Positions 1 through 62,861 of a DNA stretch of 62,861 nt are shown here, one piece after another. The notes beneath the pieces were generated by a model. That model had not been told where the DNA came from, made no database searches, and saw only the letters and a list, made by a program, of their open reading frames with translations. The DNA lies in assembly GCA_017854795.1 (NCBI GenBank), contig JAFMHB010000002.1, forward strand, positions 42,916-105,776, in the 5' to 3' direction. The position numbers were made by a program, and so were the translations under genes. Origin of the DNA: Candidatus Nanopelagicales bacterium. GTDB lineage: Bacteria; Actinomycetota; Actinomycetes; S36-B12. How positions within the stretch are numbered: position 1 is the first letter of the stretch; each line of letters begins with the position of its first letter.

Positions 1-41
1 GTCAGCCACAGTCAGCCACGCACAGGGGTTAAGGTTCTGGA

Positions 42-842
42 GTGAATGAAACCCGGATCCAACTCTTAGCCGATCAATGGGCAGCAGACCTTAATAGTTG
101 GGCGCTCCCGAAGGAGATCCTTGATCAAGCACCAGAGGTTCCTTGGAAGCATTCGGTTGCCATGTTCACCGTTGCCGCCGAGATCCCTGATTCACCCTCG
201 CACCAGCGCGCACGTGAGGTTCTCGAGCCAGGTGGCAGTGTTCTCGACATTGGATCTGGCGGCGGCCGAGCCTCAATGGCGATCACTCCGCCGGCGGGTA
301 CTTTGACGGCGGTTGATCACCAGCAAGAAATGCTCGACGAATTCCTCAAGGCTGCCGAGACTCGGGGCGCAATTGCCCACACGTACTTGGGTGACTGGCC
401 GGAGGTGGCGCACTTAGTTCCCGAAGCTGATGTAGTCGTGTGCCACCACGTTGCATACAACGTGGCGGACATTGTTCCCTTCCTCCAAGCGCTGAATGAT
501 CACGCGCGCAAGCGCGTAGTCATGGAAATCCCCATGACCCACCCGATGAGCAACATGAATGCGCTGTGGAAAAAGTTTTGGGACCTGGACCGACCCACCC
601 AGCCAACCCCTTTTCAGTTACAAGATTTGTGTTTAGCCTTAGGTTTCGATGCGATTCTTGACATTTGGGAGGATGAAACTTGGGGTGCCCGGGTTGATCT
701 CTCGGAAGCGGAACGAATTCGTCAGGCGCGAATTCGGCTGTGTCTCACCGAAGATCGTGATGCAGAGTTAGCCGCAGCGATGCTCTCAGAAAAAGACTCC
801 AAACCTAGGTCCATTGCCACTCTATGGTGGGATGTGAAGTAG
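42..842 (+). CDS. class I SAM-dependent methyltransferase
   Basis: 266-residue soluble protein with a Rossmann-type SAM-binding motif, VLDIGSGGGRAS, at about residues 67-78, followed by an acidic strand end (TAVDHQQEML) that usually contacts the SAM ribose. The fold class is clear; the substrate cannot be told from the sequence. The GTG start follows an in-frame TAA at 30-32, so the gene is complete despite lying at the window edge. The upstream context is cut off. Its stop abuts the ATG of the VKOR gene directly, so the two are probably co-transcribed. Confidence 0.8.
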   Translation: MNETRIQLLADQWAADLNSWALPKEILDQAPEVPWKHSVAMFTVAAEIPDSPSHQRAREVLEPGGSVLDIGSGGGRASMAITPPAGTLTAVDHQQEMLDEFLKAAETRGAIAHTYLGDWPEVAHLVPEADVVVCHHVAYNVADIVPFLQALNDHARKRVVMEIPMTHPMSNMNALWKKFWDLDRPTQPTPFQLQDLCLALGFDAILDIWEDETWGARVDLSEAERIRQARIRLCLTEDRDAELAAAMLSEKDSKPRSIATLWWDVK

Positions 843-1436
843 ATGATAAAAACTCAGTTCAGGTCAACTCCGTGGCTGTTGCTGTTTTCGGGGATCATTG
901 GGCTTATCGCAGCATTCACGTTGACCCAAGACAAAATAGCGATCCTTTCCGACCCCAGTTTTATCCCTAGCTGCAATATCAACCCGGTACTTTCATGCGG
1001 CTCAGTGATTGTTACCGATCAGGCATCAGTATTTGGCTTTCCCAATCCAATCATTGGCTTGATCTCCTACTCGGTCGTCATCACGCTGGCCGTTCTTCTC
1101 ATCTCGCGCGTGGTTTTGCCCAACTGGGTGTGGCTGGGTCTCAACCTTGGCGCGCTGGGCGGTTTGGCATTTGTCATCTGGTTGATCTTCCAGAGTTTGT
1201 ACGTGATTGACGCACTATGCCCGTGGTGCATGGTCGCTTGGGTTGGAACGATTTTGATTTTCTGGCTCACCACGGCTGAAAACGCGAACGCGGGAAGGTT
1301 CACTCGAAGTGGAACCCCAGGATTTGTATCAGATATTTTCAGTTCATTGCGTTGGGTATTTATCGGTGCGACTTTCTTAATTATCTTAAGTTTGATCTTC
1401 ATCAACTGGATGGACTTCTGGCTCGGCCGCACCTGA
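843..1436 (+). CDS. vitamin K epoxide reductase (VKOR) family membrane protein
   Basis: 197-residue integral membrane protein with about five hydrophobic helices. The VKOR hallmarks are present: a loop cysteine pair (C44 and C52) between the first helices and a CPWC redox motif (C126-C129) at the start of a later helix. The family passes electrons from a DsbA-like thioredoxin-fold protein to quinone, driving disulfide formation outside the membrane in actinobacteria. No DsbA partner is fused or adjacent here. Candidate clients in this window are cell-surface proteins with cysteine pairs, such as PilA; that link is inference. The 3' end overlaps the convergent cytochrome gene by 51 bp. Confidence 0.88.
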   Translation: MIKTQFRSTPWLLLFSGIIGLIAAFTLTQDKIAILSDPSFIPSCNINPVLSCGSVIVTDQASVFGFPNPIIGLISYSVVITLAVLLISRVVLPNWVWLGLNLGALGGLAFVIWLIFQSLYVIDALCPWCMVAWVGTILIFWLTTAENANAGRFTRSGTPGFVSDIFSSLRWVFIGATFLIILSLIFINWMDFWLGRT

Positions 1437-2042
1437 TTTAGCATTGATCTGCGCCCACTGCGGATGGTGCTTTTGGGCCCAACCTCGGGTGACTTCCCCT
1501 GATCGCATCCCCATCCGAGCCTGCGTGTCCTTCATCGCCATATAAATATGCCCGGTAAGCGCTATGACTATTAGCAGTGTCAGCCAGTCATGAACAAATG
1601 TTGCCCCCGTACGAATATCGTCGGTGAAAAGTGAACTGAAAAACATGACCATTCCGGTTGCGAACATAATCAAAATTGCCCCAAGACTAAACGCAGCATT
1701 GAGCTTTTGTCCTGCATTAAATTTTCCGTAAACGGGATCCGGATTGTTGATTTCAGGTGTGATAGGGGCGGTATTCGCGCGCTTGAGCCACGCGAAATCA
1801 TGTGGGTGGAATCGGTTGAGCTCGCGCATATTCATGCGAAACACGGGGAATGCGATAGCAATAATGAGTGGGATGGGTAAAAGGAATCCGCTGACCGAGT
1901 GGATTGTTTTTACTATTCCACGGTTTCCAATCAGAACACTGATGTCAGGGATGTAGAGGGCGGCGGCCGTGGCAATCAGGATAAACATCAAGATGGAGAT
2001 GGAGCGGTGGGCGAAGCGCTCAATTGGGGTGAACCGTTTCAC
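1386..2042 (-). CDS. cytochrome b (b561/formate dehydrogenase gamma-like) membrane subunit
   Basis: 218-residue protein with four hydrophobic helices and helix-borne histidines suitable for b-type haem (IERFAHRS near residue 12, KTIHSV near 48, FVHDWL and LTGHIY in the second half). It fits the di-haem cytochrome b family that moves electrons between quinol and a periplasmic-side oxidoreductase. Its GTG start overlaps the stop of the upstream molybdopterin enzyme in a GTGA quartet, so the pair are translationally coupled and probably form one complex. The C-terminal tail is hydrophilic. Its last 51 bp lie antisense to the end of the VKOR gene. Confidence 0.78.
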   Translation of the reverse strand: MKRFTPIERFAHRSISILMFILIATAAALYIPDISVLIGNRGIVKTIHSVSGFLLPIPLIIAIAFPVFRMNMRELNRFHPHDFAWLKRANTAPITPEINNPDPVYGKFNAGQKLNAAFSLGAILIMFATGMVMFFSSLFTDDIRTGATFVHDWLTLLIVIALTGHIYMAMKDTQARMGMRSGEVTRGWAQKHHPQWAQINAKSGAAEPEVHPVDEDQT

Positions 2043-2737
2043 GTTACCGGCTCATCACTGCGGCCATTTGATTGGCCGACCCAAGCGTCAATGTCGTAAC
2101 CGCGCTGCTCCCAGTATCCAGGAATAACCGAGTCGACTACATCAATGTTCGATAACCATTTAAGTGATTTGTAGCCGTACATCGGCGCCACAAGTAACCG
2201 GACGGGTCCACCATGCTCTCGAGTGACAGGTTTTCCATACATTGAGGTGGCAATCAAAACGTCGGGGCGAATCGCCTGTTCCATGGTGAGCGATTCGGTG
2301 TATGCGCCATCAAATGAATCAATGGTCAGGGCGGTTGCGGTGGCTGGAGCACCCGCAACCGCAAGCAGGTCACTCATGAGAACTCCGGACCAAGGAACGT
2401 TATCAACGCGCCAGCCCGTTACGCATTGAAAGTCCTTTGTCATCGAAGTTTGAGGCAATGATTCAAGGTCAGCAAAACTCAAGTTCAGTGGTGAACTCAC
2501 GGCACCACCAACGGTTAAGCGGTAGTCCGCCTGTGACATCTCGGGGTATCCGTTTGTCACCGTGTAGATACGAAAGCCCCCGGCTGCCGGAATCACCGCC
2601 CCGAGCCCAGGCAGGGTGGAAGCTACGGTGTTGCTCACTACCGAATTGAGTTGCCGACCGAATACGACACCGAGGGCACCAAGGCCCACCATGCCGAGAA
2701 TCACTCGTCGCCCGACCGGCGACCCCTTTGACTCCAT
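2039..2737 (-). CDS. molybdopterin-dependent oxidoreductase (sulfite oxidase-like, YedY/MsrP fold)
   Basis: 232 residues. The N-terminus (GRRVILG followed by a glycine-rich hydrophobic stretch, residues 9-27) looks like a Tat signal or anchor, expected for a cofactor-loaded exported enzyme. The body matches the oxidoreductase molybdopterin-binding family, with the cofactor-ligating cysteine in FQCVTGW (C105) and a later conserved segment GPVRLLVAPMYGYKS. The substrate is unknown; YedY/MsrP homologues reduce oxidised methionine residues, but the partner here is a b561-type cytochrome and not an MsrQ-like subunit. First gene of a two-gene minus-strand operon. Confidence 0.82.
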   Translation of the reverse strand: MESKGSPVGRRVILGMVGLGALGVVFGRQLNSVVSNTVASTLPGLGAVIPAAGGFRIYTVTNGYPEMSQADYRLTVGGAVSSPLNLSFADLESLPQTSMTKDFQCVTGWRVDNVPWSGVLMSDLLAVAGAPATATALTIDSFDGAYTESLTMEQAIRPDVLIATSMYGKPVTREHGGPVRLLVAPMYGYKSLKWLSNIDVVDSVIPGYWEQRGYDIDAWVGQSNGRSDEPVT

Positions 2738-2801
2738 TGCTCAATGGGAACACAAAAAACCGGTTTTGGCGAGGGAACTTGGCTAGCAATACGCTGTATG
2801 T

Positions 2802-3437
2802 GTGTTTGAGGAGGCTCGGTGGATTAACCCACCCCAGAAATTTACGGTCGGTCAGAGTGAACTAACGCTGGAGACCGAGCCTGGCACAGACTTCTGGCAA
2901 CGGACTTTCTACGGCTTTCGTAACAACAATGCCCCGGCTTTTGTCTTTGACCGAAGTGACAACTTCACTTTTTCGGCGAGTATTGAGTGCGAATACACAA
3001 CACTGTTTGACCAAGCCGGAATCGTAATCTGGATTGATGAGAATAATTGGATTAAGGCATCACTTGAATATGAAAATGAGGAGTTCTCCCGATTAGGGGC
3101 AGTGGTGACAAATAACGGCTACTCGGACTGGTCAACGCGCAACAGCCGTGCCGTTGCCCGGATTGAATTCCGAGTTTCCCGCCGAGGACCAGATTTTCTG
3201 ATCGAGGCCCGCACCGACTCCCAGTGGGAGCAACTGCGAATTGCCCACCTGGGTGCTCTCGGTGACACAACTGTGCAGATGGGAAGTACACCGAGTGCCG
3301 AGTTACTCGCTGGTCCTAGCGTCGGCGTCGGAATCTATGCGTGCAGCCCGGGCGACTCGCACTTCGAGGCAAAATTTGGCCAAATGGTGTTCACCCCGAC
3401 GAAATGGGCCATGCACAAGGGTCAGCAGGGCGCCTGA
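2802..3437 (+). CDS. DUF1349 concanavalin A-like domain protein
   Basis: 211-residue soluble protein that matches the DUF1349 (regulation of enolase-like, concanavalin A-like fold) family: an early FWQRTFYGF segment, FSASIECEY, the DQAGIVIWIDENNWIKASLEYE core (about residues 68-89), and a late GVGIYACSP strand. No signal peptide. Biochemical function of the family is not established. The GTG start at 2802 is the only sensible start in frame after the divergent gap; the divergent 64-bp gap to the molybdopterin gene must hold both promoters. Confidence 0.8.
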   Translation: MFEEARWINPPQKFTVGQSELTLETEPGTDFWQRTFYGFRNNNAPAFVFDRSDNFTFSASIECEYTTLFDQAGIVIWIDENNWIKASLEYENEEFSRLGAVVTNNGYSDWSTRNSRAVARIEFRVSRRGPDFLIEARTDSQWEQLRIAHLGALGDTTVQMGSTPSAELLAGPSVGVGIYACSPGDSHFEAKFGQMVFTPTKWAMHKGQQGA

Positions 3438-3459
3438 TTCATAGAGTAATTTCACAAGA

Positions 3460-3533
3460 TGGAGCGGGTGACCGGGATCGAACCGGCATGGCCAGCTTGG
3501 AAGGCTGGGGCTCTACCATTGAGCTACACCCGC
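3460..3533 (-). tRNA. tRNA-Gly (anticodon TCC)
   Basis: On the minus strand the sequence folds as a complete cloverleaf. The acceptor arm GCGGGTG pairs with CACCCGC, the anticodon stem CCAGC/GCTGG encloses the loop CTTCCAA, giving anticodon TCC, and the T arm carries GGTTCGATCCC. The discriminator T is followed by an encoded CCA (3460-3462 on the plus strand). A 12-bp tandem duplication lies just upstream of its 5' end. A tRNA-Gly/tRNA-Pro pair near tig is a familiar actinobacterial arrangement. Confidence 0.95.
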
Positions 3534-3540
3534 GAGGTGC

Positions 3541-3564
3541 ACCGTCTTTGAGACCGTCTTTGAA
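3541..3564. repeat. 12-bp tandem duplication upstream of tRNA-Gly
   Basis: Two adjacent copies, ACCGTCTTTGAG and ACCGTCTTTGAA, sit 8 bp beyond the 5' end of tRNA-Gly, in its promoter-proximal region on the minus strand. The rest of the 168-bp gap between the two tRNAs shows no gene. Confidence 0.7.
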
Positions 3565-3701
3565 GCAACGTGCGCCCGTAAGAATAGTGGCAGCACGAAA
3601 TCACATGCCGGCAGGCTTGCTTCTTTGGCTGGAATGTATGCCGAATGGGGCGGGAAAATCCTTACCCATAGACTCTGCCACTCAATGTTGTTTGGCCAGT
3701 C

Positions 3702-3777
3702 CGGGGCGTAGCGTAGTGGCTAGCGCGCCTGCTTTGGGAGCAGGAGACCGGGAGTTCGAATCTCCCCGCCCCGACCA
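3702..3777 (+). tRNA. tRNA-Pro (anticodon TGG)
   Basis: Complete cloverleaf: acceptor CGGGGCG pairs with CGCCCCG, anticodon stem CCTGC/GCAGG encloses the loop TTTGGGA giving anticodon TGG, and the T arm is GGGAGTTCGAATCTCCC. Encoded A-CCA end. Lies 73 bp upstream of tig in the same orientation. Confidence 0.96.
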
Positions 3778-3850
3778 TGTGGTTCGTTTTCACAAACGGA
3801 TCATGCGTGAAAGTGTCGGAAATATCCAACCTCAAGACCTGGAGCAGTAA

Positions 3851-5143
3851 ATGAAGAGTGAGATCGAAACCCTCAGCCCAACCCGCATCAAGCTCAGCGT
3901 TGAGATTCCATTTGCGGAATTGCAGCCAAGCCTGGATGAGGCACTCACTCGAATTGGCAAGCAAATTAATATCCCAGGGTTTCGCAAAGGCAAAGTCCCA
4001 GCCCGGGTTGTTGAGCAGCGCGTTGGTCGCGGTGCAGTGTTGGAAGAAGCAGTAAACAACGCGGTCCCCAAGGCCTATGACGAAATCGTCGTCGAGAACA
4101 AGCTCCGCCCGATTGGGCAGCCAACGATTGAAGTCACCGAGGTGACTGACGGTGACAAGCTCACCTTCACGGCTGAAGTTGATGTTCGCCCAGAGTTCAC
4201 TCTTCCCGCATTTGATTCACTCACGGTAGAAGTTGAGCCGGTTGTCCTTGAAGAATCTGACATCACCGAGCAAATTGATTCCCTCCGCGGACGTTTTGCA
4301 AATCTGGCCGAAGTTGATCGCACCAGTGCCGACGGTGACGTCCTTCTGGTGAACATTTCGGGCAAGACCGAAACGGGTGACGAAGTTGACGACCTCAGTG
4401 CATCGGCTATGTCCTATGAGTTGGGTACCGAAGGAATGCTGCCCGGTTTTGACGAAGCAGTCCGTGGCGCTAGTAAAGGCGAATCACGTACATTTGAATT
4501 CACTCCACAAAACGGCGACTGGGTAGGCGTTCCGTTGACGGTGACAGTTGAAGTTAGTGCCGTTCGTGAGCGTGAATTGCCTGAACTTGACGCAGACTTC
4601 GTGTCAATGGCATCTGAGTTTGACACCGTCGAGGAACTACGCGCCGATATTGAAACTCGCCTTGGTCGCCTGAAAAAAATGGAACAGGGCAACGAGGCTC
4701 GCAATAAAATCCACGACGTTCTGCTGAAACAGGTTGAACTGCCATTGCCCGAAGCCTTGATCGCAGCTGAAATTGAAGGTCACTTCCACGACGGACACGA
4801 TTCCGGTGAAGAACACCGCGCCGAGGTCGAAACCGAAATCCGGACAGGACTCAAGAGTCAGTTCATTTTGGACAAGATTGCTGAAGATGAAGAACTCACT
4901 GTTGGTGAAAGCGAATTGAGCGCTTGGTTGGTGCAACAGGCACCGCGCTACGGCATGGCACCCGATGCATTCGCTCAAGCCCTCGTTGAAGCAGGTCAGG
5001 TCCCTATGGCTATGGCCGATATTCGTCGAGCCAAGGCCCTTGCCAAGGTGCTCGAGAGCGCCAAAGTGGTTGACACAAACGGTTTGGTCATTGACCTAGC
5101 GGCACTTGATGCTGAGATGGCTGCCCTTACGGCTGGAGAGTAA
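3851..5143 (+). CDS. tig: trigger factor, ribosome-associated chaperone
   Basis: 430 residues, typical length for trigger factor. The N-terminal ribosome-binding domain includes the signature GFRKGKVP (about residues 43-50), which docks at the ribosomal exit tunnel. A central FKBP-type PPIase domain follows (SADGDVLLVNISGKT onward), then a helical C-terminal substrate-cradling domain. It folds nascent chains in the cytoplasm. ATG start with GGAG at 3841-3844. It begins the conserved tig-clpP1-clpP2-clpX cluster, linking co-translational folding with proteolysis. Confidence 0.97.
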   Translation: MKSEIETLSPTRIKLSVEIPFAELQPSLDEALTRIGKQINIPGFRKGKVPARVVEQRVGRGAVLEEAVNNAVPKAYDEIVVENKLRPIGQPTIEVTEVTDGDKLTFTAEVDVRPEFTLPAFDSLTVEVEPVVLEESDITEQIDSLRGRFANLAEVDRTSADGDVLLVNISGKTETGDEVDDLSASAMSYELGTEGMLPGFDEAVRGASKGESRTFEFTPQNGDWVGVPLTVTVEVSAVRERELPELDADFVSMASEFDTVEELRADIETRLGRLKKMEQGNEARNKIHDVLLKQVELPLPEALIAAEIEGHFHDGHDSGEEHRAEVETEIRTGLKSQFILDKIAEDEELTVGESELSAWLVQQAPRYGMAPDAFAQALVEAGQVPMAMADIRRAKALAKVLESAKVVDTNGLVIDLAALDAEMAALTAGE

Positions 5144-5221
5144 AGTGTTTGCACTCGGTAAGTAACGCGGACAGAATTCTGCTCACCTGACAACAATCAA
5201 TTGAGGAGACTAAAAAGGATC

Positions 5222-5514
5222 ATGTCCGTATCGCTGTCTATGACGTAACCCGTGGTACTGCCAAAGAGGTTGCCGAACTTGTTTCAGCCCCTGGAGGGTT
5301 GTCTGACATCTTCAAAGCGCAACCCGGATTTCAAGCTTACTCAATCATTGAAGTCGATCCAGTTACTTTGATCTCACTTTGTTCATGGGAAACACACGAG
5401 GAAGCAGAGCATGCGGTTTCTGAGGCGGCAGTATGGACGGCGGCAAACACTGAGGATCGGGTGCACCGGACCTCAAACTATGTGGGGGACGCACGCTTTT
5501 GGACTAAGCCGTAG
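5222..5514 (+). CDS. small ABM-like dimeric alpha/beta-barrel protein with an apparent start frameshift
   Basis: The reading frame that ends at 5514 encodes about 97 residues from 5221 (HVRIAVYDVTRGTAKEVAEL, then PGFQAYSIIEVDP and ISLCSWETHEEAEHA). This pattern fits small antibiotic-biosynthesis-monooxygenase-type actinobacterial proteins. The only conventional start in this frame is TTG at 5299, which would remove the first beta strand and helix. A good GAGGAG (5203-5208) and an ATG at 5222 lie at the right distance but one base out of frame: ATG TCC instead of, for example, ATG GTC. So a single missing base after the ATG would restore the gene. It may be a pseudogene, a sequencing error, or use a rare start. 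Confidence 0.6.
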
Positions 5515-5711
5515 AGGCTAACCCCGATGCCCGATGCCCAGTGGCTGCCGTCACAGGTGGCTCGCGTCGAGGGCTAGTTCGGCTATGGGCGAACTCGACA
5601 CCTTGAGTCGCGTCTTTCCACGTAGCGCGGGTTAGAGTTCATTCAGTATTCCGTAGTGAACCCAATTCCGCTTCAACCAGAAATCGGAATGACCCAACGC
5701 GAGGAGACTCG

Positions 5712-6359
5712 GTGTCCAGCCAGCAATTTGAAATGAATCAGCCGTTCGGTTTCGACATGCGCACTAGTGGGAGCATGGCCGGCTTCGGCGACATGCTCGA
5801 CGAGCGACTACTGCGCGAGCGGATCATCTGGCTTGAAGGCCCGGTCATGGATGACAACTCCAACCGAATCGCCAAGCAGCTTCAGGTGCTCGCAGCCGAG
5901 GATCCTGACAAGGACATCAGCCTGTACATCAACTCACCCGGTGGATCCATTTCGGCCGGAATGGTCATCTACGACACCATGGCTCTAATCCCCAATGATG
6001 TCAACACTGTTGCAATGGGACTTGCCGCCTCAATGGGCCAATTCTTGCTGTGTGCGGGTGCGCCGGGCAAGCGTTATGCCACACCGAATACCCGAATCAT
6101 GATGCATCAGCCATCCGGTGGCCTTGGTGGAACCGCGAGTGATATCAAAATTCAGGCTGAGCAGATGTTGTTCATCAAAAAGCGGATGGCTGCGCTCATT
6201 GCTGAGCACAGCGGCCAGAGTTTGGAACAGATTGAAAAGGACTCAGATCGTGACCGCTGGTTTGATGCTGAGGCAGCCCGCGAATACGGCTTGATCGATC
6301 ACGTTTACAGCACTTCAGCAGACGCCCCCAAGGGCGATTCAAAGATCAAGGGAGCCTAG
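5712..6359 (+). CDS. clpP1: ATP-dependent Clp protease proteolytic subunit 1
   Basis: 215-residue ClpP serine peptidase. The catalytic serine is S107 in GLAASMGQF and the histidine H132 in MMHQPSGG, with the expected downstream aspartate in the DRWFDAEAA region. The substrate-gate segment YINSPGGSI is intact. Actinobacteria use hetero-tetradecamers of ClpP1 and ClpP2; the next gene is the paralogue, separated by 2 bp. GTG start preceded by GAGGAG at 5701-5706. The 197-bp gap upstream must hold the promoter; I saw no clear ClgR operator. Confidence 0.97.
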
Positions 6360-6361
6360 AA

Positions 6362-6967
6362 GTGATAAACCCAACCAGCCGTTATATTCTGCCGGAATTT
6401 CGTGAGCGCACAGCAAACGGTGAGCGTGTTCACAATCCCTACACCAAACTCTTCGAGGAGCGCATTATTTTCCTCGGTGTTCAGATCGATGATGCTTCAG
6501 CGGATGACGTCATGGCTCAGTTGTTGACCCTTGAGTCGATGGACCCCGATCGCGATATTCAGATTTACATCAACTCACCCGGTGGTTCATACACGGCCAT
6601 GACCGCGATCTACGACACCATGCAGTTTGTTAAGCCACAGGTGCAAACCGTGTGTTTGGGTCAGGCAGCTTCTGCCGCCGCAGTGCTGCTTGCGGCCGGA
6701 TCTCCCGGAAAGCGTTTTGCCCTCCCACACGCACGGATTCTGATTCATCAGCCGTACACCGAGGGTGGAGGCCAAGGCTCAGACATCGAGATCCAGGCCA
6801 ATGAAATCATCCGGATGCGCGTTGAAATGGAAGGCATTCTTGCCAAGCACACCGGTCGCTCAATTGAGCAAATTGAACAAGACATTGAGCGCGACAAAAT
6901 CCTCACTGCCGACATGGCCAAGGACTTTGGCGTGATTGACTCGGTTATTTCCTCTCGCAAGGGCTAA
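6362..6967 (+). CDS. clpP2: ATP-dependent Clp protease proteolytic subunit 2
   Basis: 201-residue ClpP paralogue with catalytic S104 ([10 protein letters not shown]), H129 (LIHQPYTEG) and the [12 protein letters not shown] segment. It is expected to form the second heptameric ring with ClpP1 and to dock the unfoldase ClpX or ClpC. GTG start 2 bp after the clpP1 stop, so the pair is one transcript. Followed by a 163-bp gap with two inverted repeats before clpX. Confidence 0.97.
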
Positions 6968-6991
6968 TCGCTGCAAAAGCCTCCTACGTTA

Positions 6992-7040
6992 ACAGGGCGC
7001 AAAGTGGGTCAGATTGCGACTTTGTCTCGACCCGCCCTGT
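6992..7040 (+). promoter_or_regulatory. stem-loop between clpP2 and clpX
   Basis: ACAGGGCG (6992-6999) pairs with CGCCCTGT (7033-7040), with inner GGGTC (7006-7010) opposite GACCC (7029-7033). It can form an interrupted hairpin soon after the clpP2 stop. There is no T-run, so it could be a weak terminator, an mRNA-stabilising end, or an attenuation element that uncouples clpX from clpP1P2. Confidence 0.45.
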
Positions 7041-7055
7041 GTATATCGCGCGCAA

Positions 7056-7074
7056 GTACCCCTTTACGGGGTAC
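7056..7074. promoter_or_regulatory. 7-bp inverted repeat upstream of clpX, possible operator
   Basis: GTACCCC-TTTAC-GGGGTAC is a perfect inverted repeat 56 bp before the clpX start. Without a following T-run it is more like a protein-binding site than a terminator. No known regulator is assigned. Confidence 0.4.
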
Positions 7075-7130
7075 GGTTACCAGATTATTAGTACGGGATC
7101 ATTGATCGAGAAATCTGAGTAAGGGGCGTT

Positions 7131-8420
7131 GTGGCGCGTATTGGCGAGAGTGGCGACCTGCTGAAGTGTTCTTTCTGCGGAAAGAGCCAGAAGCAGGTCA
7201 AGAAATTGATCGCCGGCCCCGGTGTCTACATCTGTGACGAGTGTATTGACCTGTGCAATGAAATCATTGAAGAGGAACTCGTCGAGGCGAGTACCTCTGA
7301 TCTTGGTGAACTACCCAAGCCCCGCGAGATTTACGCATTCCTCGACGAATACGTCATTGGTCAAGACGCTGCTAAAAAATCCCTCTCGGTTGCCGTGTAC
7401 AACCACTATAAGCGCGTTCAGGCTGGAGCCAACCACAAAGGCAAAGAGGATTCCGTTGAACTGGCCAAGTCCAATATCTTGCTGCTGGGACCTACTGGCT
7501 CTGGAAAGACACTTTTGGCACAAACACTTGCCCGCGTACTGAACGTTCCTTTTGCTATCGCTGATGCCACGGCATTGACCGAGGCCGGTTACGTTGGCGA
7601 GGATGTTGAAAACATTCTCCTCAAACTCATTCAAGCTGCTGAATTCGATACCAAGCGCGCTGAAATGGGAATCATCTACATCGATGAAATCGACAAGGTG
7701 GCCCGCAAAAGTGAGAATCCTTCAATCACTCGGGACGTGTCCGGTGAGGGTGTTCAGCAGGCCTTGCTCAAGATCATCGAAGGAACAACCGCATCGGTGC
7801 CACCACAGGGTGGTCGCAAGCACCCACACCAAGAATTTATTTCCATTGATACCACTAACGTGTTGTTCATTGTTGGTGGAGCGTTCGCAGGTTTGGACAA
7901 ACTCGTTGAGGCTCGGTTAGGTAAAAAGAGTCTTGGCTTCACTTTCGACCTCGTTGAGGGTGAACGAGAGGAAAGCAAGGACATCTCCACCGACGTGTTC
8001 TCACACGTCATGCCCGAAGACTTGATTAAGTTCGGCATGATCCCCGAGTTCATCGGTCGGCTTCCGGTATTCACATCGGTCAATAAGCTTGACCGTGAAG
8101 CACTCATCGCAGTTCTCGTCGAGCCAAAGAATGCATTGATTAAGCAGTACCAGAAACTCTTCGATCTCGACAGTGTTGAACTTGAATTTGCTCCGGAGGC
8201 TTTAATCGAGATTGCAGATCTTGCACTCTTACGGGGCACAGGTGCACGTGGTCTCAGGGCAATCTTGGAAGAAGTACTACTCAACGTGATGTATGAAGTA
8301 CCAAGTCGGACCGACGTCGCGAAGGTAGTTATTACCGGTGAGGTTGTTCGAGACAGCGTCAACCCGACCCTGGTACCACGTGGAGCACCCAAGCGTGCCC
8401 AGCGCGAAAAGTCCGCCTAA
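7131..8420 (+). CDS. clpX: ATP-dependent Clp protease ATP-binding subunit ClpX
   Basis: 429-residue AAA+ unfoldase. The N-terminal zinc-binding domain has C13, C16, C35 and C38 (CSFC, CDEC). The Walker A motif GPTGSGKT starts at about residue 120, Walker B is IIYIDEIDK, and the GYVGEDVE pore-loop region and the sensor-2 GARGLR are present. It unfolds tagged substrates and feeds them to ClpP1P2. GTG start with AAGGGG a few bases upstream. Its stop codon overlaps the stop of the convergent GGDEF/EAL-like gene by 4 bp. Confidence 0.98.
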
Positions 8421-11116
8421 CGACCTTGTAATTCTGTTGTTGCCACATCCATGACTTGATCCACGCTGCTATACCCAACCGATTGGTCAATGAACCAATT
8501 GATAGGACCATCGCCGAGTGTTTGTGGATCTGTGAGTTCGTCAAATGTTGCCATCAGCCGCGTATCACCGGTCGCAATGGCAAGGGATGTCTGCCGGATG
8601 GTTAACGGATCCAGTCCACTGGCAATTGGGGAGGGACCGCTGAGGAGTCTGCCAGGGAAAACAACCGCCCAGCGATCCCAGTCGGCCAGATCGCTCGGAT
8701 CAGCACCAATTGCTGCAGTGGATGTAACCGCTATGTTGATGCCCCGGTCGCGAAGTAGGCGCAGCGCCTGCCCGGACCCTCGAGGAATTGAATCAATCAA
8801 GACTATGGTTCGCGATGCTTGTCGTCGATCAAGCGCTCGGCCAAGGATGTTGGGGAGGGCCAGAGTTCCCGAATCGGGATTGAGGAGAATTGACGGCATT
8901 CGGATCATGAGCGGTGTATTCGTGTGTCCTTGGATATTGAGTTCGGTCATAAACTGAATCAATCTTTGGGTAAAGAAGTTCGAGGCTTCGCCAGCCAATT
9001 CAAACTGGCGGTCAACCAGTGTCATCAAGTTCGAAGGGTCCAGCATCGATGTATGGCCAATTGTGTAGTCCCACCCAAACTCGATAAGCACTGCTTGTGC
9101 TTGCTCACTTGTACTCCGAGTAACGGGGTAGAGGAGGGAAATTAGGGAGTCACTGCCCGAGTCAATAGCATTTCTAAATTCGAAAAGGGTATTTGCCGCG
9201 GTGACAACATCAACGGAATCGACCATGAAGTCTTCTGGCGTAAGCCCAGCGGGGAGAAGTTGACTGGTATCAAATGAATGCCGTAGAGCAAAGTCCTTTT
9301 CGAGCCGATCTCGGCAAGAATTCATCAGGTCCTCAACTGAAATTGCATCCACTTGGTGTACGGCGTACCCAAATGAGACACTGACGTAAACATCCAGATC
9401 TACTTTGTCGGAGGGGATCGAACCACTCTCATTGATTCGTGTTTGCAAGTCATGAAGAAGCTGAACGCCGGAGCGAATTATGGGGCCACTAGAGAGTGCA
9501 ACCCAGATCCGGCCGGGGAGTTCATAAGCCACGAAGACATCATGTCCGGCAAAATCCCTATGACCCTGGACTAGCCGGTGGATCTGTGCCAGAGCTGCTT
9601 GTTCGAACTTGCCTCCAGCAAGGGCACCAAAATCATCGACTGCATAGCAGGCAATCAGCAGGGAACTGCTTTGGGGAGTCAAATCAACGCGAACGCGTAA
9701 TCTTTCAACGGCCTCCTCGAATGCTTGCACATTGGGCCACTGATAAGTGGGATCAAAAAGGCGTTCAAACGCAACGGAGTTAGGATCCTCCTGGGATGCG
9801 AGGGCGGGAACGAATAGCGCGGTATTCGCAAGGGCCGCAAATTCGTTAACAAGGTCCTGTGACCTTGTCATAAACCAACCTGGCCACAGCCATCCGGAGA
9901 CCACAATGCTGCTGTTCTCTGTTTGGTCAGGGTTTGAGTTGAGCGGGATATAGACATTGGGTTTCAATTGCATATCTCGGGCTTTTGCAGGCGGGGAATT
10001 TTCAAAAACTCCTGTGGAGGCAACGGCAGAGTCCACTTCACCATTTGGTGATCGCATGATTGTCATGGTCCGAATCGCTGCGAAAACTCCAAGAGCGAGT
10101 CGTGCAGTCGTGGGTAGAGCTGCCCGCCGAGCGAGTTCGGCGTTGAGAGTTCCTTGTGAAAGTCGCACGAGAATTTCAGCCTGATGCTCTCGCCACATTC
10201 GGAGGGTTTGTTTCGCTTCGCGTCTCCACATTCGGATGGAGGCAAACCACAGTAATAGCCAAAAGGCAATGAATACTCCGAATCCGGCAATATTTTCCCC
10301 AAATGAACTTGGGTCCCCGATCAGATTTCCTACTAAGTCACTCACCATCACAATTGCCCAGGCAATGAATGCGCTCACGAGTGCCACGAGTAATCGGCGA
10401 GTATCAATGCTGTCCTGGGCGAATGCCCAGGGAGCCTTCTCTGAAACGACCCACCTTTCGACCGCGTTGAATGCCAAGCCGAGGTACATGGCCACCAATG
10501 AGGCAAGAACCAAAGGCCACAGAGAGTTGAGAATAGCCACAGCGGCTGCAAGCGGGCTGACAATCAAGAATGCGGTTGTTGCAATCGCTCCTGAAGTCCA
10601 AGCTTCCACGATTCCATGGAAATGAGCGTTCGGATCCGTGGTGAGCGAGTGGTGGGTAGTAAAAATTAGCTTGGCCACCAAGGCGAAGCCGAAGAATGTC
10701 AAAGTCAATGGCGACTGAAAAAGTAGGCCGGCAAGCATTCCACCGACTAAAATCGCACTAAATGTCACTGTTGTAGCCCGCCAATGCTGCATTGGGGCAG
10801 TTGGGTTATCCAGTATTTCCCTAGTGCTTGCCGCATTCCCTGTCCGGAACACCGCTTGTGGAAGGAATACACTGAAAATTGCCAGTGCGAGTGCTGTTGA
10901 CAGCTGGGTCAGGTCAGGTTCACCAGGGGTGCTGAATCCGAAGTCAGAATTGATGAGTTGGGGAATCGCAAGCCCTAGGACAATCACGCCCGAGCTCACG
11001 CAGAATACAGTGACGAGACCCGCCCGAAGTTGTAGTGACCGTGCTGCGGCACTGTTGTTGCGAAATGTAGTTTGAGGGTAAACCCGTCTACCGACCAATA
11101 TGAGAAAAGAACCCAT
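8417..11116 (-). CDS. multi-pass membrane protein with degenerate GGDEF and EAL-like domains
   Basis: 899 residues from the ATG at 11116, which has AGGAGG five bases upstream; an earlier ATG at 11143 lacks one. The N-terminal third holds roughly eight to ten hydrophobic helices. A cytoplasmic part then resembles a diguanylate cyclase fold ([18 protein letters not shown] near residue 520, VSVSFGYAV near 582, then [12 protein letters not shown]). An EAL-like barrel follows, with [11 protein letters not shown] near 738, [11 protein letters not shown] near 772 and [11 protein letters not shown] near the end. The GGDEF signature and the EAL metal ligands are not visible, so it is probably a c-di-GMP sensor or an inactive scaffold. 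It is divergent from the minor pilin operon, which suggests a role in pilus control. The domain assignment rests on pattern resemblance only. Confidence 0.6.
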
Positions 11117-11221
11117 GGTGCCTCCTGCTGCTATGCGACCCATATGAGTGTAGCCGCAGACGTTGGGTCGAGGCCGCTTGGTGAAATCCCACTAAATAGT
11201 GTCGGATGGTTCCAATAATGT

Positions 11222-11236
11222 TATTTCGGCCGAAAC
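11222..11236 (+). promoter_or_regulatory. pilus motif site 1 (TATTTCGGCCGAAAC), upstream of minor pilins
   Basis: Matches the shared pilus element, with invariant CCGAWAC at 11230-11236. It contains the perfect 12-bp palindrome TTTCGGCCGAAA (11224-11235), so a near-match (GCCGAAAT) also faces the GGDEF/EAL-like gene on the minus strand. It lies 76 bp before the proposed start of the first minor prepilin. Confidence 0.6.
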
Positions 11237-11312
11237 AGTCAATGGGGCGTCCTCACGGGTGTTCCATAATGTTGGAGTGCGCAGAATCTGGCGGAAAGGA
11301 TGCTCACTGATC

Positions 11313-12602
11313 ATGGGTGCGCGGAAAACAGAAGTGCGCTCGAGTGACCTGCCCTCACGTGATTCGGGGAAGCGTTCCCCTGAATCGGGATTCACCCTCA
11401 TCGAAGTCGTCGTGGCACTGGGTATTTTCATTGCGGTCTCCGCGGCCACCATAACTATTTTAATGCTGGCACTGTCAACGGTTAGAGAGAATTCTGATCG
11501 CGTTCTAGCGGCCAATGTCGCTAGGTCCCACGTGGAAAATCTTCGTATACTCGGCTCCTCAAATATTGACGTTGGTTTGAGTGAAAGTGTTGTGTCCGGT
11601 TTTTCAGTCCGAACCACCGCCAACTGGGTAGGCGTTGACCAGCGGGTGAGTGCATGCTCAACCGCTGAGCCAGGTCAGGATTACCTCCGGGTGAATGTGC
11701 AAGTTTCGGGACGGACACTTGGTGAACCCCAAGTTATTGATGCGGTGATCAACTCTGACGGGGTACCTCGGACCGGAACAGAAGGTGCCATCACAGTTCA
11801 GGTGGGGGACCAATATGCCCAACCAGTCAGCAATGTATCTGTTACCGGGATAGATGTGTCGCGCCCTGAGAATAATTTCCAAGTACTCACGGGCAACGAC
11901 GGTTGTGTCTTCCTACCAAATTTGGCACCTAGTGGCACCCTTTACGTCACGATTGAAAAAGTGGAAGCCGGTGTCACCTATGTTCCTCGCCTCGAAGGTG
12001 GGACAACTGACCAAATTCAGGTCAACACGCAGGAAGTCAGTCGAGCCACATTCGAGTATGCGCCAGCGGCATCAATCTCTTTTCAAGCATCCAATTCCGA
12101 ATTTCAACTTGCGTCGGCATTGAACGTCACGTGGAAAGAATTGGTCACGGGTGCCGAATCCAAGGTGACCCCGGTTGGTGATGCTATTACAGGGATGTGG
12201 CCGTCCACGGGAAGATTTCAGGCATGGCTGGGGATTTGCGCTGATCAGGACCCCAGTAATTTCGGCTCATCTGCAATTGACTTTGGGCTTATTTCTGGGC
12301 AACAAGTCAAGGTTGGACTTCCCGCCGCACTTGTTCGATTTGAAGGGCTTGGGCCAAACGGGACAGTGGACGTTACCTATACGGGTTCGGATAGTTCGTG
12401 CGATGAAACACCCTTCGTTGTTGGCCCCGCAGACCCTGAAGGGGTCCTTCTCGTAGCACTTCCCTTTGGTGATTGGGATTTCAGCTCTGAGGGGTTTGAT
12501 CCGATTAATACTGTTGAATCACTCATCCCGGCCGAGCCAGGGCTAGTGCAGGAACCCGTTATTGTGGATTTCGCTTTCCCAGCACCGGGTGAGTTGCCAT
12601 GA
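11313..12602 (+). CDS. type IV prepilin, PilV-like minor pilin with an internal prealbumin-like domain
   Basis: 429 residues from ATG 11313. The class III leader ends at G26, with cleavage before F27 in SGFTLIEVVVALGIF; Glu at +5 (E31) is present. Methylation and cleavage by the PilD of this locus are expected. After the pilin helix, a beta-rich region includes ITVQVGDQYAQPVSNVSVTG and a later NDGCVFLPNLAP, like carboxypeptidase-regulatory/CNA-B prealbumin domains, which is unusual for a minor pilin. The start is uncertain: an open frame continues upstream to a GTG at 11199, but that part overlaps the promoter motif. The stop overlaps the next gene's ATG. Confidence 0.8.
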   Translation: MGARKTEVRSSDLPSRDSGKRSPESGFTLIEVVVALGIFIAVSAATITILMLALSTVRENSDRVLAANVARSHVENLRILGSSNIDVGLSESVVSGFSVRTTANWVGVDQRVSACSTAEPGQDYLRVNVQVSGRTLGEPQVIDAVINSDGVPRTGTEGAITVQVGDQYAQPVSNVSVTGIDVSRPENNFQVLTGNDGCVFLPNLAPSGTLYVTIEKVEAGVTYVPRLEGGTTDQIQVNTQEVSRATFEYAPAASISFQASNSEFQLASALNVTWKELVTGAESKVTPVGDAITGMWPSTGRFQAWLGICADQDPSNFGSSAIDFGLISGQQVKVGLPAALVRFEGLGPNGTVDVTYTGSDSSCDETPFVVGPADPEGVLLVALPFGDWDFSSEGFDPINTVESLIPAEPGLVQEPVIVDFAFPAPGELP

Positions 12603-13282
12603 TGAAGTCATATAAATCACGTGATGACGGATACACGGTTATTGAACTGATGGTTTCATTGGCGGTCTTCAGCGTTTTAGCCATCATCAGCGCTACTGCA
12701 ATGCTCACGATTTTTTCCGGAATACGCCAGGTTGCGGCTCAGTCCAATGAGTTAGCTCAGGCGCAGAACACAGCCGAATGGGTTTCACGTTTGGTTCGAT
12801 ATGCCGATATGCCATTGGGCACCAGCGCTCCAATCGTTCTAGCGGGACCTGATTCCATTGTTTTGTACTCCTACTCTGGGACAGGGGAACGAAGCGATAT
12901 TCCTTATAAAATTCGAGTGATGACGATCGACCAAATCGATGGAACTAGAGATGTAATTTCCGATGTTGCTCCTGGTGTTCTCATTGATGGTGAATGGCAA
13001 TGGAGTGGCGATTGGAACGCACTGGATGCACCCGAAGGAGCTGTTCGAAGATTTCTCCTTTCCACTCCAATTGAATCTGATAAGCCATTAAAGATTGACG
13101 TGTTTGCATGTCAGGTCGATGGTGACTGTAATGCCACCATGCGCAATGTAACGCCACCAAGTACAGGTCCCCTTCTCTTGGACGAGAACGAAGTGCCGCA
13201 ATATGTTGAGGTAACCCTAGGTGCGACATCGGATCCGCTGAATTCGGTACGTCAACAGGTGAGATTGGTGAATCAGTTGTGA
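12599..13282 (+). CDS. type IV prepilin, PilW/PulJ-like minor pilin
   Basis: 227 residues. Prepilin cleavage site G11/Y12 in DDGYTVIELMVSLAVF, with Glu +5 (E16), followed by a long hydrophobic alpha helix and a beta-rich head containing a cysteine pair (FACQVDGDCN). PulJ/PilW-type minor pilins help to initiate the pilus at the tip. ATG overlaps the previous stop in ATGATGA, and the stop overlaps the next GTG, so the three prepilin genes are translationally coupled. Confidence 0.82.
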   Translation: MMKSYKSRDDGYTVIELMVSLAVFSVLAIISATAMLTIFSGIRQVAAQSNELAQAQNTAEWVSRLVRYADMPLGTSAPIVLAGPDSIVLYSYSGTGERSDIPYKIRVMTIDQIDGTRDVISDVAPGVLIDGEWQWSGDWNALDAPEGAVRRFLLSTPIESDKPLKIDVFACQVDGDCNATMRNVTPPSTGPLLLDENEVPQYVEVTLGATSDPLNSVRQQVRLVNQL

Positions 13283-15441
13283 ATAATCAGCGAATCCTTA
13301 GTGGGCAGCCCCGTGATGAAGGTGCGGCAATGATCTTTGTGCTTGCATGGAGTGTTGTATTGGTACTGCTCGTTCTAGTCGTAACACAGGTCGCCATTAC
13401 CCAAATTGTTCCATCAGATCGTAGTGAAAAGTCTTTTGCGGCCTTGGCGGCGGCAGAGGCCGGCGTTCAAGACTATCTTGTGCGGATTCAGCAACCAGGC
13501 TATGAAGAAGTGCTGGACCCAAATAACGCTGCATTCGATGAATTCGTCAATGTTTCCGGCGGTGATTCCGCGGGCACTTACACCTACTCCGTGGATACCT
13601 CGCGGGCTGGCGCAGGCGGTGAAATTCACCTTTACTCAACGGGAAAATCTGGCGATGTCACTCATACCGTGGAAGCCGTGTTGACCAAGAGGTCGACATT
13701 GGATTACGTTTATCTGAGCGATATCGAAACGCCCTCACCTGATGTCCCCGGTGCGTATTCGGCTGCGTCGAATTCAGGTGGTGTGAGCGGACTCACCAGT
13801 AGGGCATTGGCCGGTCAACTTTGTTCCCGACATTGGTACGAGTCAGGTGAAGTCGACCCCACCGGAACCATCGGCAATCAACGAAATCTCAACTACTGTC
13901 AATGGGCAGGCATCTACAGCTCGGAGCGCATCTCTGGCAAGATTCATACGAATGACGTATGGCGTCTCGAGGCGACGAACCTTTCTAACTCAATTGATGC
14001 TGGAGCGATTTCTTCGTCGTGCAGAAGTGACGAAGAGGGCCTAGCCCCAGGTGAAGTGGGATGCCCTGCGGATCACCGATATTTAACCACCACGGAGCCC
14101 TTGTATTCCAACGCAATCGACCAAGCTACCTGGAATTCCAATACGTCGTATCAAGGTAATTCCTTTGGCCCGACCGGCAGCGATGTAACTAACCGTAATC
14201 CGCGGTATGAGCCAATCTTGGAACTTCCATCAGCTTCCGCGAGCGCGGCACTTATGAAAGAGAAGGCGAGCCGATATGGATGTGTATTTACCGGGCCAAC
14301 ACGATTACGTTTTGCAGTGGAAGGTGGGGTTGGAGTCATCAAGGTGACTAGTCCAGACACGAAACAGTCTGGACCTAACTGTGGAGGGCCGCTTGAGGAT
14401 TCTCGGCAACCTCACACCACGGGAACCATAACAATTACTGATTTTGACGATCTTGTGATCTATGTACAGGACTTGCCTAGCGCTGGGGTTGATGATCCAA
14501 ATAATGAATACGACACTAATAATGTGTGGGTATCTGGATCAGCCCCAACATGTCAGAAGAAAGTCTCTTCTCCAAGTCCTTCAAGCAATATTTATCCTTT
14601 CGTCATTCCAAGTGACCCCGTCGAATCTGGCGGATTTAACTCCAGTTCCGCTCCGAAAGGATTTCCTTCCTACTATGCAGATGTCAATAACCCTTGGTAC
14701 GGTGAAGGTTGCACTAAAGGTGATATTTATGTCCAAGGCCAAGCGCTCGGGCAGGTGACTATTGCTGCCGAGAACAACATTATCCTGACAAGTTCTCTCA
14801 AGGACTCTACCTCGTCAACCACTTCAGGTGCCTCGTACGGAAAACCAAATTCCGCTTCTCAGACTGTGGTTGGAGCAATTTCTGGAAGATTCACCTACAT
14901 TTATCGGCCATTTGATCGCTATCGCAGGTGGGTTCAAGATTGGCGGGAGAGCAATGCGAATAATCCAGTTTTTAATGTTGCCATGTTGGCCGTCGACGCC
15001 TGCTTTGGCGCGCAAGATCCAACCTATGGTTCCCGAAATGGATACATCTATTTGTGGGGATCTCTCTCGCAAAAATATCGATGTGTTGTGGGTTACTACG
15101 GTGGCTATTCGAAGAGTTATTCCTATGACGATCGCTTGGAAGGTCTCGTACCTCCGTACATGACATCACTGTTCGGGGAGCCGTGGAAAGTAAAGCGCTT
15201 CGCCGAAGTAAACCCTAAAACACAAGGAATTGGCTCGAGTACATATTCACTCCTAGATGGCTATCCGGCTGGCGCCACAATCCTCAATGCCGATGTTGTT
15301 TTCGGATCCGCGACGATCACCACCTCGGGAGGAAGCGTCACGGTGACATCCACTGGACCGGGACAAGTAGTGGTTCGGTACTCGGTTCTGTCAGGTGCCG
15401 TAGAAGAAATTAGGCGGCTCGTTGTTTCCGTGGAAGAATAA
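13279..15441 (+). CDS. large PilX/GspK-like minor pilin
   Basis: 720 residues, very long for a pilin. N-terminus DEGAAMIFVLAWSVVLV has a prepilin-type cleavage site after G15 and lacks Glu at +5, as in GspK/PilX-type tip pilins. The next 60 residues (SFAALAAAEAGVQDYL) match the PilX N-terminal pattern. The rest is a large serine/asparagine-rich, tyrosine-rich extracellular region with many cysteines, likely disulfide-bonded. It could be a tip adhesin; that is inference. GTG start overlaps the preceding stop (GTGA). Confidence 0.78.
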   Translation: MNNQRILSGQPRDEGAAMIFVLAWSVVLVLLVLVVTQVAITQIVPSDRSEKSFAALAAAEAGVQDYLVRIQQPGYEEVLDPNNAAFDEFVNVSGGDSAGTYTYSVDTSRAGAGGEIHLYSTGKSGDVTHTVEAVLTKRSTLDYVYLSDIETPSPDVPGAYSAASNSGGVSGLTSRALAGQLCSRHWYESGEVDPTGTIGNQRNLNYCQWAGIYSSERISGKIHTNDVWRLEATNLSNSIDAGAISSSCRSDEEGLAPGEVGCPADHRYLTTTEPLYSNAIDQATWNSNTSYQGNSFGPTGSDVTNRNPRYEPILELPSASASAALMKEKASRYGCVFTGPTRLRFAVEGGVGVIKVTSPDTKQSGPNCGGPLEDSRQPHTTGTITITDFDDLVIYVQDLPSAGVDDPNNEYDTNNVWVSGSAPTCQKKVSSPSPSSNIYPFVIPSDPVESGGFNSSSAPKGFPSYYADVNNPWYGEGCTKGDIYVQGQALGQVTIAAENNIILTSSLKDSTSSTTSGASYGKPNSASQTVVGAISGRFTYIYRPFDRYRRWVQDWRESNANNPVFNVAMLAVDACFGAQDPTYGSRNGYIYLWGSLSQKYRCVVGYYGGYSKSYSYDDRLEGLVPPYMTSLFGEPWKVKRFAEVNPKTQGIGSSTYSLLDGYPAGATILNADVVFGSATITTSGGSVTVTSTGPGQVVVRYSVLSGAVEEIRRLVVSVEE

Positions 15442-15477
15442 GCAACGCAGTTTTGGACAATCAGCGAGGAGTCCGTT

Positions 15478-16299
15478 GTGAATCAGGGATCACAGGATCA
15501 TCGGTTTCCTCGTGACCAAAATGAAGATCATGGAACCGGTCGAGATTTTCAGGAGCGGTGTTCGATTTCATCTAAAATACTCCATGAAGTTGTGGCGACC
15601 AAGTGGCGCGCAGGAGACCATGTCGGAGCTTTTGCCTGTGCCGTTGGAAGTGAACTTGTATTTTTTCAGGGGATCATGTGGGATTCCCTAGTTGTAAGTT
15701 CGGGGGATTCCCTCCGCAAATATTTTCAATTGGGAGAACAGATAATTCGTGTAGTTCAAGTACCATCAACTCACGCGCCAGAAAGCATTTCGGAAGCAAT
15801 GAACGTCATCAGGGCTCAAGTGGAACCTGTTCTCACCGCATCAGGTGTACATGGTTGGCGAGAGTCAATGAGTGACACTGAAGATTTCAAGAATTTTCCC
15901 TGCCCCACCAAAGACGAACTCAGCGTCGCCACGACTGCGCGACTGCATGGGTTAACCCCAACCGAATATGTTCGCAAGCAAAACCAGACCGCATCAGAAC
16001 TCAGTGTCCAAGCCTTTACCGCGATGAATGCCTCCCACGCCGATGAAGCGATCCGTTTGATGTACGCCAGCGACTTCACCGCATTGGATGCCTATTTAGT
16101 TGAGTCCGCCGAGGCTGCCGGTGATAGACAACTTTTCACAGTGCATTGTCGCTGGGAATTGGCCGTACGCTCAGCGGCAATGATAAAGGAGTTACCACAG
16201 AATTTCTCGCATGCGGTCGCTATAACTCGGAGTGGCATGACGGCACTCATGAGTGAAAATGATGCAGCCAGATTTTTAGTATCGCTCCCCTCAGTTTAA
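15478..16299 (+). CDS. protein of unknown function in the minor pilin operon
   Basis: 273 residues, soluble, no signal peptide or membrane helix. GTG start chosen because GCGAGGAG sits about eight bases upstream. The N-terminal 30 residues are polar and probably disordered; a mixed alpha/beta central region (GDHVGAFACAVGSELVFFQG) and a helical C-terminus follow. I recognise no family. It follows the large PilX-like gene by 36 bp and is probably in the same transcript. Its stop overlaps the convergent pilO stop by 4 bp. Confidence 0.7.
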   Translation: MNQGSQDHRFPRDQNEDHGTGRDFQERCSISSKILHEVVATKWRAGDHVGAFACAVGSELVFFQGIMWDSLVVSSGDSLRKYFQLGEQIIRVVQVPSTHAPESISEAMNVIRAQVEPVLTASGVHGWRESMSDTEDFKNFPCPTKDELSVATTARLHGLTPTEYVRKQNQTASELSVQAFTAMNASHADEAIRLMYASDFTALDAYLVESAEAAGDRQLFTVHCRWELAVRSAAMIKELPQNFSHAVAITRSGMTALMSENDAARFLVSLPSV

Positions 16300-16988
16300 G
16301 AACTAGGTGAGCGGCCAGAGGCGGCCTCAGCCTGGGCTCGATCGATTATCACCTGTGCGTTAGTGACTAGATCGGGAAGGCGTGATTCTAAAACAAATAA
16401 GGTTCCTGAGATAGTTAAAGTTTGTTGTGGAACTGAGTTCTCTGACGGTATGTCCACAAGATTCGTCGAGGTTATGAGCAGCGATCTATCCAGTTTCTGC
16501 AGATTGTCCATGAACTGTAATAAATTCCTCCGAGAGCCATCGACGGTCATGTCCAACGTGAGGGTAGCCAATTGAACGCCGAGCGCCTTTTGGTCTTTAG
16601 CTTCTTCTGCATCTAGCGTGCCAGCCGTACTCACTGGAATGGATGCATTGATTACTTGAATTTTGTTGGGGTCAATGCCGGAGGCTAAGGCAGCGTCAGT
16701 TATTTGATTAAGTAAATCTGGAAGTTGGGCGGTTTCAGGCATCTTGGAGAAAAGAATTTGGGCCTCCGCTGCTGCCAGGGGTGCTTTTTGAGCCAAGTCA
16801 AGAAAATCTCGCTGACGCTTCATGAGTCCAAGATTTGTGAGTTCAAGGTCAGCATTACGCATGTTCAATGCTTCCGCCTCTGAGAGGCGCGGGGTTAGAA
16901 GGGCAAACCACAGAACCGCAGTGAGTGTTACCAGCGAGAATGCGAGGGCAGCAGTGACTACCTGAACTTTGTTCTTTAACATGATCAA
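16296..16988 (-). CDS. pilO: type IV pilus inner-membrane assembly protein PilO
   Basis: 230 residues: one N-terminal membrane helix (about residues 9-29), a coiled-coil-like segment, then a ferredoxin-like periplasmic-type domain with the characteristic PETAQLPDLLNQITDAA motif. PilO pairs with PilN and connects to cytoplasmic PilM to form the assembly platform. The TTG start at 16988 overlaps the pilN stop (TTGA); an ATG two codons later (16982) is an equally possible start, with GAGGGGG upstream of both. Confidence 0.85.
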   Translation of the reverse strand: MIMLKNKVQVVTAALAFSLVTLTAVLWFALLTPRLSEAEALNMRNADLELTNLGLMKRQRDFLDLAQKAPLAAAEAQILFSKMPETAQLPDLLNQITDAALASGIDPNKIQVINASIPVSTAGTLDAEEAKDQKALGVQLATLTLDMTVDGSRRNLLQFMDNLQKLDRSLLITSTNLVDIPSENSVPQQTLTISGTLFVLESRLPDLVTNAQVIIDRAQAEAASGRSPSS

Positions 16989-17830
16989 TTCGCCCCCTCT
17001 GCAGATTGATTTTCATCAGGTGTAGTCAAAGCCGAGATTTCTTCGGGGGTGAGTTTTGTCTGGAGCCCGTCAATTGAAATCCCGGCTGTACCGCTAAAGG
17101 AGACTTGGGACCCACTTCCTTGATTACCGTCGGTTGTTGTCGTATTGATGATTGAGGAATCGACAAATGGACCAACGAAAAGTGGATCTGCAGCCAAGTA
17201 GTTGAGAAATGACGAGATTTGATCTCGTGAGTCAGCAGTAGCGTTAAAACTCATGCATCCAATAGTGATTGATTCATTGAAGGGATCGGGGTTAGGGCAG
17301 GGATTGAAAGGCGTATCTGGGAGAGGTATTCCTTGATAGGAAATTGAAGTACTAGTGATCGTCACTGCAGATGGACCTACCTGGTCGGCAGCTCGTTGCA
17401 TTCGCACAAACACCTCAGATGCCCGAGGCGACGATGCCAATGTTTCTTTTACAAAATCTTGTTGGCGGGTGAGCGCCGCGTACAACTCACCAATGGGTGA
17501 AAGTGCAACAACTTGCGCGTTGAGTTCCTGATTCGACTCCATTGAAATATTTAACTTTTCTTCAGCCTGATTAATGGCTGGAATTTGCATCAAATAGACA
17601 ACGACAGCAAGCCCGACGATCACGCCGGAAGCAATAGCGAATCGCTTTATTGTGTTGTTGATTCGAATGGATTGACGAATTGCACCGGGCAGTAAATTTA
17701 CTCGAGGCAGAGAGACGGTTTCATTCTCACCGAGCGCACTCAGGACCGGTGCCTGATCGGGGCGCGACCTCATGTCGGACTTTCCAAGTGAGTTGAGTTT
17801 TTCACGCATGGCCGTGAGTGTTATTTTCAC
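16985..17830 (-). CDS. pilN: type IV pilus assembly protein PilN
   Basis: 281 residues. The short cytoplasmic segment VNLLPGAIRQSIR contains the conserved NLLP motif that inserts into a groove of PilM. One membrane helix follows, then a coiled coil and a ferredoxin-like domain. It bridges PilM in the cytoplasm and PilO at the membrane. GTG start overlaps the pilM stop (GTGA). The N-terminus before the NLLP motif is about 40 residues longer than in typical PilN proteins. Confidence 0.85.
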   Translation of the reverse strand: MKITLTAMREKLNSLGKSDMRSRPDQAPVLSALGENETVSLPRVNLLPGAIRQSIRINNTIKRFAIASGVIVGLAVVVYLMQIPAINQAEEKLNISMESNQELNAQVVALSPIGELYAALTRQQDFVKETLASSPRASEVFVRMQRAADQVGPSAVTITSTSISYQGIPLPDTPFNPCPNPDPFNESITIGCMSFNATADSRDQISSFLNYLAADPLFVGPFVDSSIINTTTTDGNQGSGSQVSFSGTAGISIDGLQTKLTPEEISALTTPDENQSAEGAN

Positions 17831-18975
17831 TTCCCGACCTCCAGCGCCAAACCGATTGCAACAGCAAAAGTGGAATCCGTTGGGACCTGACCTTCGACTC
17901 TGCCTGCCGCGGGTAGCCCCGCAAGGGGGTCCATCATGTTAACTGGGAATGGAAGCTCTGTGCTGATGCGTTCCTTTAGTCCTGGGAGGTTTGAGCTGCC
18001 TCCACACAGGGTGACATCTGAGATTGCCGCTCCTGTAGCCGAGGAAATAAAGTAATCAATTGAGTCTCGTAATTCTTTGATGAGAGTTGTGGCCCATGGG
18101 TTTAGTAGTTTGATAACCGCTTGGGTGGTGAGATCGAGGGATCCTGCGTCTTTTGCCGAGATATTACGAAAAACACTTGATTCTGGGATGGTCGTAATTG
18201 ATTGCATAGGTCCATTAAGGCCGGTAGTTCGCTTGATTTTCTCAGCATCGTCAAATCCGAGATCTAGTAAATTTACGATGGCATCTGTTGCTGAATCCCC
18301 GCCGAAATTGCTTATCGTCCGAATAAACCGTGGTTGGCCATTTTGGTGAATGACTACCGTTAGTTGCTCTGCCCCAATGTCAGCAATGACGCGGAGCCTT
18401 TCATCATCGGGAATTTTTCCATGGCATGCGGCCCGAATTAGTGCAAAGGCAGCTGAGTCAGCACAAATGGGCGTGAGTCCAGCTTTTCGGATCAATTGAG
18501 CTTCGGTTGTGAGCGATGCTCGATTAGATGCCACCACGAGGATTCGGTTGATCATGGTTTCTTGTCCTAGCGAATCACGCCCGGGGACCTGTTTGAGTAG
18601 GTGGTAGTCGAGTTCCACTGTCGAAATATCGACGGGTAGGGCCTCGTGAATTTGGTAGGGGAGTGCTTGGATGAAACTGTCCGGCGGCATCCAGGGTAGG
18701 TCCAACTGCCTCGTAATTATGCTGGTATCACTGATTCCAAAAGTCACCGAGCGTCCCGTGAATCTACCTTTTTTCCAGAGTGATCGTAGGGACTTTGTGA
18801 AAAGTTTTGGGTCGAGGACCTCGCCATTGCGCACTGTTCCGTGCGGCAGATCCACCGCAGCAAGTCGACTGACTTCACATGTAGCTGAACCTCGAATATG
18901 CCGTAACTCTGCAGCCCTAATACCGCTGGTCCCAATATCTAGTCCGATAGCGCGCGAGGTGATTTTTCCCGTCAT
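17827..18975 (-). CDS. pilM: type IV pilus actin-like ATPase PilM
   Basis: 382 residues from ATG 18975, chosen because AAGGAG precedes it and the protein then starts right before the phosphate-binding segment AIGLDIGTSGIRAAEL. An open frame to 19101 adds unlikely sequence. The actin-like fold is supported by ADIGAEQLTVVI (phosphate 2) and a late LCGGSSNLPGLKERI. PilM binds PilN's N-terminus and relays ATPase states of PilB/PilT. First gene of the minus-strand pilMNO operon, divergent from pilT1. Confidence 0.88.
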   Translation of the reverse strand: MTGKITSRAIGLDIGTSGIRAAELRHIRGSATCEVSRLAAVDLPHGTVRNGEVLDPKLFTKSLRSLWKKGRFTGRSVTFGISDTSIITRQLDLPWMPPDSFIQALPYQIHEALPVDISTVELDYHLLKQVPGRDSLGQETMINRILVVASNRASLTTEAQLIRKAGLTPICADSAAFALIRAACHGKIPDDERLRVIADIGAEQLTVVIHQNGQPRFIRTISNFGGDSATDAIVNLLDLGFDDAEKIKRTTGLNGPMQSITTIPESSVFRNISAKDAGSLDLTTQAVIKLLNPWATTLIKELRDSIDYFISSATGAAISDVTLCGGSSNLPGLKERISTELPFPVNMMDPLAGLPAAGRVEGQVPTDSTFAVAIGLALEVGK

Positions 18976-19089
18976 GGAAGGGTCAAGCTCCTTGCCTCGT
19001 GAACATAGGGACGATTGTTCCGGTGACTCGAAAGCCGACTGTAGTCGTTGGTTGACTTCGAATAGCCGTGAGTAGTGCACTCCAGAGGA

Positions 19090-19104
19090 GTATCGGCTCA
19101 AATT
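19090..19104 (-). promoter_or_regulatory. pilus motif site 2 (AATTTGAGCCGATAC), upstream of pilMNO
   Basis: Read on the minus strand, this copy differs from the pilT1 copy by one base. CCGATAC resembles the sigma-28/SigD -10 box CCGATAT. It lies 114 bp upstream of the pilM ATG. Confidence 0.6.
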
Positions 19105-19163
19105 GAGGACCCGTGTGGCAGTGATCTTTGCCCCGACGGCATTCCAAGGGGAATTTGAGCCGA
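19093..19163. repeat. 12-bp perfect inverted repeat in the pilM/pilT1 divergent gap
   Basis: TCGGCTCAAATT (19093-19104) and AATTTGAGCCGA (19152-19163) are exact reverse complements, separated by 47 bp. Each arm is the core of a pilus motif copy pointing outward, one toward pilM and one toward pilT1. The 198-bp gap has no gene. Confidence 0.75.
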
Positions 19164-19166
19164 AAC
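19152..19166 (+). promoter_or_regulatory. pilus motif site 3 (AATTTGAGCCGAAAC), upstream of pilT1
   Basis: The motif ends 7 bp before the pilT1 ATG. If CCGAAAC is a -10 box, transcription would begin at or next to the ATG, explaining the absence of a close Shine-Dalgarno sequence. Confidence 0.6.
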
Positions 19167-19173
19167 ACCCATC

Positions 19174-20304
19174 ATGGAGCTACCCGTTCACGATAATTGG
19201 GGTGCTCAACACCGAGAACTGAAACTGGACACAATTTTGCGCTCCGCGGTACAACTCGGAGCATCGGATATTCATATTCGAGTTGACCAGCCTCCGCTGG
19301 TACGTGTTTCCGGTCAACTCATCCCATTGGATATGCCGGTTGTGACCCCCGAATGGGCAGCTGATTGTGTTGAGAAGGCATTGGAAACACAGAGAGCCAA
19401 GTCCGTATTTGCCGAACAGGGTGACCATGATTTTGCCCTCGAGATCCCCGACGTCGGTCGATTTAGAGTGAATGCTTACCGCTCACGAGGGGTGAGTTCC
19501 ATGGTCCTTCGCCATGTTCGGCAGGACATCCCAACACTGGTGCAATTAGGACTTCCGGAATCGGTCAATGAGCTGGCCCGCAAGTCCGATGGTCTTGTTT
19601 TGGTCTGTGGTCCCACGGGGTCTGGAAAGTCAACGACGCTTGCTGCCATGGTGGGGCTTATAAATGCCGAGAAGGCATTTCATATCCTGACCATTGAGGA
19701 TCCACTCGAGTTTCTCCACACAGATCTCAAGTCTTCTGTAAGTCAGCGGGAAATTGGGATCGATACCCCGAGTTTCGCTTCTGCTTTACGTTCGGGATTG
19801 AGGCAGGACCCCGACGTGATCGTCATTGGGGAGATCCGGGATTCTGAAACCATGTCTATTGCTTTACAGGCGGCCGAGACTGGCCATCTCGTGCTGGCAA
19901 GCATGCATGCTGCGTCTGTACAGGATGCAATCCAGCGAGCTGTTGATCTTTTTCCCACTCAAGAGCAGGCTCATGTTCGAACTGTGGTCGCTGAAGTACT
20001 CCAAGGCGTCGTTAGCCAAAGGCTTGTTCCCTCACTGACACCTGTCCAAAGATCACTTCTTATTGAGATCGCGGTCTCTACTCCAAGGGTTAGGCAGGCA
20101 ATAAGTAATCCGAAAGACTTGTCGGAGCTTTCCACGATCATGTCGGAAGGCTCGTATTACGGAATGGTGACCCTGCAACAAGATGCTTTGGGCAAAGTCA
20201 TGTCTGGAGAGGTATCGGTAGAGGCAGCTGAAGGGGTAATGACATCCTTGAACGATTTCAGGCTGGCTCTTAAACAGGCGGGATACGGTGGGGACCATGA
20301 GTGA
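19174..20304 (+). CDS. PilT-family ATPase, divergent paralogue (PilT1)
   Basis: 376 residues with the PilT/VirB11 layout: an N-terminal PAS-like domain (GASDIHIRVDQPPLVR), Walker A GPTGSGKST from about residue 146, Asp box, Walker B DPDVIVIGEIRD and His box (ETGHLVLASMHA). The canonical AIRNLIRE retraction motif of PilT is replaced by RVRQAISNPKDLSEL. So it may be a PilU-like accessory ATPase and not the main retraction motor. The ATG has no nearby ribosome binding site and lies 7 bp after motif site 3. The 3' end overlaps the pilB frame. Confidence 0.85.
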   Translation: MELPVHDNWGAQHRELKLDTILRSAVQLGASDIHIRVDQPPLVRVSGQLIPLDMPVVTPEWAADCVEKALETQRAKSVFAEQGDHDFALEIPDVGRFRVNAYRSRGVSSMVLRHVRQDIPTLVQLGLPESVNELARKSDGLVLVCGPTGSGKSTTLAAMVGLINAEKAFHILTIEDPLEFLHTDLKSSVSQREIGIDTPSFASALRSGLRQDPDVIVIGEIRDSETMSIALQAAETGHLVLASMHAASVQDAIQRAVDLFPTQEQAHVRTVVAEVLQGVVSQRLVPSLTPVQRSLLIEIAVSTPRVRQAISNPKDLSELSTIMSEGSYYGMVTLQQDALGKVMSGEVSVEAAEGVMTSLNDFRLALKQAGYGGDHE

Positions 20305-21967
20305 ATCCGTGCTTGATGTGATCCTCTCCAGAGGCCTAGTCACACAGGAAGAGGTAGACCAAGCAATTGTTGAAGCCCGCAAAAACGGTGAATCCCCCGT
20401 GCGGTCCCTTGTGTCGAAGGGGGTGATTACAAAGAAGCAAATGATAAAAGCGACAGTGGAGGCGGCAGGGCTCCAATTCGTTGAAATTATGGACTTAACC
20501 ATTAGCCCAATGGTCGCCAATCTACTGACCGGTGATCAGGCAAGAAAGTATGGAGTCATCCCCATAGACCTTGTCGGAGACACAGTGATTATCGCGACGG
20601 ACTCTCAAACAGCGGCCAACTGGCAGGTACGTGAAGACCTTCAGGCCATTACTCGTTACCCGGTTTCATTTGTGTGCGCGCTCAAGTCCGAAATTGACAC
20701 CCGCCTGAACCTGCAATACCGAGCGGAAACGGAGTTGGGTGAACTTGTTCGCGACATGCTCCACGACGAGCAAGCAATTGACATATTCGCACCTGTTGCG
20801 TCCACCACGGATGCTCCCCTTGTGCGATATGTGAATCTCCTACTCGGTCAGGGAATTTCAGATAAAGCATCCGATATCCATGTTGAACCCTCGGAAGACA
20901 ATATTCGAATTCGATTTCGGATTGATGGTGTGCTAAAAGAGATGGCACCAGCTCCCAAAGAAGTTCAAGCCGCACTGATCTCGCGCTTAAAAATTATCTC
21001 GGATATGGACATAGCCGAGAGGCGCGTTCCCCAGGACGGTCGTCTCACGGTTGTGGTAGATCGGAAGAAGGTTGACCTTCGAGTAAATTCCATTCCCACC
21101 GTTTGGGGGGAGAAAATCGTTATGCGAATCCTGGATAATAGTGCCGCACAGATGGAACTCTCAGGGCTTGGATTTTCGCCGGACAATTTGGTCCGATGGA
21201 GAGATTCATATACCCGCCCTTATGGCATGGTAATTGTGAGCGGGCCCACGGGTTCGGGAAAGTCCACCACCCTGTACGCAACCTTGAATTCAATGGTTCG
21301 ACCTGAAGTGAACATTGTCACCGTTGAAGATCCGGTCGAATATCGCATCCCAGGGATCAACCAAGTGCAAACTAATGCCAAGGCGGGACTTACATTTGCA
21401 TCCGCGTTGAGATCTATTCTGAGAGCTGACCCTGACATCATTCTCATCGGTGAGATTCGAGACCACGAGACCGCGCGCATTGCTATTGAGTCTGCACTCA
21501 CTGGCCATATGGTGTTAACAACTCTGCACACCAATGACGCACCGAGTGTTCTCACTCGCCTTACCGAAATGGGTATCGAGCCTTTCTTAGTGTCCTCGGC
21601 GCTGGCTTGTGCCTCGGGACAACGACTTGCTCGCCGGTTGTGTGCCGAGTGCAAAAAGCCGGTAAAAATTGCACCCAGTGACTTGGCGGCGGTCGAATTT
21701 GAATACACCCCAGGGGTCGAAGCAACTTTTTTTGAAGCTGTTGGGTGCTCGCGCTGTGCCAACACTGGGTTTCGCGGGCGTGTTGGTTTGCACGAGGTCA
21801 TGACAATGACGGAGGAATTGGCCGCCCTGGCAATCCGCAACGCCACATCTGATGAAGTGAAGGCGCAGGCTGTTGCTCAGGGCATGCGCACCTTGAAGCA
21901 GGATGGTTGGCTTAAAGTTGCTCAAGGAGCCACCACCATCCCTGAAGTTCTGAGAATAATCGCGTGA
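20297..21967 (+). CDS. pilB: type IV pilus extension ATPase PilB
   Basis: 556 residues. N-terminal MshEN-type domain (LDVILSRGLVTQEEVDQAI), which binds c-di-GMP in some family members, then a GspE/PilB ATPase with Walker A at about residue 316 (SGPTGSGKST), Walker B (DPDIILIGEIRDHETA) and a C-terminal tetracysteine zinc element (CAECKKP and CSRCANTGF). It powers pilin polymerisation at the inner membrane. ATG 20297 is chosen over the in-frame GTG at 20288. The gene begins inside the end of pilT1, so translation is coupled. Confidence 0.93.
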   Translation: MSESVLDVILSRGLVTQEEVDQAIVEARKNGESPVRSLVSKGVITKKQMIKATVEAAGLQFVEIMDLTISPMVANLLTGDQARKYGVIPIDLVGDTVIIATDSQTAANWQVREDLQAITRYPVSFVCALKSEIDTRLNLQYRAETELGELVRDMLHDEQAIDIFAPVASTTDAPLVRYVNLLLGQGISDKASDIHVEPSEDNIRIRFRIDGVLKEMAPAPKEVQAALISRLKIISDMDIAERRVPQDGRLTVVVDRKKVDLRVNSIPTVWGEKIVMRILDNSAAQMELSGLGFSPDNLVRWRDSYTRPYGMVIVSGPTGSGKSTTLYATLNSMVRPEVNIVTVEDPVEYRIPGINQVQTNAKAGLTFASALRSILRADPDIILIGEIRDHETARIAIESALTGHMVLTTLHTNDAPSVLTRLTEMGIEPFLVSSALACASGQRLARRLCAECKKPVKIAPSDLAAVEFEYTPGVEATFFEAVGCSRCANTGFRGRVGLHEVMTMTEELAALAIRNATSDEVKAQAVAQGMRTLKQDGWLKVAQGATTIPEVLRIIA

Positions 21968-21977
21968 GGTTGACACT

Positions 21978-23219
21978 GTGAGCAATATGGAATTCACGTT
22001 ACCTGTTTCCCAACCCAATATTGATGGGGCAAAGGCAGTGGGGGATGCGGCCGCGCAATTTGCACCGGATATCCCTTCACATGTGCCAGAGTCCGGCATT
22101 ACAGCTGTGAACCGTGACGATCCACGAGTGCTGGGTCGCGAGCTGTCACTTGACTCCATTTTGTTAAAACTGCTGGAAGCGGGTGGATCCGATCTCCACC
22201 TCAGCGTGGACTCTCCTCCCATGATTCGCATCAATGGTGAACTCGAGCCAGTTCCACAATTTGCAGCTCTCACGCCAAGGCAGCTTCAGGAATTGCTCTA
22301 TTCGATTCTTACCGATCGACACAAGCAAGTGTTTGAAGAAAACAAGGAACTTGATTTCGCTTACGAGTTGTTGGGTGCGGCTCGCTTCCGAGTGAATTTG
22401 ATGCAACAACAAGGCTCTATGGGTGCAGTGTTTCGAACTATTCCTTGGGAAATTTTGCCACTTGAAGCACTCAAGATGCCAGAGCGATTAGCTGACCTGG
22501 CAAATTTGCCCCGGGGGTTGGTGCTCGTAACGGGCCCAACCGGCTCAGGAAAATCCACCACCCTTGCGGCAATAGTCGATCGAGCCAATCGCACTAGGCG
22601 GGGTCACATAATCACTATTGAGGACCCCATCGAATTTGTCCACAAACACCAACTCAGCGTAGTGAGCCAGCGAGAAGTGGGACAGGACACGTGGTCCTTC
22701 GCTAATGCGCTCAAACATGCCTTGCGTCAAGATCCCGACATCATTCTCGTGGGTGAAATGCGGGACTTGGAAACTATTGCAATCGCTCTTACCGCGGCCG
22801 AGACAGGTCACTTGGTTTTCGGGACATTGCACACAAGTTCAGCGGCAAGCACGATCGACCGAATCATTGATGTTTTCCCTCCGGAACAGCAATCGCAAGT
22901 TCGAACCCAACTCTCTAATTCCATCGAGGCGGTCGTCTGTCAAACTCTGTGTAAAACAGCAGATGGATCAGGAAGAGTCGCAGCTACAGAAGTCATGATT
23001 GCGACACCTGCTATTAGAAATTTGGTGCGAGAGGGTAAATTGCAGTCCATTCCATCAGCCTTGCAGACTGGCTCAAAAGTTGGCATGCATACCCTCAATC
23101 AAGACCTCGCGCGGTTAGTGTCTGAAGGCCAGATCACTTACGAAACAGCCCATGAAAAAACTTCGGACCTTTCAGAACTCAACCAGTTGCTGGGAGTAAC
23201 CGCTGATGGCCCAAAGTGA
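21978..23219 (+). CDS. pilT: type IV pilus retraction ATPase PilT (PilT2)
   Basis: 413 residues. An N-terminal extension of about 55 polar residues precedes the PAS-like domain (GGSDLHLSVDSPPMIR). Walker A GPTGSGKST begins at about residue 186, Walker B is DPDIILVGEMRD, and the His box is ETGHLVFGTLHT. The PilT-specific motif is intact as TPAIRNLVREGK, so this is the better candidate for the retraction motor. GTG start 10 bp after pilB; overlaps pilC by 14 bp. Confidence 0.92.
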   Translation: MSNMEFTLPVSQPNIDGAKAVGDAAAQFAPDIPSHVPESGITAVNRDDPRVLGRELSLDSILLKLLEAGGSDLHLSVDSPPMIRINGELEPVPQFAALTPRQLQELLYSILTDRHKQVFEENKELDFAYELLGAARFRVNLMQQQGSMGAVFRTIPWEILPLEALKMPERLADLANLPRGLVLVTGPTGSGKSTTLAAIVDRANRTRRGHIITIEDPIEFVHKHQLSVVSQREVGQDTWSFANALKHALRQDPDIILVGEMRDLETIAIALTAAETGHLVFGTLHTSSAASTIDRIIDVFPPEQQSQVRTQLSNSIEAVVCQTLCKTADGSGRVAATEVMIATPAIRNLVREGKLQSIPSALQTGSKVGMHTLNQDLARLVSEGQITYETAHEKTSDLSELNQLLGVTADGPK

Positions 23220-24423
23220 CTTTTTGGTCAAGGCACGGTCTAGGCAAGGGCGGCTTGTTGAACAAAAGATTAAGGCATCAACCGAGGCCGAAGCAATTGC
23301 GCGTATTCGTCAATTAGGGCTCACCCCCATCGCCGTTGAGGTAGCCAATACTGGCTTCAATCGGGAAATTCGACTTGGCAAGGGCAGGGTGAAGATAAAA
23401 GACTTGGCGATCTTTTCTCGTCAATTTGCCACAATGTTGTCCTCGGGGCTACCGATTTTGCGTGCGCTTTCAATCCTGTCCGAGCAGACTGAAAGTGTTC
23501 GTTTACAGGAAATACTGTTGGAGATCAAGTCAGAGGTTGAGAAGGGATCATCTCTTTCTGAGGCTATGTCCAAGCGAAAAGAATTTCCAGCCCTTATGGT
23601 GAGCATGACTCGGGCAGGGGAGGTGGGTGGATTCTTAGACACCACCATGGTGGAAGTAGCAGACTCATTGGAAGCGGATGTCAGGCTTAGAGGAAAAATA
23701 AAATCTGCCTTGACCTACCCGATTGCGGTTGCCGTGATTGCACTCGTCATCACAATCGGCATGTTGATATTTGTCGTCCCAATTTTTTCTGATCTTTTTG
23801 CCTCTTTTGGAGGTAGTCTGCCTGCGCCGACACAGTTTCTCGTCAACTTGTCTAATCTGTTTAAGGACCCAAGATTCTTTTTTCCCGTAATGATTATCGT
23901 GACCGGATTCATTGTCTGGTTTCGCAGAAATCGAAATTCGACACGTGTCCGAGCTGTCATTGACCCACTGAAATTTCGTATTCCAGTTTTTGGGAATCTA
24001 TTTCAAAAAGTAGCTCTGGCTCGATTCTCTCGGAACTTCTCTGCACTGCTAAAAGCTGGAGTCCCGATATTGACCTCACTCGACATCGTGGCAGACACAT
24101 CAGGCAATGTTGTTGTGTCACGCGCGGTTGACTCCGTTAAGGAGAGTGTTCGGCAGGGCAGTGGAATGTCTAAGCCACTAACGGAACACCCGGTATTTCC
24201 CGATATGGTCGTGCAGATGATCGCAGTAGGTGAAGAAACCGGCGCATTAGATGAAATGTTGGCGAAAATCGCAGACTTTTATGACCAAGAGGTGGAGGCC
24301 ACCACGGAGCAATTGATGGCCCTAATCGAGCCGATCATGATTGTGGTCTTGGGTTCGCTCGTAGGGGGCATGATCATTGCTCTTTATCTTCCCATCTTCA
24401 ATATTTTCGAACTCATTCGCTAA
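23206..24423 (+). CDS. pilC: type IV pilus inner-membrane platform protein PilC
   Basis: 405 residues with two GspF-type cytoplasmic helical domains (FSRQFATMLSSGLPILRAL and the repeat FSRNFSALLKAGVPILTSL) and three membrane helices, including one at the C-terminus (IMIVVLGSLVGGMIIALYLP). PilC transmits the rotation or conformational work of PilB/PilT to the pilin subunits. ATG 23206 lies inside the end of pilT2. Last gene of the pilT1-B-T2-C operon. Confidence 0.94.
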   Translation: MAQSDFLVKARSRQGRLVEQKIKASTEAEAIARIRQLGLTPIAVEVANTGFNREIRLGKGRVKIKDLAIFSRQFATMLSSGLPILRALSILSEQTESVRLQEILLEIKSEVEKGSSLSEAMSKRKEFPALMVSMTRAGEVGGFLDTTMVEVADSLEADVRLRGKIKSALTYPIAVAVIALVITIGMLIFVVPIFSDLFASFGGSLPAPTQFLVNLSNLFKDPRFFFPVMIIVTGFIVWFRRNRNSTRVRAVIDPLKFRIPVFGNLFQKVALARFSRNFSALLKAGVPILTSLDIVADTSGNVVVSRAVDSVKESVRQGSGMSKPLTEHPVFPDMVVQMIAVGEETGALDEMLAKIADFYDQEVEATTEQLMALIEPIMIVVLGSLVGGMIIALYLPIFNIFELIR

Positions 24424-24473
24424 TTTTTGGGTATTGGGAAAAATATCCGAACAATAAAGGGGATTGATCGGTC

Positions 24474-24488
24474 AATTTGGTCCGAAAC
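24474..24488 (+). promoter_or_regulatory. pilus motif site 4 (AATTTGGTCCGAAAC), upstream of pilA
   Basis: Identical to the pilT1 copy at 13 of 15 positions, with CCGAAAC at 24482-24488. It lies 68 bp before the pilA ATG. A promoter here would give a leader of about 60 nt that includes the pilA ribosome binding site. Confidence 0.6.
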
Positions 24489-24556
24489 TCCATGTGTCAG
24501 CCCACCGCGGGCAGGCTACCCCGAAGCAATGAGGGGTCCTTCGACAGGAGTTCAAG

Positions 24557-24982
24557 ATGCTATCTCGCATTTACACCCCACGAGACGAGCGCGAGTCGGG
24601 GTTCACCCTCATCGAATTGCTCGTTGTTGTTGCCATCATTGGTATCTTGGCTGCCATAGCCATTCCAGTGTTTCTGAACCAGCGCAATACGGCGCGTAAT
24701 GCCTCGGTCGAATCAGATTTGCGCAACGTCGCCACCGTGTTGGAGACGGCTTATACGCAAAATGGTTTTTATCCACCTGCAGGCGAAGATCTCACCACCG
24801 AGCCCTATGGAGCAGCAATATCGCAGGGTAATGGTGTTGCTGTCACTAACAACACCGATTCTTACAAGATCGTCGGATGCAATACGGAATCCGAGGATGT
24901 TTACGTCTATGACTCGTCTCTGGGTGGCTTTGTTGACGCCACTACGGAAACCTGTCCTGCAGAGGGTATTGCAGTTAGTTAA
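24557..24982 (+). CDS. pilA: major type IV pilin PilA
   Basis: 141 residues. A short positively charged leader ends at G15, and the mature protein begins FTLIELLVVVAIIGILAAIA with Glu +5. The small C-terminal head has two cysteines (VGCNTES and ETCPAEG), likely forming the usual pilin disulfide loop. Strong start: AGGAG six bases before the ATG. It stands alone between pilC and a hairpin terminator, which fits separate high-level expression of the structural subunit. Confidence 0.93.
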   Translation: MLSRIYTPRDERESGFTLIELLVVVAIIGILAAIAIPVFLNQRNTARNASVESDLRNVATVLETAYTQNGFYPPAGEDLTTEPYGAAISQGNGVAVTNNTDSYKIVGCNTESEDVYVYDSSLGGFVDATTETCPAEGIAVS

Positions 24983-25007
24983 CGGTGCTGTTCGAAGTCT
25001 TGCACAG

Positions 25008-25046
25008 GTGTTGATGGTCACCGGCGTATTTGGTGGCCATCAACAC
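25008..25046 (+). terminator. stem-loop terminator downstream of pilA
   Basis: GTGTTGATGG (25008-25017) pairs exactly with CCATCAACAC (25037-25046); inner bases CACC and GGTG extend the stem. A short T-rich tail (ATTGTTATTG) follows. Placed 26 bp after the pilA stop. Confidence 0.7.
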
Positions 25047-25113
25047 ATTGTTATTGCAGTTACATTCCTTGGGTAGGAAAGGTGCAACCTCTGAAACTAG
25101 GAGGGGGTACAAT

Positions 25114-25176
25114 TTGTTTAGTAGGGAAAAAGTTCACTTGTTATCGGAGTATCAGGTCAATATCTCCGTAGCATGA
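25114..25176 (+). CDS. possible 20-residue leader peptide
   Basis: TTG start six bases after a very strong AGGAGGGGG (25099-25107). It encodes a 20-residue peptide beginning MFSREKVHLL and ends at TGA 25174-25176, 31 bp before the next gene. No family is recognisable at this length. It could be a leader peptide or chance; the ribosome binding site is the main support. Confidence 0.35.
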   Translation: MFSREKVHLLSEYQVNISVA

Positions 25177-25207
25177 AAGAGTCTCTCAATTAGTGAAGGA
25201 GTGCGTA

Positions 25208-25687
25208 GTGAATGACAACACTTCACTAATAGATGCCGAGCTATTAGATGCTGAGTTTGTAGATACTGAGTTTGTAGATACTGATAGCAGCGGGCTTGCT
25301 GGCTTGCAGGTGCAATTTGATATTGCTCTGAAATTCACTAGTCCACTTACTCATATGGCCCCAATGTCCAAAGCTTTGGCAGCGTCGTTTGACGCGGCAC
25401 CTCAGATCCCGGTACACCTAGTGGGCCTCAGTCAAGATCACAGGTATGTGAGTATGACTTTTGCCATCACGTTAGGGAGCCTCGATGAAATCAAGAATTC
25501 TCAGCCTCGAACTCTGTTGGCGCTGAACCTCATTTCACAACTTGTTAGCCAGCTAAGTTCGTATGGGCCCGTTCTTACAGCCCTGCCGGCAAAGGATTCC
25601 CATGACTCTCGTGCCGCTGTAGCATTTCTCGCTCGCGAGCAAAACACGGGTCGAGCGGTCTCGCAGTCACTTATTGCAATTGGCTAG
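25208..25687 (+). CDS. protein of unknown function upstream of the sigma-like gene
   Basis: 159 residues from GTG 25208, chosen because AAGGAG (25196-25201) lies six bases upstream. The N-terminus is acidic and built from a five-residue repeat (DAELL, DAEFV, DTEFV). The remainder is a compact alpha/beta sequence without membrane helices or known motifs. The next gene's GTG uses the last base of this stop codon, so the two are translationally coupled. Coupling to a sigma-like protein makes a regulatory partner, such as an anti-sigma or chaperone, conceivable; nothing in the sequence proves it. Confidence 0.7.
   Translation: MNDNTSLIDAELLDAEFVDTEFVDTDSSGLAGLQVQFDIALKFTSPLTHMAPMSKALAASFDAAPQIPVHLVGLSQDHRYVSMTFAITLGSLDEIKNSQPRTLLALNLISQLVSQLSSYGPVLTALPAKDSHDSRAAVAFLAREQNTGRAVSQSLIAIG
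25232..25282 (+). repeat. 15-bp tandem repeat in the coding sequence
   Basis: Three 15-bp units (GATGCCGAGCTATTA, GATGCTGAGTTTGTA, GATACTGAGTTTGTA) plus six bases of a fourth, encoding the acidic five-residue repeat near the N-terminus. The unit length keeps the frame, so copy number could vary without a frameshift. Confidence 0.75.
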
Positions 25688-26865
25688 TGCACATGACCCT
25701 GAGCCAAGTACCTGAGGATTCCGAATTCATCACGACGGCAACTCACCGCGTGGGTCGCAAGGTCCCTGATATCTACGTCCGTGGATTGCACGAAAATGAA
25801 ATCTTCGATCAGGTGAGGCCCCATCGTTGTGATCGAGTGCATTGGGACACGGTCGGGCCGCTGGATGTTCAGCAGATTCTCACACACCTTGTCACAGGGC
25901 AGTCGCTGGTGACGGAAGCATTCACCCGCCAGTGGAGCGATGGCCAGCATCGAATTTGGGTTCCCGTAGGTCAAGGGGATGTGGCTCGAGAGGAAATTCG
26001 AGCGCTTTGCTTGGCTCAAAATGTTGAAGCAGTCAATCTACGGATTGAACGTGACGTTCCCTTTCGGGATTTGAATTCTCTCGATCCAGCGCTGCTCGGT
26101 GAGCTCATTAGTTCATGCGTTGAGTGGTTGTACCCGAGATCATTTTCCATTCGTCAGCGGGTGACAAATGAGCTCGACGGAGTCGATCAGGATGACCTCA
26201 AAGGAATGATGTACCTATTTGTGCATGATCTCGCTGATCGCTTTGACTCTCAGCGCCGTGGACGAAACGGGACTTTGAACTTCATGGCATTTGTATTGGG
26301 AAAACTCAAAACATGGCCGCAGGATTTAGCGCGAGCAACCTATGGGCGATCGGTTATTGAAGACCGAGTGGCATTGGCGAGATTGCAGGAATCGCTGACT
26401 CCTGAGGTCGTCGCTGGGATGAGTGATCTGGATAGGGCCGATGCGCTCGGGGTGAGTGTTACTGAACTGCGAAGAAAGGAGAATTCGATAGCGCAGTTGG
26501 CGCATGTGCGCAGGCCTAACAGCATTTCTGGTGATTTTTTTGATGATTCCCCATCGGCAACGACCCAGGTTGCTGACGACTCGGATGTGGCAGAAGAGGT
26601 CATAGTTCACAACAGAAACGTGGCTATCACAAAGGCAATCATTGATGCGGTCAATGATCCGTCGGCACAAGGTCGAAAGACACAAGACCCGTTAGCACTT
26701 GCAGCAACATATTTGACTTTTTGGGAGGGACTTGGGCGCGCGGAAGTGGCTCGGCAGTTGGGTGTGATGCCTAAGACCGTGGCGGCAGCCGTGGAAAGGA
26801 CTCTCGCGAAGGTTGAACTCGCGAAGGTTGAACCCGCTGAATATCGGGATTCGGATTCAGAATAA
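25687..26865 (+). CDS. divergent sigma-70-like (FliA/WhiG-type) factor
   Basis: 392 residues. About 160 N-terminal residues have no clear family. Residues 165-205 resemble sigma region 2 (QDDLKGMMYLFVHDLADRFD, then a basic stretch and a helix with LGKLKTW). Residues 225-260 resemble region 3 (ADALGVSVTELRRKE), and 335-375 resemble a region 4 helix-turn-helix (LTFWEGLGRAEVARQLGVMP). The order fits a sigma-28/WhiG-type factor, but the similarity is weak and the long N-terminus is unusual. It lies among pilus genes whose promoters share a sigma-28-like box. GTG start overlaps the previous stop; ATG 25693 is an alternative. Confidence 0.6.
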   Translation: MHMTLSQVPEDSEFITTATHRVGRKVPDIYVRGLHENEIFDQVRPHRCDRVHWDTVGPLDVQQILTHLVTGQSLVTEAFTRQWSDGQHRIWVPVGQGDVAREEIRALCLAQNVEAVNLRIERDVPFRDLNSLDPALLGELISSCVEWLYPRSFSIRQRVTNELDGVDQDDLKGMMYLFVHDLADRFDSQRRGRNGTLNFMAFVLGKLKTWPQDLARATYGRSVIEDRVALARLQESLTPEVVAGMSDLDRADALGVSVTELRRKENSIAQLAHVRRPNSISGDFFDDSPSATTQVADDSDVAEEVIVHNRNVAITKAIIDAVNDPSAQGRKTQDPLALAATYLTFWEGLGRAEVARQLGVMPKTVAAAVERTLAKVELAKVEPAEYRDSDSE

Positions 26866-27596
26866 TGCAAAGTGCTGGCGAGCCAATTCCTTGGAGTTTC
26901 ACGGATAGCCCGGGAGTTCTGATGTGGATGTGGGCCACGGAGCACTTTGTAGTTCGAATCCAGGGAACCGAGGTTTCAGTTGAATCGGAAAGTCTGGATG
27001 GACTTCCGGGTGGACGTAGGCTCGTGCGCTCGTATCACTGGAATCTTTCTGATCGGGTTCGGCTGCAACAAGGAGTCCCCCGCCTGCTCATTGAAGGAAA
27101 TTCTTCAACATTTGATCAAGCTGAGAATTTGATCAGGGAACACATTGGAAAATGCTATGACCGTTCCTTGGGGTACAGGCGATTTGCAGGGTCCCATACA
27201 TTTACCTTTCAACTTTCTACGGGGGAAAATGTTGATGTTAGTTCCCTTATCGGCACTCAATGCACGGTAACAGTGCTCATGGCGGGGGGTGCGCGTCGCA
27301 CCGTGGTTGGTGATCTTGAGGTGATCGGCTACCGCTGGCTAGTGACTTCAGCAGACGGTTCCTTCGAAATTGTTCCTGAACATGTTGTGGCGATCACAAA
27401 CAGATCAGCAATTGCTGAACAGGCGAGGGCTGTGGTGCACATCGAAACATATAGTGGAGTTGGGCGTATGTACCGTGAGGATCCACGTGCGGGCTGCACT
27501 GGACGCGTGGGTTTCATGCAGGGAACCGTGGATCATGCGGGTGCGGGTCGCTGCCCATTACATGAAGTGGGAATTCCTGATCACCTCTTGAATTAA
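26865..27596 (+). CDS. protein of unknown function with SH3-like central segment and C-terminal cysteines
   Basis: 243 residues; ATG uses the last base of the preceding stop, so it is coupled to the sigma-like gene. The middle (SLIGTQCTVTVLMAGGARRT to IVPEHVVAI, about residues 127-177) looks like a small beta-barrel of Sm/SH3 type, a resemblance by eye only. The C-terminal segment has two cysteines (GCTGRVGF and GRCPLHEVG). No signal peptide or membrane helix. The function is not recognised; translational coupling suggests it acts with the sigma-like protein. Confidence 0.68.
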   Translation: MQSAGEPIPWSFTDSPGVLMWMWATEHFVVRIQGTEVSVESESLDGLPGGRRLVRSYHWNLSDRVRLQQGVPRLLIEGNSSTFDQAENLIREHIGKCYDRSLGYRRFAGSHTFTFQLSTGENVDVSSLIGTQCTVTVLMAGGARRTVVGDLEVIGYRWLVTSADGSFEIVPEHVVAITNRSAIAEQARAVVHIETYSGVGRMYREDPRAGCTGRVGFMQGTVDHAGAGRCPLHEVGIPDHLLN

Positions 27597-27607
27597 TGAG
27601 CCGATAC
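27593..27607 (+). promoter_or_regulatory. pilus motif site 5 (TTAATGAGCCGATAC), upstream of the DUF4388-pilD pair
   Basis: The last 11 bases, TGAGCCGATAC, are identical to motif site 2. The site overlaps the stop of the upstream gene and lies 19 bp before the ATG at 27627, in a 30-bp gap. Confidence 0.55.
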
Positions 27608-27626
27608 CTTGAACAAGGAGGGACCT

Positions 27627-28691
27627 ATGTTCCGGCGTAAGGAAAAGGATTCAGCTCAATCCATGGATGGGCATGTCCGACAGTCTGTGCTTCCTATTAA
27701 CTCCCAAGTTATCTCGGAATTATTCGACATGAGCAAGGCTTCCTTCACTGGATCGGTTCGGCTAAGGGGGCAGGATTCGGAGATATTAGGTGAAGTATTT
27801 CTATTTGAAGGACGGATTTATGCCGCCACCATCACTCGCTATCAGCCAGACGTCTTGGCCCGATGTGTTTCTGCCGGGTATTTCTCAGAAGAAGAGGGAG
27901 GATCACTTCAACTGAGATTGAATGGCTTGGCCTCCGTTGCTCCCGAGATGGTGGCGACAGGTCTTATCGATGTGGACTCGCTGGCAGCCGTGCATCAGGA
28001 ATTGGTATTAGCAAGTGTCGGCGCATTGGTACTGGTGCCTGGAGCAAGTATTGAACGAAGGCCAAACCAGGCAACTTCATCCATCTGTACATTGCCACTT
28101 GCCCTAGATGACCTCATTGCCATGGTTGAGCGTCGTTACCGAAGGCTGGCTCAAACGGCTGCCGAACTCACTCGGCTATCTCAACGGGATGACTTGTGCG
28201 GTTCATGTGAACAACCTGGCTCGCTCGTGCTGTCGGTAATTGCGGATCTACCTGACTCTGGTCAAGAATTTGTTCGCGACACTATCCCCGAGGTCGCTGC
28301 GACCTTGGCACGTCTTGACGGTCTCCGAAGTCTCGATGAAATTGCTAAATACTGTGGTTTCACCCGTGCCGAAGTGGTGCACATCGCGCAATCTCTTATG
28401 GAACACGATTTGGTCACTATCGAATCATGTGGTGGCGATGACCAAAACGAATATGAATTTGAAACTGCGAACAGTGGCGAAAACTTTTACTGGTTGGTTC
28501 CGGAACAATGTGGTTCAAGGGATTGGTCACTCGCAAGCGCCAACACCCCCATCTGGAAAGGCGAAGGATTGGTGGGCAACGTTAAGAATATTGATGCGGT
28601 GAAATATTCGCCATCGCATGAAACAGACCTTATTGTTTTTGATTCGACTCAAAGTGGAAATGTGGATTCGGTTCGGATTGACACCAAGTGA
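27627..28691 (+). CDS. DUF4388/PATAN-like domain protein with a winged-helix segment
   Basis: 354 residues from ATG 27627, preceded by AAGGAGGG; a TTG at 27609 overlaps that site and is unlikely. The N-terminal domain (SELFDMSKASFTGSVRLRG, then GEVFLFEGRIYAA) resembles DUF4388, found in regulators of type IV pili and gliding. A later segment (LRSLDEIAKYCGFTRAEVVH) looks like a winged helix-turn-helix, and a CGSC pair lies between them. Likely cytoplasmic. It is translationally coupled to pilD, and probably has a regulatory role in the pilus machine (inference). Confidence 0.65.
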   Translation: MFRRKEKDSAQSMDGHVRQSVLPINSQVISELFDMSKASFTGSVRLRGQDSEILGEVFLFEGRIYAATITRYQPDVLARCVSAGYFSEEEGGSLQLRLNGLASVAPEMVATGLIDVDSLAAVHQELVLASVGALVLVPGASIERRPNQATSSICTLPLALDDLIAMVERRYRRLAQTAAELTRLSQRDDLCGSCEQPGSLVLSVIADLPDSGQEFVRDTIPEVAATLARLDGLRSLDEIAKYCGFTRAEVVHIAQSLMEHDLVTIESCGGDDQNEYEFETANSGENFYWLVPEQCGSRDWSLASANTPIWKGEGLVGNVKNIDAVKYSPSHETDLIVFDSTQSGNVDSVRIDTK

Positions 28692-29533
28692 GTTCGGGTG
28701 ATCAACTGCTCCTTTCCATCTGGTTTATTGCGGCTTTGGGGATCCTTGGATTAATAGTTGGGTCTTTCCTCAACGTCGTCATAGTCAGGGTTCCAGTGGG
28801 AGCATCTGTAATTCGTCCTCGTTCTCGCTGTCCTGAATGCAATAGTGTCATTGCGACACGGGACAATATACCGGTTATTTCGTGGTTGATCCTTCGTGGC
28901 AGGTGCCGGAATTGTTCTCACCCGATCTCGAAAAGGTATCCAACAGTTGAGGTATTCACCGCCTTGGTTTGGATGGGTTTTGGCTGGTGGGGGCTCTCGA
29001 CATCAGTGCCTAGTTCATGGGTTAATCCATTACTCCCACTGGTGCTCGCCCTGAGCTCAGGATTAATAGCACTATTTGTGATCGATATCCAATGGCACCG
29101 ATTACCAAACGTGATTGTCTATTCGCTGTACCCCGTATCCCTTATTGGGTTTTCCGTTGCACTCATAATTGAACGCGGATCCGCTGATTTGACGCTTCTC
29201 GTGATCAACAGTTGTATAGGTGCCCTTCTCTGGCTGGGAGTCATCGGTGCCCTGTGGCTGGTATCACGCGGCAGAGCCATGGGCCTAGGAGACGTGAAGT
29301 TGGCACCCGTTCTTGGCGCAGTCTTGGGCTGGCAGAGCGTCTCGAGTGCTGCCATTGGCTTGATGGCAGCCTTCCTAGTGGGTGCGGTGACGGGTTTGAG
29401 TCTCATAGCGGCTCGCCAAGCCCAGATGAGATACAAAATTGCATTTGGTCCTTTTCTGATAATCGGTTATTCCATCGGGCTGGTTGCGGGACCGCCATTA
29501 TGGGATTGGTACGCGGGATTGGTCAAACTTTGA
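28688..29533 (+). CDS. pilD: prepilin peptidase / N-methyltransferase PilD
   Basis: 281 residues with about eight membrane helices. The cytoplasmic methyltransferase loop has two CxxC pairs (CPEC and CRNC), and the aspartyl protease dyad is in FVIDIQWHRLPN and GLGDVKLAP. It cleaves the leaders of PilA and the minor prepilins after glycine and methylates the new N-terminus. GTG start overlaps the previous stop (GTGA). One PilD presumably serves the whole locus. Confidence 0.95.
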   Translation: MSSGDQLLLSIWFIAALGILGLIVGSFLNVVIVRVPVGASVIRPRSRCPECNSVIATRDNIPVISWLILRGRCRNCSHPISKRYPTVEVFTALVWMGFGWWGLSTSVPSSWVNPLLPLVLALSSGLIALFVIDIQWHRLPNVIVYSLYPVSLIGFSVALIIERGSADLTLLVINSCIGALLWLGVIGALWLVSRGRAMGLGDVKLAPVLGAVLGWQSVSSAAIGLMAAFLVGAVTGLSLIAARQAQMRYKIAFGPFLIIGYSIGLVAGPPLWDWYAGLVKL

Positions 29534-29600
29534 CTAATCTGCGCTCCCAAGACCGTTGATAGGGCAGATGAAATGGGACTAGGGTGGAACCGCAGCGTCA

Positions 29601-29615
29601 ATATTGGTCCGATAC
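29601..29615 (+). promoter_or_regulatory. pilus motif site 6 (ATATTGGTCCGATAC), upstream of the TadZ-like operon
   Basis: Shares GGTCCGAWAC and a preceding GTCAAT with motif site 4. CCGATAC lies 64 bp before the GTG at 29680 and inside the longer open frame starting at 29584, arguing that the longer frame is not the real start. Confidence 0.55.
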
Positions 29616-29679
29616 TTTGTGTATCCGCTGGGAATTTGGGGTCCGTATTGGAAATCTTGCGATTGGGGGAGGGGCACGA

Positions 29680-30093
29680 GTGAAGACGTGGGTTGAGTCG
29701 CGTGATGGTGTTGATTACTTGGTGCGCTCCGGTACAGGACGGGTCAGCGCCGTTGAGCCCGTGGGTCTTCAAGATCCTGACGGAGGACACGCTTTGTATC
29801 GAGTTGAAATTGAGTGCGTCAGTCCCCCCGGCTGGGCGCGTTCCATTCGGTTCTCCGCGCGCGCTCAAGTGCCATCGGAATCTACCGTTCATCGTGATGC
29901 GGTTTCAGCACTTCAGGACGGAGCACTCATGCAGTGGGAAATCCAATGGCACAGACACTCCTGGATCCCAGGGAACTTGTCAATGAATGACCTCAATGTG
30001 GATTCCGACACAACCGCTCAGCTCATGGATCTCGAGCGAGTTGCCGCCCTACGCCCCGAAGCAGCGAATACCTCTAAAGGACATATTCCGTGA
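29680..30093 (+). CDS. small protein of unknown function heading the TadZ-like operon
   Basis: 137 residues from GTG 29680, six bases after the purine-rich GGGGGAGGGG. The frame is open upstream to 29584 but that region holds motif site 6. A beta-rich N-terminal part (DGVDYLVRSGTGRVSAVEPV, YRVEIECVS) is followed by a tryptophan-rich stretch (MQWEIQWHRHSW) and a polar tail. No family recognised. The next gene overlaps it by a GTGA quartet. Confidence 0.62.
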   Translation: MKTWVESRDGVDYLVRSGTGRVSAVEPVGLQDPDGGHALYRVEIECVSPPGWARSIRFSARAQVPSESTVHRDAVSALQDGALMQWEIQWHRHSWIPGNLSMNDLNVDSDTTAQLMDLERVAALRPEAANTSKGHIP

Positions 30094-30458
30094 ACGAGAT
30101 ACATAGCCCTCGAACACAGGAGCAACCGAACTCGGTATTTGGTCAAGTTGATCAGAATTCCATAGCTTCCAAAATAGAAAAGACTCAGCACGACGACGAA
30201 AACAGTATTTTCTTTGCGCAACGAAGAGATGCGGAGACCACTAATGCAGCACAAATATTTGATCGAGGTGTGCGGGCACTCACTGGGGACATTCTGAACT
30301 CCGCAACTCCTCAAATGCAATCATCAGATCTCCATGGGTCGTCAGAATCTGGACAGGCCCACCAGATAATCCAAGTACGGTTCACCGAAGTTATTCCTAC
30401 GCACCCCTCGGCAAGAAGAGCTTTCCTACTGTATGGACCAGCAGGCGTTTGTCGCTAG
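30090..30458 (+). CDS. small hypothetical protein in the TadZ-like operon
   Basis: 122 residues, polar and low in predicted secondary structure for its first 50 residues, then a helix (AAQIFDRGVRALTGDIL). No recognised domain. The GTG start overlaps the previous stop. It ends in two consecutive in-frame stop codons (TAG at 30456-30458, TGA at 30459-30461), and the next small ORF uses the same frame. Confidence 0.55.
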   Translation: MNEIHSPRTQEQPNSVFGQVDQNSIASKIEKTQHDDENSIFFAQRRDAETTNAAQIFDRGVRALTGDILNSATPQMQSSDLHGSSESGQAHQIIQVRFTEVIPTHPSARRAFLLYGPAGVCR

Positions 30459-30485
30459 TGACTTCCCCTGGAAAAGGAGTCGAGA

Positions 30486-30584
30486 TTGGTGTTACATGCT
30501 GAAGGAGTACCCTTAATTGAGGCATTGCGGAGGATCCGCCATGCACGTAGAGTGAAATTCTTGGAGAAGGACTCAATTCTCTGA
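30486..30584 (+). CDS. 32-residue small basic protein
   Basis: TTG start six bases after a perfect AAGGAG (30474-30479). It encodes a 32-residue peptide (MVLHAEGVPLIEALRRIRHA, then a basic stretch ending EKDSIL). A helix with alternating hydrophobic and arginine residues is likely, so a membrane- or nucleic-acid-contacting peptide is possible. It sits between two operon genes on the same strand. Confidence 0.5.
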   Translation: MVLHAEGVPLIEALRRIRHARRVKFLEKDSIL

Positions 30585-30612
30585 AGTTTTTCGCCACAGA
30601 AGGGGTTTGGCT

Positions 30613-32160
30613 ATGGTGAGCGGTAACAGTTCCTTACCAGGCGTTATTGCTGTGGGAAATACTTCAATTTTCCAGTTGTTGGAAAGTATTCCAGCTCAGT
30701 GGGCGCTCCAACCATTCCAATCCGACGTCGCGCATATGTGGGAGTCGCTCTCCGGCGGTCGGGTGGATTCAGGTTCTCGGATCTTAATATTCACAGATGC
30801 AGATTCTGAAGGTTCGGTGGTTCAGGATTCGGAATTATTAGCAATCGCAAGAGCCATGAAAGCAATGTCGGCTGCGGGGGCAACCGTTTTCCACATCGCA
30901 GGTTCGCCCGATTCCGCGCAGTCGATTTCACAGCACCTAACCGATCTGCGGGAAAACGATGTCCCGGGACCGCCAGACAATCAGATTACGGTGATTCCAC
31001 CAGGTGCGACTGATGATGAAATTATTGCGATCATTAAAGAGGCCACCGCATCATTTGTGAATTTTACCCAGCCATCGGTTACTGAACAGCGGTTCGAATC
31101 GGGACTCGGCCTATCCATTCCCGTAATCCCTGCACTTCCCCCCATTGGCGCTGCACGCACCCAGCCCCTTTCATCAAAAAACGTGGAACATCAAGCAAGT
31201 TTTGACGTTTCACATCATGAATCAAAGGAGCTCTTGAGCCGACCCCGGTTACCTGGGCAAACTACGATTACGGTCACTTCGAGCAAGGGCGGTTCCGGCA
31301 AGTCGACGGCCTCGATTTTGTTGGCCGCTTCCATTGCAAGTGCATCGGAAAAAACTGGTAATCCATTGTCAGTGTGCCTGGTCGATCTTGATACGCGTGA
31401 TGGCCAGGTAGCATCGATGATTGGGCAATTCATGCCGACCGCACTTAATATTCGAGTTCAGCCGATCTGGGACGAAGAACGCATCAGGCGGAATCTCGTG
31501 AGGGCACAAGGGTTAGGAATTGACACCCTCCTTGCCCCGATTCGTCCGAGAACCGCAGACACCGTGGGTCCGGATTTCTATCGGTCGATCGTGCGCAGCC
31601 TTCAAAGAATGTACGACGTCGTGGTCATGGACACGAGTGTTCAATATTTGGACCCGCTTATTGCGGAGGTCGCGCTTGTTGAAGCGGATGAAATACTTTT
31701 TGTGACAAGTTTGGCCTCCACCGCTGTACAGGGTATGGCTCGTGCTTTGAGGGAGATCACAGCACCAATTGATGAATCAGGGCTTGGGATCCCTCGAGAA
31801 AAACTAGGAATAATCGTTAACCAGTCCGTTGCGAATGTTGGGATGGAAACTGATCAAGTCTTGGCAGCCGGGCTAGGTGTTCCCGTTGTGGGTGTAATTC
31901 CTTTGGCCACCAAGGACGTCCTCACTGCAACAAACTTAATTCAGATGCACCGTTTACTCGAACATTCAAGTCTTGGTCTCGCCTACAATGAACTTGCGAT
32001 CGCATGCCTTCCGCACCACAATTTGGCCCCGTGGACTCCGACGATTGACGCGGGGTCAGTGCAGGAGGAGGAATGGGTTGCAGGCGAACTACCACCTTCA
32101 GAAATGAATGTTAACTCCGCTCCCCAAGGAACCAAGAAACGTGGAATCCTGCGCCGATGA
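30613..32160 (+). CDS. TadZ/CpaE-like ParA/MinD-family ATPase
   Basis: 515 residues from ATG 30613, preceded by GAAGGGG. Residues 1-160 form an atypical receiver-like domain (ILIFTDADSEGS), then a linker rich in S, P and Q. The ATPase has a deviant Walker A, KGGSGKST from K225, followed by LVDLDTRDGQVASMIG and VVVMDTSVQYLDP. This architecture fits TadZ/CpaE, which positions pili at defined cell sites. Here it accompanies a type IVa-like pilus without TadA or RcpA. The C-terminal 60 residues are disordered and end in basic residues (KKRGILRR). Confidence 0.82.
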   Translation: MVSGNSSLPGVIAVGNTSIFQLLESIPAQWALQPFQSDVAHMWESLSGGRVDSGSRILIFTDADSEGSVVQDSELLAIARAMKAMSAAGATVFHIAGSPDSAQSISQHLTDLRENDVPGPPDNQITVIPPGATDDEIIAIIKEATASFVNFTQPSVTEQRFESGLGLSIPVIPALPPIGAARTQPLSSKNVEHQASFDVSHHESKELLSRPRLPGQTTITVTSSKGGSGKSTASILLAASIASASEKTGNPLSVCLVDLDTRDGQVASMIGQFMPTALNIRVQPIWDEERIRRNLVRAQGLGIDTLLAPIRPRTADTVGPDFYRSIVRSLQRMYDVVVMDTSVQYLDPLIAEVALVEADEILFVTSLASTAVQGMARALREITAPIDESGLGIPREKLGIIVNQSVANVGMETDQVLAAGLGVPVVGVIPLATKDVLTATNLIQMHRLLEHSSLGLAYNELAIACLPHHNLAPWTPTIDAGSVQEEEWVAGELPPSEMNVNSAPQGTKKRGILRR

Positions 32161-32172
32161 AGAGCGATCTCC

Positions 32173-32604
32173 ATGACTGAAGAAACGGATTCCACCATTG
32201 GTGCAACTGCGTATGCCCTGTTCGCCCTGCAGCAAGAATTAGACCTTGACGGAATTCGGAAAGGTAGTGCGCAAGGAAAACTTATTAGTGCTGATAGCGA
32301 CTCACCCGATTGGTTCGCCGCTGCGGCATCGAAGACTGCAAGCTTGATGGAGACTGCTCCCGAACTTCAGAATTATTCCTCTGAGGAATCAACACATGGG
32401 TCTGGTAACTCAGAGCTTGATCTTGTGGGAATGTATGCCCCTGAATTAGGCGGTCTTGAAGCCGAAAACCGTAATGAGTTCAGTCATGCGAATCAGTTGG
32501 AAACCCGCCCCCCAAATGTCCCACAGCCAATCACGCCTGAGGACCCGGGAACATTTTCGATCAAAATTGGATTGCTGAAAGAGTTGGAAGAATTCGACAC
32601 GTAG
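32173..32604 (+). CDS. acidic protein of unknown function following the TadZ-like gene
   Basis: 143 residues, acidic (many D/E), no membrane helix. A helical N-terminus (TAYALFALQQELDLDGI), a low-complexity S/N/E-rich middle and a conserved-looking C-terminus (TFSIKIGLLKELEEF). No family recognised. ATG start 12 bp after the TadZ-like stop, so probably the last gene of that operon. An ATCACGTGAT palindrome (32626-32635) lies in the 37-bp gap before the convergent valS end. Confidence 0.62.
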   Translation: MTEETDSTIGATAYALFALQQELDLDGIRKGSAQGKLISADSDSPDWFAAAASKTASLMETAPELQNYSSEESTHGSGNSELDLVGMYAPELGGLEAENRNEFSHANQLETRPPNVPQPITPEDPGTFSIKIGLLKELEEFDT

Positions 32605-32641
32605 TCATTCCTTCTGCTCACATCTATCACGTGATGCCAAT

Positions 32642-35209
32642 CTATGAAGTTGCAAGTTCCACGGCAACGTGAATCCCTGCTTGTGTGGTGACGAAATCTA
32701 GCTTGCGAATGTTGCCTGCTGCGGCAAGATCTTTCTGTACGAGCTTCAAGCGCTCAAGTTGCTCGGAAGATCCGCTAAATACCCCGTTGGACACTTCAGC
32801 TTTCATGGAAACCTTTGCCTCTGATTTGGCTTTGCGCACAAGCCCGAGGGCCGTTTGGGCATCGGTAAAAATCTGTGGATCACCGTTGATGACTGCCTTC
32901 GTGGAATCTGGCCACTGCTGGGAGTGTATTGAATCATCGTTGAACCAAGACCACGTTTCCTCTGTTGTAAATGGAAGGAATGGCGCGAATAATCGGAGTT
33001 GGATGGTGAGGGCTAGGTACAGTGCGCTGCGAGCACTTTGGGTATTCATGCCATCGCTTTCACCGTATGCGCGCTCTTTGACCAACTCAACATAGTCATC
33101 GGTGAATTCCCAAAAAAATGATTCCGCAGTATCGAGCGCTTTTGCGTAATTGAAGTCTTCAAATGCTGCGGTTGCTGACTTCACCGTGTCATTTAGTCGC
33201 GTAAGCATGGCCTGATCTAAGGGATCGGTGACCTGTTCAACGTCTCCTGAGTTCGTGATGGTGAGGACGAACTTGCTGGCATTGAGGAGTTTGATCGCTA
33301 GGCGGCGACCGATTTTCATTTGGCCAATGTCAAAGGCTGTGTCTGTTCCGGGGCGACCTGAGGCTGCCCAGTAACGAACGGCATCTGAGCTGTATTCGTC
33401 GAGCATGTCCATGGGCGTTACGACATTGCCTTTGGACTTGCTCATCTTTTTACGATCCGGATCCAGAATCCAACCCGAAATCGCCGCATGTTTCCACGGC
33501 AACTCATTGTTTTCCAAGTCAGCACGAACGACAGATGAGAACAACCAGGTCCGAATAATTTCGTGGGCTTGGGGGCGCATGTCCATGGGGAATACTCGCT
33601 CGAAAAGGTCCGGGTCACGTTCCCAGCCGCCAGCGATCTGGGGAGTCAGTGAACTTGTTGCCCAGGTATCCATTACATCTGGATCACCCATGAATCCACC
33701 GGGTTGATTGCGTTGATCCTCGGTGTATCCCGCGGGTACGTCACTACTGGGATCAATGGGTAGTTCAGCCTCACTGGGGGCGAGTACCTGTTCGTAGTCG
33801 GGGTTGGCATCGGCGTCGAGCGCGTACCAAACGGGAACCGGGACACCGAAGAATCTTTGGCGTGAGATCAACCAGTCACCATTGAGTCCCTCGACCCAGT
33901 TTTCATAGCGAACCAACATGTGGGGTGGGTGCCAAATGATTTCACGTCCGCGCTCAAGGAGTTCCCCGCGCAGTTTCGGATCCCTGCCTCCATTGGCGAT
34001 GTACCACTGGCGGGTGGTCACGATTTCAAGTGGCTTGTCGCCCTTTTCAAAAAACTTAACTGGGTGAGTGATCGCTTTTGGCTCGCCCACCATGTCACCG
34101 GATTCGCGCAGGACTTCAACCATGCGTTGCTTCGCGGTAAAACTCGTTGTCCCCGCGATTGCGGCAAACCGCACTTTGCCTGCGCGAGTGGTAATCCACG
34201 GTGGGGTTTCTGAAGTGATTCGACCGTCCCAGCCCACTATCGGGCGGGTGGGGAGTTGTAATTCGCGCCACCAGGTTACGTCGGCAAGGTCACCGAATGT
34301 ACACACCATGGCGATCCCGGACCCCTTTTCCGGGTCGGCCAAAGTGTGAGCCATGACGGGAACTTCGACACCAAATACGGGGGTAATCACATTGGTACCA
34401 AAGAGTGGTTGGTAGCGCGGATCATCGGGGTGTGCAACGAGGGCAACGCAGGCTGCGAGCAATTCCGGTCTCGTTGTTTCAATGTAAACAGTCTCGGCAG
34501 GATTTTCTGTTGGTGCGAAACCAATCCGGTGGTAAGCGCCTGGGACTTCACGGTCTTCAAGTTCCGCTTGTGCAACCGCTGTACGGAAAGTGACGTCCCA
34601 GAGTGTCGGTGCCTCCGACTGATACGCCTCACCTCGGGCAAGGTTGCGCAGAAATGCAAGTTGGCTGACGCGCTGCGCATTTTTGTCAATTGTTTGATAC
34701 GTCTGCGCCCAGTCAATGGACAGGCCCATGCGGCGCCAGAGGTCTTCAAAGACAACTTCATCTTCAATTGTCAGTTGCTCACACAACTCAATAAAGTTCT
34801 TTCGGGAAATAGGTTCCTGTTTTTTCGCATCAGGTTTTGCTGGAGGCGTGTAGTCCGCGACATAAGGCAAACTCGGATCGCAGCGGACTCCGAAATAGTT
34901 TTGAACGCGGCGTTCGGTGGGGAGTCCATTGTCGTCCCAGCCCATGGGGTAAAAAACTTCGAAACCGCGCATGCGCTTGTATCGCGCTATGCAGTCGGTA
35001 TGGGTGTAGCTGAACACATGCCCGACGTGCAGTGAACCGCTGACAGTGGGTGGTGGAGTATCAATTGAAAAGATCTGGTCGCGGGTTTTCGTGCGGTCGA
35101 ATGAGTAGGTCCCGGCGTCCTGCCAGGTCGTGGCCCACTTTTCCTCGATCCCGGAAAGGCTTGGCTTTTCTGGGATATTGACCGACAGGGATTCCGACTT
35201 CGACGACAT
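32642..35209 (-). CDS. valS: valine--tRNA ligase
   Basis: 855-residue class Ia aminoacyl-tRNA synthetase charging tRNA-Val. The HIGH-type motif is HVGH at residues 61-64 (PPPTVSGSLHVGHV), and KMSKS lies near residue 590 (RKKMSKSKG). An editing domain separates the Rossmann halves (TRPELLAACVALVAHPDD) and an anticodon-binding helical domain follows. The ATG has no Shine-Dalgarno, but TAGACT lies eight bases upstream, so transcripts may be leaderless. It is the first backbone gene after the pilus island. Confidence 0.97.
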   Translation of the reverse strand: MSSKSESLSVNIPEKPSLSGIEEKWATTWQDAGTYSFDRTKTRDQIFSIDTPPPTVSGSLHVGHVFSYTHTDCIARYKRMRGFEVFYPMGWDDNGLPTERRVQNYFGVRCDPSLPYVADYTPPAKPDAKKQEPISRKNFIELCEQLTIEDEVVFEDLWRRMGLSIDWAQTYQTIDKNAQRVSQLAFLRNLARGEAYQSEAPTLWDVTFRTAVAQAELEDREVPGAYHRIGFAPTENPAETVYIETTRPELLAACVALVAHPDDPRYQPLFGTNVITPVFGVEVPVMAHTLADPEKGSGIAMVCTFGDLADVTWWRELQLPTRPIVGWDGRITSETPPWITTRAGKVRFAAIAGTTSFTAKQRMVEVLRESGDMVGEPKAITHPVKFFEKGDKPLEIVTTRQWYIANGGRDPKLRGELLERGREIIWHPPHMLVRYENWVEGLNGDWLISRQRFFGVPVPVWYALDADANPDYEQVLAPSEAELPIDPSSDVPAGYTEDQRNQPGGFMGDPDVMDTWATSSLTPQIAGGWERDPDLFERVFPMDMRPQAHEIIRTWLFSSVVRADLENNELPWKHAAISGWILDPDRKKMSKSKGNVVTPMDMLDEYSSDAVRYWAASGRPGTDTAFDIGQMKIGRRLAIKLLNASKFVLTITNSGDVEQVTDPLDQAMLTRLNDTVKSATAAFEDFNYAKALDTAESFFWEFTDDYVELVKERAYGESDGMNTQSARSALYLALTIQLRLFAPFLPFTTEETWSWFNDDSIHSQQWPDSTKAVINGDPQIFTDAQTALGLVRKAKSEAKVSMKAEVSNGVFSGSSEQLERLKLVQKDLAAAGNIRKLDFVTTQAGIHVAVELATS

Positions 35210-35217
35210 GGTTACGC

Positions 35218-35223
35218 AGTCTA
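35218..35223 (-). promoter_or_regulatory. -10 box for valS (TAGACT), near-leaderless
   Basis: On the minus strand TAGACT fits the actinobacterial TANNNT -10 pattern, and ends eight bases before the valS ATG at 35209. No Shine-Dalgarno is present in this short space. Confidence 0.5.
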
Positions 35224-35246
35224 TTCATCCGCCTAGTTGATCCACC

Positions 35247-35252
35247 TAGACT
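35247..35252 (+). promoter_or_regulatory. -10 box for folC (TAGACT), leaderless
   Basis: TAGACT ends six bases before the folC GTG at 35259, placing a transcription start at about the first base of the start codon. The divergent valS promoter uses the same hexamer 24 bp away. Confidence 0.5.
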
Positions 35253-35258
35253 GCCACC

Positions 35259-36620
35259 GTGGGTATTACGAGCGCGCAACAATTATGGGATGAACTTGAG
35301 TCTCGATGGCCGGAAAATGTGATCGAACCATCACTTTCCCGAATGAACGCGGTCTCGAACTTACTAGGGGACCCACAATTGACGTTTCCTGTGATTCAGG
35401 TGGCGGGCACTAACGGCAAAAGTTCCACGGCCCGCATGATTGAGTCCATTCTGCGCTCGTACGGACTGCGGACGGGGTTGTACACCTCACCACACCTGGT
35501 GGACCCCACCGAGCGGATTTGTCTTGATGGGGAGCCCATTTCCAGTGAAACGGCCGTTTCAGCATGGAATGACATTGAGCCATTTATTTCCTTGGTTGAC
35601 CACAATTCACAAGCTGATGGTGGGCCGCAACTTTCCTACTTCGAGGCAATGACCGCGCTGGCATATTCAATTTTTGCTGATTCACCGGTTGACGTGGCCA
35701 TTATTGAAGTTGGGATGGGTGGGACATGGGATGCCACGAGTGTGTGTCGGCCTCAGGTTGCCGTGATTACACCTGTTGATTTGGATCATCAGGAGTTTCT
35801 CGGTGAAACGCTTGCAGAAATTGCAGGTGAGAAAGCTGGGATCGTGGCTAATTCTGAATCTGTTGTGTTGGGTCCACAGGCGCCGGAAGCAGCTGCGATC
35901 TTGATAGCTGCGTGCGAAGGTGCTGAACTCGTTCCCGCGCGGTTTGGAGTTGAATACGGCGTCAATACGCAGGAGGTTGCGGTCGGGGGGCAGCTGCTGT
36001 CCTTGCGAGGGTTACGCGGAGACTATTCAGATCTTTTTCTCCCTCTCTTTGGTGAGCATCAAGGCAACAATGCGGCCGTTGCGCTGGCAGCCTGTGAAAT
36101 GTTTATGGGATCGGGATTGTTGGCGCCACTGGATATTGATGTAGTCAGAGAAGGATTCGCGAATGTGAAATCCCCCGGGAGACTGGAGATTTTACGAACG
36201 GGTCCAACCGTGTTGGTTGATGCTGCCCACAATCCGCATGGCGCAAAGTCGCTGGCGCAAGCATTAGAAAACAGTTTCACCTTTGTTGGCATTGTGGCGG
36301 TGATCGGGATGTTGATGAAAAAAGATGCGCTCGGATTTCTCGAAGCGTTGTCACCCGTCGTTTCGCAGGTTGTAATCACCGAGCCAAACTCACCGCGCGC
36401 TTTGTCGGCGAGCGAGCTTGCCCGATTAGCGATTGAGGTCTTGGGTGGTGATCGAGTAATTCTTGGTGGCGACTTAATGACTTCACTCGAAGAAGCAATT
36501 GGGTTGGCTGACAGTTCAGGTGAATACGGGGGAGTGGGAGTGGTCGTTACCGGTTCAGTGGTGTTGGTAGGGGATGCAATCCGATTGTTAGCAAATACCG
36601 ACGCAAAGAAAGGTAAGTAA
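35259..36620 (+). CDS. folC: bifunctional folylpolyglutamate synthase / dihydrofolate synthase
   Basis: 453 residues. The Mur-ligase-type P-loop is AGTNGKSST (G50-K54), with YTSPHLVDPTERI following it and the C-terminal DAAHNPHGAKSLAQAL motif. The enzyme adds glutamate to dihydropteroate and to folates. The GTG start has no Shine-Dalgarno but a TAGACT box six bases upstream. Conserved actinobacterial order valS-folC-DUF4233-ndk. Confidence 0.95.
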   Translation: MGITSAQQLWDELESRWPENVIEPSLSRMNAVSNLLGDPQLTFPVIQVAGTNGKSSTARMIESILRSYGLRTGLYTSPHLVDPTERICLDGEPISSETAVSAWNDIEPFISLVDHNSQADGGPQLSYFEAMTALAYSIFADSPVDVAIIEVGMGGTWDATSVCRPQVAVITPVDLDHQEFLGETLAEIAGEKAGIVANSESVVLGPQAPEAAAILIAACEGAELVPARFGVEYGVNTQEVAVGGQLLSLRGLRGDYSDLFLPLFGEHQGNNAAVALAACEMFMGSGLLAPLDIDVVREGFANVKSPGRLEILRTGPTVLVDAAHNPHGAKSLAQALENSFTFVGIVAVIGMLMKKDALGFLEALSPVVSQVVITEPNSPRALSASELARLAIEVLGGDRVILGGDLMTSLEEAIGLADSSGEYGGVGVVVTGSVVLVGDAIRLLANTDAKKGK

Positions 36621-36623
36621 GAC

Positions 36624-36950
36624 ATGCGGGTGTTGGGATCGACAGTCCTTATCCTTGAAGCGCTTGTTGTTTTACTCGCGATTCCCATCGCAATCAATGT
36701 TTCTGACGCGAATGCAACCTATGCCCTTATTATTGGAATTGCCCTAGCAGGTTTGCTCGTCCTGACCGTTGGCGTGATCACTCGACCGATTGCCATTCCC
36801 GTTGGTTGGGTGCTTCAGGCCCTTGTTATTGCTTCAGGAATCGTTGTTCCCACGATGTTTTTTATCGGTGGACTTTTTGCGCTGCTCTGGTTCTACGCGG
36901 TGCGCAATGGGCAGCGAGTTGATCGGGCGCGGGAGTTGCCCGAAAGTTAG
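36624..36950 (+). CDS. DUF4233 membrane protein
   Basis: 108 residues with three or four membrane helices (LILEALVVLLAIPIAI, LIIGIALAGLLVLTVGV, WVLQALVIASGIVVP) and a short basic tail. The family is found between folC and ndk in actinobacteria and has no known function. ATG three bases after the folC stop. Confidence 0.88.
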   Translation: MRVLGSTVLILEALVVLLAIPIAINVSDANATYALIIGIALAGLLVLTVGVITRPIAIPVGWVLQALVIASGIVVPTMFFIGGLFALLWFYAVRNGQRVDRARELPES

Positions 36951-37025
36951 GCGGGCGGCTCCTCTAGCATCAGGTTTGGTAGTTCCCCCATGCCGCCATT
37001 TCCCCCATATTCGAGGAGTCATTGA

Positions 37026-37433
37026 ATGTCTGAACGCACACTAGTTTTGGTTAAGCCTGATGGAGTTGCCCGAGGTCTCATCGGCGAAGTTCTTGCCCGG
37101 ATTGAGCGCAAGGGTTTCACTTTCGCAGCCATTGAATTAATGAATGTCAGTACTGACGTGGCTAAGGCCCACTACGGGGAGCATGCGGATAAGCCTTTTT
37201 TCGGTGATCTTGTCGCTTTTATCACCGGCGGACCACTCTTGGCAGCGGTTATCGAAGGACCAGACGCAATCGTTGCTTGGCGAACCATGATGGGTGCTAC
37301 CAACCCCATCACGGCGGCACCGGGAACTATCCGTGGCGATCTTGCTACCGAAATGCAAAACAACGTCACGCACGGTTCCGATTCACCAGAGTCAGCCGCC
37401 CGTGAAATTGCACTTTTCTTTCCCAACCTTTAA
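37026..37433 (+). CDS. ndk: nucleoside diphosphate kinase
   Basis: 135 residues, the normal length. Catalytic histidine H116 in [14 protein letters not shown]-terminal [16 protein letters not shown] is the family signature. It equilibrates nucleoside tri- and diphosphates through a phospho-histidine. ATG with CGAGGAG (37012-37018) upstream. Confidence 0.97.
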
Positions 37434-37448
37434 GAACCGCTGCAGATC

Positions 37449-38795
37449 ATGAAGGACTTAATCGGATCGGTCGCTGCTGGTGTTGGGGTCGCAGTGCCAA
37501 CGGCTGCAGCGGCGCAGGGTCCCAGTTTGGTTCCGTGGCCCGACCGAGTCCGAGAGCTTTTCCCCAAAGTCTTGGGCGCAGGTGTCGGGGTTGGTCTTGT
37601 GCTTGGATCGCGGGTTTCCGACCTCCGTGGGTTGAGGGCTGTTGCGGTAGGTGCTGGTTTAGCAGGGGTCGGTACTGCTGGTTTTTTTGTGGCAAAAAGC
37701 AAACTGGGTGAACTTGAAATGCAAAATGCGCAAATTGATGAGTGCTTTGCAATTGCGCCAACGGATGTACACCTTTCAGGGAGCACTCATTCGGCCGTTG
37801 ACTACTCGCTACTTGGTCGTGAGGGTGCTCGTTTTATCAATAGTGTGACGACTGCCGCGCACGCCCAAGAGTTGGGTGTTGAGCGGACCCACGACCCCAT
37901 TCGGGTTTTTGTCAGTATTGCCAACGCGGACTCGGTCTCTTCGCGAGTTTCGCTCGCGATGTCAGAGTTAATTCGAAATAAGGCTTTCGATCGCGAGTAT
38001 TTATTGATTCAATCGCCAGCAGGTTCAGGTTATTCAAACTCCACTCCGGTGGACGTTGTTGAGTTGTTGTCGGGGGGTAATTGCGCCGCAGTTTCGGTCA
38101 GTTACGGACTACTGCCGAGTTTCCTTTCACTCACCAAGATTCGGTTGGCCGGTGAGACTCAACTTGAGTTACTGAACGCAATCGATCACGAACTCGTTGG
38201 TCGGCGCAATAAAGGAAAGCACGTTCCCAAGATTTTACTTTATGGTGAAAGCTTGGGAGCGCGCGTTCAGCAATTCGCAATCCCGCTTGGATCAAGTGAC
38301 TTAGATAAATACTCCGTGCATCGAGCCTTGTGGGTGGGAACACCTGGTGGTCGGATCGCTGATGCTTTTCACCGACTCTGCGTAGGTGAGTCGGTCACGG
38401 TGGATCGACCTGAGCAAATTCCTGCTGACACTGACAATCGAGTGTGGTTCCTTGAGCACGATGGTGATCCCGTGGTGCGGTTTAGACCAGATTTAGCGTG
38501 GGCCCAACCACAGTGGCTGGATCCGAAGTTGCCTCGCGGGAGAAATGTTCCCGCTGAAATGACCTGGAATATAGGGGTTACCTGGGCAACCGTGCTGGTG
38601 GACACCATTTTTGCGACCAATGTGAAGCCGGGTGATTTCCAAAGTTTGGGCCATGACTACCGAGCTGACCTCGGTGCGGTGACTACCGCGGCGTTTGGTT
38701 TTTCCGGAAAGCTCACAGCTGAGCAAACTCAAGGTTTAGAAATTCTCCTGCGGAAAATTGAAGTGACGCGCGCTGAAAAGTTGGGTGAGGGTTAA
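37449..38795 (+). CDS. alpha/beta-hydrolase family membrane-associated protein (Abhydrolase_9 type)
   Basis: 448 residues. Two short hydrophobic segments at the N-terminus (about residues 35-55 and 60-80) precede a C-terminal alpha/beta-hydrolase domain with nucleophile elbow GESLGAR, acidic residue near EHDGDPVVR and a late histidine (LGHDYRAD). The actinobacterial family of this layout has a usually longer membrane part, so this copy looks shortened. The substrate is unknown; lipid or cell-envelope ester hydrolysis is plausible. 15 bp after ndk. Confidence 0.75.
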   Translation: MKDLIGSVAAGVGVAVPTAAAAQGPSLVPWPDRVRELFPKVLGAGVGVGLVLGSRVSDLRGLRAVAVGAGLAGVGTAGFFVAKSKLGELEMQNAQIDECFAIAPTDVHLSGSTHSAVDYSLLGREGARFINSVTTAAHAQELGVERTHDPIRVFVSIANADSVSSRVSLAMSELIRNKAFDREYLLIQSPAGSGYSNSTPVDVVELLSGGNCAAVSVSYGLLPSFLSLTKIRLAGETQLELLNAIDHELVGRRNKGKHVPKILLYGESLGARVQQFAIPLGSSDLDKYSVHRALWVGTPGGRIADAFHRLCVGESVTVDRPEQIPADTDNRVWFLEHDGDPVVRFRPDLAWAQPQWLDPKLPRGRNVPAEMTWNIGVTWATVLVDTIFATNVKPGDFQSLGHDYRADLGAVTTAAFGFSGKLTAEQTQGLEILLRKIEVTRAEKLGEG

Positions 38796-38908
38796 GCAGG
38801 GGAATCTCAGGGCTACTATAAGAGTTCGTATCGAGTCTCTTCCCAGCCTGATAAGTTCTGGCCTTACCTACGCTAGACGAACCGTTCAAGACCGATTGGA
38901 GGTACCGC

Positions 38909-39946
38909 GTGAGTTTTGCCGCGAACTCCTCATTTGTGGGTCGAGATATGGCCGTTGACCTGGGAACCGCCAATACTCTGGTCTATGTCCGGGGTCGTGG
39001 AATCGTCCTCAATGAACCGTCCGTTGTTGCCATCAATAACAACACCGGGGGGATTTTGGCAGTTGGCATGGAAGCCAAAGAAATGATTGGTCGCACACCA
39101 GGCAACATCGTGGCGATCCGTCCACTCAAAGACGGTGTGATCGCTGACTTCGACACCACCGAACGCATGCTCCGTTACTTCATCCAAAAAGTTCACCGCA
39201 GACGGCATCTGGCAAAACCGCGACTGATCATCTGTGTCCCATCAGGTATCACCGGTGTAGAACAGCGTGCGGTAAAAGACGCCGGTTACGCAGCGGGTGC
39301 CCGCAAAGTTTTCATCATTGAAGAACCGATGGCAGCCGCAATCGGTGCAGGCCTTCCCGTTCACGAACCCACCGGCAACATGGTGGTCGACATCGGCGGA
39401 GGAACATCAGAAGTTGCAGTTATTTCCCTTGGCGGAATTGTGACGAGCCTTTCGGTTCGAGTCGGCGGAGACGAATTAGACAACGCGATCATTCAATACA
39501 TTAAGAAGGAGTACTCACTTCTCCTTGGTGAACGCACTGCTGAAGAAATCAAGATCGCGATCGGTTCAGCGTTCCCCATGCCTGACGAACCCCATGCTGA
39601 AATCCGTGGGCGCGACTTAATCACTGGTTTGCCTCGAACAATTGTTGTTTCGGCGGAGGAAATCCGTCGGGCAATCGACGAACCGGTGAACGCGATCGTT
39701 GATGCAGTGAAATCAACTCTTGACCGCACACCTCCTGAGTTGTCGGGAGACATTATGGATCGGGGAATCGTTCTTACCGGTGGCGGAGCCATGATGACAG
39801 GGCTTGATGAGCGCCTGAGACATGAAACCGGGATGCCCATTGTTGTTGCCGATCGTCCACTTGAATGCGTTGCGCTTGGTTCAGGCAAGTGCGTTGAAGA
39901 GTTTGAGGCGTTGCAACAGGTGCTCGTGTCTGAACCGCGCAGGTAG
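38909..39946 (+). CDS. mreB: rod shape-determining actin homologue MreB
   Basis: 345 residues with the actin-fold phosphate motifs ([31 protein letters not shown]) and adenosine motif [15 protein letters not shown]. MreB polymers guide lateral wall synthesis by the elongasome (MreC, MreD, PBP2, RodA), all encoded directly downstream. GTG start with GGAGG nine bases upstream. The 113-bp gap before it holds the promoter region, with several TANNNT candidates. Confidence 0.97.
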
Positions 39947-39948
39947 CC

Positions 39949-40902
39949 GTGCTTTCGCGCAGAACGCGGATCATCCTGTCCATGCTGGTCGTTGCTTCAC
40001 TAACTTTTGTGATCTTGGACCTCCGCGGCGGAGATGGACCCTTTTCTAGTGCGCGATCAGCCGTCAGTTCCGTTATCGGTGGGATCCAAAGTGGAGCGGC
40101 ATTTATTTTTTCACCCGTCACCGGATCGAGTGAATGGTGGAGCACCCAGGTCAATCAGTCAGGGCAGATTAGAGAGTTAACGATTGAAAACGAGAGACTT
40201 AATTCCGCCTTGGTGAGTGCAGAAAACGATATCGCTCGGGCAGATCAACTTGATGCGTTACTGAGAGTTGCAAGCGTGGGTCGCTATCGGGTGACCCCGG
40301 CGGAGGTGATTGCGGTTGGCCCGGCTCAGGATTTTGCTTGGACGGTGACTATCGACGCAGGTTCCCTTGATGGACTGGAAGAAGATATGACCGTAATTAA
40401 CGGTGACGGTTTGGTGGGCAGGGTTCTTAAGGTGTACAACAGCACAGCAACTGTGGTCCTAATCGTTGACACAGAGTCCTCGGTTGGCGGGCGAGTTGCA
40501 GCCTCACAAGAAATTGGAATTGTCTCCGGAACGGGCCGGCAAAATTCACTTGAATTTCAATTGCTTGACCCATTAGGTGAAGTGGATCCAGGGGATGCGG
40601 TTGTGACCTTTGGTTCAAAAGACGGGCGCCCATATGCACCCGGACTGCCAATCGGCGAAGTAGTGGACGTGACCGGGTCCGCGGGTCAACTTGCCCGAAT
40701 CGCGACGGTGAGGCCCTTTGCAAATATGTCCCAGCTCAGTGTGGTTGGGGTTGTTGTGAAACCACCACGCGAAGACCCACGAGATTCAGTCCTACCGAAC
40801 GCTCCGGTGGCAACTCCATCGCCGGTGCCCACATCTTCCACTGCTCCGGGTTCACCCAATGAAAAAGAGACGGCGGCGACCCCTGCTCCGGACGGTAATT
40901 AG
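39949..40902 (+). CDS. mreC: rod shape-determining protein MreC
   Basis: 317 residues: one N-terminal membrane helix, a coiled coil (residues 65-95, IRELTIENERLNSALVSAEN), then two beta-barrel domains typical of MreC (TPAEVIAVGPAQDFAWTVTI and later VVTFGSKDGRPYAPGLPIGEV). A proline/threonine-rich C-terminal tail of about 40 residues is disordered. MreC activates PBP2. GTG start 2 bp after mreB. Confidence 0.94.
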   Translation: MLSRRTRIILSMLVVASLTFVILDLRGGDGPFSSARSAVSSVIGGIQSGAAFIFSPVTGSSEWWSTQVNQSGQIRELTIENERLNSALVSAENDIARADQLDALLRVASVGRYRVTPAEVIAVGPAQDFAWTVTIDAGSLDGLEEDMTVINGDGLVGRVLKVYNSTATVVLIVDTESSVGGRVAASQEIGIVSGTGRQNSLEFQLLDPLGEVDPGDAVVTFGSKDGRPYAPGLPIGEVVDVTGSAGQLARIATVRPFANMSQLSVVGVVVKPPREDPRDSVLPNAPVATPSPVPTSSTAPGSPNEKETAATPAPDGN

Positions 40903-40905
40903 TCC

Positions 40906-41418
40906 ATGATTATTCGACAGGGGCTATTTATCGGGACATGTGTCTTTGTCGCCGTTCTCATTGAGTTGACCTTGCTCAGTCGACTGGGGATCCCGGGAGC
41001 TACCCCCGACCTTGTTGTTGTGACGGTGGTTGCCATTGCTTTTGCAATGGGTCCGGTCCAAGGGGCAACAAGTGGATTCGCTGCAGGGGTGCTTCTTGAC
41101 CTTTCGCCTTCGTCGGACACTTTGGTGGGAGTGAACGCGATCATCTATCTCATAATTGGATTCATTGCTGGCTTTTGGATCGACCCACGTGATCGCACGC
41201 TTCCGATCATGATGGGCATTACGGCACTGAGTACGTCGGCTGCCGCATTGGGGACTGCGATCGTGGATACGGCCCTTGGTGGGAATCGAGTCAACTGGGC
41301 CGAGGTCCCGTGGATCACCCTGAGTTCGGCGCTCTACGGAGTCTTATTGTCGGCTCTGATAATTCCGTTGATTGCAAAGATCTCGCGACCATTCTTGACC
41401 GAAATATCCGTTTCTTAG
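40906..41418 (+). CDS. mreD: rod shape-determining membrane protein MreD
   Basis: 170 residues with five or six membrane helices (TCVFVAVLIELTLLSRLG, LVVVTVVAIAFAMGP). The short, poorly conserved MreD family is identified mainly from position and topology. ATG 3 bp after mreC. Confidence 0.9.
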   Translation: MIIRQGLFIGTCVFVAVLIELTLLSRLGIPGATPDLVVVTVVAIAFAMGPVQGATSGFAAGVLLDLSPSSDTLVGVNAIIYLIIGFIAGFWIDPRDRTLPIMMGITALSTSAAALGTAIVDTALGGNRVNWAEVPWITLSSALYGVLLSALIIPLIAKISRPFLTEISVS

Positions 41419-41481
41419 GGAACCTCTCGTGGATCCTTGGCGTCCTAGTCACGAAGAAATGTTCAGATTCTGGGGGATTCT

Positions 41482-41528
41482 CCCAGCCACGGCTGGGCAA
41501 TGTGAGGTGATCTAAAAGGCCGCCTTTT
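41482..41528 (+). promoter_or_regulatory. two stem-loops between mreD and mrdA
   Basis: CCCAGCC-AC-GGCTGGG (41482-41497) and AAAAGG-CCG-CCTTTT (41514-41528) are perfect inverted repeats in the 183-bp gap. Neither is followed by a clean T-run beyond the second stem's own T4. They may attenuate transcription between the mre and mrdA-rodA parts of the operon. Confidence 0.4.
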
Positions 41529-41550
41529 GGCCATTTTGGCCTGACCAACG

Positions 41551-41556
41551 CATAAT
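41551..41556 (+). promoter_or_regulatory. possible -10 box (CATAAT) for mrdA-rodA
   Basis: CATAAT, with TTGGCC at 41527-41532 as a weak -35 at 18-bp spacing. Transcription from here would start after 41560 and give a short leader including the Shine-Dalgarno AAGGAAGGGA. Confidence 0.35.
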
Positions 41557-41601
41557 GGTGTGGTCGAAGAGGTGATTTTTTGGGTAAGGAAGGGATGGCC
41601 A

Positions 41602-43743
41602 GTGAGCGAAAGATCTAATCTCCGACTCATCATTTTGGGCATTCTGATCTTTTCTCTCTTTATGACCTTGATTTCACGTCTGTTTTATTTACAGGTGATG
41701 GAAGGTGACGAATACCGGGCGGCGGCGGAAAACAATTCGGTACGCGAAGTTGTTGAGCCGGCCGTTCGAGGATTAATTTTGGACCAAGCAGGTAGACCAC
41801 TTGTATCCAACCGAACGTCAATTGTTGTCACAATTGATCGGCAAAAATTAAATCAACAGGGCGAAAAAGGTGACTTGGTCATCAAACGTCTTGCGAAAAT
41901 CTTAGGAACCACTCCTGAATCTGTTTCCGAACGGTTGTTGCCGTGCGGTACCGAAGGTGCGCCCAAGCCACCAATTTGTTGGAATGGATCCACCTATCAA
42001 GCTGTGCCGGTTGCATCTGATGTTGATCCGCAGACCGCATTAACAATTATGGAGAAGCGATCCGAGTTTGCAGGTGTTACGGCTAAGTTGACAGCGGTCA
42101 GGGAGTACAGCGGACCGTTCGATGTAAATGCAGCACATATTTTGGGTTACCTTGGGCCGGTTACCGAGGATCAAATCACTGAACAGGGTCAATCAGATGC
42201 TTATGATCGACTGCGACGCACCGACTCAATCGGGCGATCTGGGCTCGAAAATTTTTACGACACCCAATTGCGTGGCAAGCCGAGTGTTACCACACTTGAA
42301 GTTGACACTTCCGGCCAAGTAACCGGCACCGTAGACCAAAAGCCAGCTGTGTCAGGTGACTACCTTGTGTCAACCCTTGATGCAAAATTGCAGTCTGTGG
42401 TTGAGAAGCAGTTGGTTGCTGCAATTCAGCGAGCCCAAGGTCAGGGATATCCGGGGGATTCTGGTGCAGCAGTCGTCGTTGACGTACGTAATGGTCAAGT
42501 GCTTGCTATGGCCAGTTACCCCACCTACGACCCCGGTATCTGGGTTGGTGGAGTGAGTCAAAAGCAATACAAGTCACTGGTGAAGAGTGATTCACTCTCG
42601 TCCAACGCTACTCAAGGATTGTTTGCACCCGGTTCGACCTACAAAGTCGTCAGCACTGCCGCTGCTGGCAAAGAGGGTTACTCGTTGTACTCCGATTATC
42701 AATGCCCAAAGCAAGTTAAATTGGGCACCCAAATTTTCCGAAACTACGAATCCTCCGCCTACGGCCGAATTTCCCTCGGTAGGGCGTTAGAGGTTTCCTG
42801 CAATACGGTGTTCTATGGCCTGGCGGATCGCATGTGGGAGGCCGCCGGCGGGAATGACGCCAAGCGTGATTCAGCGGATCCAATCGCTGACGCCGCGTCC
42901 ATGTTTGGCTTCGGCACCCCGACCGGAATTGACCTCCCCGGTGAGTCGGCAGGACGGGTTTCTGGCCGCACATTCAAGGTTCAAAACTGGGAAGCAAAAC
43001 GAGACACGTGGTGTGCGAACGCGATCACCGGATACCCGGAGACACGCAAGACCGATCCCAAGTTGGCCGACTACTACACGGCACTCGATAAAGAGAACTG
43101 CGCCGATGGTTTTCGTTGGCGTGAAGGTGACGCACTCAACGCAGCCATTGGCCAGGGAGACACCACGGTCACTCCATTGCAAATGGCAATGGCCTACGCC
43201 GCGATAGCCAACGGGGGAACGGTCTACGAACCGAAGTTGGTCAAGGCGATTATGGGCGCCGACGGCAGCGTCATTGAAAGAGTTGCCCCAACTGTTAAAT
43301 CGGAATTGGATCTCCCAAAGTCAACTATTAAATTCCTACAAAATTCACTCCCCGGTGTGACATCGGATGGATCGGGTAAGTCGCCCTTTATCGGTTTCCC
43401 ATTGAATCAAATCCCGGTTGCGTCCAAGACTGGATCGGCGCAGGTTACCGGCGACAAGGTGTCAACTTCTTGGTTTGCTTCCTATGCGCCCGCAAATAAG
43501 CCGCGGTATGCAATAGTCATGATGGTTACTCAGGGCGGAACCGGTTCAAAGACCAGTGGGCCAAGTGTTCGCAAGATCTACGAAGCTCTCTTTGGAATAG
43601 ATGGAACGACGGTGAATCCCAATAAAAGTGTGCTCATTGGCGGGGCGCCCTCGAAAGAGCTTCCTGTTATTCGACCCGATGGAACACCTGTGACGCCGAA
43701 GGGCAAAATGTCGGGCGTGGTTACTGCAGCGGGGTCAGGCTAG
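41602..43743 (+). CDS. mrdA: penicillin-binding protein 2 (elongasome transpeptidase)
   Basis: 713 residues from GTG 41602, preceded by AAGGAAGGGA; the open frame extends upstream to 41560 but overlaps the promoter region. One membrane helix near the N-terminus, a PBP dimerisation domain (VREVVEPAVRGLILDQAGRP), then a transpeptidase domain with S345 in GSTYK, S399 in VSCNT and K609 in SKTGSAQ. It crosslinks lateral peptidoglycan. The stop overlaps the rodA GTG by one base. Confidence 0.94.
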   Translation: MSERSNLRLIILGILIFSLFMTLISRLFYLQVMEGDEYRAAAENNSVREVVEPAVRGLILDQAGRPLVSNRTSIVVTIDRQKLNQQGEKGDLVIKRLAKILGTTPESVSERLLPCGTEGAPKPPICWNGSTYQAVPVASDVDPQTALTIMEKRSEFAGVTAKLTAVREYSGPFDVNAAHILGYLGPVTEDQITEQGQSDAYDRLRRTDSIGRSGLENFYDTQLRGKPSVTTLEVDTSGQVTGTVDQKPAVSGDYLVSTLDAKLQSVVEKQLVAAIQRAQGQGYPGDSGAAVVVDVRNGQVLAMASYPTYDPGIWVGGVSQKQYKSLVKSDSLSSNATQGLFAPGSTYKVVSTAAAGKEGYSLYSDYQCPKQVKLGTQIFRNYESSAYGRISLGRALEVSCNTVFYGLADRMWEAAGGNDAKRDSADPIADAASMFGFGTPTGIDLPGESAGRVSGRTFKVQNWEAKRDTWCANAITGYPETRKTDPKLADYYTALDKENCADGFRWREGDALNAAIGQGDTTVTPLQMAMAYAAIANGGTVYEPKLVKAIMGADGSVIERVAPTVKSELDLPKSTIKFLQNSLPGVTSDGSGKSPFIGFPLNQIPVASKTGSAQVTGDKVSTSWFASYAPANKPRYAIVMMVTQGGTGSKTSGPSVRKIYEALFGIDGTTVNPNKSVLIGGAPSKELPVIRPDGTPVTPKGKMSGVVTAAGSG

Positions 43744-44939
43744 TGGCTAAGTTTTATGCGAGTACCCGGGCCGACAATGCGTTAGTTGGCGCGGGTTCGC
43801 GAGCGGGAGCCAGGGGTCAAGGATATTGGCGTGACCTTGATTGGATTCTGTTAATTTCAGGTTTGGCCCTCACTGTGCTGGGCTCAATATTGGTTTGGTC
43901 GGCTAGTCGAGCTGATCTCGCTTCTGCGAATGATCCGCAGTCTTATCTAAAGCGTCACCTGATCAATGTTGTAGCTGCAATTATTCTGGGTTATTTGGCT
44001 TCGCGTCTAAATTATCGATGGCTTCGGGCATACACCCCAATTATTTATGGAGCGTCATTTTTCTTGTTGCTGTTGCCATTCGTTCCAGGAATTGGCGTAA
44101 CGGTCGCTGGTGCGCGTGCCTGGATTGATCTCCCCGGGGGTTTAACAATTCAACCGTCAGAGTTTATGAAGGTCGCAGTGATCTTAATGATGGCGGCGCT
44201 ACTTTCCGAGCGCAAGGATATCGAGACTGAACCCTCTGGCCGAGATTTCCTGATGGCATTGGCCGCAGCAGCTGTACCTATTGCTGTGATCCTGGTTCAA
44301 AATGACACAGGAACGGTTCTGATCTTGGGAACCGTGGCCATTTCAGTAATTGCAGTTGCAGGTGTGCGTAGTCGTTGGCTCGTTGCCCTGATCGGGGGAT
44401 CGATTCTGTCGATCTTGCTGGCCATTCAACTGGGTCTGCTGAAGGAATACCAGGTTGCACGGCTGACTTCATTTATATCCCCCGATCAGGACACGGGCGC
44501 ATCGGCGTACAACGCGAACCAAGCCCGCATTGCCATTGGTGGAGGTGGGTGGTTTGGGACGGGCCTTTTTGAAGGTCCTCAAACCCAAGGAAAATTTGTT
44601 CCGGTCAACGAGAGTGACTTCATTTTTACGGTGAGCGGGGAGGAACTCGGATTTTTGGGTTCGGTGCTCTTGATCCTTCTGCTAGCAGTACTCCTGTGGC
44701 GGGCCGCCATGATTGCATGGAAAGCAGATGACAAGTACGGACGACTCGTCGCAACCGGGGTCCTCGCTTGGCTGGCTTTCCAGACATTTGAAAATATCGG
44801 GATGACACTTGGGATCATGCCGATCACGGGGATTCCTCTGCCATTTGTGTCGGCCGGAGGCACATCCATGATGGCGGTATGGATCGCAATCGGTCTCCTT
44901 CAAACCGTGCGTTTACATGAAGTTCGAGCGGAAATTTAG
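43743..44939 (+). CDS. rodA: peptidoglycan polymerase RodA (SEDS family)
   Basis: 398 residues with about ten membrane helices. SEDS signatures: LPGGLTIQPSEFMKVAVIL and the C-terminal GIMPITGIPLPFVSAGGTSM. RodA is the glycosyltransferase partner of PBP2 in the elongasome. GTG start overlaps the mrdA stop (TAGTG). Confidence 0.95.
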   Translation: MAKFYASTRADNALVGAGSRAGARGQGYWRDLDWILLISGLALTVLGSILVWSASRADLASANDPQSYLKRHLINVVAAIILGYLASRLNYRWLRAYTPIIYGASFFLLLLPFVPGIGVTVAGARAWIDLPGGLTIQPSEFMKVAVILMMAALLSERKDIETEPSGRDFLMALAAAAVPIAVILVQNDTGTVLILGTVAISVIAVAGVRSRWLVALIGGSILSILLAIQLGLLKEYQVARLTSFISPDQDTGASAYNANQARIAIGGGGWFGTGLFEGPQTQGKFVPVNESDFIFTVSGEELGFLGSVLLILLLAVLLWRAAMIAWKADDKYGRLVATGVLAWLAFQTFENIGMTLGIMPITGIPLPFVSAGGTSMMAVWIAIGLLQTVRLHEVRAEI

Positions 44940-44971
44940 CGCTTTGCCCGGAATTGGGTAACCTTTCACCT

Positions 44972-46972
44972 ATGTCTTCCTCAACCATTGAAGCCGGTAC
45001 AAGCAAAGTTCGTCAACGTGGCCAAAGCGTCTTCCCTGAACTGGAAGCGCTTTTGCCCTTGATCGCGAAGCCAATCCAATACGTGGGCGGTGAACTTAAC
45101 GCGGTAACCAAACCGTGGGAGGACGTAACCGTTCATTGGGCACTGATGTACCCCGACGCCTATGAAGTCGGTGCACCCAATCAAGGGGTGCAGATTCTCT
45201 ATGAAGTACTGAATGAGCAACCTGATATTTTGGCAGAGCGAACCTATTCGGTCTGGCCTGACCTCGAAACTTTGATGCGGGAAAATAACGTGCCTGCCTT
45301 TACCGTGGATGCGCATCGCAGCGTCGCTGATTTTGATCTACTGGGTCTCTCATTCAGTACAGAACTTGGTTACACCAACATGTTGACCGCTTTGAGTTTG
45401 GCCAACATTCCGTTACACGCGGTTGACCGCGATGACCACCCCATTGTGGTTGCGGGTGGACACTCTGCATTTAACCCGGAACCGATCTCACAATTCATCG
45501 ATGCTGCCGTTTTAGGCGATGGTGAAGAAGCAGTCCTGTTGATCTCAAATATTGTGAAAGCTTGGATTGAGGCGGGTCGTCCCGGTGGCCGCGAGGGTGT
45601 GCTCTTGGAACTCGCTAAAACCGGTTGCGTGTACGTTCCACGCTTTTATGACGTTGAGTATTTGCCCGACGGTCGGATCAAACGAGTTGTTCCCAATAGA
45701 GCCGATGTACCCTCGCGGGTCACCAAATTCACCTTGATGGACTTGGACGCTTGGCCTTTTCCCAAAGCGCCACTAGTGCCACTTGCTGAGACCGTCCACG
45801 AGCGGATGAGTGTTGAAATCTTTAGAGGTTGCACCCGTGGTTGCCGTTTTTGCCAAGCAGGAATGATCACGCGACCTGTCCGCGAGCGCAGCATGACGAG
45901 TATTGCGGCCATGGTGGAAAACGGTCTTGAGAAAACTGGCTTCGAAGAAGTCGGCCTACTCTCGCTCTCCAGCGCTGACCACTCTGAAATTGGTGACTTG
46001 GCGCGAAACTTGGCTGACCGCTACGAAGAAACTCAAACATCACTTTCACTTCCCAGCACGCGCGTTGACGCATTCAATGTTGATCTGGCAAACGAACTCT
46101 CCCGCAACGGTCGTCGAAGTGGACTGACTTTTGCCCCTGAAGGTGGAAGTGAACGGATTCGTCGAGTAATTAACAAACTCGTGAGTGAGGAGGATTTGAT
46201 CCGGACCGTGACGACAGCTTACGGAGCGGGATGGCGCAATGTGAAATTGTATTTCATGTGCGGTCTACCTACTGAAACCGACGAGGACGTTTTGCAGATT
46301 GCCACGATGGCGAAGGAAGTAATTCGTGCTGGGCGTGAAGCCAGCGGTCGCCGTGACATCAAGTGCACGGTGTCAATCGGTGGATTTGTTCCGAAACCAC
46401 ACACTCCGTTCCAGTGGGCGGCGCAACTTGACCACGAATCAACGGATGCCCGGTTGCAGAAACTCAAAGAAGCAATCAGGAACGACAAGGAATTTGGCAA
46501 GGCAATCGGTCTGCGCTACCACGACGGCAAACCCGGAATCATTGAAGGAATTCTTTCTCGTGGCGACCGTAGAGTCGGCAACGTTATTGAAACTGCATGG
46601 AAAAATGGGGCGCGATTTGACGGCTGGAGTGAGCACTTTTCATTTGATCGTTGGATGGAGTCGGCAAATTATGCTCTGGAAAACACCGGCGTTGACGTTG
46701 ATTGGTACACGACCCGCGAGCGTGAATACACGGAAGTTCTTCCGTGGGATCACTTGGATTCAGGGCTTGACTCGGAGTGGCTGTGGGAGGACTGGCAAGA
46801 CGCACTCTCTGAAGTTGCCGTTGACGACTGCAGGTGGACCCCTTGCTTTGACTGCGGGGTGTGTGACCAAATGGGCACCGAGATCCAAGTTGGCCCCACC
46901 GGTGTAATCGATTTGCCGATGCCAAGTCCCCGGGTGTCGGCGGTATTAGTTCAGGGTCTGTGCGGGAATTGA
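44972..46972 (+). CDS. TIGR03960-type radical SAM protein with B12-binding-like domain
   Basis: 666 residues from ATG 44972; a TTG at 44954 is less likely because TAACCT, a possible -10, lies between. N-terminal B12-binding-like domain (ALMYPDAYEVGAPNQGVQIL), then a radical SAM core with CTRGCRFC (C287, C291, C294), and a C-terminal cysteine-rich end (CRWTPCFDCGVCDQMG). The substrate is unknown. It pairs with the next gene in most genomes that have it and sits near rne. Confidence 0.9.
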   Translation: MSSSTIEAGTSKVRQRGQSVFPELEALLPLIAKPIQYVGGELNAVTKPWEDVTVHWALMYPDAYEVGAPNQGVQILYEVLNEQPDILAERTYSVWPDLETLMRENNVPAFTVDAHRSVADFDLLGLSFSTELGYTNMLTALSLANIPLHAVDRDDHPIVVAGGHSAFNPEPISQFIDAAVLGDGEEAVLLISNIVKAWIEAGRPGGREGVLLELAKTGCVYVPRFYDVEYLPDGRIKRVVPNRADVPSRVTKFTLMDLDAWPFPKAPLVPLAETVHERMSVEIFRGCTRGCRFCQAGMITRPVRERSMTSIAAMVENGLEKTGFEEVGLLSLSSADHSEIGDLARNLADRYEETQTSLSLPSTRVDAFNVDLANELSRNGRRSGLTFAPEGGSERIRRVINKLVSEEDLIRTVTTAYGAGWRNVKLYFMCGLPTETDEDVLQIATMAKEVIRAGREASGRRDIKCTVSIGGFVPKPHTPFQWAAQLDHESTDARLQKLKEAIRNDKEFGKAIGLRYHDGKPGIIEGILSRGDRRVGNVIETAWKNGARFDGWSEHFSFDRWMESANYALENTGVDVDWYTTREREYTEVLPWDHLDSGLDSEWLWEDWQDALSEVAVDDCRWTPCFDCGVCDQMGTEIQVGPTGVIDLPMPSPRVSAVLVQGLCGN

Positions 46973-46978
46973 CCTGCT

Positions 46979-47746
46979 GTGGCAAATAAACCCCCGGAGC
47001 GCAATCTTGCCCCGACGATTCAAAAATTACGACTGCGTTATGCCAAGCGGGGTCGACTGAGGTTCTCCAGCCACCGAGATTTCCAACGAGCACTTGAGCG
47101 AGCCCTGCGCAGGGCGGGAGTCCCCATGGCCTACAGCGCGGGTTTCTCACCCCACCCAAAGATTTCATACTCCAACTCGGCACCAACCGGGGTAGCGAGT
47201 GAAGCCGAATACGTTGAAATTGGGGTGACCCAGTTGTGTGACCCCGACAAGCTGCGAATCGAGCTTGATGCTGCGCTGCCACCGGGCTTGGACATCATTG
47301 AGGTAATTGTCGCAACATCGAGCGATTTCTCGGTTCGATTAGAAGCCAGCGTCTGGGAAATGGAAATCTGCGCCCCTGAGAAGGCAGTAATGGGTGCCGT
47401 CGGGGACCTTCTGGGCTCCACCGAAGTATTGGTGGAACGGATGACCAAGTCGGGACTTCGGGTTTTCGATGCCCGAAGTGCCATTCTCCTCATGGAAAGA
47501 GTCCCTCAAAGTGCCGTAACCGCCCCCGCAGACACCCAAATGCTGCGGGAGTGTGTCATACTCCATGTGGTTGTCCGGCATATCACTCCGTCGGTTCGAC
47601 CCGATGATGTACTTACTGCACTGAAGCAGGTGGGAAACCTCGTGCCGCTTAAACCCGTGAGGGTGACCAGGCTGGCGCAGGGTCCACTGAACGAAGTGGG
47701 TATTTCGATTGGGGACCCATTTGACCCTGATCGAGTGCTTGTATAG
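46979..47746 (+). CDS. TIGR03936 / DUF2344 radical-SAM-associated protein
   Basis: 255 residues with the family start KLRLRYAKRGRLRFSSHRDF and AGVPMAYSAGFSPHPKISYS. It is the usual partner of TIGR03960 proteins and sometimes is fused to them. A role in RNA or cofactor modification has been suggested for the pair, without proof. GTG start 6 bp after the previous stop. Confidence 0.9.
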   Translation: MANKPPERNLAPTIQKLRLRYAKRGRLRFSSHRDFQRALERALRRAGVPMAYSAGFSPHPKISYSNSAPTGVASEAEYVEIGVTQLCDPDKLRIELDAALPPGLDIIEVIVATSSDFSVRLEASVWEMEICAPEKAVMGAVGDLLGSTEVLVERMTKSGLRVFDARSAILLMERVPQSAVTAPADTQMLRECVILHVVVRHITPSVRPDDVLTALKQVGNLVPLKPVRVTRLAQGPLNEVGISIGDPFDPDRVLV

Positions 47747-47899
47747 CTCAACATCATGTGGCGATAAGGGAAGTCGCAGCGCATCACGCGCGAACCCTGA
47801 TCGCAGCCCTAAAAGCTTGTAGTAGCACGTTTCACCCGGGCAGCGGGTCCATATATCGGGACCCAAAGGCAGATCGGTGATCGTGTTGCACACTGACCC

Positions 47900-47921
47900 G
47901 AATGCGGGTGATACCGCATTC
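47900..47921 (+). promoter_or_regulatory. stem-loop adjacent to the rne ribosome binding site
   Basis: GAATGCGG and CCGCATTC form a perfect 8-bp stem with a 6-nt loop (GTGATA), ending two bases before the AAAGGAG (47924-47930) of rne. A second stem, GGGTCC (47845-47850) with GGACCC, lies further upstream. Position suggests translational or RNase E autoregulatory control. Confidence 0.55.
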
Positions 47922-47938
47922 CTAAAGGAGCGACCATC

Positions 47939-50278
47939 ATGGTCGAAGAAACACCCACCGTGAGCGAAACAAACAGCCCCAATGACGCACCGGTGGTCAA
48001 AAAAACCCGTCGCGCCGCATCCCGTCCTGCTGGACCGGCTGTCCCAGCTGCAGCCCCTGCAGTTAGCACCCCAAAAATGAAACCCGCTGACAAAGCCGAG
48101 GCGGCCGAGAAGGCCGAACCTACCGGAAAAGCTGCGAAAAAAGTAGCCAAGAAGGCTGCCAAGCCGAAGGCTCCTCTTTTCCAGGTTGCTGCTGAAGTAC
48201 CGGTGGCACCCCAAAAGGTCAGTGCCCCGATCAAGGCAAAAGGCAAAGTAATCAAAAAAACTGCCATCGCCGTCCCAGTGGAAAGCGAAGTCTCACCCGA
48301 AGCACCGTCCCCAGAGCAAGTTGATGAAAGCGAAGAGTCATCAAAAAATCCTCGTCGCAGGCGCGGTGGCCGTGGTCGTCGCCGCAAAGCGGACGACACC
48401 CTCGACTCAGGTGCCGAGGAGGCCTCGTCTGAGGAAGACGACAACGAAGAGTCAACAGAAGAATCATCCGTTGACTCGGTGGAAGATGACGAAGACGCAG
48501 CAAGCGCTGGGACAAAACGTCGTCGTCGCCGTCGTCGCGCAGGTCAAGGTGAAGACTCCGACCCCGATGACCCCAACACTGTGGTGCGCGTTCGGGAACC
48601 TCGTCGCAAGCAAAATGAAGACATTAAGGGCTCAACCCGAATTGAGGCGAAGAAGCAACGTCGCCGTGATGGCCGCGATCAAGGTCGTCGTCGGGCACCC
48701 ATCCTGACCGAAGCCGAGTTCCTTGCTAGGCGTGAGTCCGTTGAACGGATTATGGCAATTCGCCAACAGGGCGACAAAACTCAGATTGCAGTTTTGGAAG
48801 ACGGCGTTTTAGTTGAGCATTACGTAACTCGTGGTTCAGCAACATCACTTGTCGGCAATGTGTATATCGGCCGGGTACAAAACGTTCTGCCCAGCATGGA
48901 AGCAGCATTTGTTGACATTGGTAAAGGTCGCAATGCGGTTCTTTATGCGGGTGAAGTGAACTGGGATGCTGCAGGTCTTGTCGGAAATGAAAAGCGAATC
49001 GAATTAGCGCTCAAGCCCGGTGACCACATTCTGGTGCAGGTAACAAAGGATCCCGTTGGACAAAAGGGTGCCCGGCTCACCAGCCAGATCTCCCTCCCCG
49101 GCCGATTCTTGGTTTACGTCCCTGACGGTTCAATGACCGGCATTAGTCGCAAGCTCCCCGAGAATGAGCGCAATCGTCTCAAGACAATCCTGAAACGTGT
49201 TATGCCAGAGGATGCAGGTGTAATTGTTCGCACGGCTGCTGAGGGTGCACCCGAAGAAGCACTTGAGCAAGATGTCCAGCGTTTGACTTCGCTGTGGGAA
49301 GACATTTCCAGCAGCAACAACAGCACCAATGCGCCATCAATGCTCTACGCAGAACCAGATATTGCTATCAAGGTAGTGCGAGATATTTTCAATGAAGATG
49401 TCAACAAGATGATCGTCTCCGGTGATACCGCCTGGACAACAGTTGATGCATACATCAGCGCCGTTGCACCCGATCTACTTGATCGACTTGAGCATTGGAC
49501 TGATTCCAAGGATCTCTTTGCGCAACTTCGAGTTGATGAACAAATACTCAAAGCCCTTGATCGCAAGGTGTACTTGCCTTCGGGTGGTTCACTTGTTATC
49601 GATCGCACTGAAGCGATGACCGTTGTAGACGTCAACACTGGAAAGTTCACCGGTGCCGGTGGAAACCTGGAAGAGACGGTCACCAAGAACAACGTGGAGG
49701 CAGCCGAAGAAATCGTGCGCCAACTCCGACTCCGCGATATCGGTGGAATCATCGTCGTCGACTTCATTGACATGGTGCTCGAAAGTAACCGCGATCTCGT
49801 CCTACGCAGACTCATTGAGTGCCTCGGTCGTGACCGCACCAAGCACCAGGTGGCTGAGGTGACCTCCCTTGGCCTAGTCCAGATGACCCGGAAGCGAATT
49901 GGCTCGGGCCTGATTGAGTCCTTCTCCCACGAGTGTGAAGCCTGCAACGGTCGTGGAATCAAGGTTTCTCTCAATGAAGAGCCGCACCATGAAGCGCCTG
50001 TGCGCTACCGCCGACCAGCAAATGCCGTAGACCCAGCCATGGTCGCGGCAAAATCCCTTGAGGCTGCGCAGGCTATTGAGCAGGCTCAAGACCAGGCCGA
50101 AACACAAGCCTCAGAACAAGCCCCAGAACAAGCCCCAGAACGAGCCCCAGAACGAGCCCCAGAGCAGGCTGTAGAGGAAGTTCACGACTTGGACCTTGTT
50201 GTGGACCCCGATCTTGAGGTGATTACGCAAGATGCACCTGCGCAGGAAAGCTTCATCGAGGAATCAGATCCGGTGTAG
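47939..50278 (+). CDS. rne: RNase E/G family endoribonuclease
   Basis: 779 residues. Residues 1-240 are low complexity: an Ala/Lys/Pro-rich part, an acidic Ser/Glu part and arginine-rich tracts likely to bind RNA or partners. The catalytic core has an S1 domain (GNVYIGRVQNVLPSMEAAFVDIG), metal-binding aspartates D564 (TVVDVNTGKF) and D608 (IIVVDFIDM), and a zinc-link CEAC (C666, C669). The C-terminal tail contains a Q/E/P/A tandem repeat. It is central to mRNA decay and rRNA/tRNA processing. ATG with AAAGGAG eight bases upstream. Confidence 0.95.
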   Translation: MVEETPTVSETNSPNDAPVVKKTRRAASRPAGPAVPAAAPAVSTPKMKPADKAEAAEKAEPTGKAAKKVAKKAAKPKAPLFQVAAEVPVAPQKVSAPIKAKGKVIKKTAIAVPVESEVSPEAPSPEQVDESEESSKNPRRRRGGRGRRRKADDTLDSGAEEASSEEDDNEESTEESSVDSVEDDEDAASAGTKRRRRRRRAGQGEDSDPDDPNTVVRVREPRRKQNEDIKGSTRIEAKKQRRRDGRDQGRRRAPILTEAEFLARRESVERIMAIRQQGDKTQIAVLEDGVLVEHYVTRGSATSLVGNVYIGRVQNVLPSMEAAFVDIGKGRNAVLYAGEVNWDAAGLVGNEKRIELALKPGDHILVQVTKDPVGQKGARLTSQISLPGRFLVYVPDGSMTGISRKLPENERNRLKTILKRVMPEDAGVIVRTAAEGAPEEALEQDVQRLTSLWEDISSSNNSTNAPSMLYAEPDIAIKVVRDIFNEDVNKMIVSGDTAWTTVDAYISAVAPDLLDRLEHWTDSKDLFAQLRVDEQILKALDRKVYLPSGGSLVIDRTEAMTVVDVNTGKFTGAGGNLEETVTKNNVEAAEEIVRQLRLRDIGGIIVVDFIDMVLESNRDLVLRRLIECLGRDRTKHQVAEVTSLGLVQMTRKRIGSGLIESFSHECEACNGRGIKVSLNEEPHHEAPVRYRRPANAVDPAMVAAKSLEAAQAIEQAQDQAETQASEQAPEQAPERAPERAPEQAVEEVHDLDLVVDPDLEVITQDAPAQESFIEESDPV
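50108..50167 (+). repeat. 12-bp tandem repeat in the rne C-terminal tail
   Basis: Five 12-bp units, variants of GCCCCAGAACAA, encode APEQ/APER repeats. The unit is a multiple of three, so copy changes keep the frame. Confidence 0.8.
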
Positions 50279-50329
50279 TCTGAAAATACGTGTCCCCGTA
50301 TGATTCTGTATTCGCGGGTGTTCCCGTAG

Positions 50330-50377
50330 GAGCAAGTCCCCGCAAGTGCAAGTTCTCGAGAGTGCAAGTTCCCGTAA
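50330..50377 (+). repeat. 16-bp tandem repeat in the rplU leader
   Basis: Three consecutive 16-bp units: GAGCAAGTCCCCGCAA, GTGCAAGTTCTCGAGA and GTGCAAGTTCCCGTAA. They are preceded by a partial copy (GTGTTCCCGTAG, 50318-50329). They fill most of the 135-bp gap between rne and rplU. Could be part of an L21-binding leader or a simple expansion. Confidence 0.7.
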
Positions 50378-50413
50378 GTAGCAGTGACAACGCAAGACCG
50401 ACAGGAGTTCGTG

Positions 50414-50728
50414 GTGTACGCCATAGTTAAAGCCGGTGGACGGCAAGAGAAGGTTGCAGTAGGCGACCTCATAGTGGTTGACCGGGTTCCCGGTGCTCCA
50501 GGTTCAACGTATGAACTCCCAGCGGTGCTCTTCGTTGAAGACGGCAAAGTGACCACTGACGTCGCAGCACTTGCCAAGGTCACGGTAACCGCGGAGGTCA
50601 TTGACCATCATCGCGGCGTCAAGATTGACATCCTTAAGTTCAAGAACAAGACCGGCTACCGTCGTCGTCAGGGCCATCGCTCTGAACTGACAAAGGTTAA
50701 GGTCACCAACATCGCGGCAGGGAAGTGA
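50414..50728 (+). CDS. rplU: 50S ribosomal protein L21
   Basis: 104 residues, standard L21 length, from GTG 50414 (MYAIVKAGGRQEKVAVGD) with AGGAG six bases upstream; adjacent GTG at 50411 and an upstream frame to 50384 are less likely. C-terminal KNKTGYRRRQGHRSELTKV contacts 23S rRNA. Conserved order rplU-rpmA-obgE. Confidence 0.96.
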   Translation: MYAIVKAGGRQEKVAVGDLIVVDRVPGAPGSTYELPAVLFVEDGKVTTDVAALAKVTVTAEVIDHHRGVKIDILKFKNKTGYRRRQGHRSELTKVKVTNIAAGK

Positions 50729-50731
50729 ACC

Positions 50732-50986
50732 ATGGCACATAAGAAGGGTGCATCCAGCTCCCGTAACGGACGTGACAGTAATGCCCAGCGCCTAGGCGTG
50801 AAGCGTTTCGGTGGCCAAGAAGTCAACGCAGGCGAAATCATTGTTCGCCAGCGTGGAACCCACTTTCACCCAGGAAATAATGTTGGACGCGGCAAGGACG
50901 ACACCTTGTTCGCATTGACCCCAGGAGTTGTTGAGTTCGGCACTGCCCGCGGTCGCCGAGTCGTCAACATTGTTCTTGGAGTGTAG
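50732..50986 (+). CDS. rpmA: 50S ribosomal protein L27
   Basis: 84 residues: [20 protein letters not shown] is the classic L27 N-terminus, reaching the peptidyl transferase centre. [19 protein letters not shown] follows. ATG 3 bp after rplU. Ends before an intrinsic terminator. Confidence 0.97.
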
Positions 50987-51054
50987 TTCGCGCAATTCGC
51001 AACGAACACATTTTTTGCTAGAAGGATTTCAGCAACATAGTTTTGAGCAAGGAA

Positions 51055-51082
51055 GGCGGGTCCATGCGGGCCCGTCTTTTTT
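51055..51082 (+). terminator. intrinsic terminator between rpmA and obgE
   Basis: GGCGGGTCC pairs with GGGCCCGTC (nine base pairs with two G-T) around loop ATGC, followed by TTTTTT. It ends the rplU-rpmA transcript and separates it from obgE. Confidence 0.85.
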
Positions 51083-51112
51083 CGTTTCATGAATGGATAG
51101 GTAGGTGAGCTG

Positions 51113-52474
51113 ATGGCGACATTCGTTGATCAGACGAGTATCCACGCCCAGGGTGGCAATGGTGGGCATGGATGTGCATCCGTCATGCGGGAAAAGTTCA
51201 AGCCACTCGGCGGGCCCGACGGAGGCAATGGTGGCCGCGGTGGCGACGTCATCGCTCTGGTTGACCCACAGGTCACAACTCTCATGGAGTTTCACCACAC
51301 CCCGCATCGCACAGCCGCAAACGGCAAACCGGGACAAGGTGCACACCGTCACGGAGCTAATGCACCAGACATCGTGCTTCACGTTCCAGCGGGAACGGTT
51401 GTGCGCAGCGCAACAGGTGAGGTCCTCGCAGATCTGGTTATCCCTGGTGAAACTTTTGTTATTGCTCGAGGTGGCCGTGGAGGATTGGGTAACGCATCCC
51501 TTGCTTCTCCGAAACGAAAAGCACCAGGTTTCGCGCTGCTGGGAGAACCAGGTAGTCAAAGTGATGTAGTACTTGAACTCAAAACCGTTGCTGATGCCGC
51601 ACTTGTGGGTTTCCCCAGCGCAGGTAAGTCAAGTGTGATCGCGGCGATGAGCGCGGCACGACCAAAAATTGCTGACTACCCTTTCACAACGTTGGTTCCC
51701 AATCTTGGTGTGGTGACCGCTGGAGACGTTGTCTATACGATCGCCGATGTCCCCGGGTTGATTCCCGGCGCGAGCCAGGGTAAAGGTTTGGGTCTTGATT
51801 TCTTGCGTCACGTCGAACGTTGCAGTGTGATCATCCACGTACTCGATTGCGCGACACTTGAACCTAATCGTGATCCCCTGACAGATCTGAAAATCATTGA
51901 ATCCGAACTCACACAATATGGCGGCCTTGATGACCGACCTCGCCTCGTTGTGCTGAACAAGATTGACGTTCCTGAAGCCCGCGACCTAGCCGACATGGTG
52001 AAGCCCATGATCGAAGAAATGGGTTACCCGGTCTTTGAGATTTCAGCTGTCTCACGCGAAGGCCTGCGACCATTGAGTTTCGCAATAGCCGCACTAGTGG
52101 CCGAAAAACGTGCTGCTGAAGATTCAGTTGAGATGCCCAGAATCATTCTTACCCCTAAAGCGATTGATGAATCCGGCTTTACGGTGACCCACGAGGAAGA
52201 AGGCTTCCGGGTTCGAGGTCAACGACCTGAGCGTTGGATCCGACAAACTGATTTCAGTAATGACGAAGCGGTTGGTTACCTTGCAGATCGTCTTGCGCGA
52301 CTTGGTGTCGAAGAGGAATTGATCGCTGCTGGCGCCACGCCAGGCTGTGCGGTCATGATCGGCCCAGAAGACAATGCTGTTGTCTTCGATTGGTTTCCAG
52401 CGGTCGGTTCCGCCAACCAAGGCCCACGCGGAAGTGATTCACGGCTTGAGACTCGCACAGAGTATTTGTCCTAA
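51113..52474 (+). CDS. obgE: Obg GTPase (CgtA)
   Basis: 453 residues. Glycine-rich Obg fold at the N-terminus ([20 protein letters not shown]), a G domain with P-loop GFPSAGKSS, switch [10 protein letters not shown] and NKID, and a C-terminal OCT domain ([18 protein letters not shown]). It binds the 50S subunit in ribosome assembly and stress signalling. ATG after AGGTAGGTGA. Stop and proB start share one base (TAATG). Confidence 0.96.
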
Positions 52475-53598
52475 TGACAACAACAAGGAATTCAATAGCG
52501 CGAGCTAATCGCATTGTTGTCAAAATCGGTTCCTCCTCTTTGTCATCCGTTGGTGGTGGACTCAAGAAGGACGTAATCGATCGACTCGCTGACGCGGTGG
52601 CCCGGCGCCGCAACAGCGGGCACGAAATCGTGCTTGTTTCCAGCGGAGCGATCTCAACCGGTATGCCAGCATTGGGTTTGACCAAGCGACCGAAGGACCT
52701 CCCCACCCAGCAGGCGGCGGCCAGTGTTGGCCAAGGAATTCTATTGGCTGCTTACACGGCGGCGTTTGCACGGCACAACATAACTGTTGGGCAAGTTCTC
52801 CTTACAAGTGAAGACGTTACGCGCCGCAGCCACTACCGAAATGCTCAACTGACATTTAACAGGCTACTCGAACTTGATGTGCTCCCGATTGTCAACGAGA
52901 ACGACACGGTAGCGACGGATGAGATCCGGTTGGGTGACAACGATCGCCTTGCAGCACTCGTCGCCCATGTCACTAATGCGCAGGCGCTCATTTTGTTATC
53001 GGACGTTGACGGGCTCTATGACGGACCACCACACCGCCCGGACTCACGGCATGTTCCGGAAGTTGGACATCACTCTGAACTCGCCAACATGCGAATTGGG
53101 GGGATTGGCTCCGAAGGAATCGGCAGTGGCGGTATGGCTACCAAAGTTCAGGCTGCTCGCATTGCATCTGCTGCTGGCGTCCCAACTCTGCTTGCTGCAA
53201 CCAACCAGATCAGCGACGCATTAGGGGATGCAAGTGTTGGTACGGCATTTGCATCAACGGGTAAACGCGGTTCACTGCGTAACCTTTGGCTGGCGCATGC
53301 AACCACACCGACCGGTTCGGTGATCCTTGATTCTGGCGCCGTCGAGGCGGTCGCCGTGCGAAGACTTTCACTGCTCCCCGCTGGAATTACTCAAGTAACC
53401 GGAATGTTCCTTGCAGGTGACCCGGTTGACATCTGTGGACCTGATGGACTCCCATTTGCTCGCGGAATCGTTACCTATGACTCAGCCGAAATTCCCGAAA
53501 TACTTGGCCGCAACACCAAAGAACTAGCAAGCGAGCGTGGAGCAGCCTATGAACGCGAGGTTATTCACCGTGATGACCTTGTTCTCCTTGAACTCTGA
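52474..53598 (+). CDS. proB: glutamate 5-kinase
   Basis: 374 residues. N-terminal amino acid kinase fold (RIVVKIGSSSLS, IVLVSSGAISTGMPALGL, INDND-type VNENDTVATDEI) and a C-terminal PUA domain (VDICGPDGLPFARGIVTYDS). First step of proline synthesis; proA follows. ATG overlaps the obgE stop. Confidence 0.96.
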   Translation: MTTTRNSIARANRIVVKIGSSSLSSVGGGLKKDVIDRLADAVARRRNSGHEIVLVSSGAISTGMPALGLTKRPKDLPTQQAAASVGQGILLAAYTAAFARHNITVGQVLLTSEDVTRRSHYRNAQLTFNRLLELDVLPIVNENDTVATDEIRLGDNDRLAALVAHVTNAQALILLSDVDGLYDGPPHRPDSRHVPEVGHHSELANMRIGGIGSEGIGSGGMATKVQAARIASAAGVPTLLAATNQISDALGDASVGTAFASTGKRGSLRNLWLAHATTPTGSVILDSGAVEAVAVRRLSLLPAGITQVTGMFLAGDPVDICGPDGLPFARGIVTYDSAEIPEILGRNTKELASERGAAYEREVIHRDDLVLLEL

Positions 53599-53623
53599 GT
53601 TATTGACGCATTAGGCTGAAGAC

Positions 53624-54883
53624 GTGGATACGGTAAAAGAGGTAGCTCAGCGTGCGAAAATCGCTGCTCGTGAACTGCGCATGCTTACTCGGGACCAAAA
53701 AGATGAAGCACTCCGAGTAATCGCGGCCAGACTCAAAAATGAAAAAGAATTTATCTCTACCCAGAACAACAAAGACCTTGAGGTTGCGAGAGCCGATGGA
53801 ACATCCGATGCCCTCATTGACAGATTAACCCTCAACGGAGAACGCATTGAGGCAATTGCAAATGCACTCATTGATGTAGCAGCATTGCCGGATCCTGTGG
53901 GTGAAGTTGTTCGCGGTTACACCCTGCCCAATGGTTTACAGGTTCGTCAGACCCGTGTTCCTCTTGGTGTGGTGGGAATGATCTATGAAGCCCGTCCCAA
54001 TGTCACCGTTGATGCTGCCGGACTGTGCCTCAAAAGCGGTAACGCTGCGTTACTGCGGGGCTCATCGAGCGCCTACAACACAAATGTTGCCCTCATTGAC
54101 GTGATGCGAAAGGCCCTCGTTGAGGTCGGTATCTCTGAAGATGCAATTGCACTCGTTCCCGGTCACACTCACGATTCAGTAACCGAACTGATGCAAGCTC
54201 GCGGGTTGGTAGACGTCCTTATCCCTCGTGGGGGTGCATCGTTAATTCAAAATATCGTGAACAACTCACTTGTCCCCGTAATCGAAACAGGTGTCGGTAA
54301 CTGCCACGTGTACGTGGATAAAGACGCCGACCTCGACATGGCTGTCGACATCGTGCTGAACAGCAAGACACAGCGTGTCAGTGTCTGCAATGCCGCGGAA
54401 ACTCTGCTGGTCCATGAAGCGGTAGCCGAAGAATTCCTGCCCAAACTATTTGCCGAGTTCAAGGCACGCGGGGTCACGGTGCACGGTGACCAGAAAATGC
54501 AGCAGCATGCGCAGACAGCAGATGTTGAGTGGCTGCCGGTCAGCGACGAGGACTGGGCAGCGGAGTACTACTCACTGGATATTGCGGCGGGAATTGTGGC
54601 AAGTGTTGAAGAGGCCGTTGAGCACATTCTCACTTGGTCATCGGGTCACACCGAAGCCATCGTCTCGAGTAATTCCCCAACCATCTCCTATTTCACCTCT
54701 GCGGTTGACTCGGCAGCCGTGATGGTCAATGCATCAACCCGATTCACCGATGGAGGAGAGTTCGGGTTTGGTGCCGAAATCGGGATTTCCACCCAGAAAC
54801 TTCACGCTAGAGGCCCCATGGGTCTCACCGAGCTCACCACAACCACCTTTATCGTCTCGGGCAACGGTCAAGTCCGAAAATAG
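53624..54883 (+). CDS. proA: gamma-glutamyl phosphate reductase
   Basis: 419 residues of ALDH-like fold. Catalytic cysteine in [31 protein letters not shown] and [19 protein letters not shown] are family marks. It makes glutamate semialdehyde for proline. GTG start has no Shine-Dalgarno, but TAGGCT (53612-53617) ends six bases upstream, so it may be leaderless. Confidence 0.96.
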
Positions 54884-54925
54884 TGACCGGGTAGAGTGTC
54901 GGTAGGAAATGAGTGAGGGAGCCCC

Positions 54926-55075
54926 GTGGATTTTTCAGTAGCAGCGCGAGTAAGTGAAGTCTTGGCCAGTGAAGAGGGCGGGAGTGTTGTCAGCCCCTAC
55001 ATTATTGGGGGATTTGGTTTCCTGACTCTAGTTGTGTTGTTGGTCATCACCGTCATGATTAATGTAGACCGTTAA
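54926..55075 (+). CDS. 49-residue single-pass membrane protein
   Basis: GTG start with GAGGGAG just upstream. A short polar N-terminus (MDFSVAARVSEVLASEEGG) is followed by one membrane helix (GGFGFLTLVVLLVITVMI) and ends NVDR. No known domain. A small membrane ORF in the proA-nadD gap, on the same strand and 6 bp before the nadD start, so very likely expressed. Confidence 0.7.
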   Translation: MDFSVAARVSEVLASEEGGSVVSPYIIGGFGFLTLVVLLVITVMINVDR

Positions 55076-55081
55076 CATTTC

Positions 55082-55678
55082 GTGCAGTTTCGGATCGGAA
55101 TTCTTGGTGGATCATTTGATCCGATCCACCTAGCCCACTTGGAAGCAGCAAGAATTGCCCGTGACAAATTGGATCTTGACTTTGTCTATTTAGTTCCTGC
55201 GGGCAACCCGTATCACCGTGACCATGTTGTTGCCAGTACCGAAGCGCGACTGGCCATGTGTGAGTTAGCTGCCCAAGGACATGACTGGCTGAAAGTGAGC
55301 AAGGTTGACACAGATCGGATCGGAAACACTTACACGATTGACACGATTAGTGACCTTGCGGGCGAATTCACGCGAGATTTCCCCAATGACAGTGTTGAGT
55401 GGTTCCTGATTTTGGGAGCTGACGCCTACAAAAACTTCCCCCAGTGGAAGCAACCTGAAGAGATTACGAAGAATGTGAGCATCGTAGTTGTTTCACGGCC
55501 AGGAGAGGACAACCAGGAACTTGAACTCTTCCCATGTCATTTCATTGATGTTCCGGGCTGGGAGATTTCCAGTACCCAAGTCAGACTCGCAGCTAAAAAC
55601 AACGAAACATTCGATGAACTAGTACCCACCAGCGTTTCTCAATACATCAAGACTAACAAGCTCTACGCCAACCAATGA
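55082..55678 (+). CDS. nadD: nicotinate-nucleotide adenylyltransferase
   Basis: 198 residues. Nucleotidyltransferase start GILGGSFDPIHLAHLEAA with the HxxH motif, and ISSTQVR near the end. It makes nicotinic acid adenine dinucleotide in NAD synthesis. GTG start. Conserved nadD-rsfS-gpgP order. Confidence 0.95.
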   Translation: MQFRIGILGGSFDPIHLAHLEAARIARDKLDLDFVYLVPAGNPYHRDHVVASTEARLAMCELAAQGHDWLKVSKVDTDRIGNTYTIDTISDLAGEFTRDFPNDSVEWFLILGADAYKNFPQWKQPEEITKNVSIVVVSRPGEDNQELELFPCHFIDVPGWEISSTQVRLAAKNNETFDELVPTSVSQYIKTNKLYANQ

Positions 55679-55697
55679 GATAGGAAACCTTAACCAG

Positions 55698-56072
55698 ATG
55701 CCCGCATTACAAAGTGCCATCGACTCTGCATTAATTGCCGCTCAAGCGGCCGCCGAAAAACTAGCGACCGACATTGTGATCCTTGATGTCAGTGAACAAC
55801 TCGTGATCACCGACTGCTTCGTGCTGTGCTCGGGAGCTAATGAGTTGCAGGTCAGATCCATTGTCAACGCCATTGAAGAAGCCCTTCACTTGGCGGGGGA
55901 GAAGCGCTTACGCAAGGAGGGAGCTGGGGAAGCCACCTGGATTCTGATTGATTACGGCGACATCGTGGTCCACGTTCAATTGGCGGAAGAGCGCATCCAT
56001 TATGCGATTGAGCGGCTATGGAAAGACTGCCCGGTAATTCCATTACCTGAGTCAATAAATCTGGAGCGCTAG
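55698..56072 (+). CDS. rsfS: ribosomal silencing factor RsfS
   Basis: 124 residues with the family core DIVILDVSEQLVITDCFVLC and GEATWILIDYGDIVVHVQ. It binds L14 and blocks subunit joining when nutrients are low. ATG 19 bp after nadD. Confidence 0.95.
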   Translation: MPALQSAIDSALIAAQAAAEKLATDIVILDVSEQLVITDCFVLCSGANELQVRSIVNAIEEALHLAGEKRLRKEGAGEATWILIDYGDIVVHVQLAEERIHYAIERLWKDCPVIPLPESINLER

Positions 56073-56074
56073 CC

Positions 56075-56725
56075 GTGACTTACGGACGCAAGGTTATTTT
56101 TTGGCGGCACGGTCGAACACATTGGAATGCGGAGCGACGCTTCCAAGGCCAAACCGACATCCCATTGGATGAAGTTGGTATCGAGCAAGCAAATGATGCA
56201 GCGCGACTATTAACTGGACTGCGACCAGCCAGAATTATCTCCTCAGATTTAGTTCGAGCTTCCCGCACAGCCCAGGCATTGTCAGAATTAGTGAATATTG
56301 ACGTTGAGACATTTACCGGACTGCGGGAAACACATGCCGGAACTTGGGAAGGCCAAACAAGGGATGAATTAGTTGCCAACCACGGTGATGAACTGGCAGC
56401 CTGGGCCGCCGGATCAAATCTTCGACCGGGTGGCGGTGAAACACGGATGGAGGTTGCCCAGCGGGTGATTGATGTAATCAACCAGGAAATCATTCACGTC
56501 AAAGAGAATGAAACCCTCGTGGTCGTAACCCATGGTGGTAGTGCGAGGGCAGCAATTGCGATGATGTTGGAACTGCCGCCAGAGCACTGGGCCGCCTTCG
56601 GAGTTCTGAGTAACTGCGCATGGTCGGTTTTGAGTGAAAAGGATTCACCATATGGCCCAGCTTGGCGACTACAGGAATACAACGCCAAGTCACTTCCCGT
56701 CCCAGCCCTAGGAGATGACAGCTAG
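56075..56725 (+). CDS. histidine phosphatase, GpgP-like (glucosyl-3-phosphoglycerate phosphatase)
   Basis: 216 residues with the catalytic RHG motif (FWRHGRTHWNAE, H12) and the second histidine in VVVTHGGSARA. The position directly after nadD and rsfS matches Mycobacterium Rv2419c (GpgP), which makes glucosylglycerate. An octT-like gene, its usual neighbour, lies 5.4 kb further on. The substrate is assigned from synteny. GTG start 2 bp after rsfS. Confidence 0.8.
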   Translation: MTYGRKVIFWRHGRTHWNAERRFQGQTDIPLDEVGIEQANDAARLLTGLRPARIISSDLVRASRTAQALSELVNIDVETFTGLRETHAGTWEGQTRDELVANHGDELAAWAAGSNLRPGGGETRMEVAQRVIDVINQEIIHVKENETLVVVTHGGSARAAIAMMLELPPEHWAAFGVLSNCAWSVLSEKDSPYGPAWRLQEYNAKSLPVPALGDDS

Positions 56726-56781
56726 AACCTCACGGCTATGCTTTGTCCTCCCAACAAAGCAATCATTAATTGCTGTAACTT

Positions 56782-56854
56782 GGGGCTGTGGCGCAGCTGG
56801 TAGCGCACCTGCATGGCATGCAGGGGGTCAGGGGTTCGAGTCCCCTCAGCTCCA
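56782..56854 (+). tRNA. tRNA-Ala (anticodon GGC)
   Basis: Cloverleaf complete: GGGGCTG pairs with CAGCTCC, anticodon stem CCTGC/GCAGG encloses loop ATGGCAT giving anticodon GGC, T arm GGGGTTCGAGTCCCC, discriminator A. No encoded CCA. Confidence 0.95.
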
Positions 56855-57224
56855 CTTCTTCCTAGGTTTCCATCTGGAAAATCTAGAATCACAAACCTTT
56901 TGCAGGATCGATGGAACGCGAATCTAACGGGCATCAAGCCATGCTAACTACTGGTCGCACCTAATTAATTGAAGAGTTTCTTTGGTCTGGAGTGTTGGTG
57001 CTCTCGAGAGGTTTTGTGTGGACTCTGCAGTGAGTGATTCTCAGGTAGCGTTCAATGGCGAATGAGGGGTCATCCGTGGTCTGAACCATGGGGCGCATCA
57101 CCCACTCTTGACAGCACCACAAACATGTGTTCTAGTTCACCCTACATTCTTCCGGAGCACGGTCCATTCATCGAAAGGTGTTTGTTCCGGTGAAACGAAC
57201 ACCTGAGAGCGGGACGCGACAAAA
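56855..57224. other. 370-bp intergenic region before the subtilase
   Basis: No ORF above 20 codons with a credible start. A short stem (CCGTGGT-CTGA-ACCATGG, about 57074-57091) and a promoter candidate are the only structures I see. No copy of the tRNA-Ala 3' end is visible. Confidence 0.5.
57108..57136 (+). promoter_or_regulatory. possible promoter of the subtilase gene
   Basis: TTGACA (57108-57113) with TCTAGT (57131-57136) at 17-bp spacing. The -35 is perfect and the -10 matches four of six. It would give a leader of about 80 nt. Confidence 0.4.
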
Positions 57225-59570
57225 ATGTTCTTAAACAAGGCTTCCTTTAGCAAGGTATTTACAGCGTTGGCATCGGCATTCCTGTTGATTCTTCCGATTA
57301 CCGTCGTCCAAGCAAACGAGCCAAATGCTTCAATTCAGGAGTCGAGCAAGATTGCGTTGCCTCCTAGCGCGGAGTTGATCCGACCGATCAGCAGCGTGAT
57401 CGTCAAATACAAAGCGGGTGTTCCAGCCGAACAAGGCGGCATGGTCACCGGACAGAGCGTCGTTCCGCAAGGAGTTGATCTTGAAAATCCGCGCGCAGCT
57501 GGCGGTGGTGCCACAGTTGTTGAGCTTGAACAACCGGTAGTGCTAGCCGAAGCTGAGCAAATCGCGGATGCCTTGCAAAGCGATCCGCGTGTTGAGTGGG
57601 CCGAACCCAATGGTTGGGCTTTCCCCAGTACTTATCCCGCATCGCCCCCTAATGACACCGACTACGGCGATCTTTGGGGTCTGTGGGACACCTACGGGGT
57701 TCAGGTGGGTTCCAGCGTCACCAACATGACTCCTGCTTGGACAACCAGTCGAGGGGATGGAATTGTCGTCGCGGTGCTCGACACCGGTCAGATCGCGCAT
57801 CCGGACCTCGACGGGAACACTCTTCCTGGCTATGACTTCGTCAGCAGTTATGTACCCGGGTCTGCGATCTGCGTTGAGGACGGCACTCCTGTTGAACTGA
57901 TTCGCGCAGTTGGCATGTCTCTCCCTAACAGCAATTTGGACGGCGATGTCCTCGACACGGATGACTACGGCGCTGTGGGTCGTGACAGCAATCCACTTGA
58001 TCCAGGTGACTGGGGTAACAGTTACGGCTGCGATGATTTCGATAACGTCGAATCAACGTTTAGGTCGTCTAGTTGGCATGGAACGCACGTCGCCGGCACC
58101 GTTGCCGCGGTGACAAATAATGCGGTGGGCGTCTCAGGTGTAGCGCCCAATGCCAAGATCGTGCCGGTTCGTGTTATGGGATATGGCGGCGGCCAAGAAT
58201 CCGACATTGCTGATGCCATACGTTGGGCAGCCGGTTTAGAGGTGCCAGGTGTTCCCATAAATGGTAACAAGCGAGCGGACGTTATCAACATGTCCCTTGG
58301 GCGCTCAGGTGCATGTGGCAACTCGTATCAGGAGGCCATCGATGCGGCCCGTGCGGCTGGTTCCATTGTTGTTGTGGCCGCTGGCAACGAAGATCAAGAC
58401 GTAGCAAACTCCTCCCCAGCAAATTGCAACGGAGTCATTAGCGTCGCCGCGATAAACGCTGACGGAAACCGATCCTGGTACTCCAACTACGGTTCCGGCA
58501 TCACAATTGCCGCTCCCGGTGGCGCAGGAGGCACAGGTGAGGACCCCGGCATCCTGTCAACCTACAGTTCTACAGCGACCGGTCCGGGCTACCCCGGCGG
58601 TGAAACTGGTTATCCTGGTCCAGTCTCGGGCCCACCAGTCTCTAGCTATGACTCTATCTCCGGGACCAGCATGGCGACACCGCATGTGGCCGGAGTAGTC
58701 GCCCTGATGCTGTCCGCGCCCGGTGGCCCACGCAGTGAAACTGCTGTTCGAACGCTCTTGCAGAACGCCGCTCAGCCCTTTGCCAATGACCTGGTTTGTG
58801 ATCCGACGGAGTCAGAGAAAACCTGTGGTGTGGGAATAGCCAACGCTGCGGCGTTCACCGCACCTCAGTTAACCGGGATGAGTTCCAATACGAGTGTCCC
58901 CTCTGGTGGTGCAAGCGTGGTGATCAATGGGTCAAATCTTGCAAGCGTGACCTCACTGCGGTTCGGCGATTCGGCGGTGACAATTACCTCGGTGACACCA
59001 ACGCAGATCACCGCTATCGTCCCACCCAACCCCGCGGGTTCGGTGGCGGTCACAGTCCGCAGTATCTCGGGTCAAAGCAACCGACTGACGTTCACCTACG
59101 CCGATCCGGCGCCTCCTGCTCCGCCTGCTCCTGCGCCAGATCCAGATCCAGTGCCAGTACCGACCCCTCCAACAACTCCTCCAACAACACCGCTTCCTAA
59201 CCCGGATCCATCCCCCGTTACACCAATGCAACCCAACCTGGTTGACGTAGTTCGGGGTTTAAGCCCAATTCAGGTGCAACGACTCAGTAGAACCGAATTA
59301 GCACAGTTGACCCCACAAGCGTTCGCAGTAATGACGCCGGCTCAAGTTCGCGCATTGCGTCCAAATCAGATCACTCCACAGATCAGTCGAGCAAGTTTGC
59401 GCGCGCTTTCTCCCAAGGCTGTGCGGGCGCTGCAGCCACGCACCCTTAATGCCTTTCGACCTGGGCAAATCCTTGCTCTCACCCCCCGACAAGTTCGAGA
59501 ACTCAGGCCCTCGCAAATTGCAGGCCTTGGACCGTTAAAACGCGAGATCATTGCGAGTAAACGCAATTAG
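57225..59570 (+). CDS. secreted subtilisin-like serine protease with IPT domain and C-terminal repeats
   Basis: 781 residues. Signal peptide (residues 1-31, ending VVQANE), then a prodomain-like part (SSVIVKYKAG). The S8 catalytic triad is D186 (VLDTGQIAHPD), H285 (SSWHGTHVAG) and S482 (SGTSMATPHVAG), with oxyanion Asn in VVAAGNEDQD. An IPT/TIG domain (about 545-625) and a Pro-rich linker follow. The last 105 residues repeat the pattern LTPxQVRxLxPxQI. The tail may anchor the enzyme to the wall (inference). It is not part of the conserved backbone. Confidence 0.9.
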   Translation: MFLNKASFSKVFTALASAFLLILPITVVQANEPNASIQESSKIALPPSAELIRPISSVIVKYKAGVPAEQGGMVTGQSVVPQGVDLENPRAAGGGATVVELEQPVVLAEAEQIADALQSDPRVEWAEPNGWAFPSTYPASPPNDTDYGDLWGLWDTYGVQVGSSVTNMTPAWTTSRGDGIVVAVLDTGQIAHPDLDGNTLPGYDFVSSYVPGSAICVEDGTPVELIRAVGMSLPNSNLDGDVLDTDDYGAVGRDSNPLDPGDWGNSYGCDDFDNVESTFRSSSWHGTHVAGTVAAVTNNAVGVSGVAPNAKIVPVRVMGYGGGQESDIADAIRWAAGLEVPGVPINGNKRADVINMSLGRSGACGNSYQEAIDAARAAGSIVVVAAGNEDQDVANSSPANCNGVISVAAINADGNRSWYSNYGSGITIAAPGGAGGTGEDPGILSTYSSTATGPGYPGGETGYPGPVSGPPVSSYDSISGTSMATPHVAGVVALMLSAPGGPRSETAVRTLLQNAAQPFANDLVCDPTESEKTCGVGIANAAAFTAPQLTGMSSNTSVPSGGASVVINGSNLASVTSLRFGDSAVTITSVTPTQITAIVPPNPAGSVAVTVRSISGQSNRLTFTYADPAPPAPPAPAPDPDPVPVPTPPTTPPTTPLPNPDPSPVTPMQPNLVDVVRGLSPIQVQRLSRTELAQLTPQAFAVMTPAQVRALRPNQITPQISRASLRALSPKAVRALQPRTLNAFRPGQILALTPRQVRELRPSQIAGLGPLKREIIASKRN

Positions 59571-59731
59571 GTTGTGTTGGGCGTAAATTTTCGTCCACCT
59601 TCATCATACACTTGCGTTTTCTCACGCAGATAGAAATTGCTAGGCCCTCACAGTGAGTTGCTTAAGTGTGTAATCTGGGGGCATCAGTTCAGGAGTTGGG
59701 CTGGCAACCCAAAAGCGACGAAAGGCACCCT

Positions 59732-61213
59732 GTGTCTCTAACACTCCCAAAAACAATACGCACCCAGGCATACATTGATGGAGCATTTGTTGACGCTGCA
59801 AATGGCGAGACTTTTGATTCACTGGCCCCTGCGACGGGTGAGGTTATTACTCGAATTGCAGCGTGCACCGACGTCGACGTTGACAAAGCGGTGGCATCTG
59901 CTCGGGCAGCATTTGAATCGGGTTCGTGGAGCGGTAAGTCACCGGCCGATCGCAAAGTTATCCTGCTCAAACTTGCTGACTTAATCGAAGAAAATGCTGA
60001 GGAATTAGCAGTAACCGAATCAATTGATGCTGGCAAGCCGATCACCGAGTGCCGCACATTTGACATCCCTGACGTTGTGAACACCATGCGTTGGTATGCA
60101 GAAGCCGCTGACAAAGTATTTGGGAAAATTTCACCCACTGGACCTGATTCCTTGGGCATGATTGTCCGCGAGCCTATTGGTGTTGTTGGGGCTGTTTTGC
60201 CCTGGAATTTCCCAGCCGCAATGCTCGCATGGAAACTTGGACCAGCTTTGGCGGCAGGAAACTCCATTATTGTGAAACCCGCCGAGTTGTCATCACTGAC
60301 CACACTTCGGATTGCTGAGCTTGCAACCCAGGCAGGTGTTCCTGACGGAGTATTCAACGTGGTTACCGGGCTTGGGCACATTGCCGGCAAAGCTCTCGGA
60401 CTTCACATGGATGTTGACTTGATTGCATTCACAGGTTCAACCGAGGTTGGCCGAATCTTTCTCACCTACTCCGCCCAAAGCAACATGAAGGAAATTGTTT
60501 TGGAAATGGGTGGCAAGAGCCCCCAGATTGTTATGGCGGACTGTGCAAACAAGATTGACACAATTGCCGAAGAACTCGCCGTGGGTAGCTTCTGGAACAG
60601 TGGGCAGAACTGCAGCGCTGGCTCACGCATTCTGGTTCATAATTCAATTCGTAGTGAAATCGTTGCTGCTCTCACAAAGGTTGCTAAAAGTCGGATTGTC
60701 GGGGATCCCTCTGATCCGGATACAGCCCTTGGTCCAGTAATCGAAGAAGCGGCACTGGATCGAATCTTGGATTACGTTAACGGAGCCAAGGCGCAAGGCG
60801 CGCAAGTTGCCTGCGGCGGTGAGCGGCTGTTCGAAGAAACCGGTGGCTGGTTCGTCGGACCCACGATCCTTAATGGTGTGACCCCCAGCATGACCGTTGC
60901 TAAAGAGGAAATCTTTGGACCTGTAGTCAGTGTTATTGGCTTTGACACAGAAGAAGACGCAATCACAATTGCTAACGGAACCGAGTACGGCTTGGCGGCC
61001 GTGATCTACACCGATGAACTGGAAACAGCGATCCGGATGGCTCGAGCGGTCCGAGCGGGAACGGTTGCGATCAACGGGTATTCCGAAGGGGATATCAGTA
61101 CCCCGTTCGGTGGATACAAGTTGTCAGGATTCGGGGGTCGCGATAACGGGATCGAAGCACTTGAGCAGTACACCGAACTGAAGACCATCTGGATCACCTT
61201 GCGCAACAGTTAA
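59732..61213 (+). CDS. NAD(P)-dependent aldehyde dehydrogenase
   Basis: 493 residues from GTG 59732, with AAAGG upstream; the open frame extends to 59666 but that part is not ALDH-like. ALDH marks: PWNFPAAMLAWKLGPALAAG, FTGSTEVGR, catalytic Glu E258 (LEMGGKSPQ) and Cys C294 (SGQNCSAGSR). It resembles gamma-aminobutyraldehyde/PuuC-type enzymes, but the substrate is not certain. Its neighbours are unrelated. A small CTGCTGCAG palindrome follows the stop. Confidence 0.88.
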   Translation: MSLTLPKTIRTQAYIDGAFVDAANGETFDSLAPATGEVITRIAACTDVDVDKAVASARAAFESGSWSGKSPADRKVILLKLADLIEENAEELAVTESIDAGKPITECRTFDIPDVVNTMRWYAEAADKVFGKISPTGPDSLGMIVREPIGVVGAVLPWNFPAAMLAWKLGPALAAGNSIIVKPAELSSLTTLRIAELATQAGVPDGVFNVVTGLGHIAGKALGLHMDVDLIAFTGSTEVGRIFLTYSAQSNMKEIVLEMGGKSPQIVMADCANKIDTIAEELAVGSFWNSGQNCSAGSRILVHNSIRSEIVAALTKVAKSRIVGDPSDPDTALGPVIEEAALDRILDYVNGAKAQGAQVACGGERLFEETGGWFVGPTILNGVTPSMTVAKEEIFGPVVSVIGFDTEEDAITIANGTEYGLAAVIYTDELETAIRMARAVRAGTVAINGYSEGDISTPFGGYKLSGFGGRDNGIEALEQYTELKTIWITLRNS

Positions 61214-61246
61214 AGAACGGACTGCTGCAGGAAATGAGAATTGGGG

Positions 61247-62125
61247 TCAGCCAATTGGCTCACTCTCAAAGACGGGGGCTTTCCTGGTTGCAAGGTAGGA
61301 CCCGATCAGGATTAGTGGGAAACCAATTACCAGCCCTAAAGTGATGGGTTCACTCAGGACCAGAACGCCAAGAATTACGGCTACGGCTGGATTGATGTAA
61401 GTAATCACCGTTGTTCGAGTCGGACCGACCGCGGCCACGAGTGCAAAAAATAGGACAAATGCGAGGGCCGTGCATATTATGCCAAGAGCAGCGACGGCAA
61501 GCCAAACATTGCTGGGGACGGATTCAGTCGGTCGATTGATAAACGCCAGAGGTGCATAGATAACCGAGTTGATAACCATTGCCATTGCAACAGCAGCCAA
61601 TGCCGGAACAGTGGAAAGTTTCTGGGAAACAATGATGGGCCCTAGTGCATACCCGACAACGGTGATCCCGAGTAATGCAACAGAAATTAGTTCACTCCCG
61701 GAGACATCTAGGCCCACGAGTGCGGCGACACCCACAATGCCGACGGATAATCCAAAGACGCGTTTGCCGGTGATCCGGTCGTCGATTCCCAAGCGCCAGG
61801 CGAAGATCGCGCTGACAATAGGAACGGCAGCGACTAGCAATCCTGCCATCGAGCTGCTCAGTCTAATTTCGGCGTACGTCAAAGCGCCAATTGGGAATGT
61901 GATCTCGACGACTGCGAAAATAAATACCCATTTCCAATGTCCTTTAAGTTCGCGCAGGTAGCCACGCTCTAGCACAACCGGCATCAGAATTATGGCTGCG
62001 AGGAAAACCCGCAGAAAAACAATTACTTCGGGAGAGAGGTACTCCACGCTCACCTTTATGAGTAGGTAGGGCAAACCCCAAATCAGGCCCAAGCTCAGGA
62101 ACAGGATTAAACCTTTGCGAGACAT
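61247..62125 (-). CDS. EamA/DMT-superfamily transporter
   Basis: 292 residues with ten membrane helices in two EamA repeats (LGLIWGLPYLLIKVSVEYL at the start and the second half beginning GSELISVALLGITVVGYALG; the late PAVAVILGVLVLSEPITLG is a family mark). The substrate is unknown; family members export amino acids and metabolites. ATG start at 62125, divergent from the octT-like gene. Confidence 0.88.
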   Translation of the reverse strand: MSRKGLILFLSLGLIWGLPYLLIKVSVEYLSPEVIVFLRVFLAAIILMPVVLERGYLRELKGHWKWVFIFAVVEITFPIGALTYAEIRLSSSMAGLLVAAVPIVSAIFAWRLGIDDRITGKRVFGLSVGIVGVAALVGLDVSGSELISVALLGITVVGYALGPIIVSQKLSTVPALAAVAMAMVINSVIYAPLAFINRPTESVPSNVWLAVAALGIICTALAFVLFFALVAAVGPTRTTVITYINPAVAVILGVLVLSEPITLGLVIGFPLILIGSYLATRKAPVFESEPIG

Positions 62126-62154
62126 GAGGGCACACTAGGGGAGTGGAGAAACCG

Positions 62155-62861
62155 GTGAACTCGCGCCACGTTCTGGTGCTGGGAGACTCGCTGGCCTTCC
62201 AAGGTCCGCAGGGGATTGTTTCGCCCTCGGATCCACGGCTCTTTCCTAATATTGTGGCAGCACAATTGGCAGGCAAACTGGGCGTACCCATCGAGGTCGA
62301 CCTGGTGGCTCGTGAGGGCTGGACTTCACGTGATTCGTGGTGGGCTCTCACAAAGGATCCGGTTGTCTTTGGAACTTATCTACCCCGCGCCAGCGCGGTG
62401 ATTATCGAGGTCGGAGGCATGGATCACCTACCAGCTGTGATACCCACCTACATCCGTGAAGGAATGCCGTACATCCGTCCAGGTGGTTTGCGTCGCCGTA
62501 CCCGCAGGCTCTACCGCGATCTAGCCCCTAAGGTCGTGGGGATCACCGGTGGACTCATGCGGCAACTACCTCAGTCGGCCACGGATCGCTACTTGACTCG
62601 AATTGTGCAGGCAGTTCGGGCGATCTGCGGGGATATCCCAATTGTCGCCATGACTCCATCACCCTATGACAGCAAGTACTACCCCTCACAGAAATACCAC
62701 GCTGCTGCGCGGGCATCCGCGTTCACGTGGGCGGCACCCCTCGGAGTGCCCATTGTGGACATAGAAAAATATGTTCTTAAAGGTCTCATCAGTGGCGATG
62801 CAAATCCGGATGGGATGCATTGGGCTTGGGAAACCCACGAGTTGGTGGGCGAAGCGCTAGC
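62155..62861 (+). CDS. SGNH-hydrolase, OctT-like (diglucosylglycerate octanoyltransferase), 3' truncated
   Basis: 235 codons to the window end, lacking only a few residues if it has the usual length of about 247. The GDSL block is GDSLAFQGPQG; the catalytic Asp/His pair is in PDGMHW. The pattern fits the Rv2418c-type family, which acylates diglucosylglycerate, next to GpgP in mycobacteria. GTG 62155 has GGAG six bases upstream; a GTG at 62143 is an alternative. Function is assigned from family and synteny. Confidence 0.72.
   Translation, partial: MNSRHVLVLGDSLAFQGPQGIVSPSDPRLFPNIVAAQLAGKLGVPIEVDLVAREGWTSRDSWWALTKDPVVFGTYLPRASAVIIEVGGMDHLPAVIPTYIREGMPYIRPGGLRRRTRRLYRDLAPKVVGITGGLMRQLPQSATDRYLTRIVQAVRAICGDIPIVAMTPSPYDSKYYPSQKYHAAARASAFTWAAPLGVPIVDIEKYVLKGLISGDANPDGMHWAWETHELVGEAL

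Follow-up and report, generated by a model that had tools for sequence, protein, structure and literature searches.

Does the type IV pilus (T4P) locus of an uncultured aquatic actinobacterium encode a sigma factor of its own? The question is raised by a 392-aa protein with a GTG start, encoded at 25687..26865 (+) in the stretch of 62,861 nucleotides analyzed here (the window). The window comes from a genome of 2.36 Mb, whose relatives are MAGs of Candidatus Nanopelagicales / Actinomycetota, several of them with aquatic names. An earlier note on this DNA had described the protein as a divergent sigma-70-like factor inside a pilus island, a candidate reader of sigma-28-like boxes, and had regarded a pilus sigma in an actinobacterium as a novelty. 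On this last point it had been anticipated. In Rubrobacter, the WhiG / RsiG switch controls type IV pili, with several WhiG promoters within the pil cluster (-10 GCCGATAA, -35 TAAA) and WhiG held by the c-di-GMP-armed anti-sigma RsiG (PMC8325347); therefore, the idea of an actinobacterial pilus sigma is not new. FliA/WhiG-like factors are also cited for the zoospore pili of Actinoplanes (PMC8325347). The novelty here lies in a divergent clade, an N-terminal domain, a sigma gene placed within the locus and a variant promoter, and our literature search found neither a pilus sigma carrying an ACT domain nor a description of the locus.

The sigma gene belongs to a type IV pilus locus

The pilus island proved to be a bona fide T4P locus with PilO-N-M, PilT, PilB, PilT2, PilC, a pilin and PilD. 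The pilO, pilN and pilM genes (16296..19101, -) are divergent from pilT, pilB (MshEN and T2SSE domains), a second pilT and pilC (19174..24423, +). These are followed by the major type IV pilin gene (24557..24982, +), a conserved gene directly 5' of sigma (25193..25687, +), the sigma gene, a conserved gene on its 3' side (26865..27596, +), a gene encoding a DUF4388(PATAN)-like and winged-helix protein (27627..28691, +) and pilD, encoding the prepilin peptidase (28688..29533, +). After pilD come the genes at 29584 and 30090, a MinD/ParA-like ATPase gene and the gene at 32173. The DUF4388 match was obtained in only one ortholog of the 27627 gene (L010, E 6.6e-5), just under the Pfam cut-off. For the 25193, 26865, 29584, 30090 and 32173 genes, Pfam gave no family and NCBIfam only sub-cut-off matches at chance level; PHROGs gave no family for 25193 and 26865. 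Where contigs allow the comparison, nearly all relatives share one gene order, and sigma lies within the locus wherever its surroundings could be read.

Sigma and pilus are inherited together. Among 85 genomes of the family, 25 possess sigma and PilB, one sigma alone, two PilB alone and 57 neither (Fisher p 4e-18), PilB being counted at a match of at least approximately 190 bits; in most of the remaining genomes, lower-scoring matches correspond to other ATPases of secretion type. Sigma is present in 25/27 PilB genomes and PilB in 25/26 sigma genomes, and the two PilB-only genomes are 61 and 65% complete. The single genome with sigma alone, G029 (97% complete), has no detectable PilB or PilM, and its contig ends next to sigma; its assembly may be broken, or the locus may be decaying. 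This locus (L041) keeps the sigma, 25193, pilD and 29584 genes, and orthologs of 26865 and 27627 were not found in it. With G029 as the exception, the check for homologues in pilus-less genomes, suggested by the earlier note, located them essentially only in genomes with the pilus locus. T4P loci exist in sister families (PilM in 10 genomes), and no homologue of sigma was found in those that were read, which indicates that sigma belongs to the version of the locus carried by its own family. Since the plasmid and viral collections searched held no relative of the sigma protein, a mobile-element origin is not supported.

Other features of the locus were noted in passing. In the window's own genus, the pilus locus with sigma occurs in only 2 of 12 genomes, a pattern of gain or loss of the locus as a unit. 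The MinD/ParA-like ATPase (30607-32160), near the locus end in most relatives, has a 215-residue N-terminal extension and may possibly position the pilus machine. Adjoining the minor pilins is a large membrane-type ORF (8420-11188, -) with no Pfam match, whose C-terminal part we take to be reminiscent of a degenerate GGDEF-EAL protein. PilB (20288-21967) carries an MshEN domain, a fold that binds c-di-GMP in other proteins, so a second-messenger input to the pilus is possible.

The protein carries sigma regions 2, 3 and 4 behind an additional N-terminal domain

The sigma ORF stays open at 41-70% identity in approximately 20 relatives, and 12 homologues, 47-67% identical to the query, align well with it. 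Conservation in the family alignment is strong across all three sigma domains, including region 2.4/3.0 and 4.2 positions. Along the protein, we distinguished a disordered start (residues ~1-23), a ferredoxin/ACT-like domain (24-131), sigma2 (~134-219), sigma3 (220-275), a linker (276-300) and sigma4 (~301-380). Profile search, hhalign, Pfam matches of family members and AlphaFold with Foldseek all agree with the collinear order of regions 2, 3 and 4 that had been read from the sequence alone.

Taken singly, the sequence passed no curated Pfam or NCBIfam cut-off: Sigma70_r4_2 reached E 0.0022 (18 bits for a cut-off of 25.7) and TIGR02937 13.2 for a cut-off of 42.9. With this sub-threshold region-4 hit as its only Pfam match, the factor would be missed by standard annotation. 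Across the family, Sigma70_r4_2 was matched by 8 of 12 members and Sigma70_r3 by 6 of 12. The family profile, searched against 297 genomes of the class, matched seven proteins outside the own family, all of them sigma factors (four WhiG-like and three SigF/B-like), over regions 2-3 with E from 4e-6 to 5e-4. Using hhalign, the family aligned with WhiG+FliA (95.5%, E 1.5e-8) and with SigF-type factors (97.7%, E 2e-12) over ~185-190 columns, collinear through region 4. The presence of sigma3 separates the protein from ECF (group 4) factors, defined by sigma2 and sigma4 only. A sequence search of solved structures with sigma returned nothing relevant.

The AlphaFold model (mean pLDDT 72), a check called for by the earlier note, contains the sigma folds. 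Its best PDB matches by Foldseek were B. subtilis SigD, Streptomyces WhiG, sigma-28 (FliA) and sigma-32; sigma4 superposes on SigF 8jzt at 1.1 Å over 57 residues, and sigma3 (220-282) matches that of sigma-28. The N-terminal extension described previously is also present, although it is ~130 rather than 160 residues long and its fold, then given as unknown, is recognizable: residues 46-125 form a beta-alpha-beta-beta-alpha-beta arrangement of ferredoxin/ACT-like type, matching MzrA (Z 8.8) and an aspartokinase ACT domain (Z 8.2), Z values that are modest and a fold that is common, so that the match says nothing about a ligand.

Conserved promoter boxes precede the operons of the pilus locus

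The sigma-28-like boxes reported earlier are real, but their form is not TAAA plus GCCGATAA: it is (G/T)CCGA(A/T)AC with a weak GGTTCA -35. In E. coli, the FliA/sigma-28 consensus is TAAAGTTT-N11-GCCGATAA (PMC2859248). The core CCGA-A, common to our boxes and to the sigma-28 -10 element GCCGATAA, is kept in the 47 sites collected, three of which end exactly in CCGATAA.

Upstream of the pilin, the box TCCGAAAC (24481..24488, +) stands 76 nt before the ATG (24557), and a (G/T)CCGAAAC box is common to 13/14 loci in otherwise diverged DNA. At pilT, exactly 7 nt separate the box GCCGAAAC (19159..19166, +) from the ATG (19174), a spacing found in 11/11 loci read, where two boxes are TCCGACAC and one is GTCGAAAC. 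From this arrangement pilT looks leaderless, with the box placed as expected for the -10 of a leaderless mRNA. On the opposite strand, GCCGATAC (19090..19097, -) faces the pilM-N-O operon, which runs divergently and whose pilM probably starts with the ATG at 18975; the form of this box across relatives is (G/T)CCGATA. Searching the genome with GRKCCGAWAC returned two boxes that had not been used in the pattern and that have counterparts in relatives: GCCGATAC (27600..27607, +) before the DUF4388-like/winged-helix gene starting at 27627, and TCCGATAC (29608..29615, +) before the conserved gene 29584/29680-30093. A further probable box, GCCGAAAC (11229..11236, +), is located 84 nt before a minor-pilin gene (ATG 11313) and could be read in the window alone, as the loci of few relatives extend to this point. 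Overall, boxes precede five or six operons of the pilus locus and are conserved across relatives. Concerning the -35, GGTTCA ranked first of 180 permutations but is weak; where it can be seen best it stands 16 nt upstream, and it is barely visible in the window's own promoters. The sigma-28 -35 element TAAA(GTTT), expected at 11-15 nt from the -10 octamer, was not found; the GGTTCA-like element occurs at a spacing of 16, and the promoter consensus reads GGTTCA-N16-(G/T)CCGA(A/T)AC.

In 17 sigma-bearing loci, which are related by descent, 44/71 boxes were upstream of locus genes for 5.9 expected, and none of 300 permuted boxes did as well as the true one. By contrast, the seven sigma-less T4P loci of sister families showed one upstream box. 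Since these loci had themselves contributed to the box pattern, it is the two new sites, the permutations and the sister-family controls that carry weight. In the own genome, 5/35 GRKCCGAWAC occurrences fall in the pilus locus (0.3 expected, Poisson 2e-5), and in the congener G007 4/19. Neither GTCCGAAAC nor GRKCCGAWAC was enriched genome-wide (35 matches versus 42 for the control), which suggests a small regulon and makes the box alone insufficient evidence. We used conservation between two genomes instead. When the 900 nt downstream of boxes were compared between G000 and G007, for all but five of the 35 boxes (those without a locus), the boxes followed in the two genomes by convincingly orthologous genes were all in the pilus locus; the other pairing (L093/L127) consisted of a single short, weak match.

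Phylogenetic position and residues of the 2.4/3.0 junction

In the tree, sigma forms its own clade (99/98) outside FliA+WhiG (100/99), with long branches that limit certainty: the stem of the clade carries 4.55 changes per site, and the sigma2 sequence is extremely diverged. Membership of the FliA/WhiG class was thus not recovered, within this long-branch caveat. D213, R216 and R221, at the 2.4/3.0 junction, are invariant in the family and line up with D/R/R of the DELR...PRSV stretch, which are equally invariant in WhiG/FliA. Mutational work on E. coli sigma-28 reportedly assigned -10 reading to this stretch. The three residues would correspond to D81/R84/R91 of E. coli FliA, in the numbering reportedly used by Koo et al. 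2009 for sigma-28 residue-base contacts. A conserved box resembling the sigma-28 -10 fits with these invariant residues. The factor would work like WhiG/FliA, yet it is not to be filed as a member of that clade.

Could sigma nevertheless be a WhiG/FliA that diverged in this family, that is, the Rubrobacter system with a renamed gene? The T4P target common to both, the similar -10 box and the rank of WhiG among the best fold and profile matches speak for this reading, which we consider unlikely: SigF-type factors score at least as well in hhalign, the tree keeps the clades apart (99/98 versus 100/99, unsure given the long branches), and the extra N-terminal domain, the gene within the locus and a -35 that is not TAAA are further differences.

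The putative reader of the boxes

Besides the divergent factor, the own genome encodes SigA, one SigF-like factor (L060) and two ECFs, and no FliA/WhiG-type factor was detectable in it. L060-like SigF factors are widespread in relatives without pilus. In a distant actinobacterium, two SigF-like sigma genes lie close together (L035), unrelated to the pilus. The proposal that sigma reads the boxes is strengthened by their position before the locus operons, by their conservation and by the lack of another FliA/WhiG-type factor, and we infer from these observations that sigma is their probable reader.

Its extreme divergence and extra N-terminal domain would also suit a sigma mimic of PhyR type, which would have lost promoter binding and would titrate an anti-sigma or some other regulator, leaving the boxes to a different holoenzyme; PhyR-NepR (3t0y) is indeed among the fold matches of the model. 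PhyR-type mimics have a sigma-like domain fused to a receiver domain and no promoter class of their own; in the model, as described above, the N-terminal domain is ferredoxin/ACT-like, and a promoter box, putatively linked to sigma, is present. A mimic appears improbable to us, since all three sigma domains are kept, with strong conservation that includes positions of regions 2.4/3.0 and 4.2, sigma is accompanied by a promoter box of distinct type, and no other sigma of the genome is linked to the pilus. Least probable of all is that the boxes belong to another sigma or to an activator, with the divergent factor serving something else: the genome does hold L060, a group-3-type factor, and the locus its own winged-helix protein (27627-28691), but L060-like factors abound in pilus-less relatives, the distance between box and ATG at pilT is that expected for the -10 element of a leaderless promoter, unlike an activator site, and the box resembles the sigma-28 -10 element. 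Taken together, these results make it likely that the protein is a dedicated alternative sigma of the T4P, transcribing the pilus operons from the conserved boxes and controlled after its synthesis.

Expression of the sigma operon and its coupled neighbours

An intrinsic-terminator-like hairpin (25008..25046, +) between the pilin and 25193 splits the pilin from the 25193-sigma-26865 operon, giving two transcription units. No box was found upstream of 25193 in any relative, and with the terminator-like hairpin after the pilin, autoregulation of sigma via the box was rejected. Preceded by the terminator-like hairpin and lacking a box, the operon is probably transcribed from a housekeeping promoter, with control of sigma after synthesis.

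The stop of the 25193 gene overlaps the sigma GTG by one base. Its product has a ferredoxin-like fold in the model (core pLDDT ~94) and is a candidate partner or anti-sigma of the factor. Both this protein and the N-terminal domain of sigma are ferredoxin-like in their models, and hhalign detected no homology between them (prob 0.1); a heterodimer of the two is an idea, not a result. On the 3' side, the 26865 gene overlaps the sigma stop and encodes 243 aa of no known family. This gene is 53-72% identical across relatives, a conservation at least equal to that of sigma, and the C-terminal C..CPLHE motif of its product could bind metal.

Separately, two short hairpins are kept across 13 relatives in the pilin 5' leader (24495..24535, +), with some compensatory changes: seven cells are changed on both sides, a value reached by 0/500 shuffles, and only two pairs carry them. 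They are possibly an mRNA-stability or start-of-transcript element.

Discussion

We propose that the C-terminal two thirds of sigma would bind core RNA polymerase, sigma2 reading the (G/T)CCGA(A/T)AC -10 and sigma4 the weak GG-TCA-like -35. The holoenzyme would then transcribe pilMNO, pilT-B-T-C, the pilin, the DUF4388-like gene and the 29584 gene, and probably the minor-pilin operon. Sigma itself would probably be supplied from a housekeeping promoter and would be held or armed through its N-terminal ferredoxin/ACT-like domain, its two translationally coupled neighbours or both, the pilus operons being transcribed once it is active.

Like Rubrobacter WhiG, sigma is a group-3-type factor with an actinobacterial T4P as its probable target, a putative -10 built on CCGA-A and several predicted promoters in the pil cluster. 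However, Rubrobacter WhiG is a short canonical factor, whereas the window sigma carries a ferredoxin/ACT-like domain at its N-terminus, has its gene inside the pil locus, flanked by coupled genes without a known family, and is associated with boxes ending in AC with a weak GGTTCA -35. Like FliA/sigma-28, it would work as a motility sigma, and it keeps the D, R and R of the DELR...PRSV positions; it differs from FliA and from the FliA/WhiG-like factors of Actinoplanes by its probable target, the pilus locus, its separate clade and its -35. With SigF/SigB-type factors such as L060 it aligns through regions 2-3-4 over ~190 columns, but L060 is not linked to the pilus and lies on a separate branch of the tree. 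Sigma-SsdA of Actinoplanes missouriensis, which has a C-terminal STAS domain and the RsbW-like anti-sigma SipA (PMC10733313), is one good precedent, being also an actinobacterial sigma with an extra non-sigma regulatory domain, bound in that case by a neighbour-encoded regulator; in the window sigma the extra domain is N-terminal and ferredoxin/ACT-like, and the partners are only candidates.

A more tentative proposal, possible although we would not count on it, is that the protein represents a so far undescribed class of sensor-sigma factors, in which the N-terminal domain and the 25193 protein would respond to a ligand or to how far the pilus is assembled, and would gate a sigma devoted to one organelle, the locus being inherited or lost as a unit. 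If so, a self-contained pilus locus of aquatic actinobacteria would carry its own RNA polymerase specificity. Already on our main proposal, the protein would be a case of a sigma factor evolving into the private regulator of one organelle, nearly invisible to standard annotation and with targets that can be read from the genome. The link between WhiG and pili would thereby extend to what looks like a second, independent solution among aquatic actinobacteria that are uncultured, raising the question of whether an N-terminal domain and a coupled partner may take the place of FlgM/RsiG-type anti-sigma control, and the precise -10 box would provide a tool for finding when such bacteria make pili.
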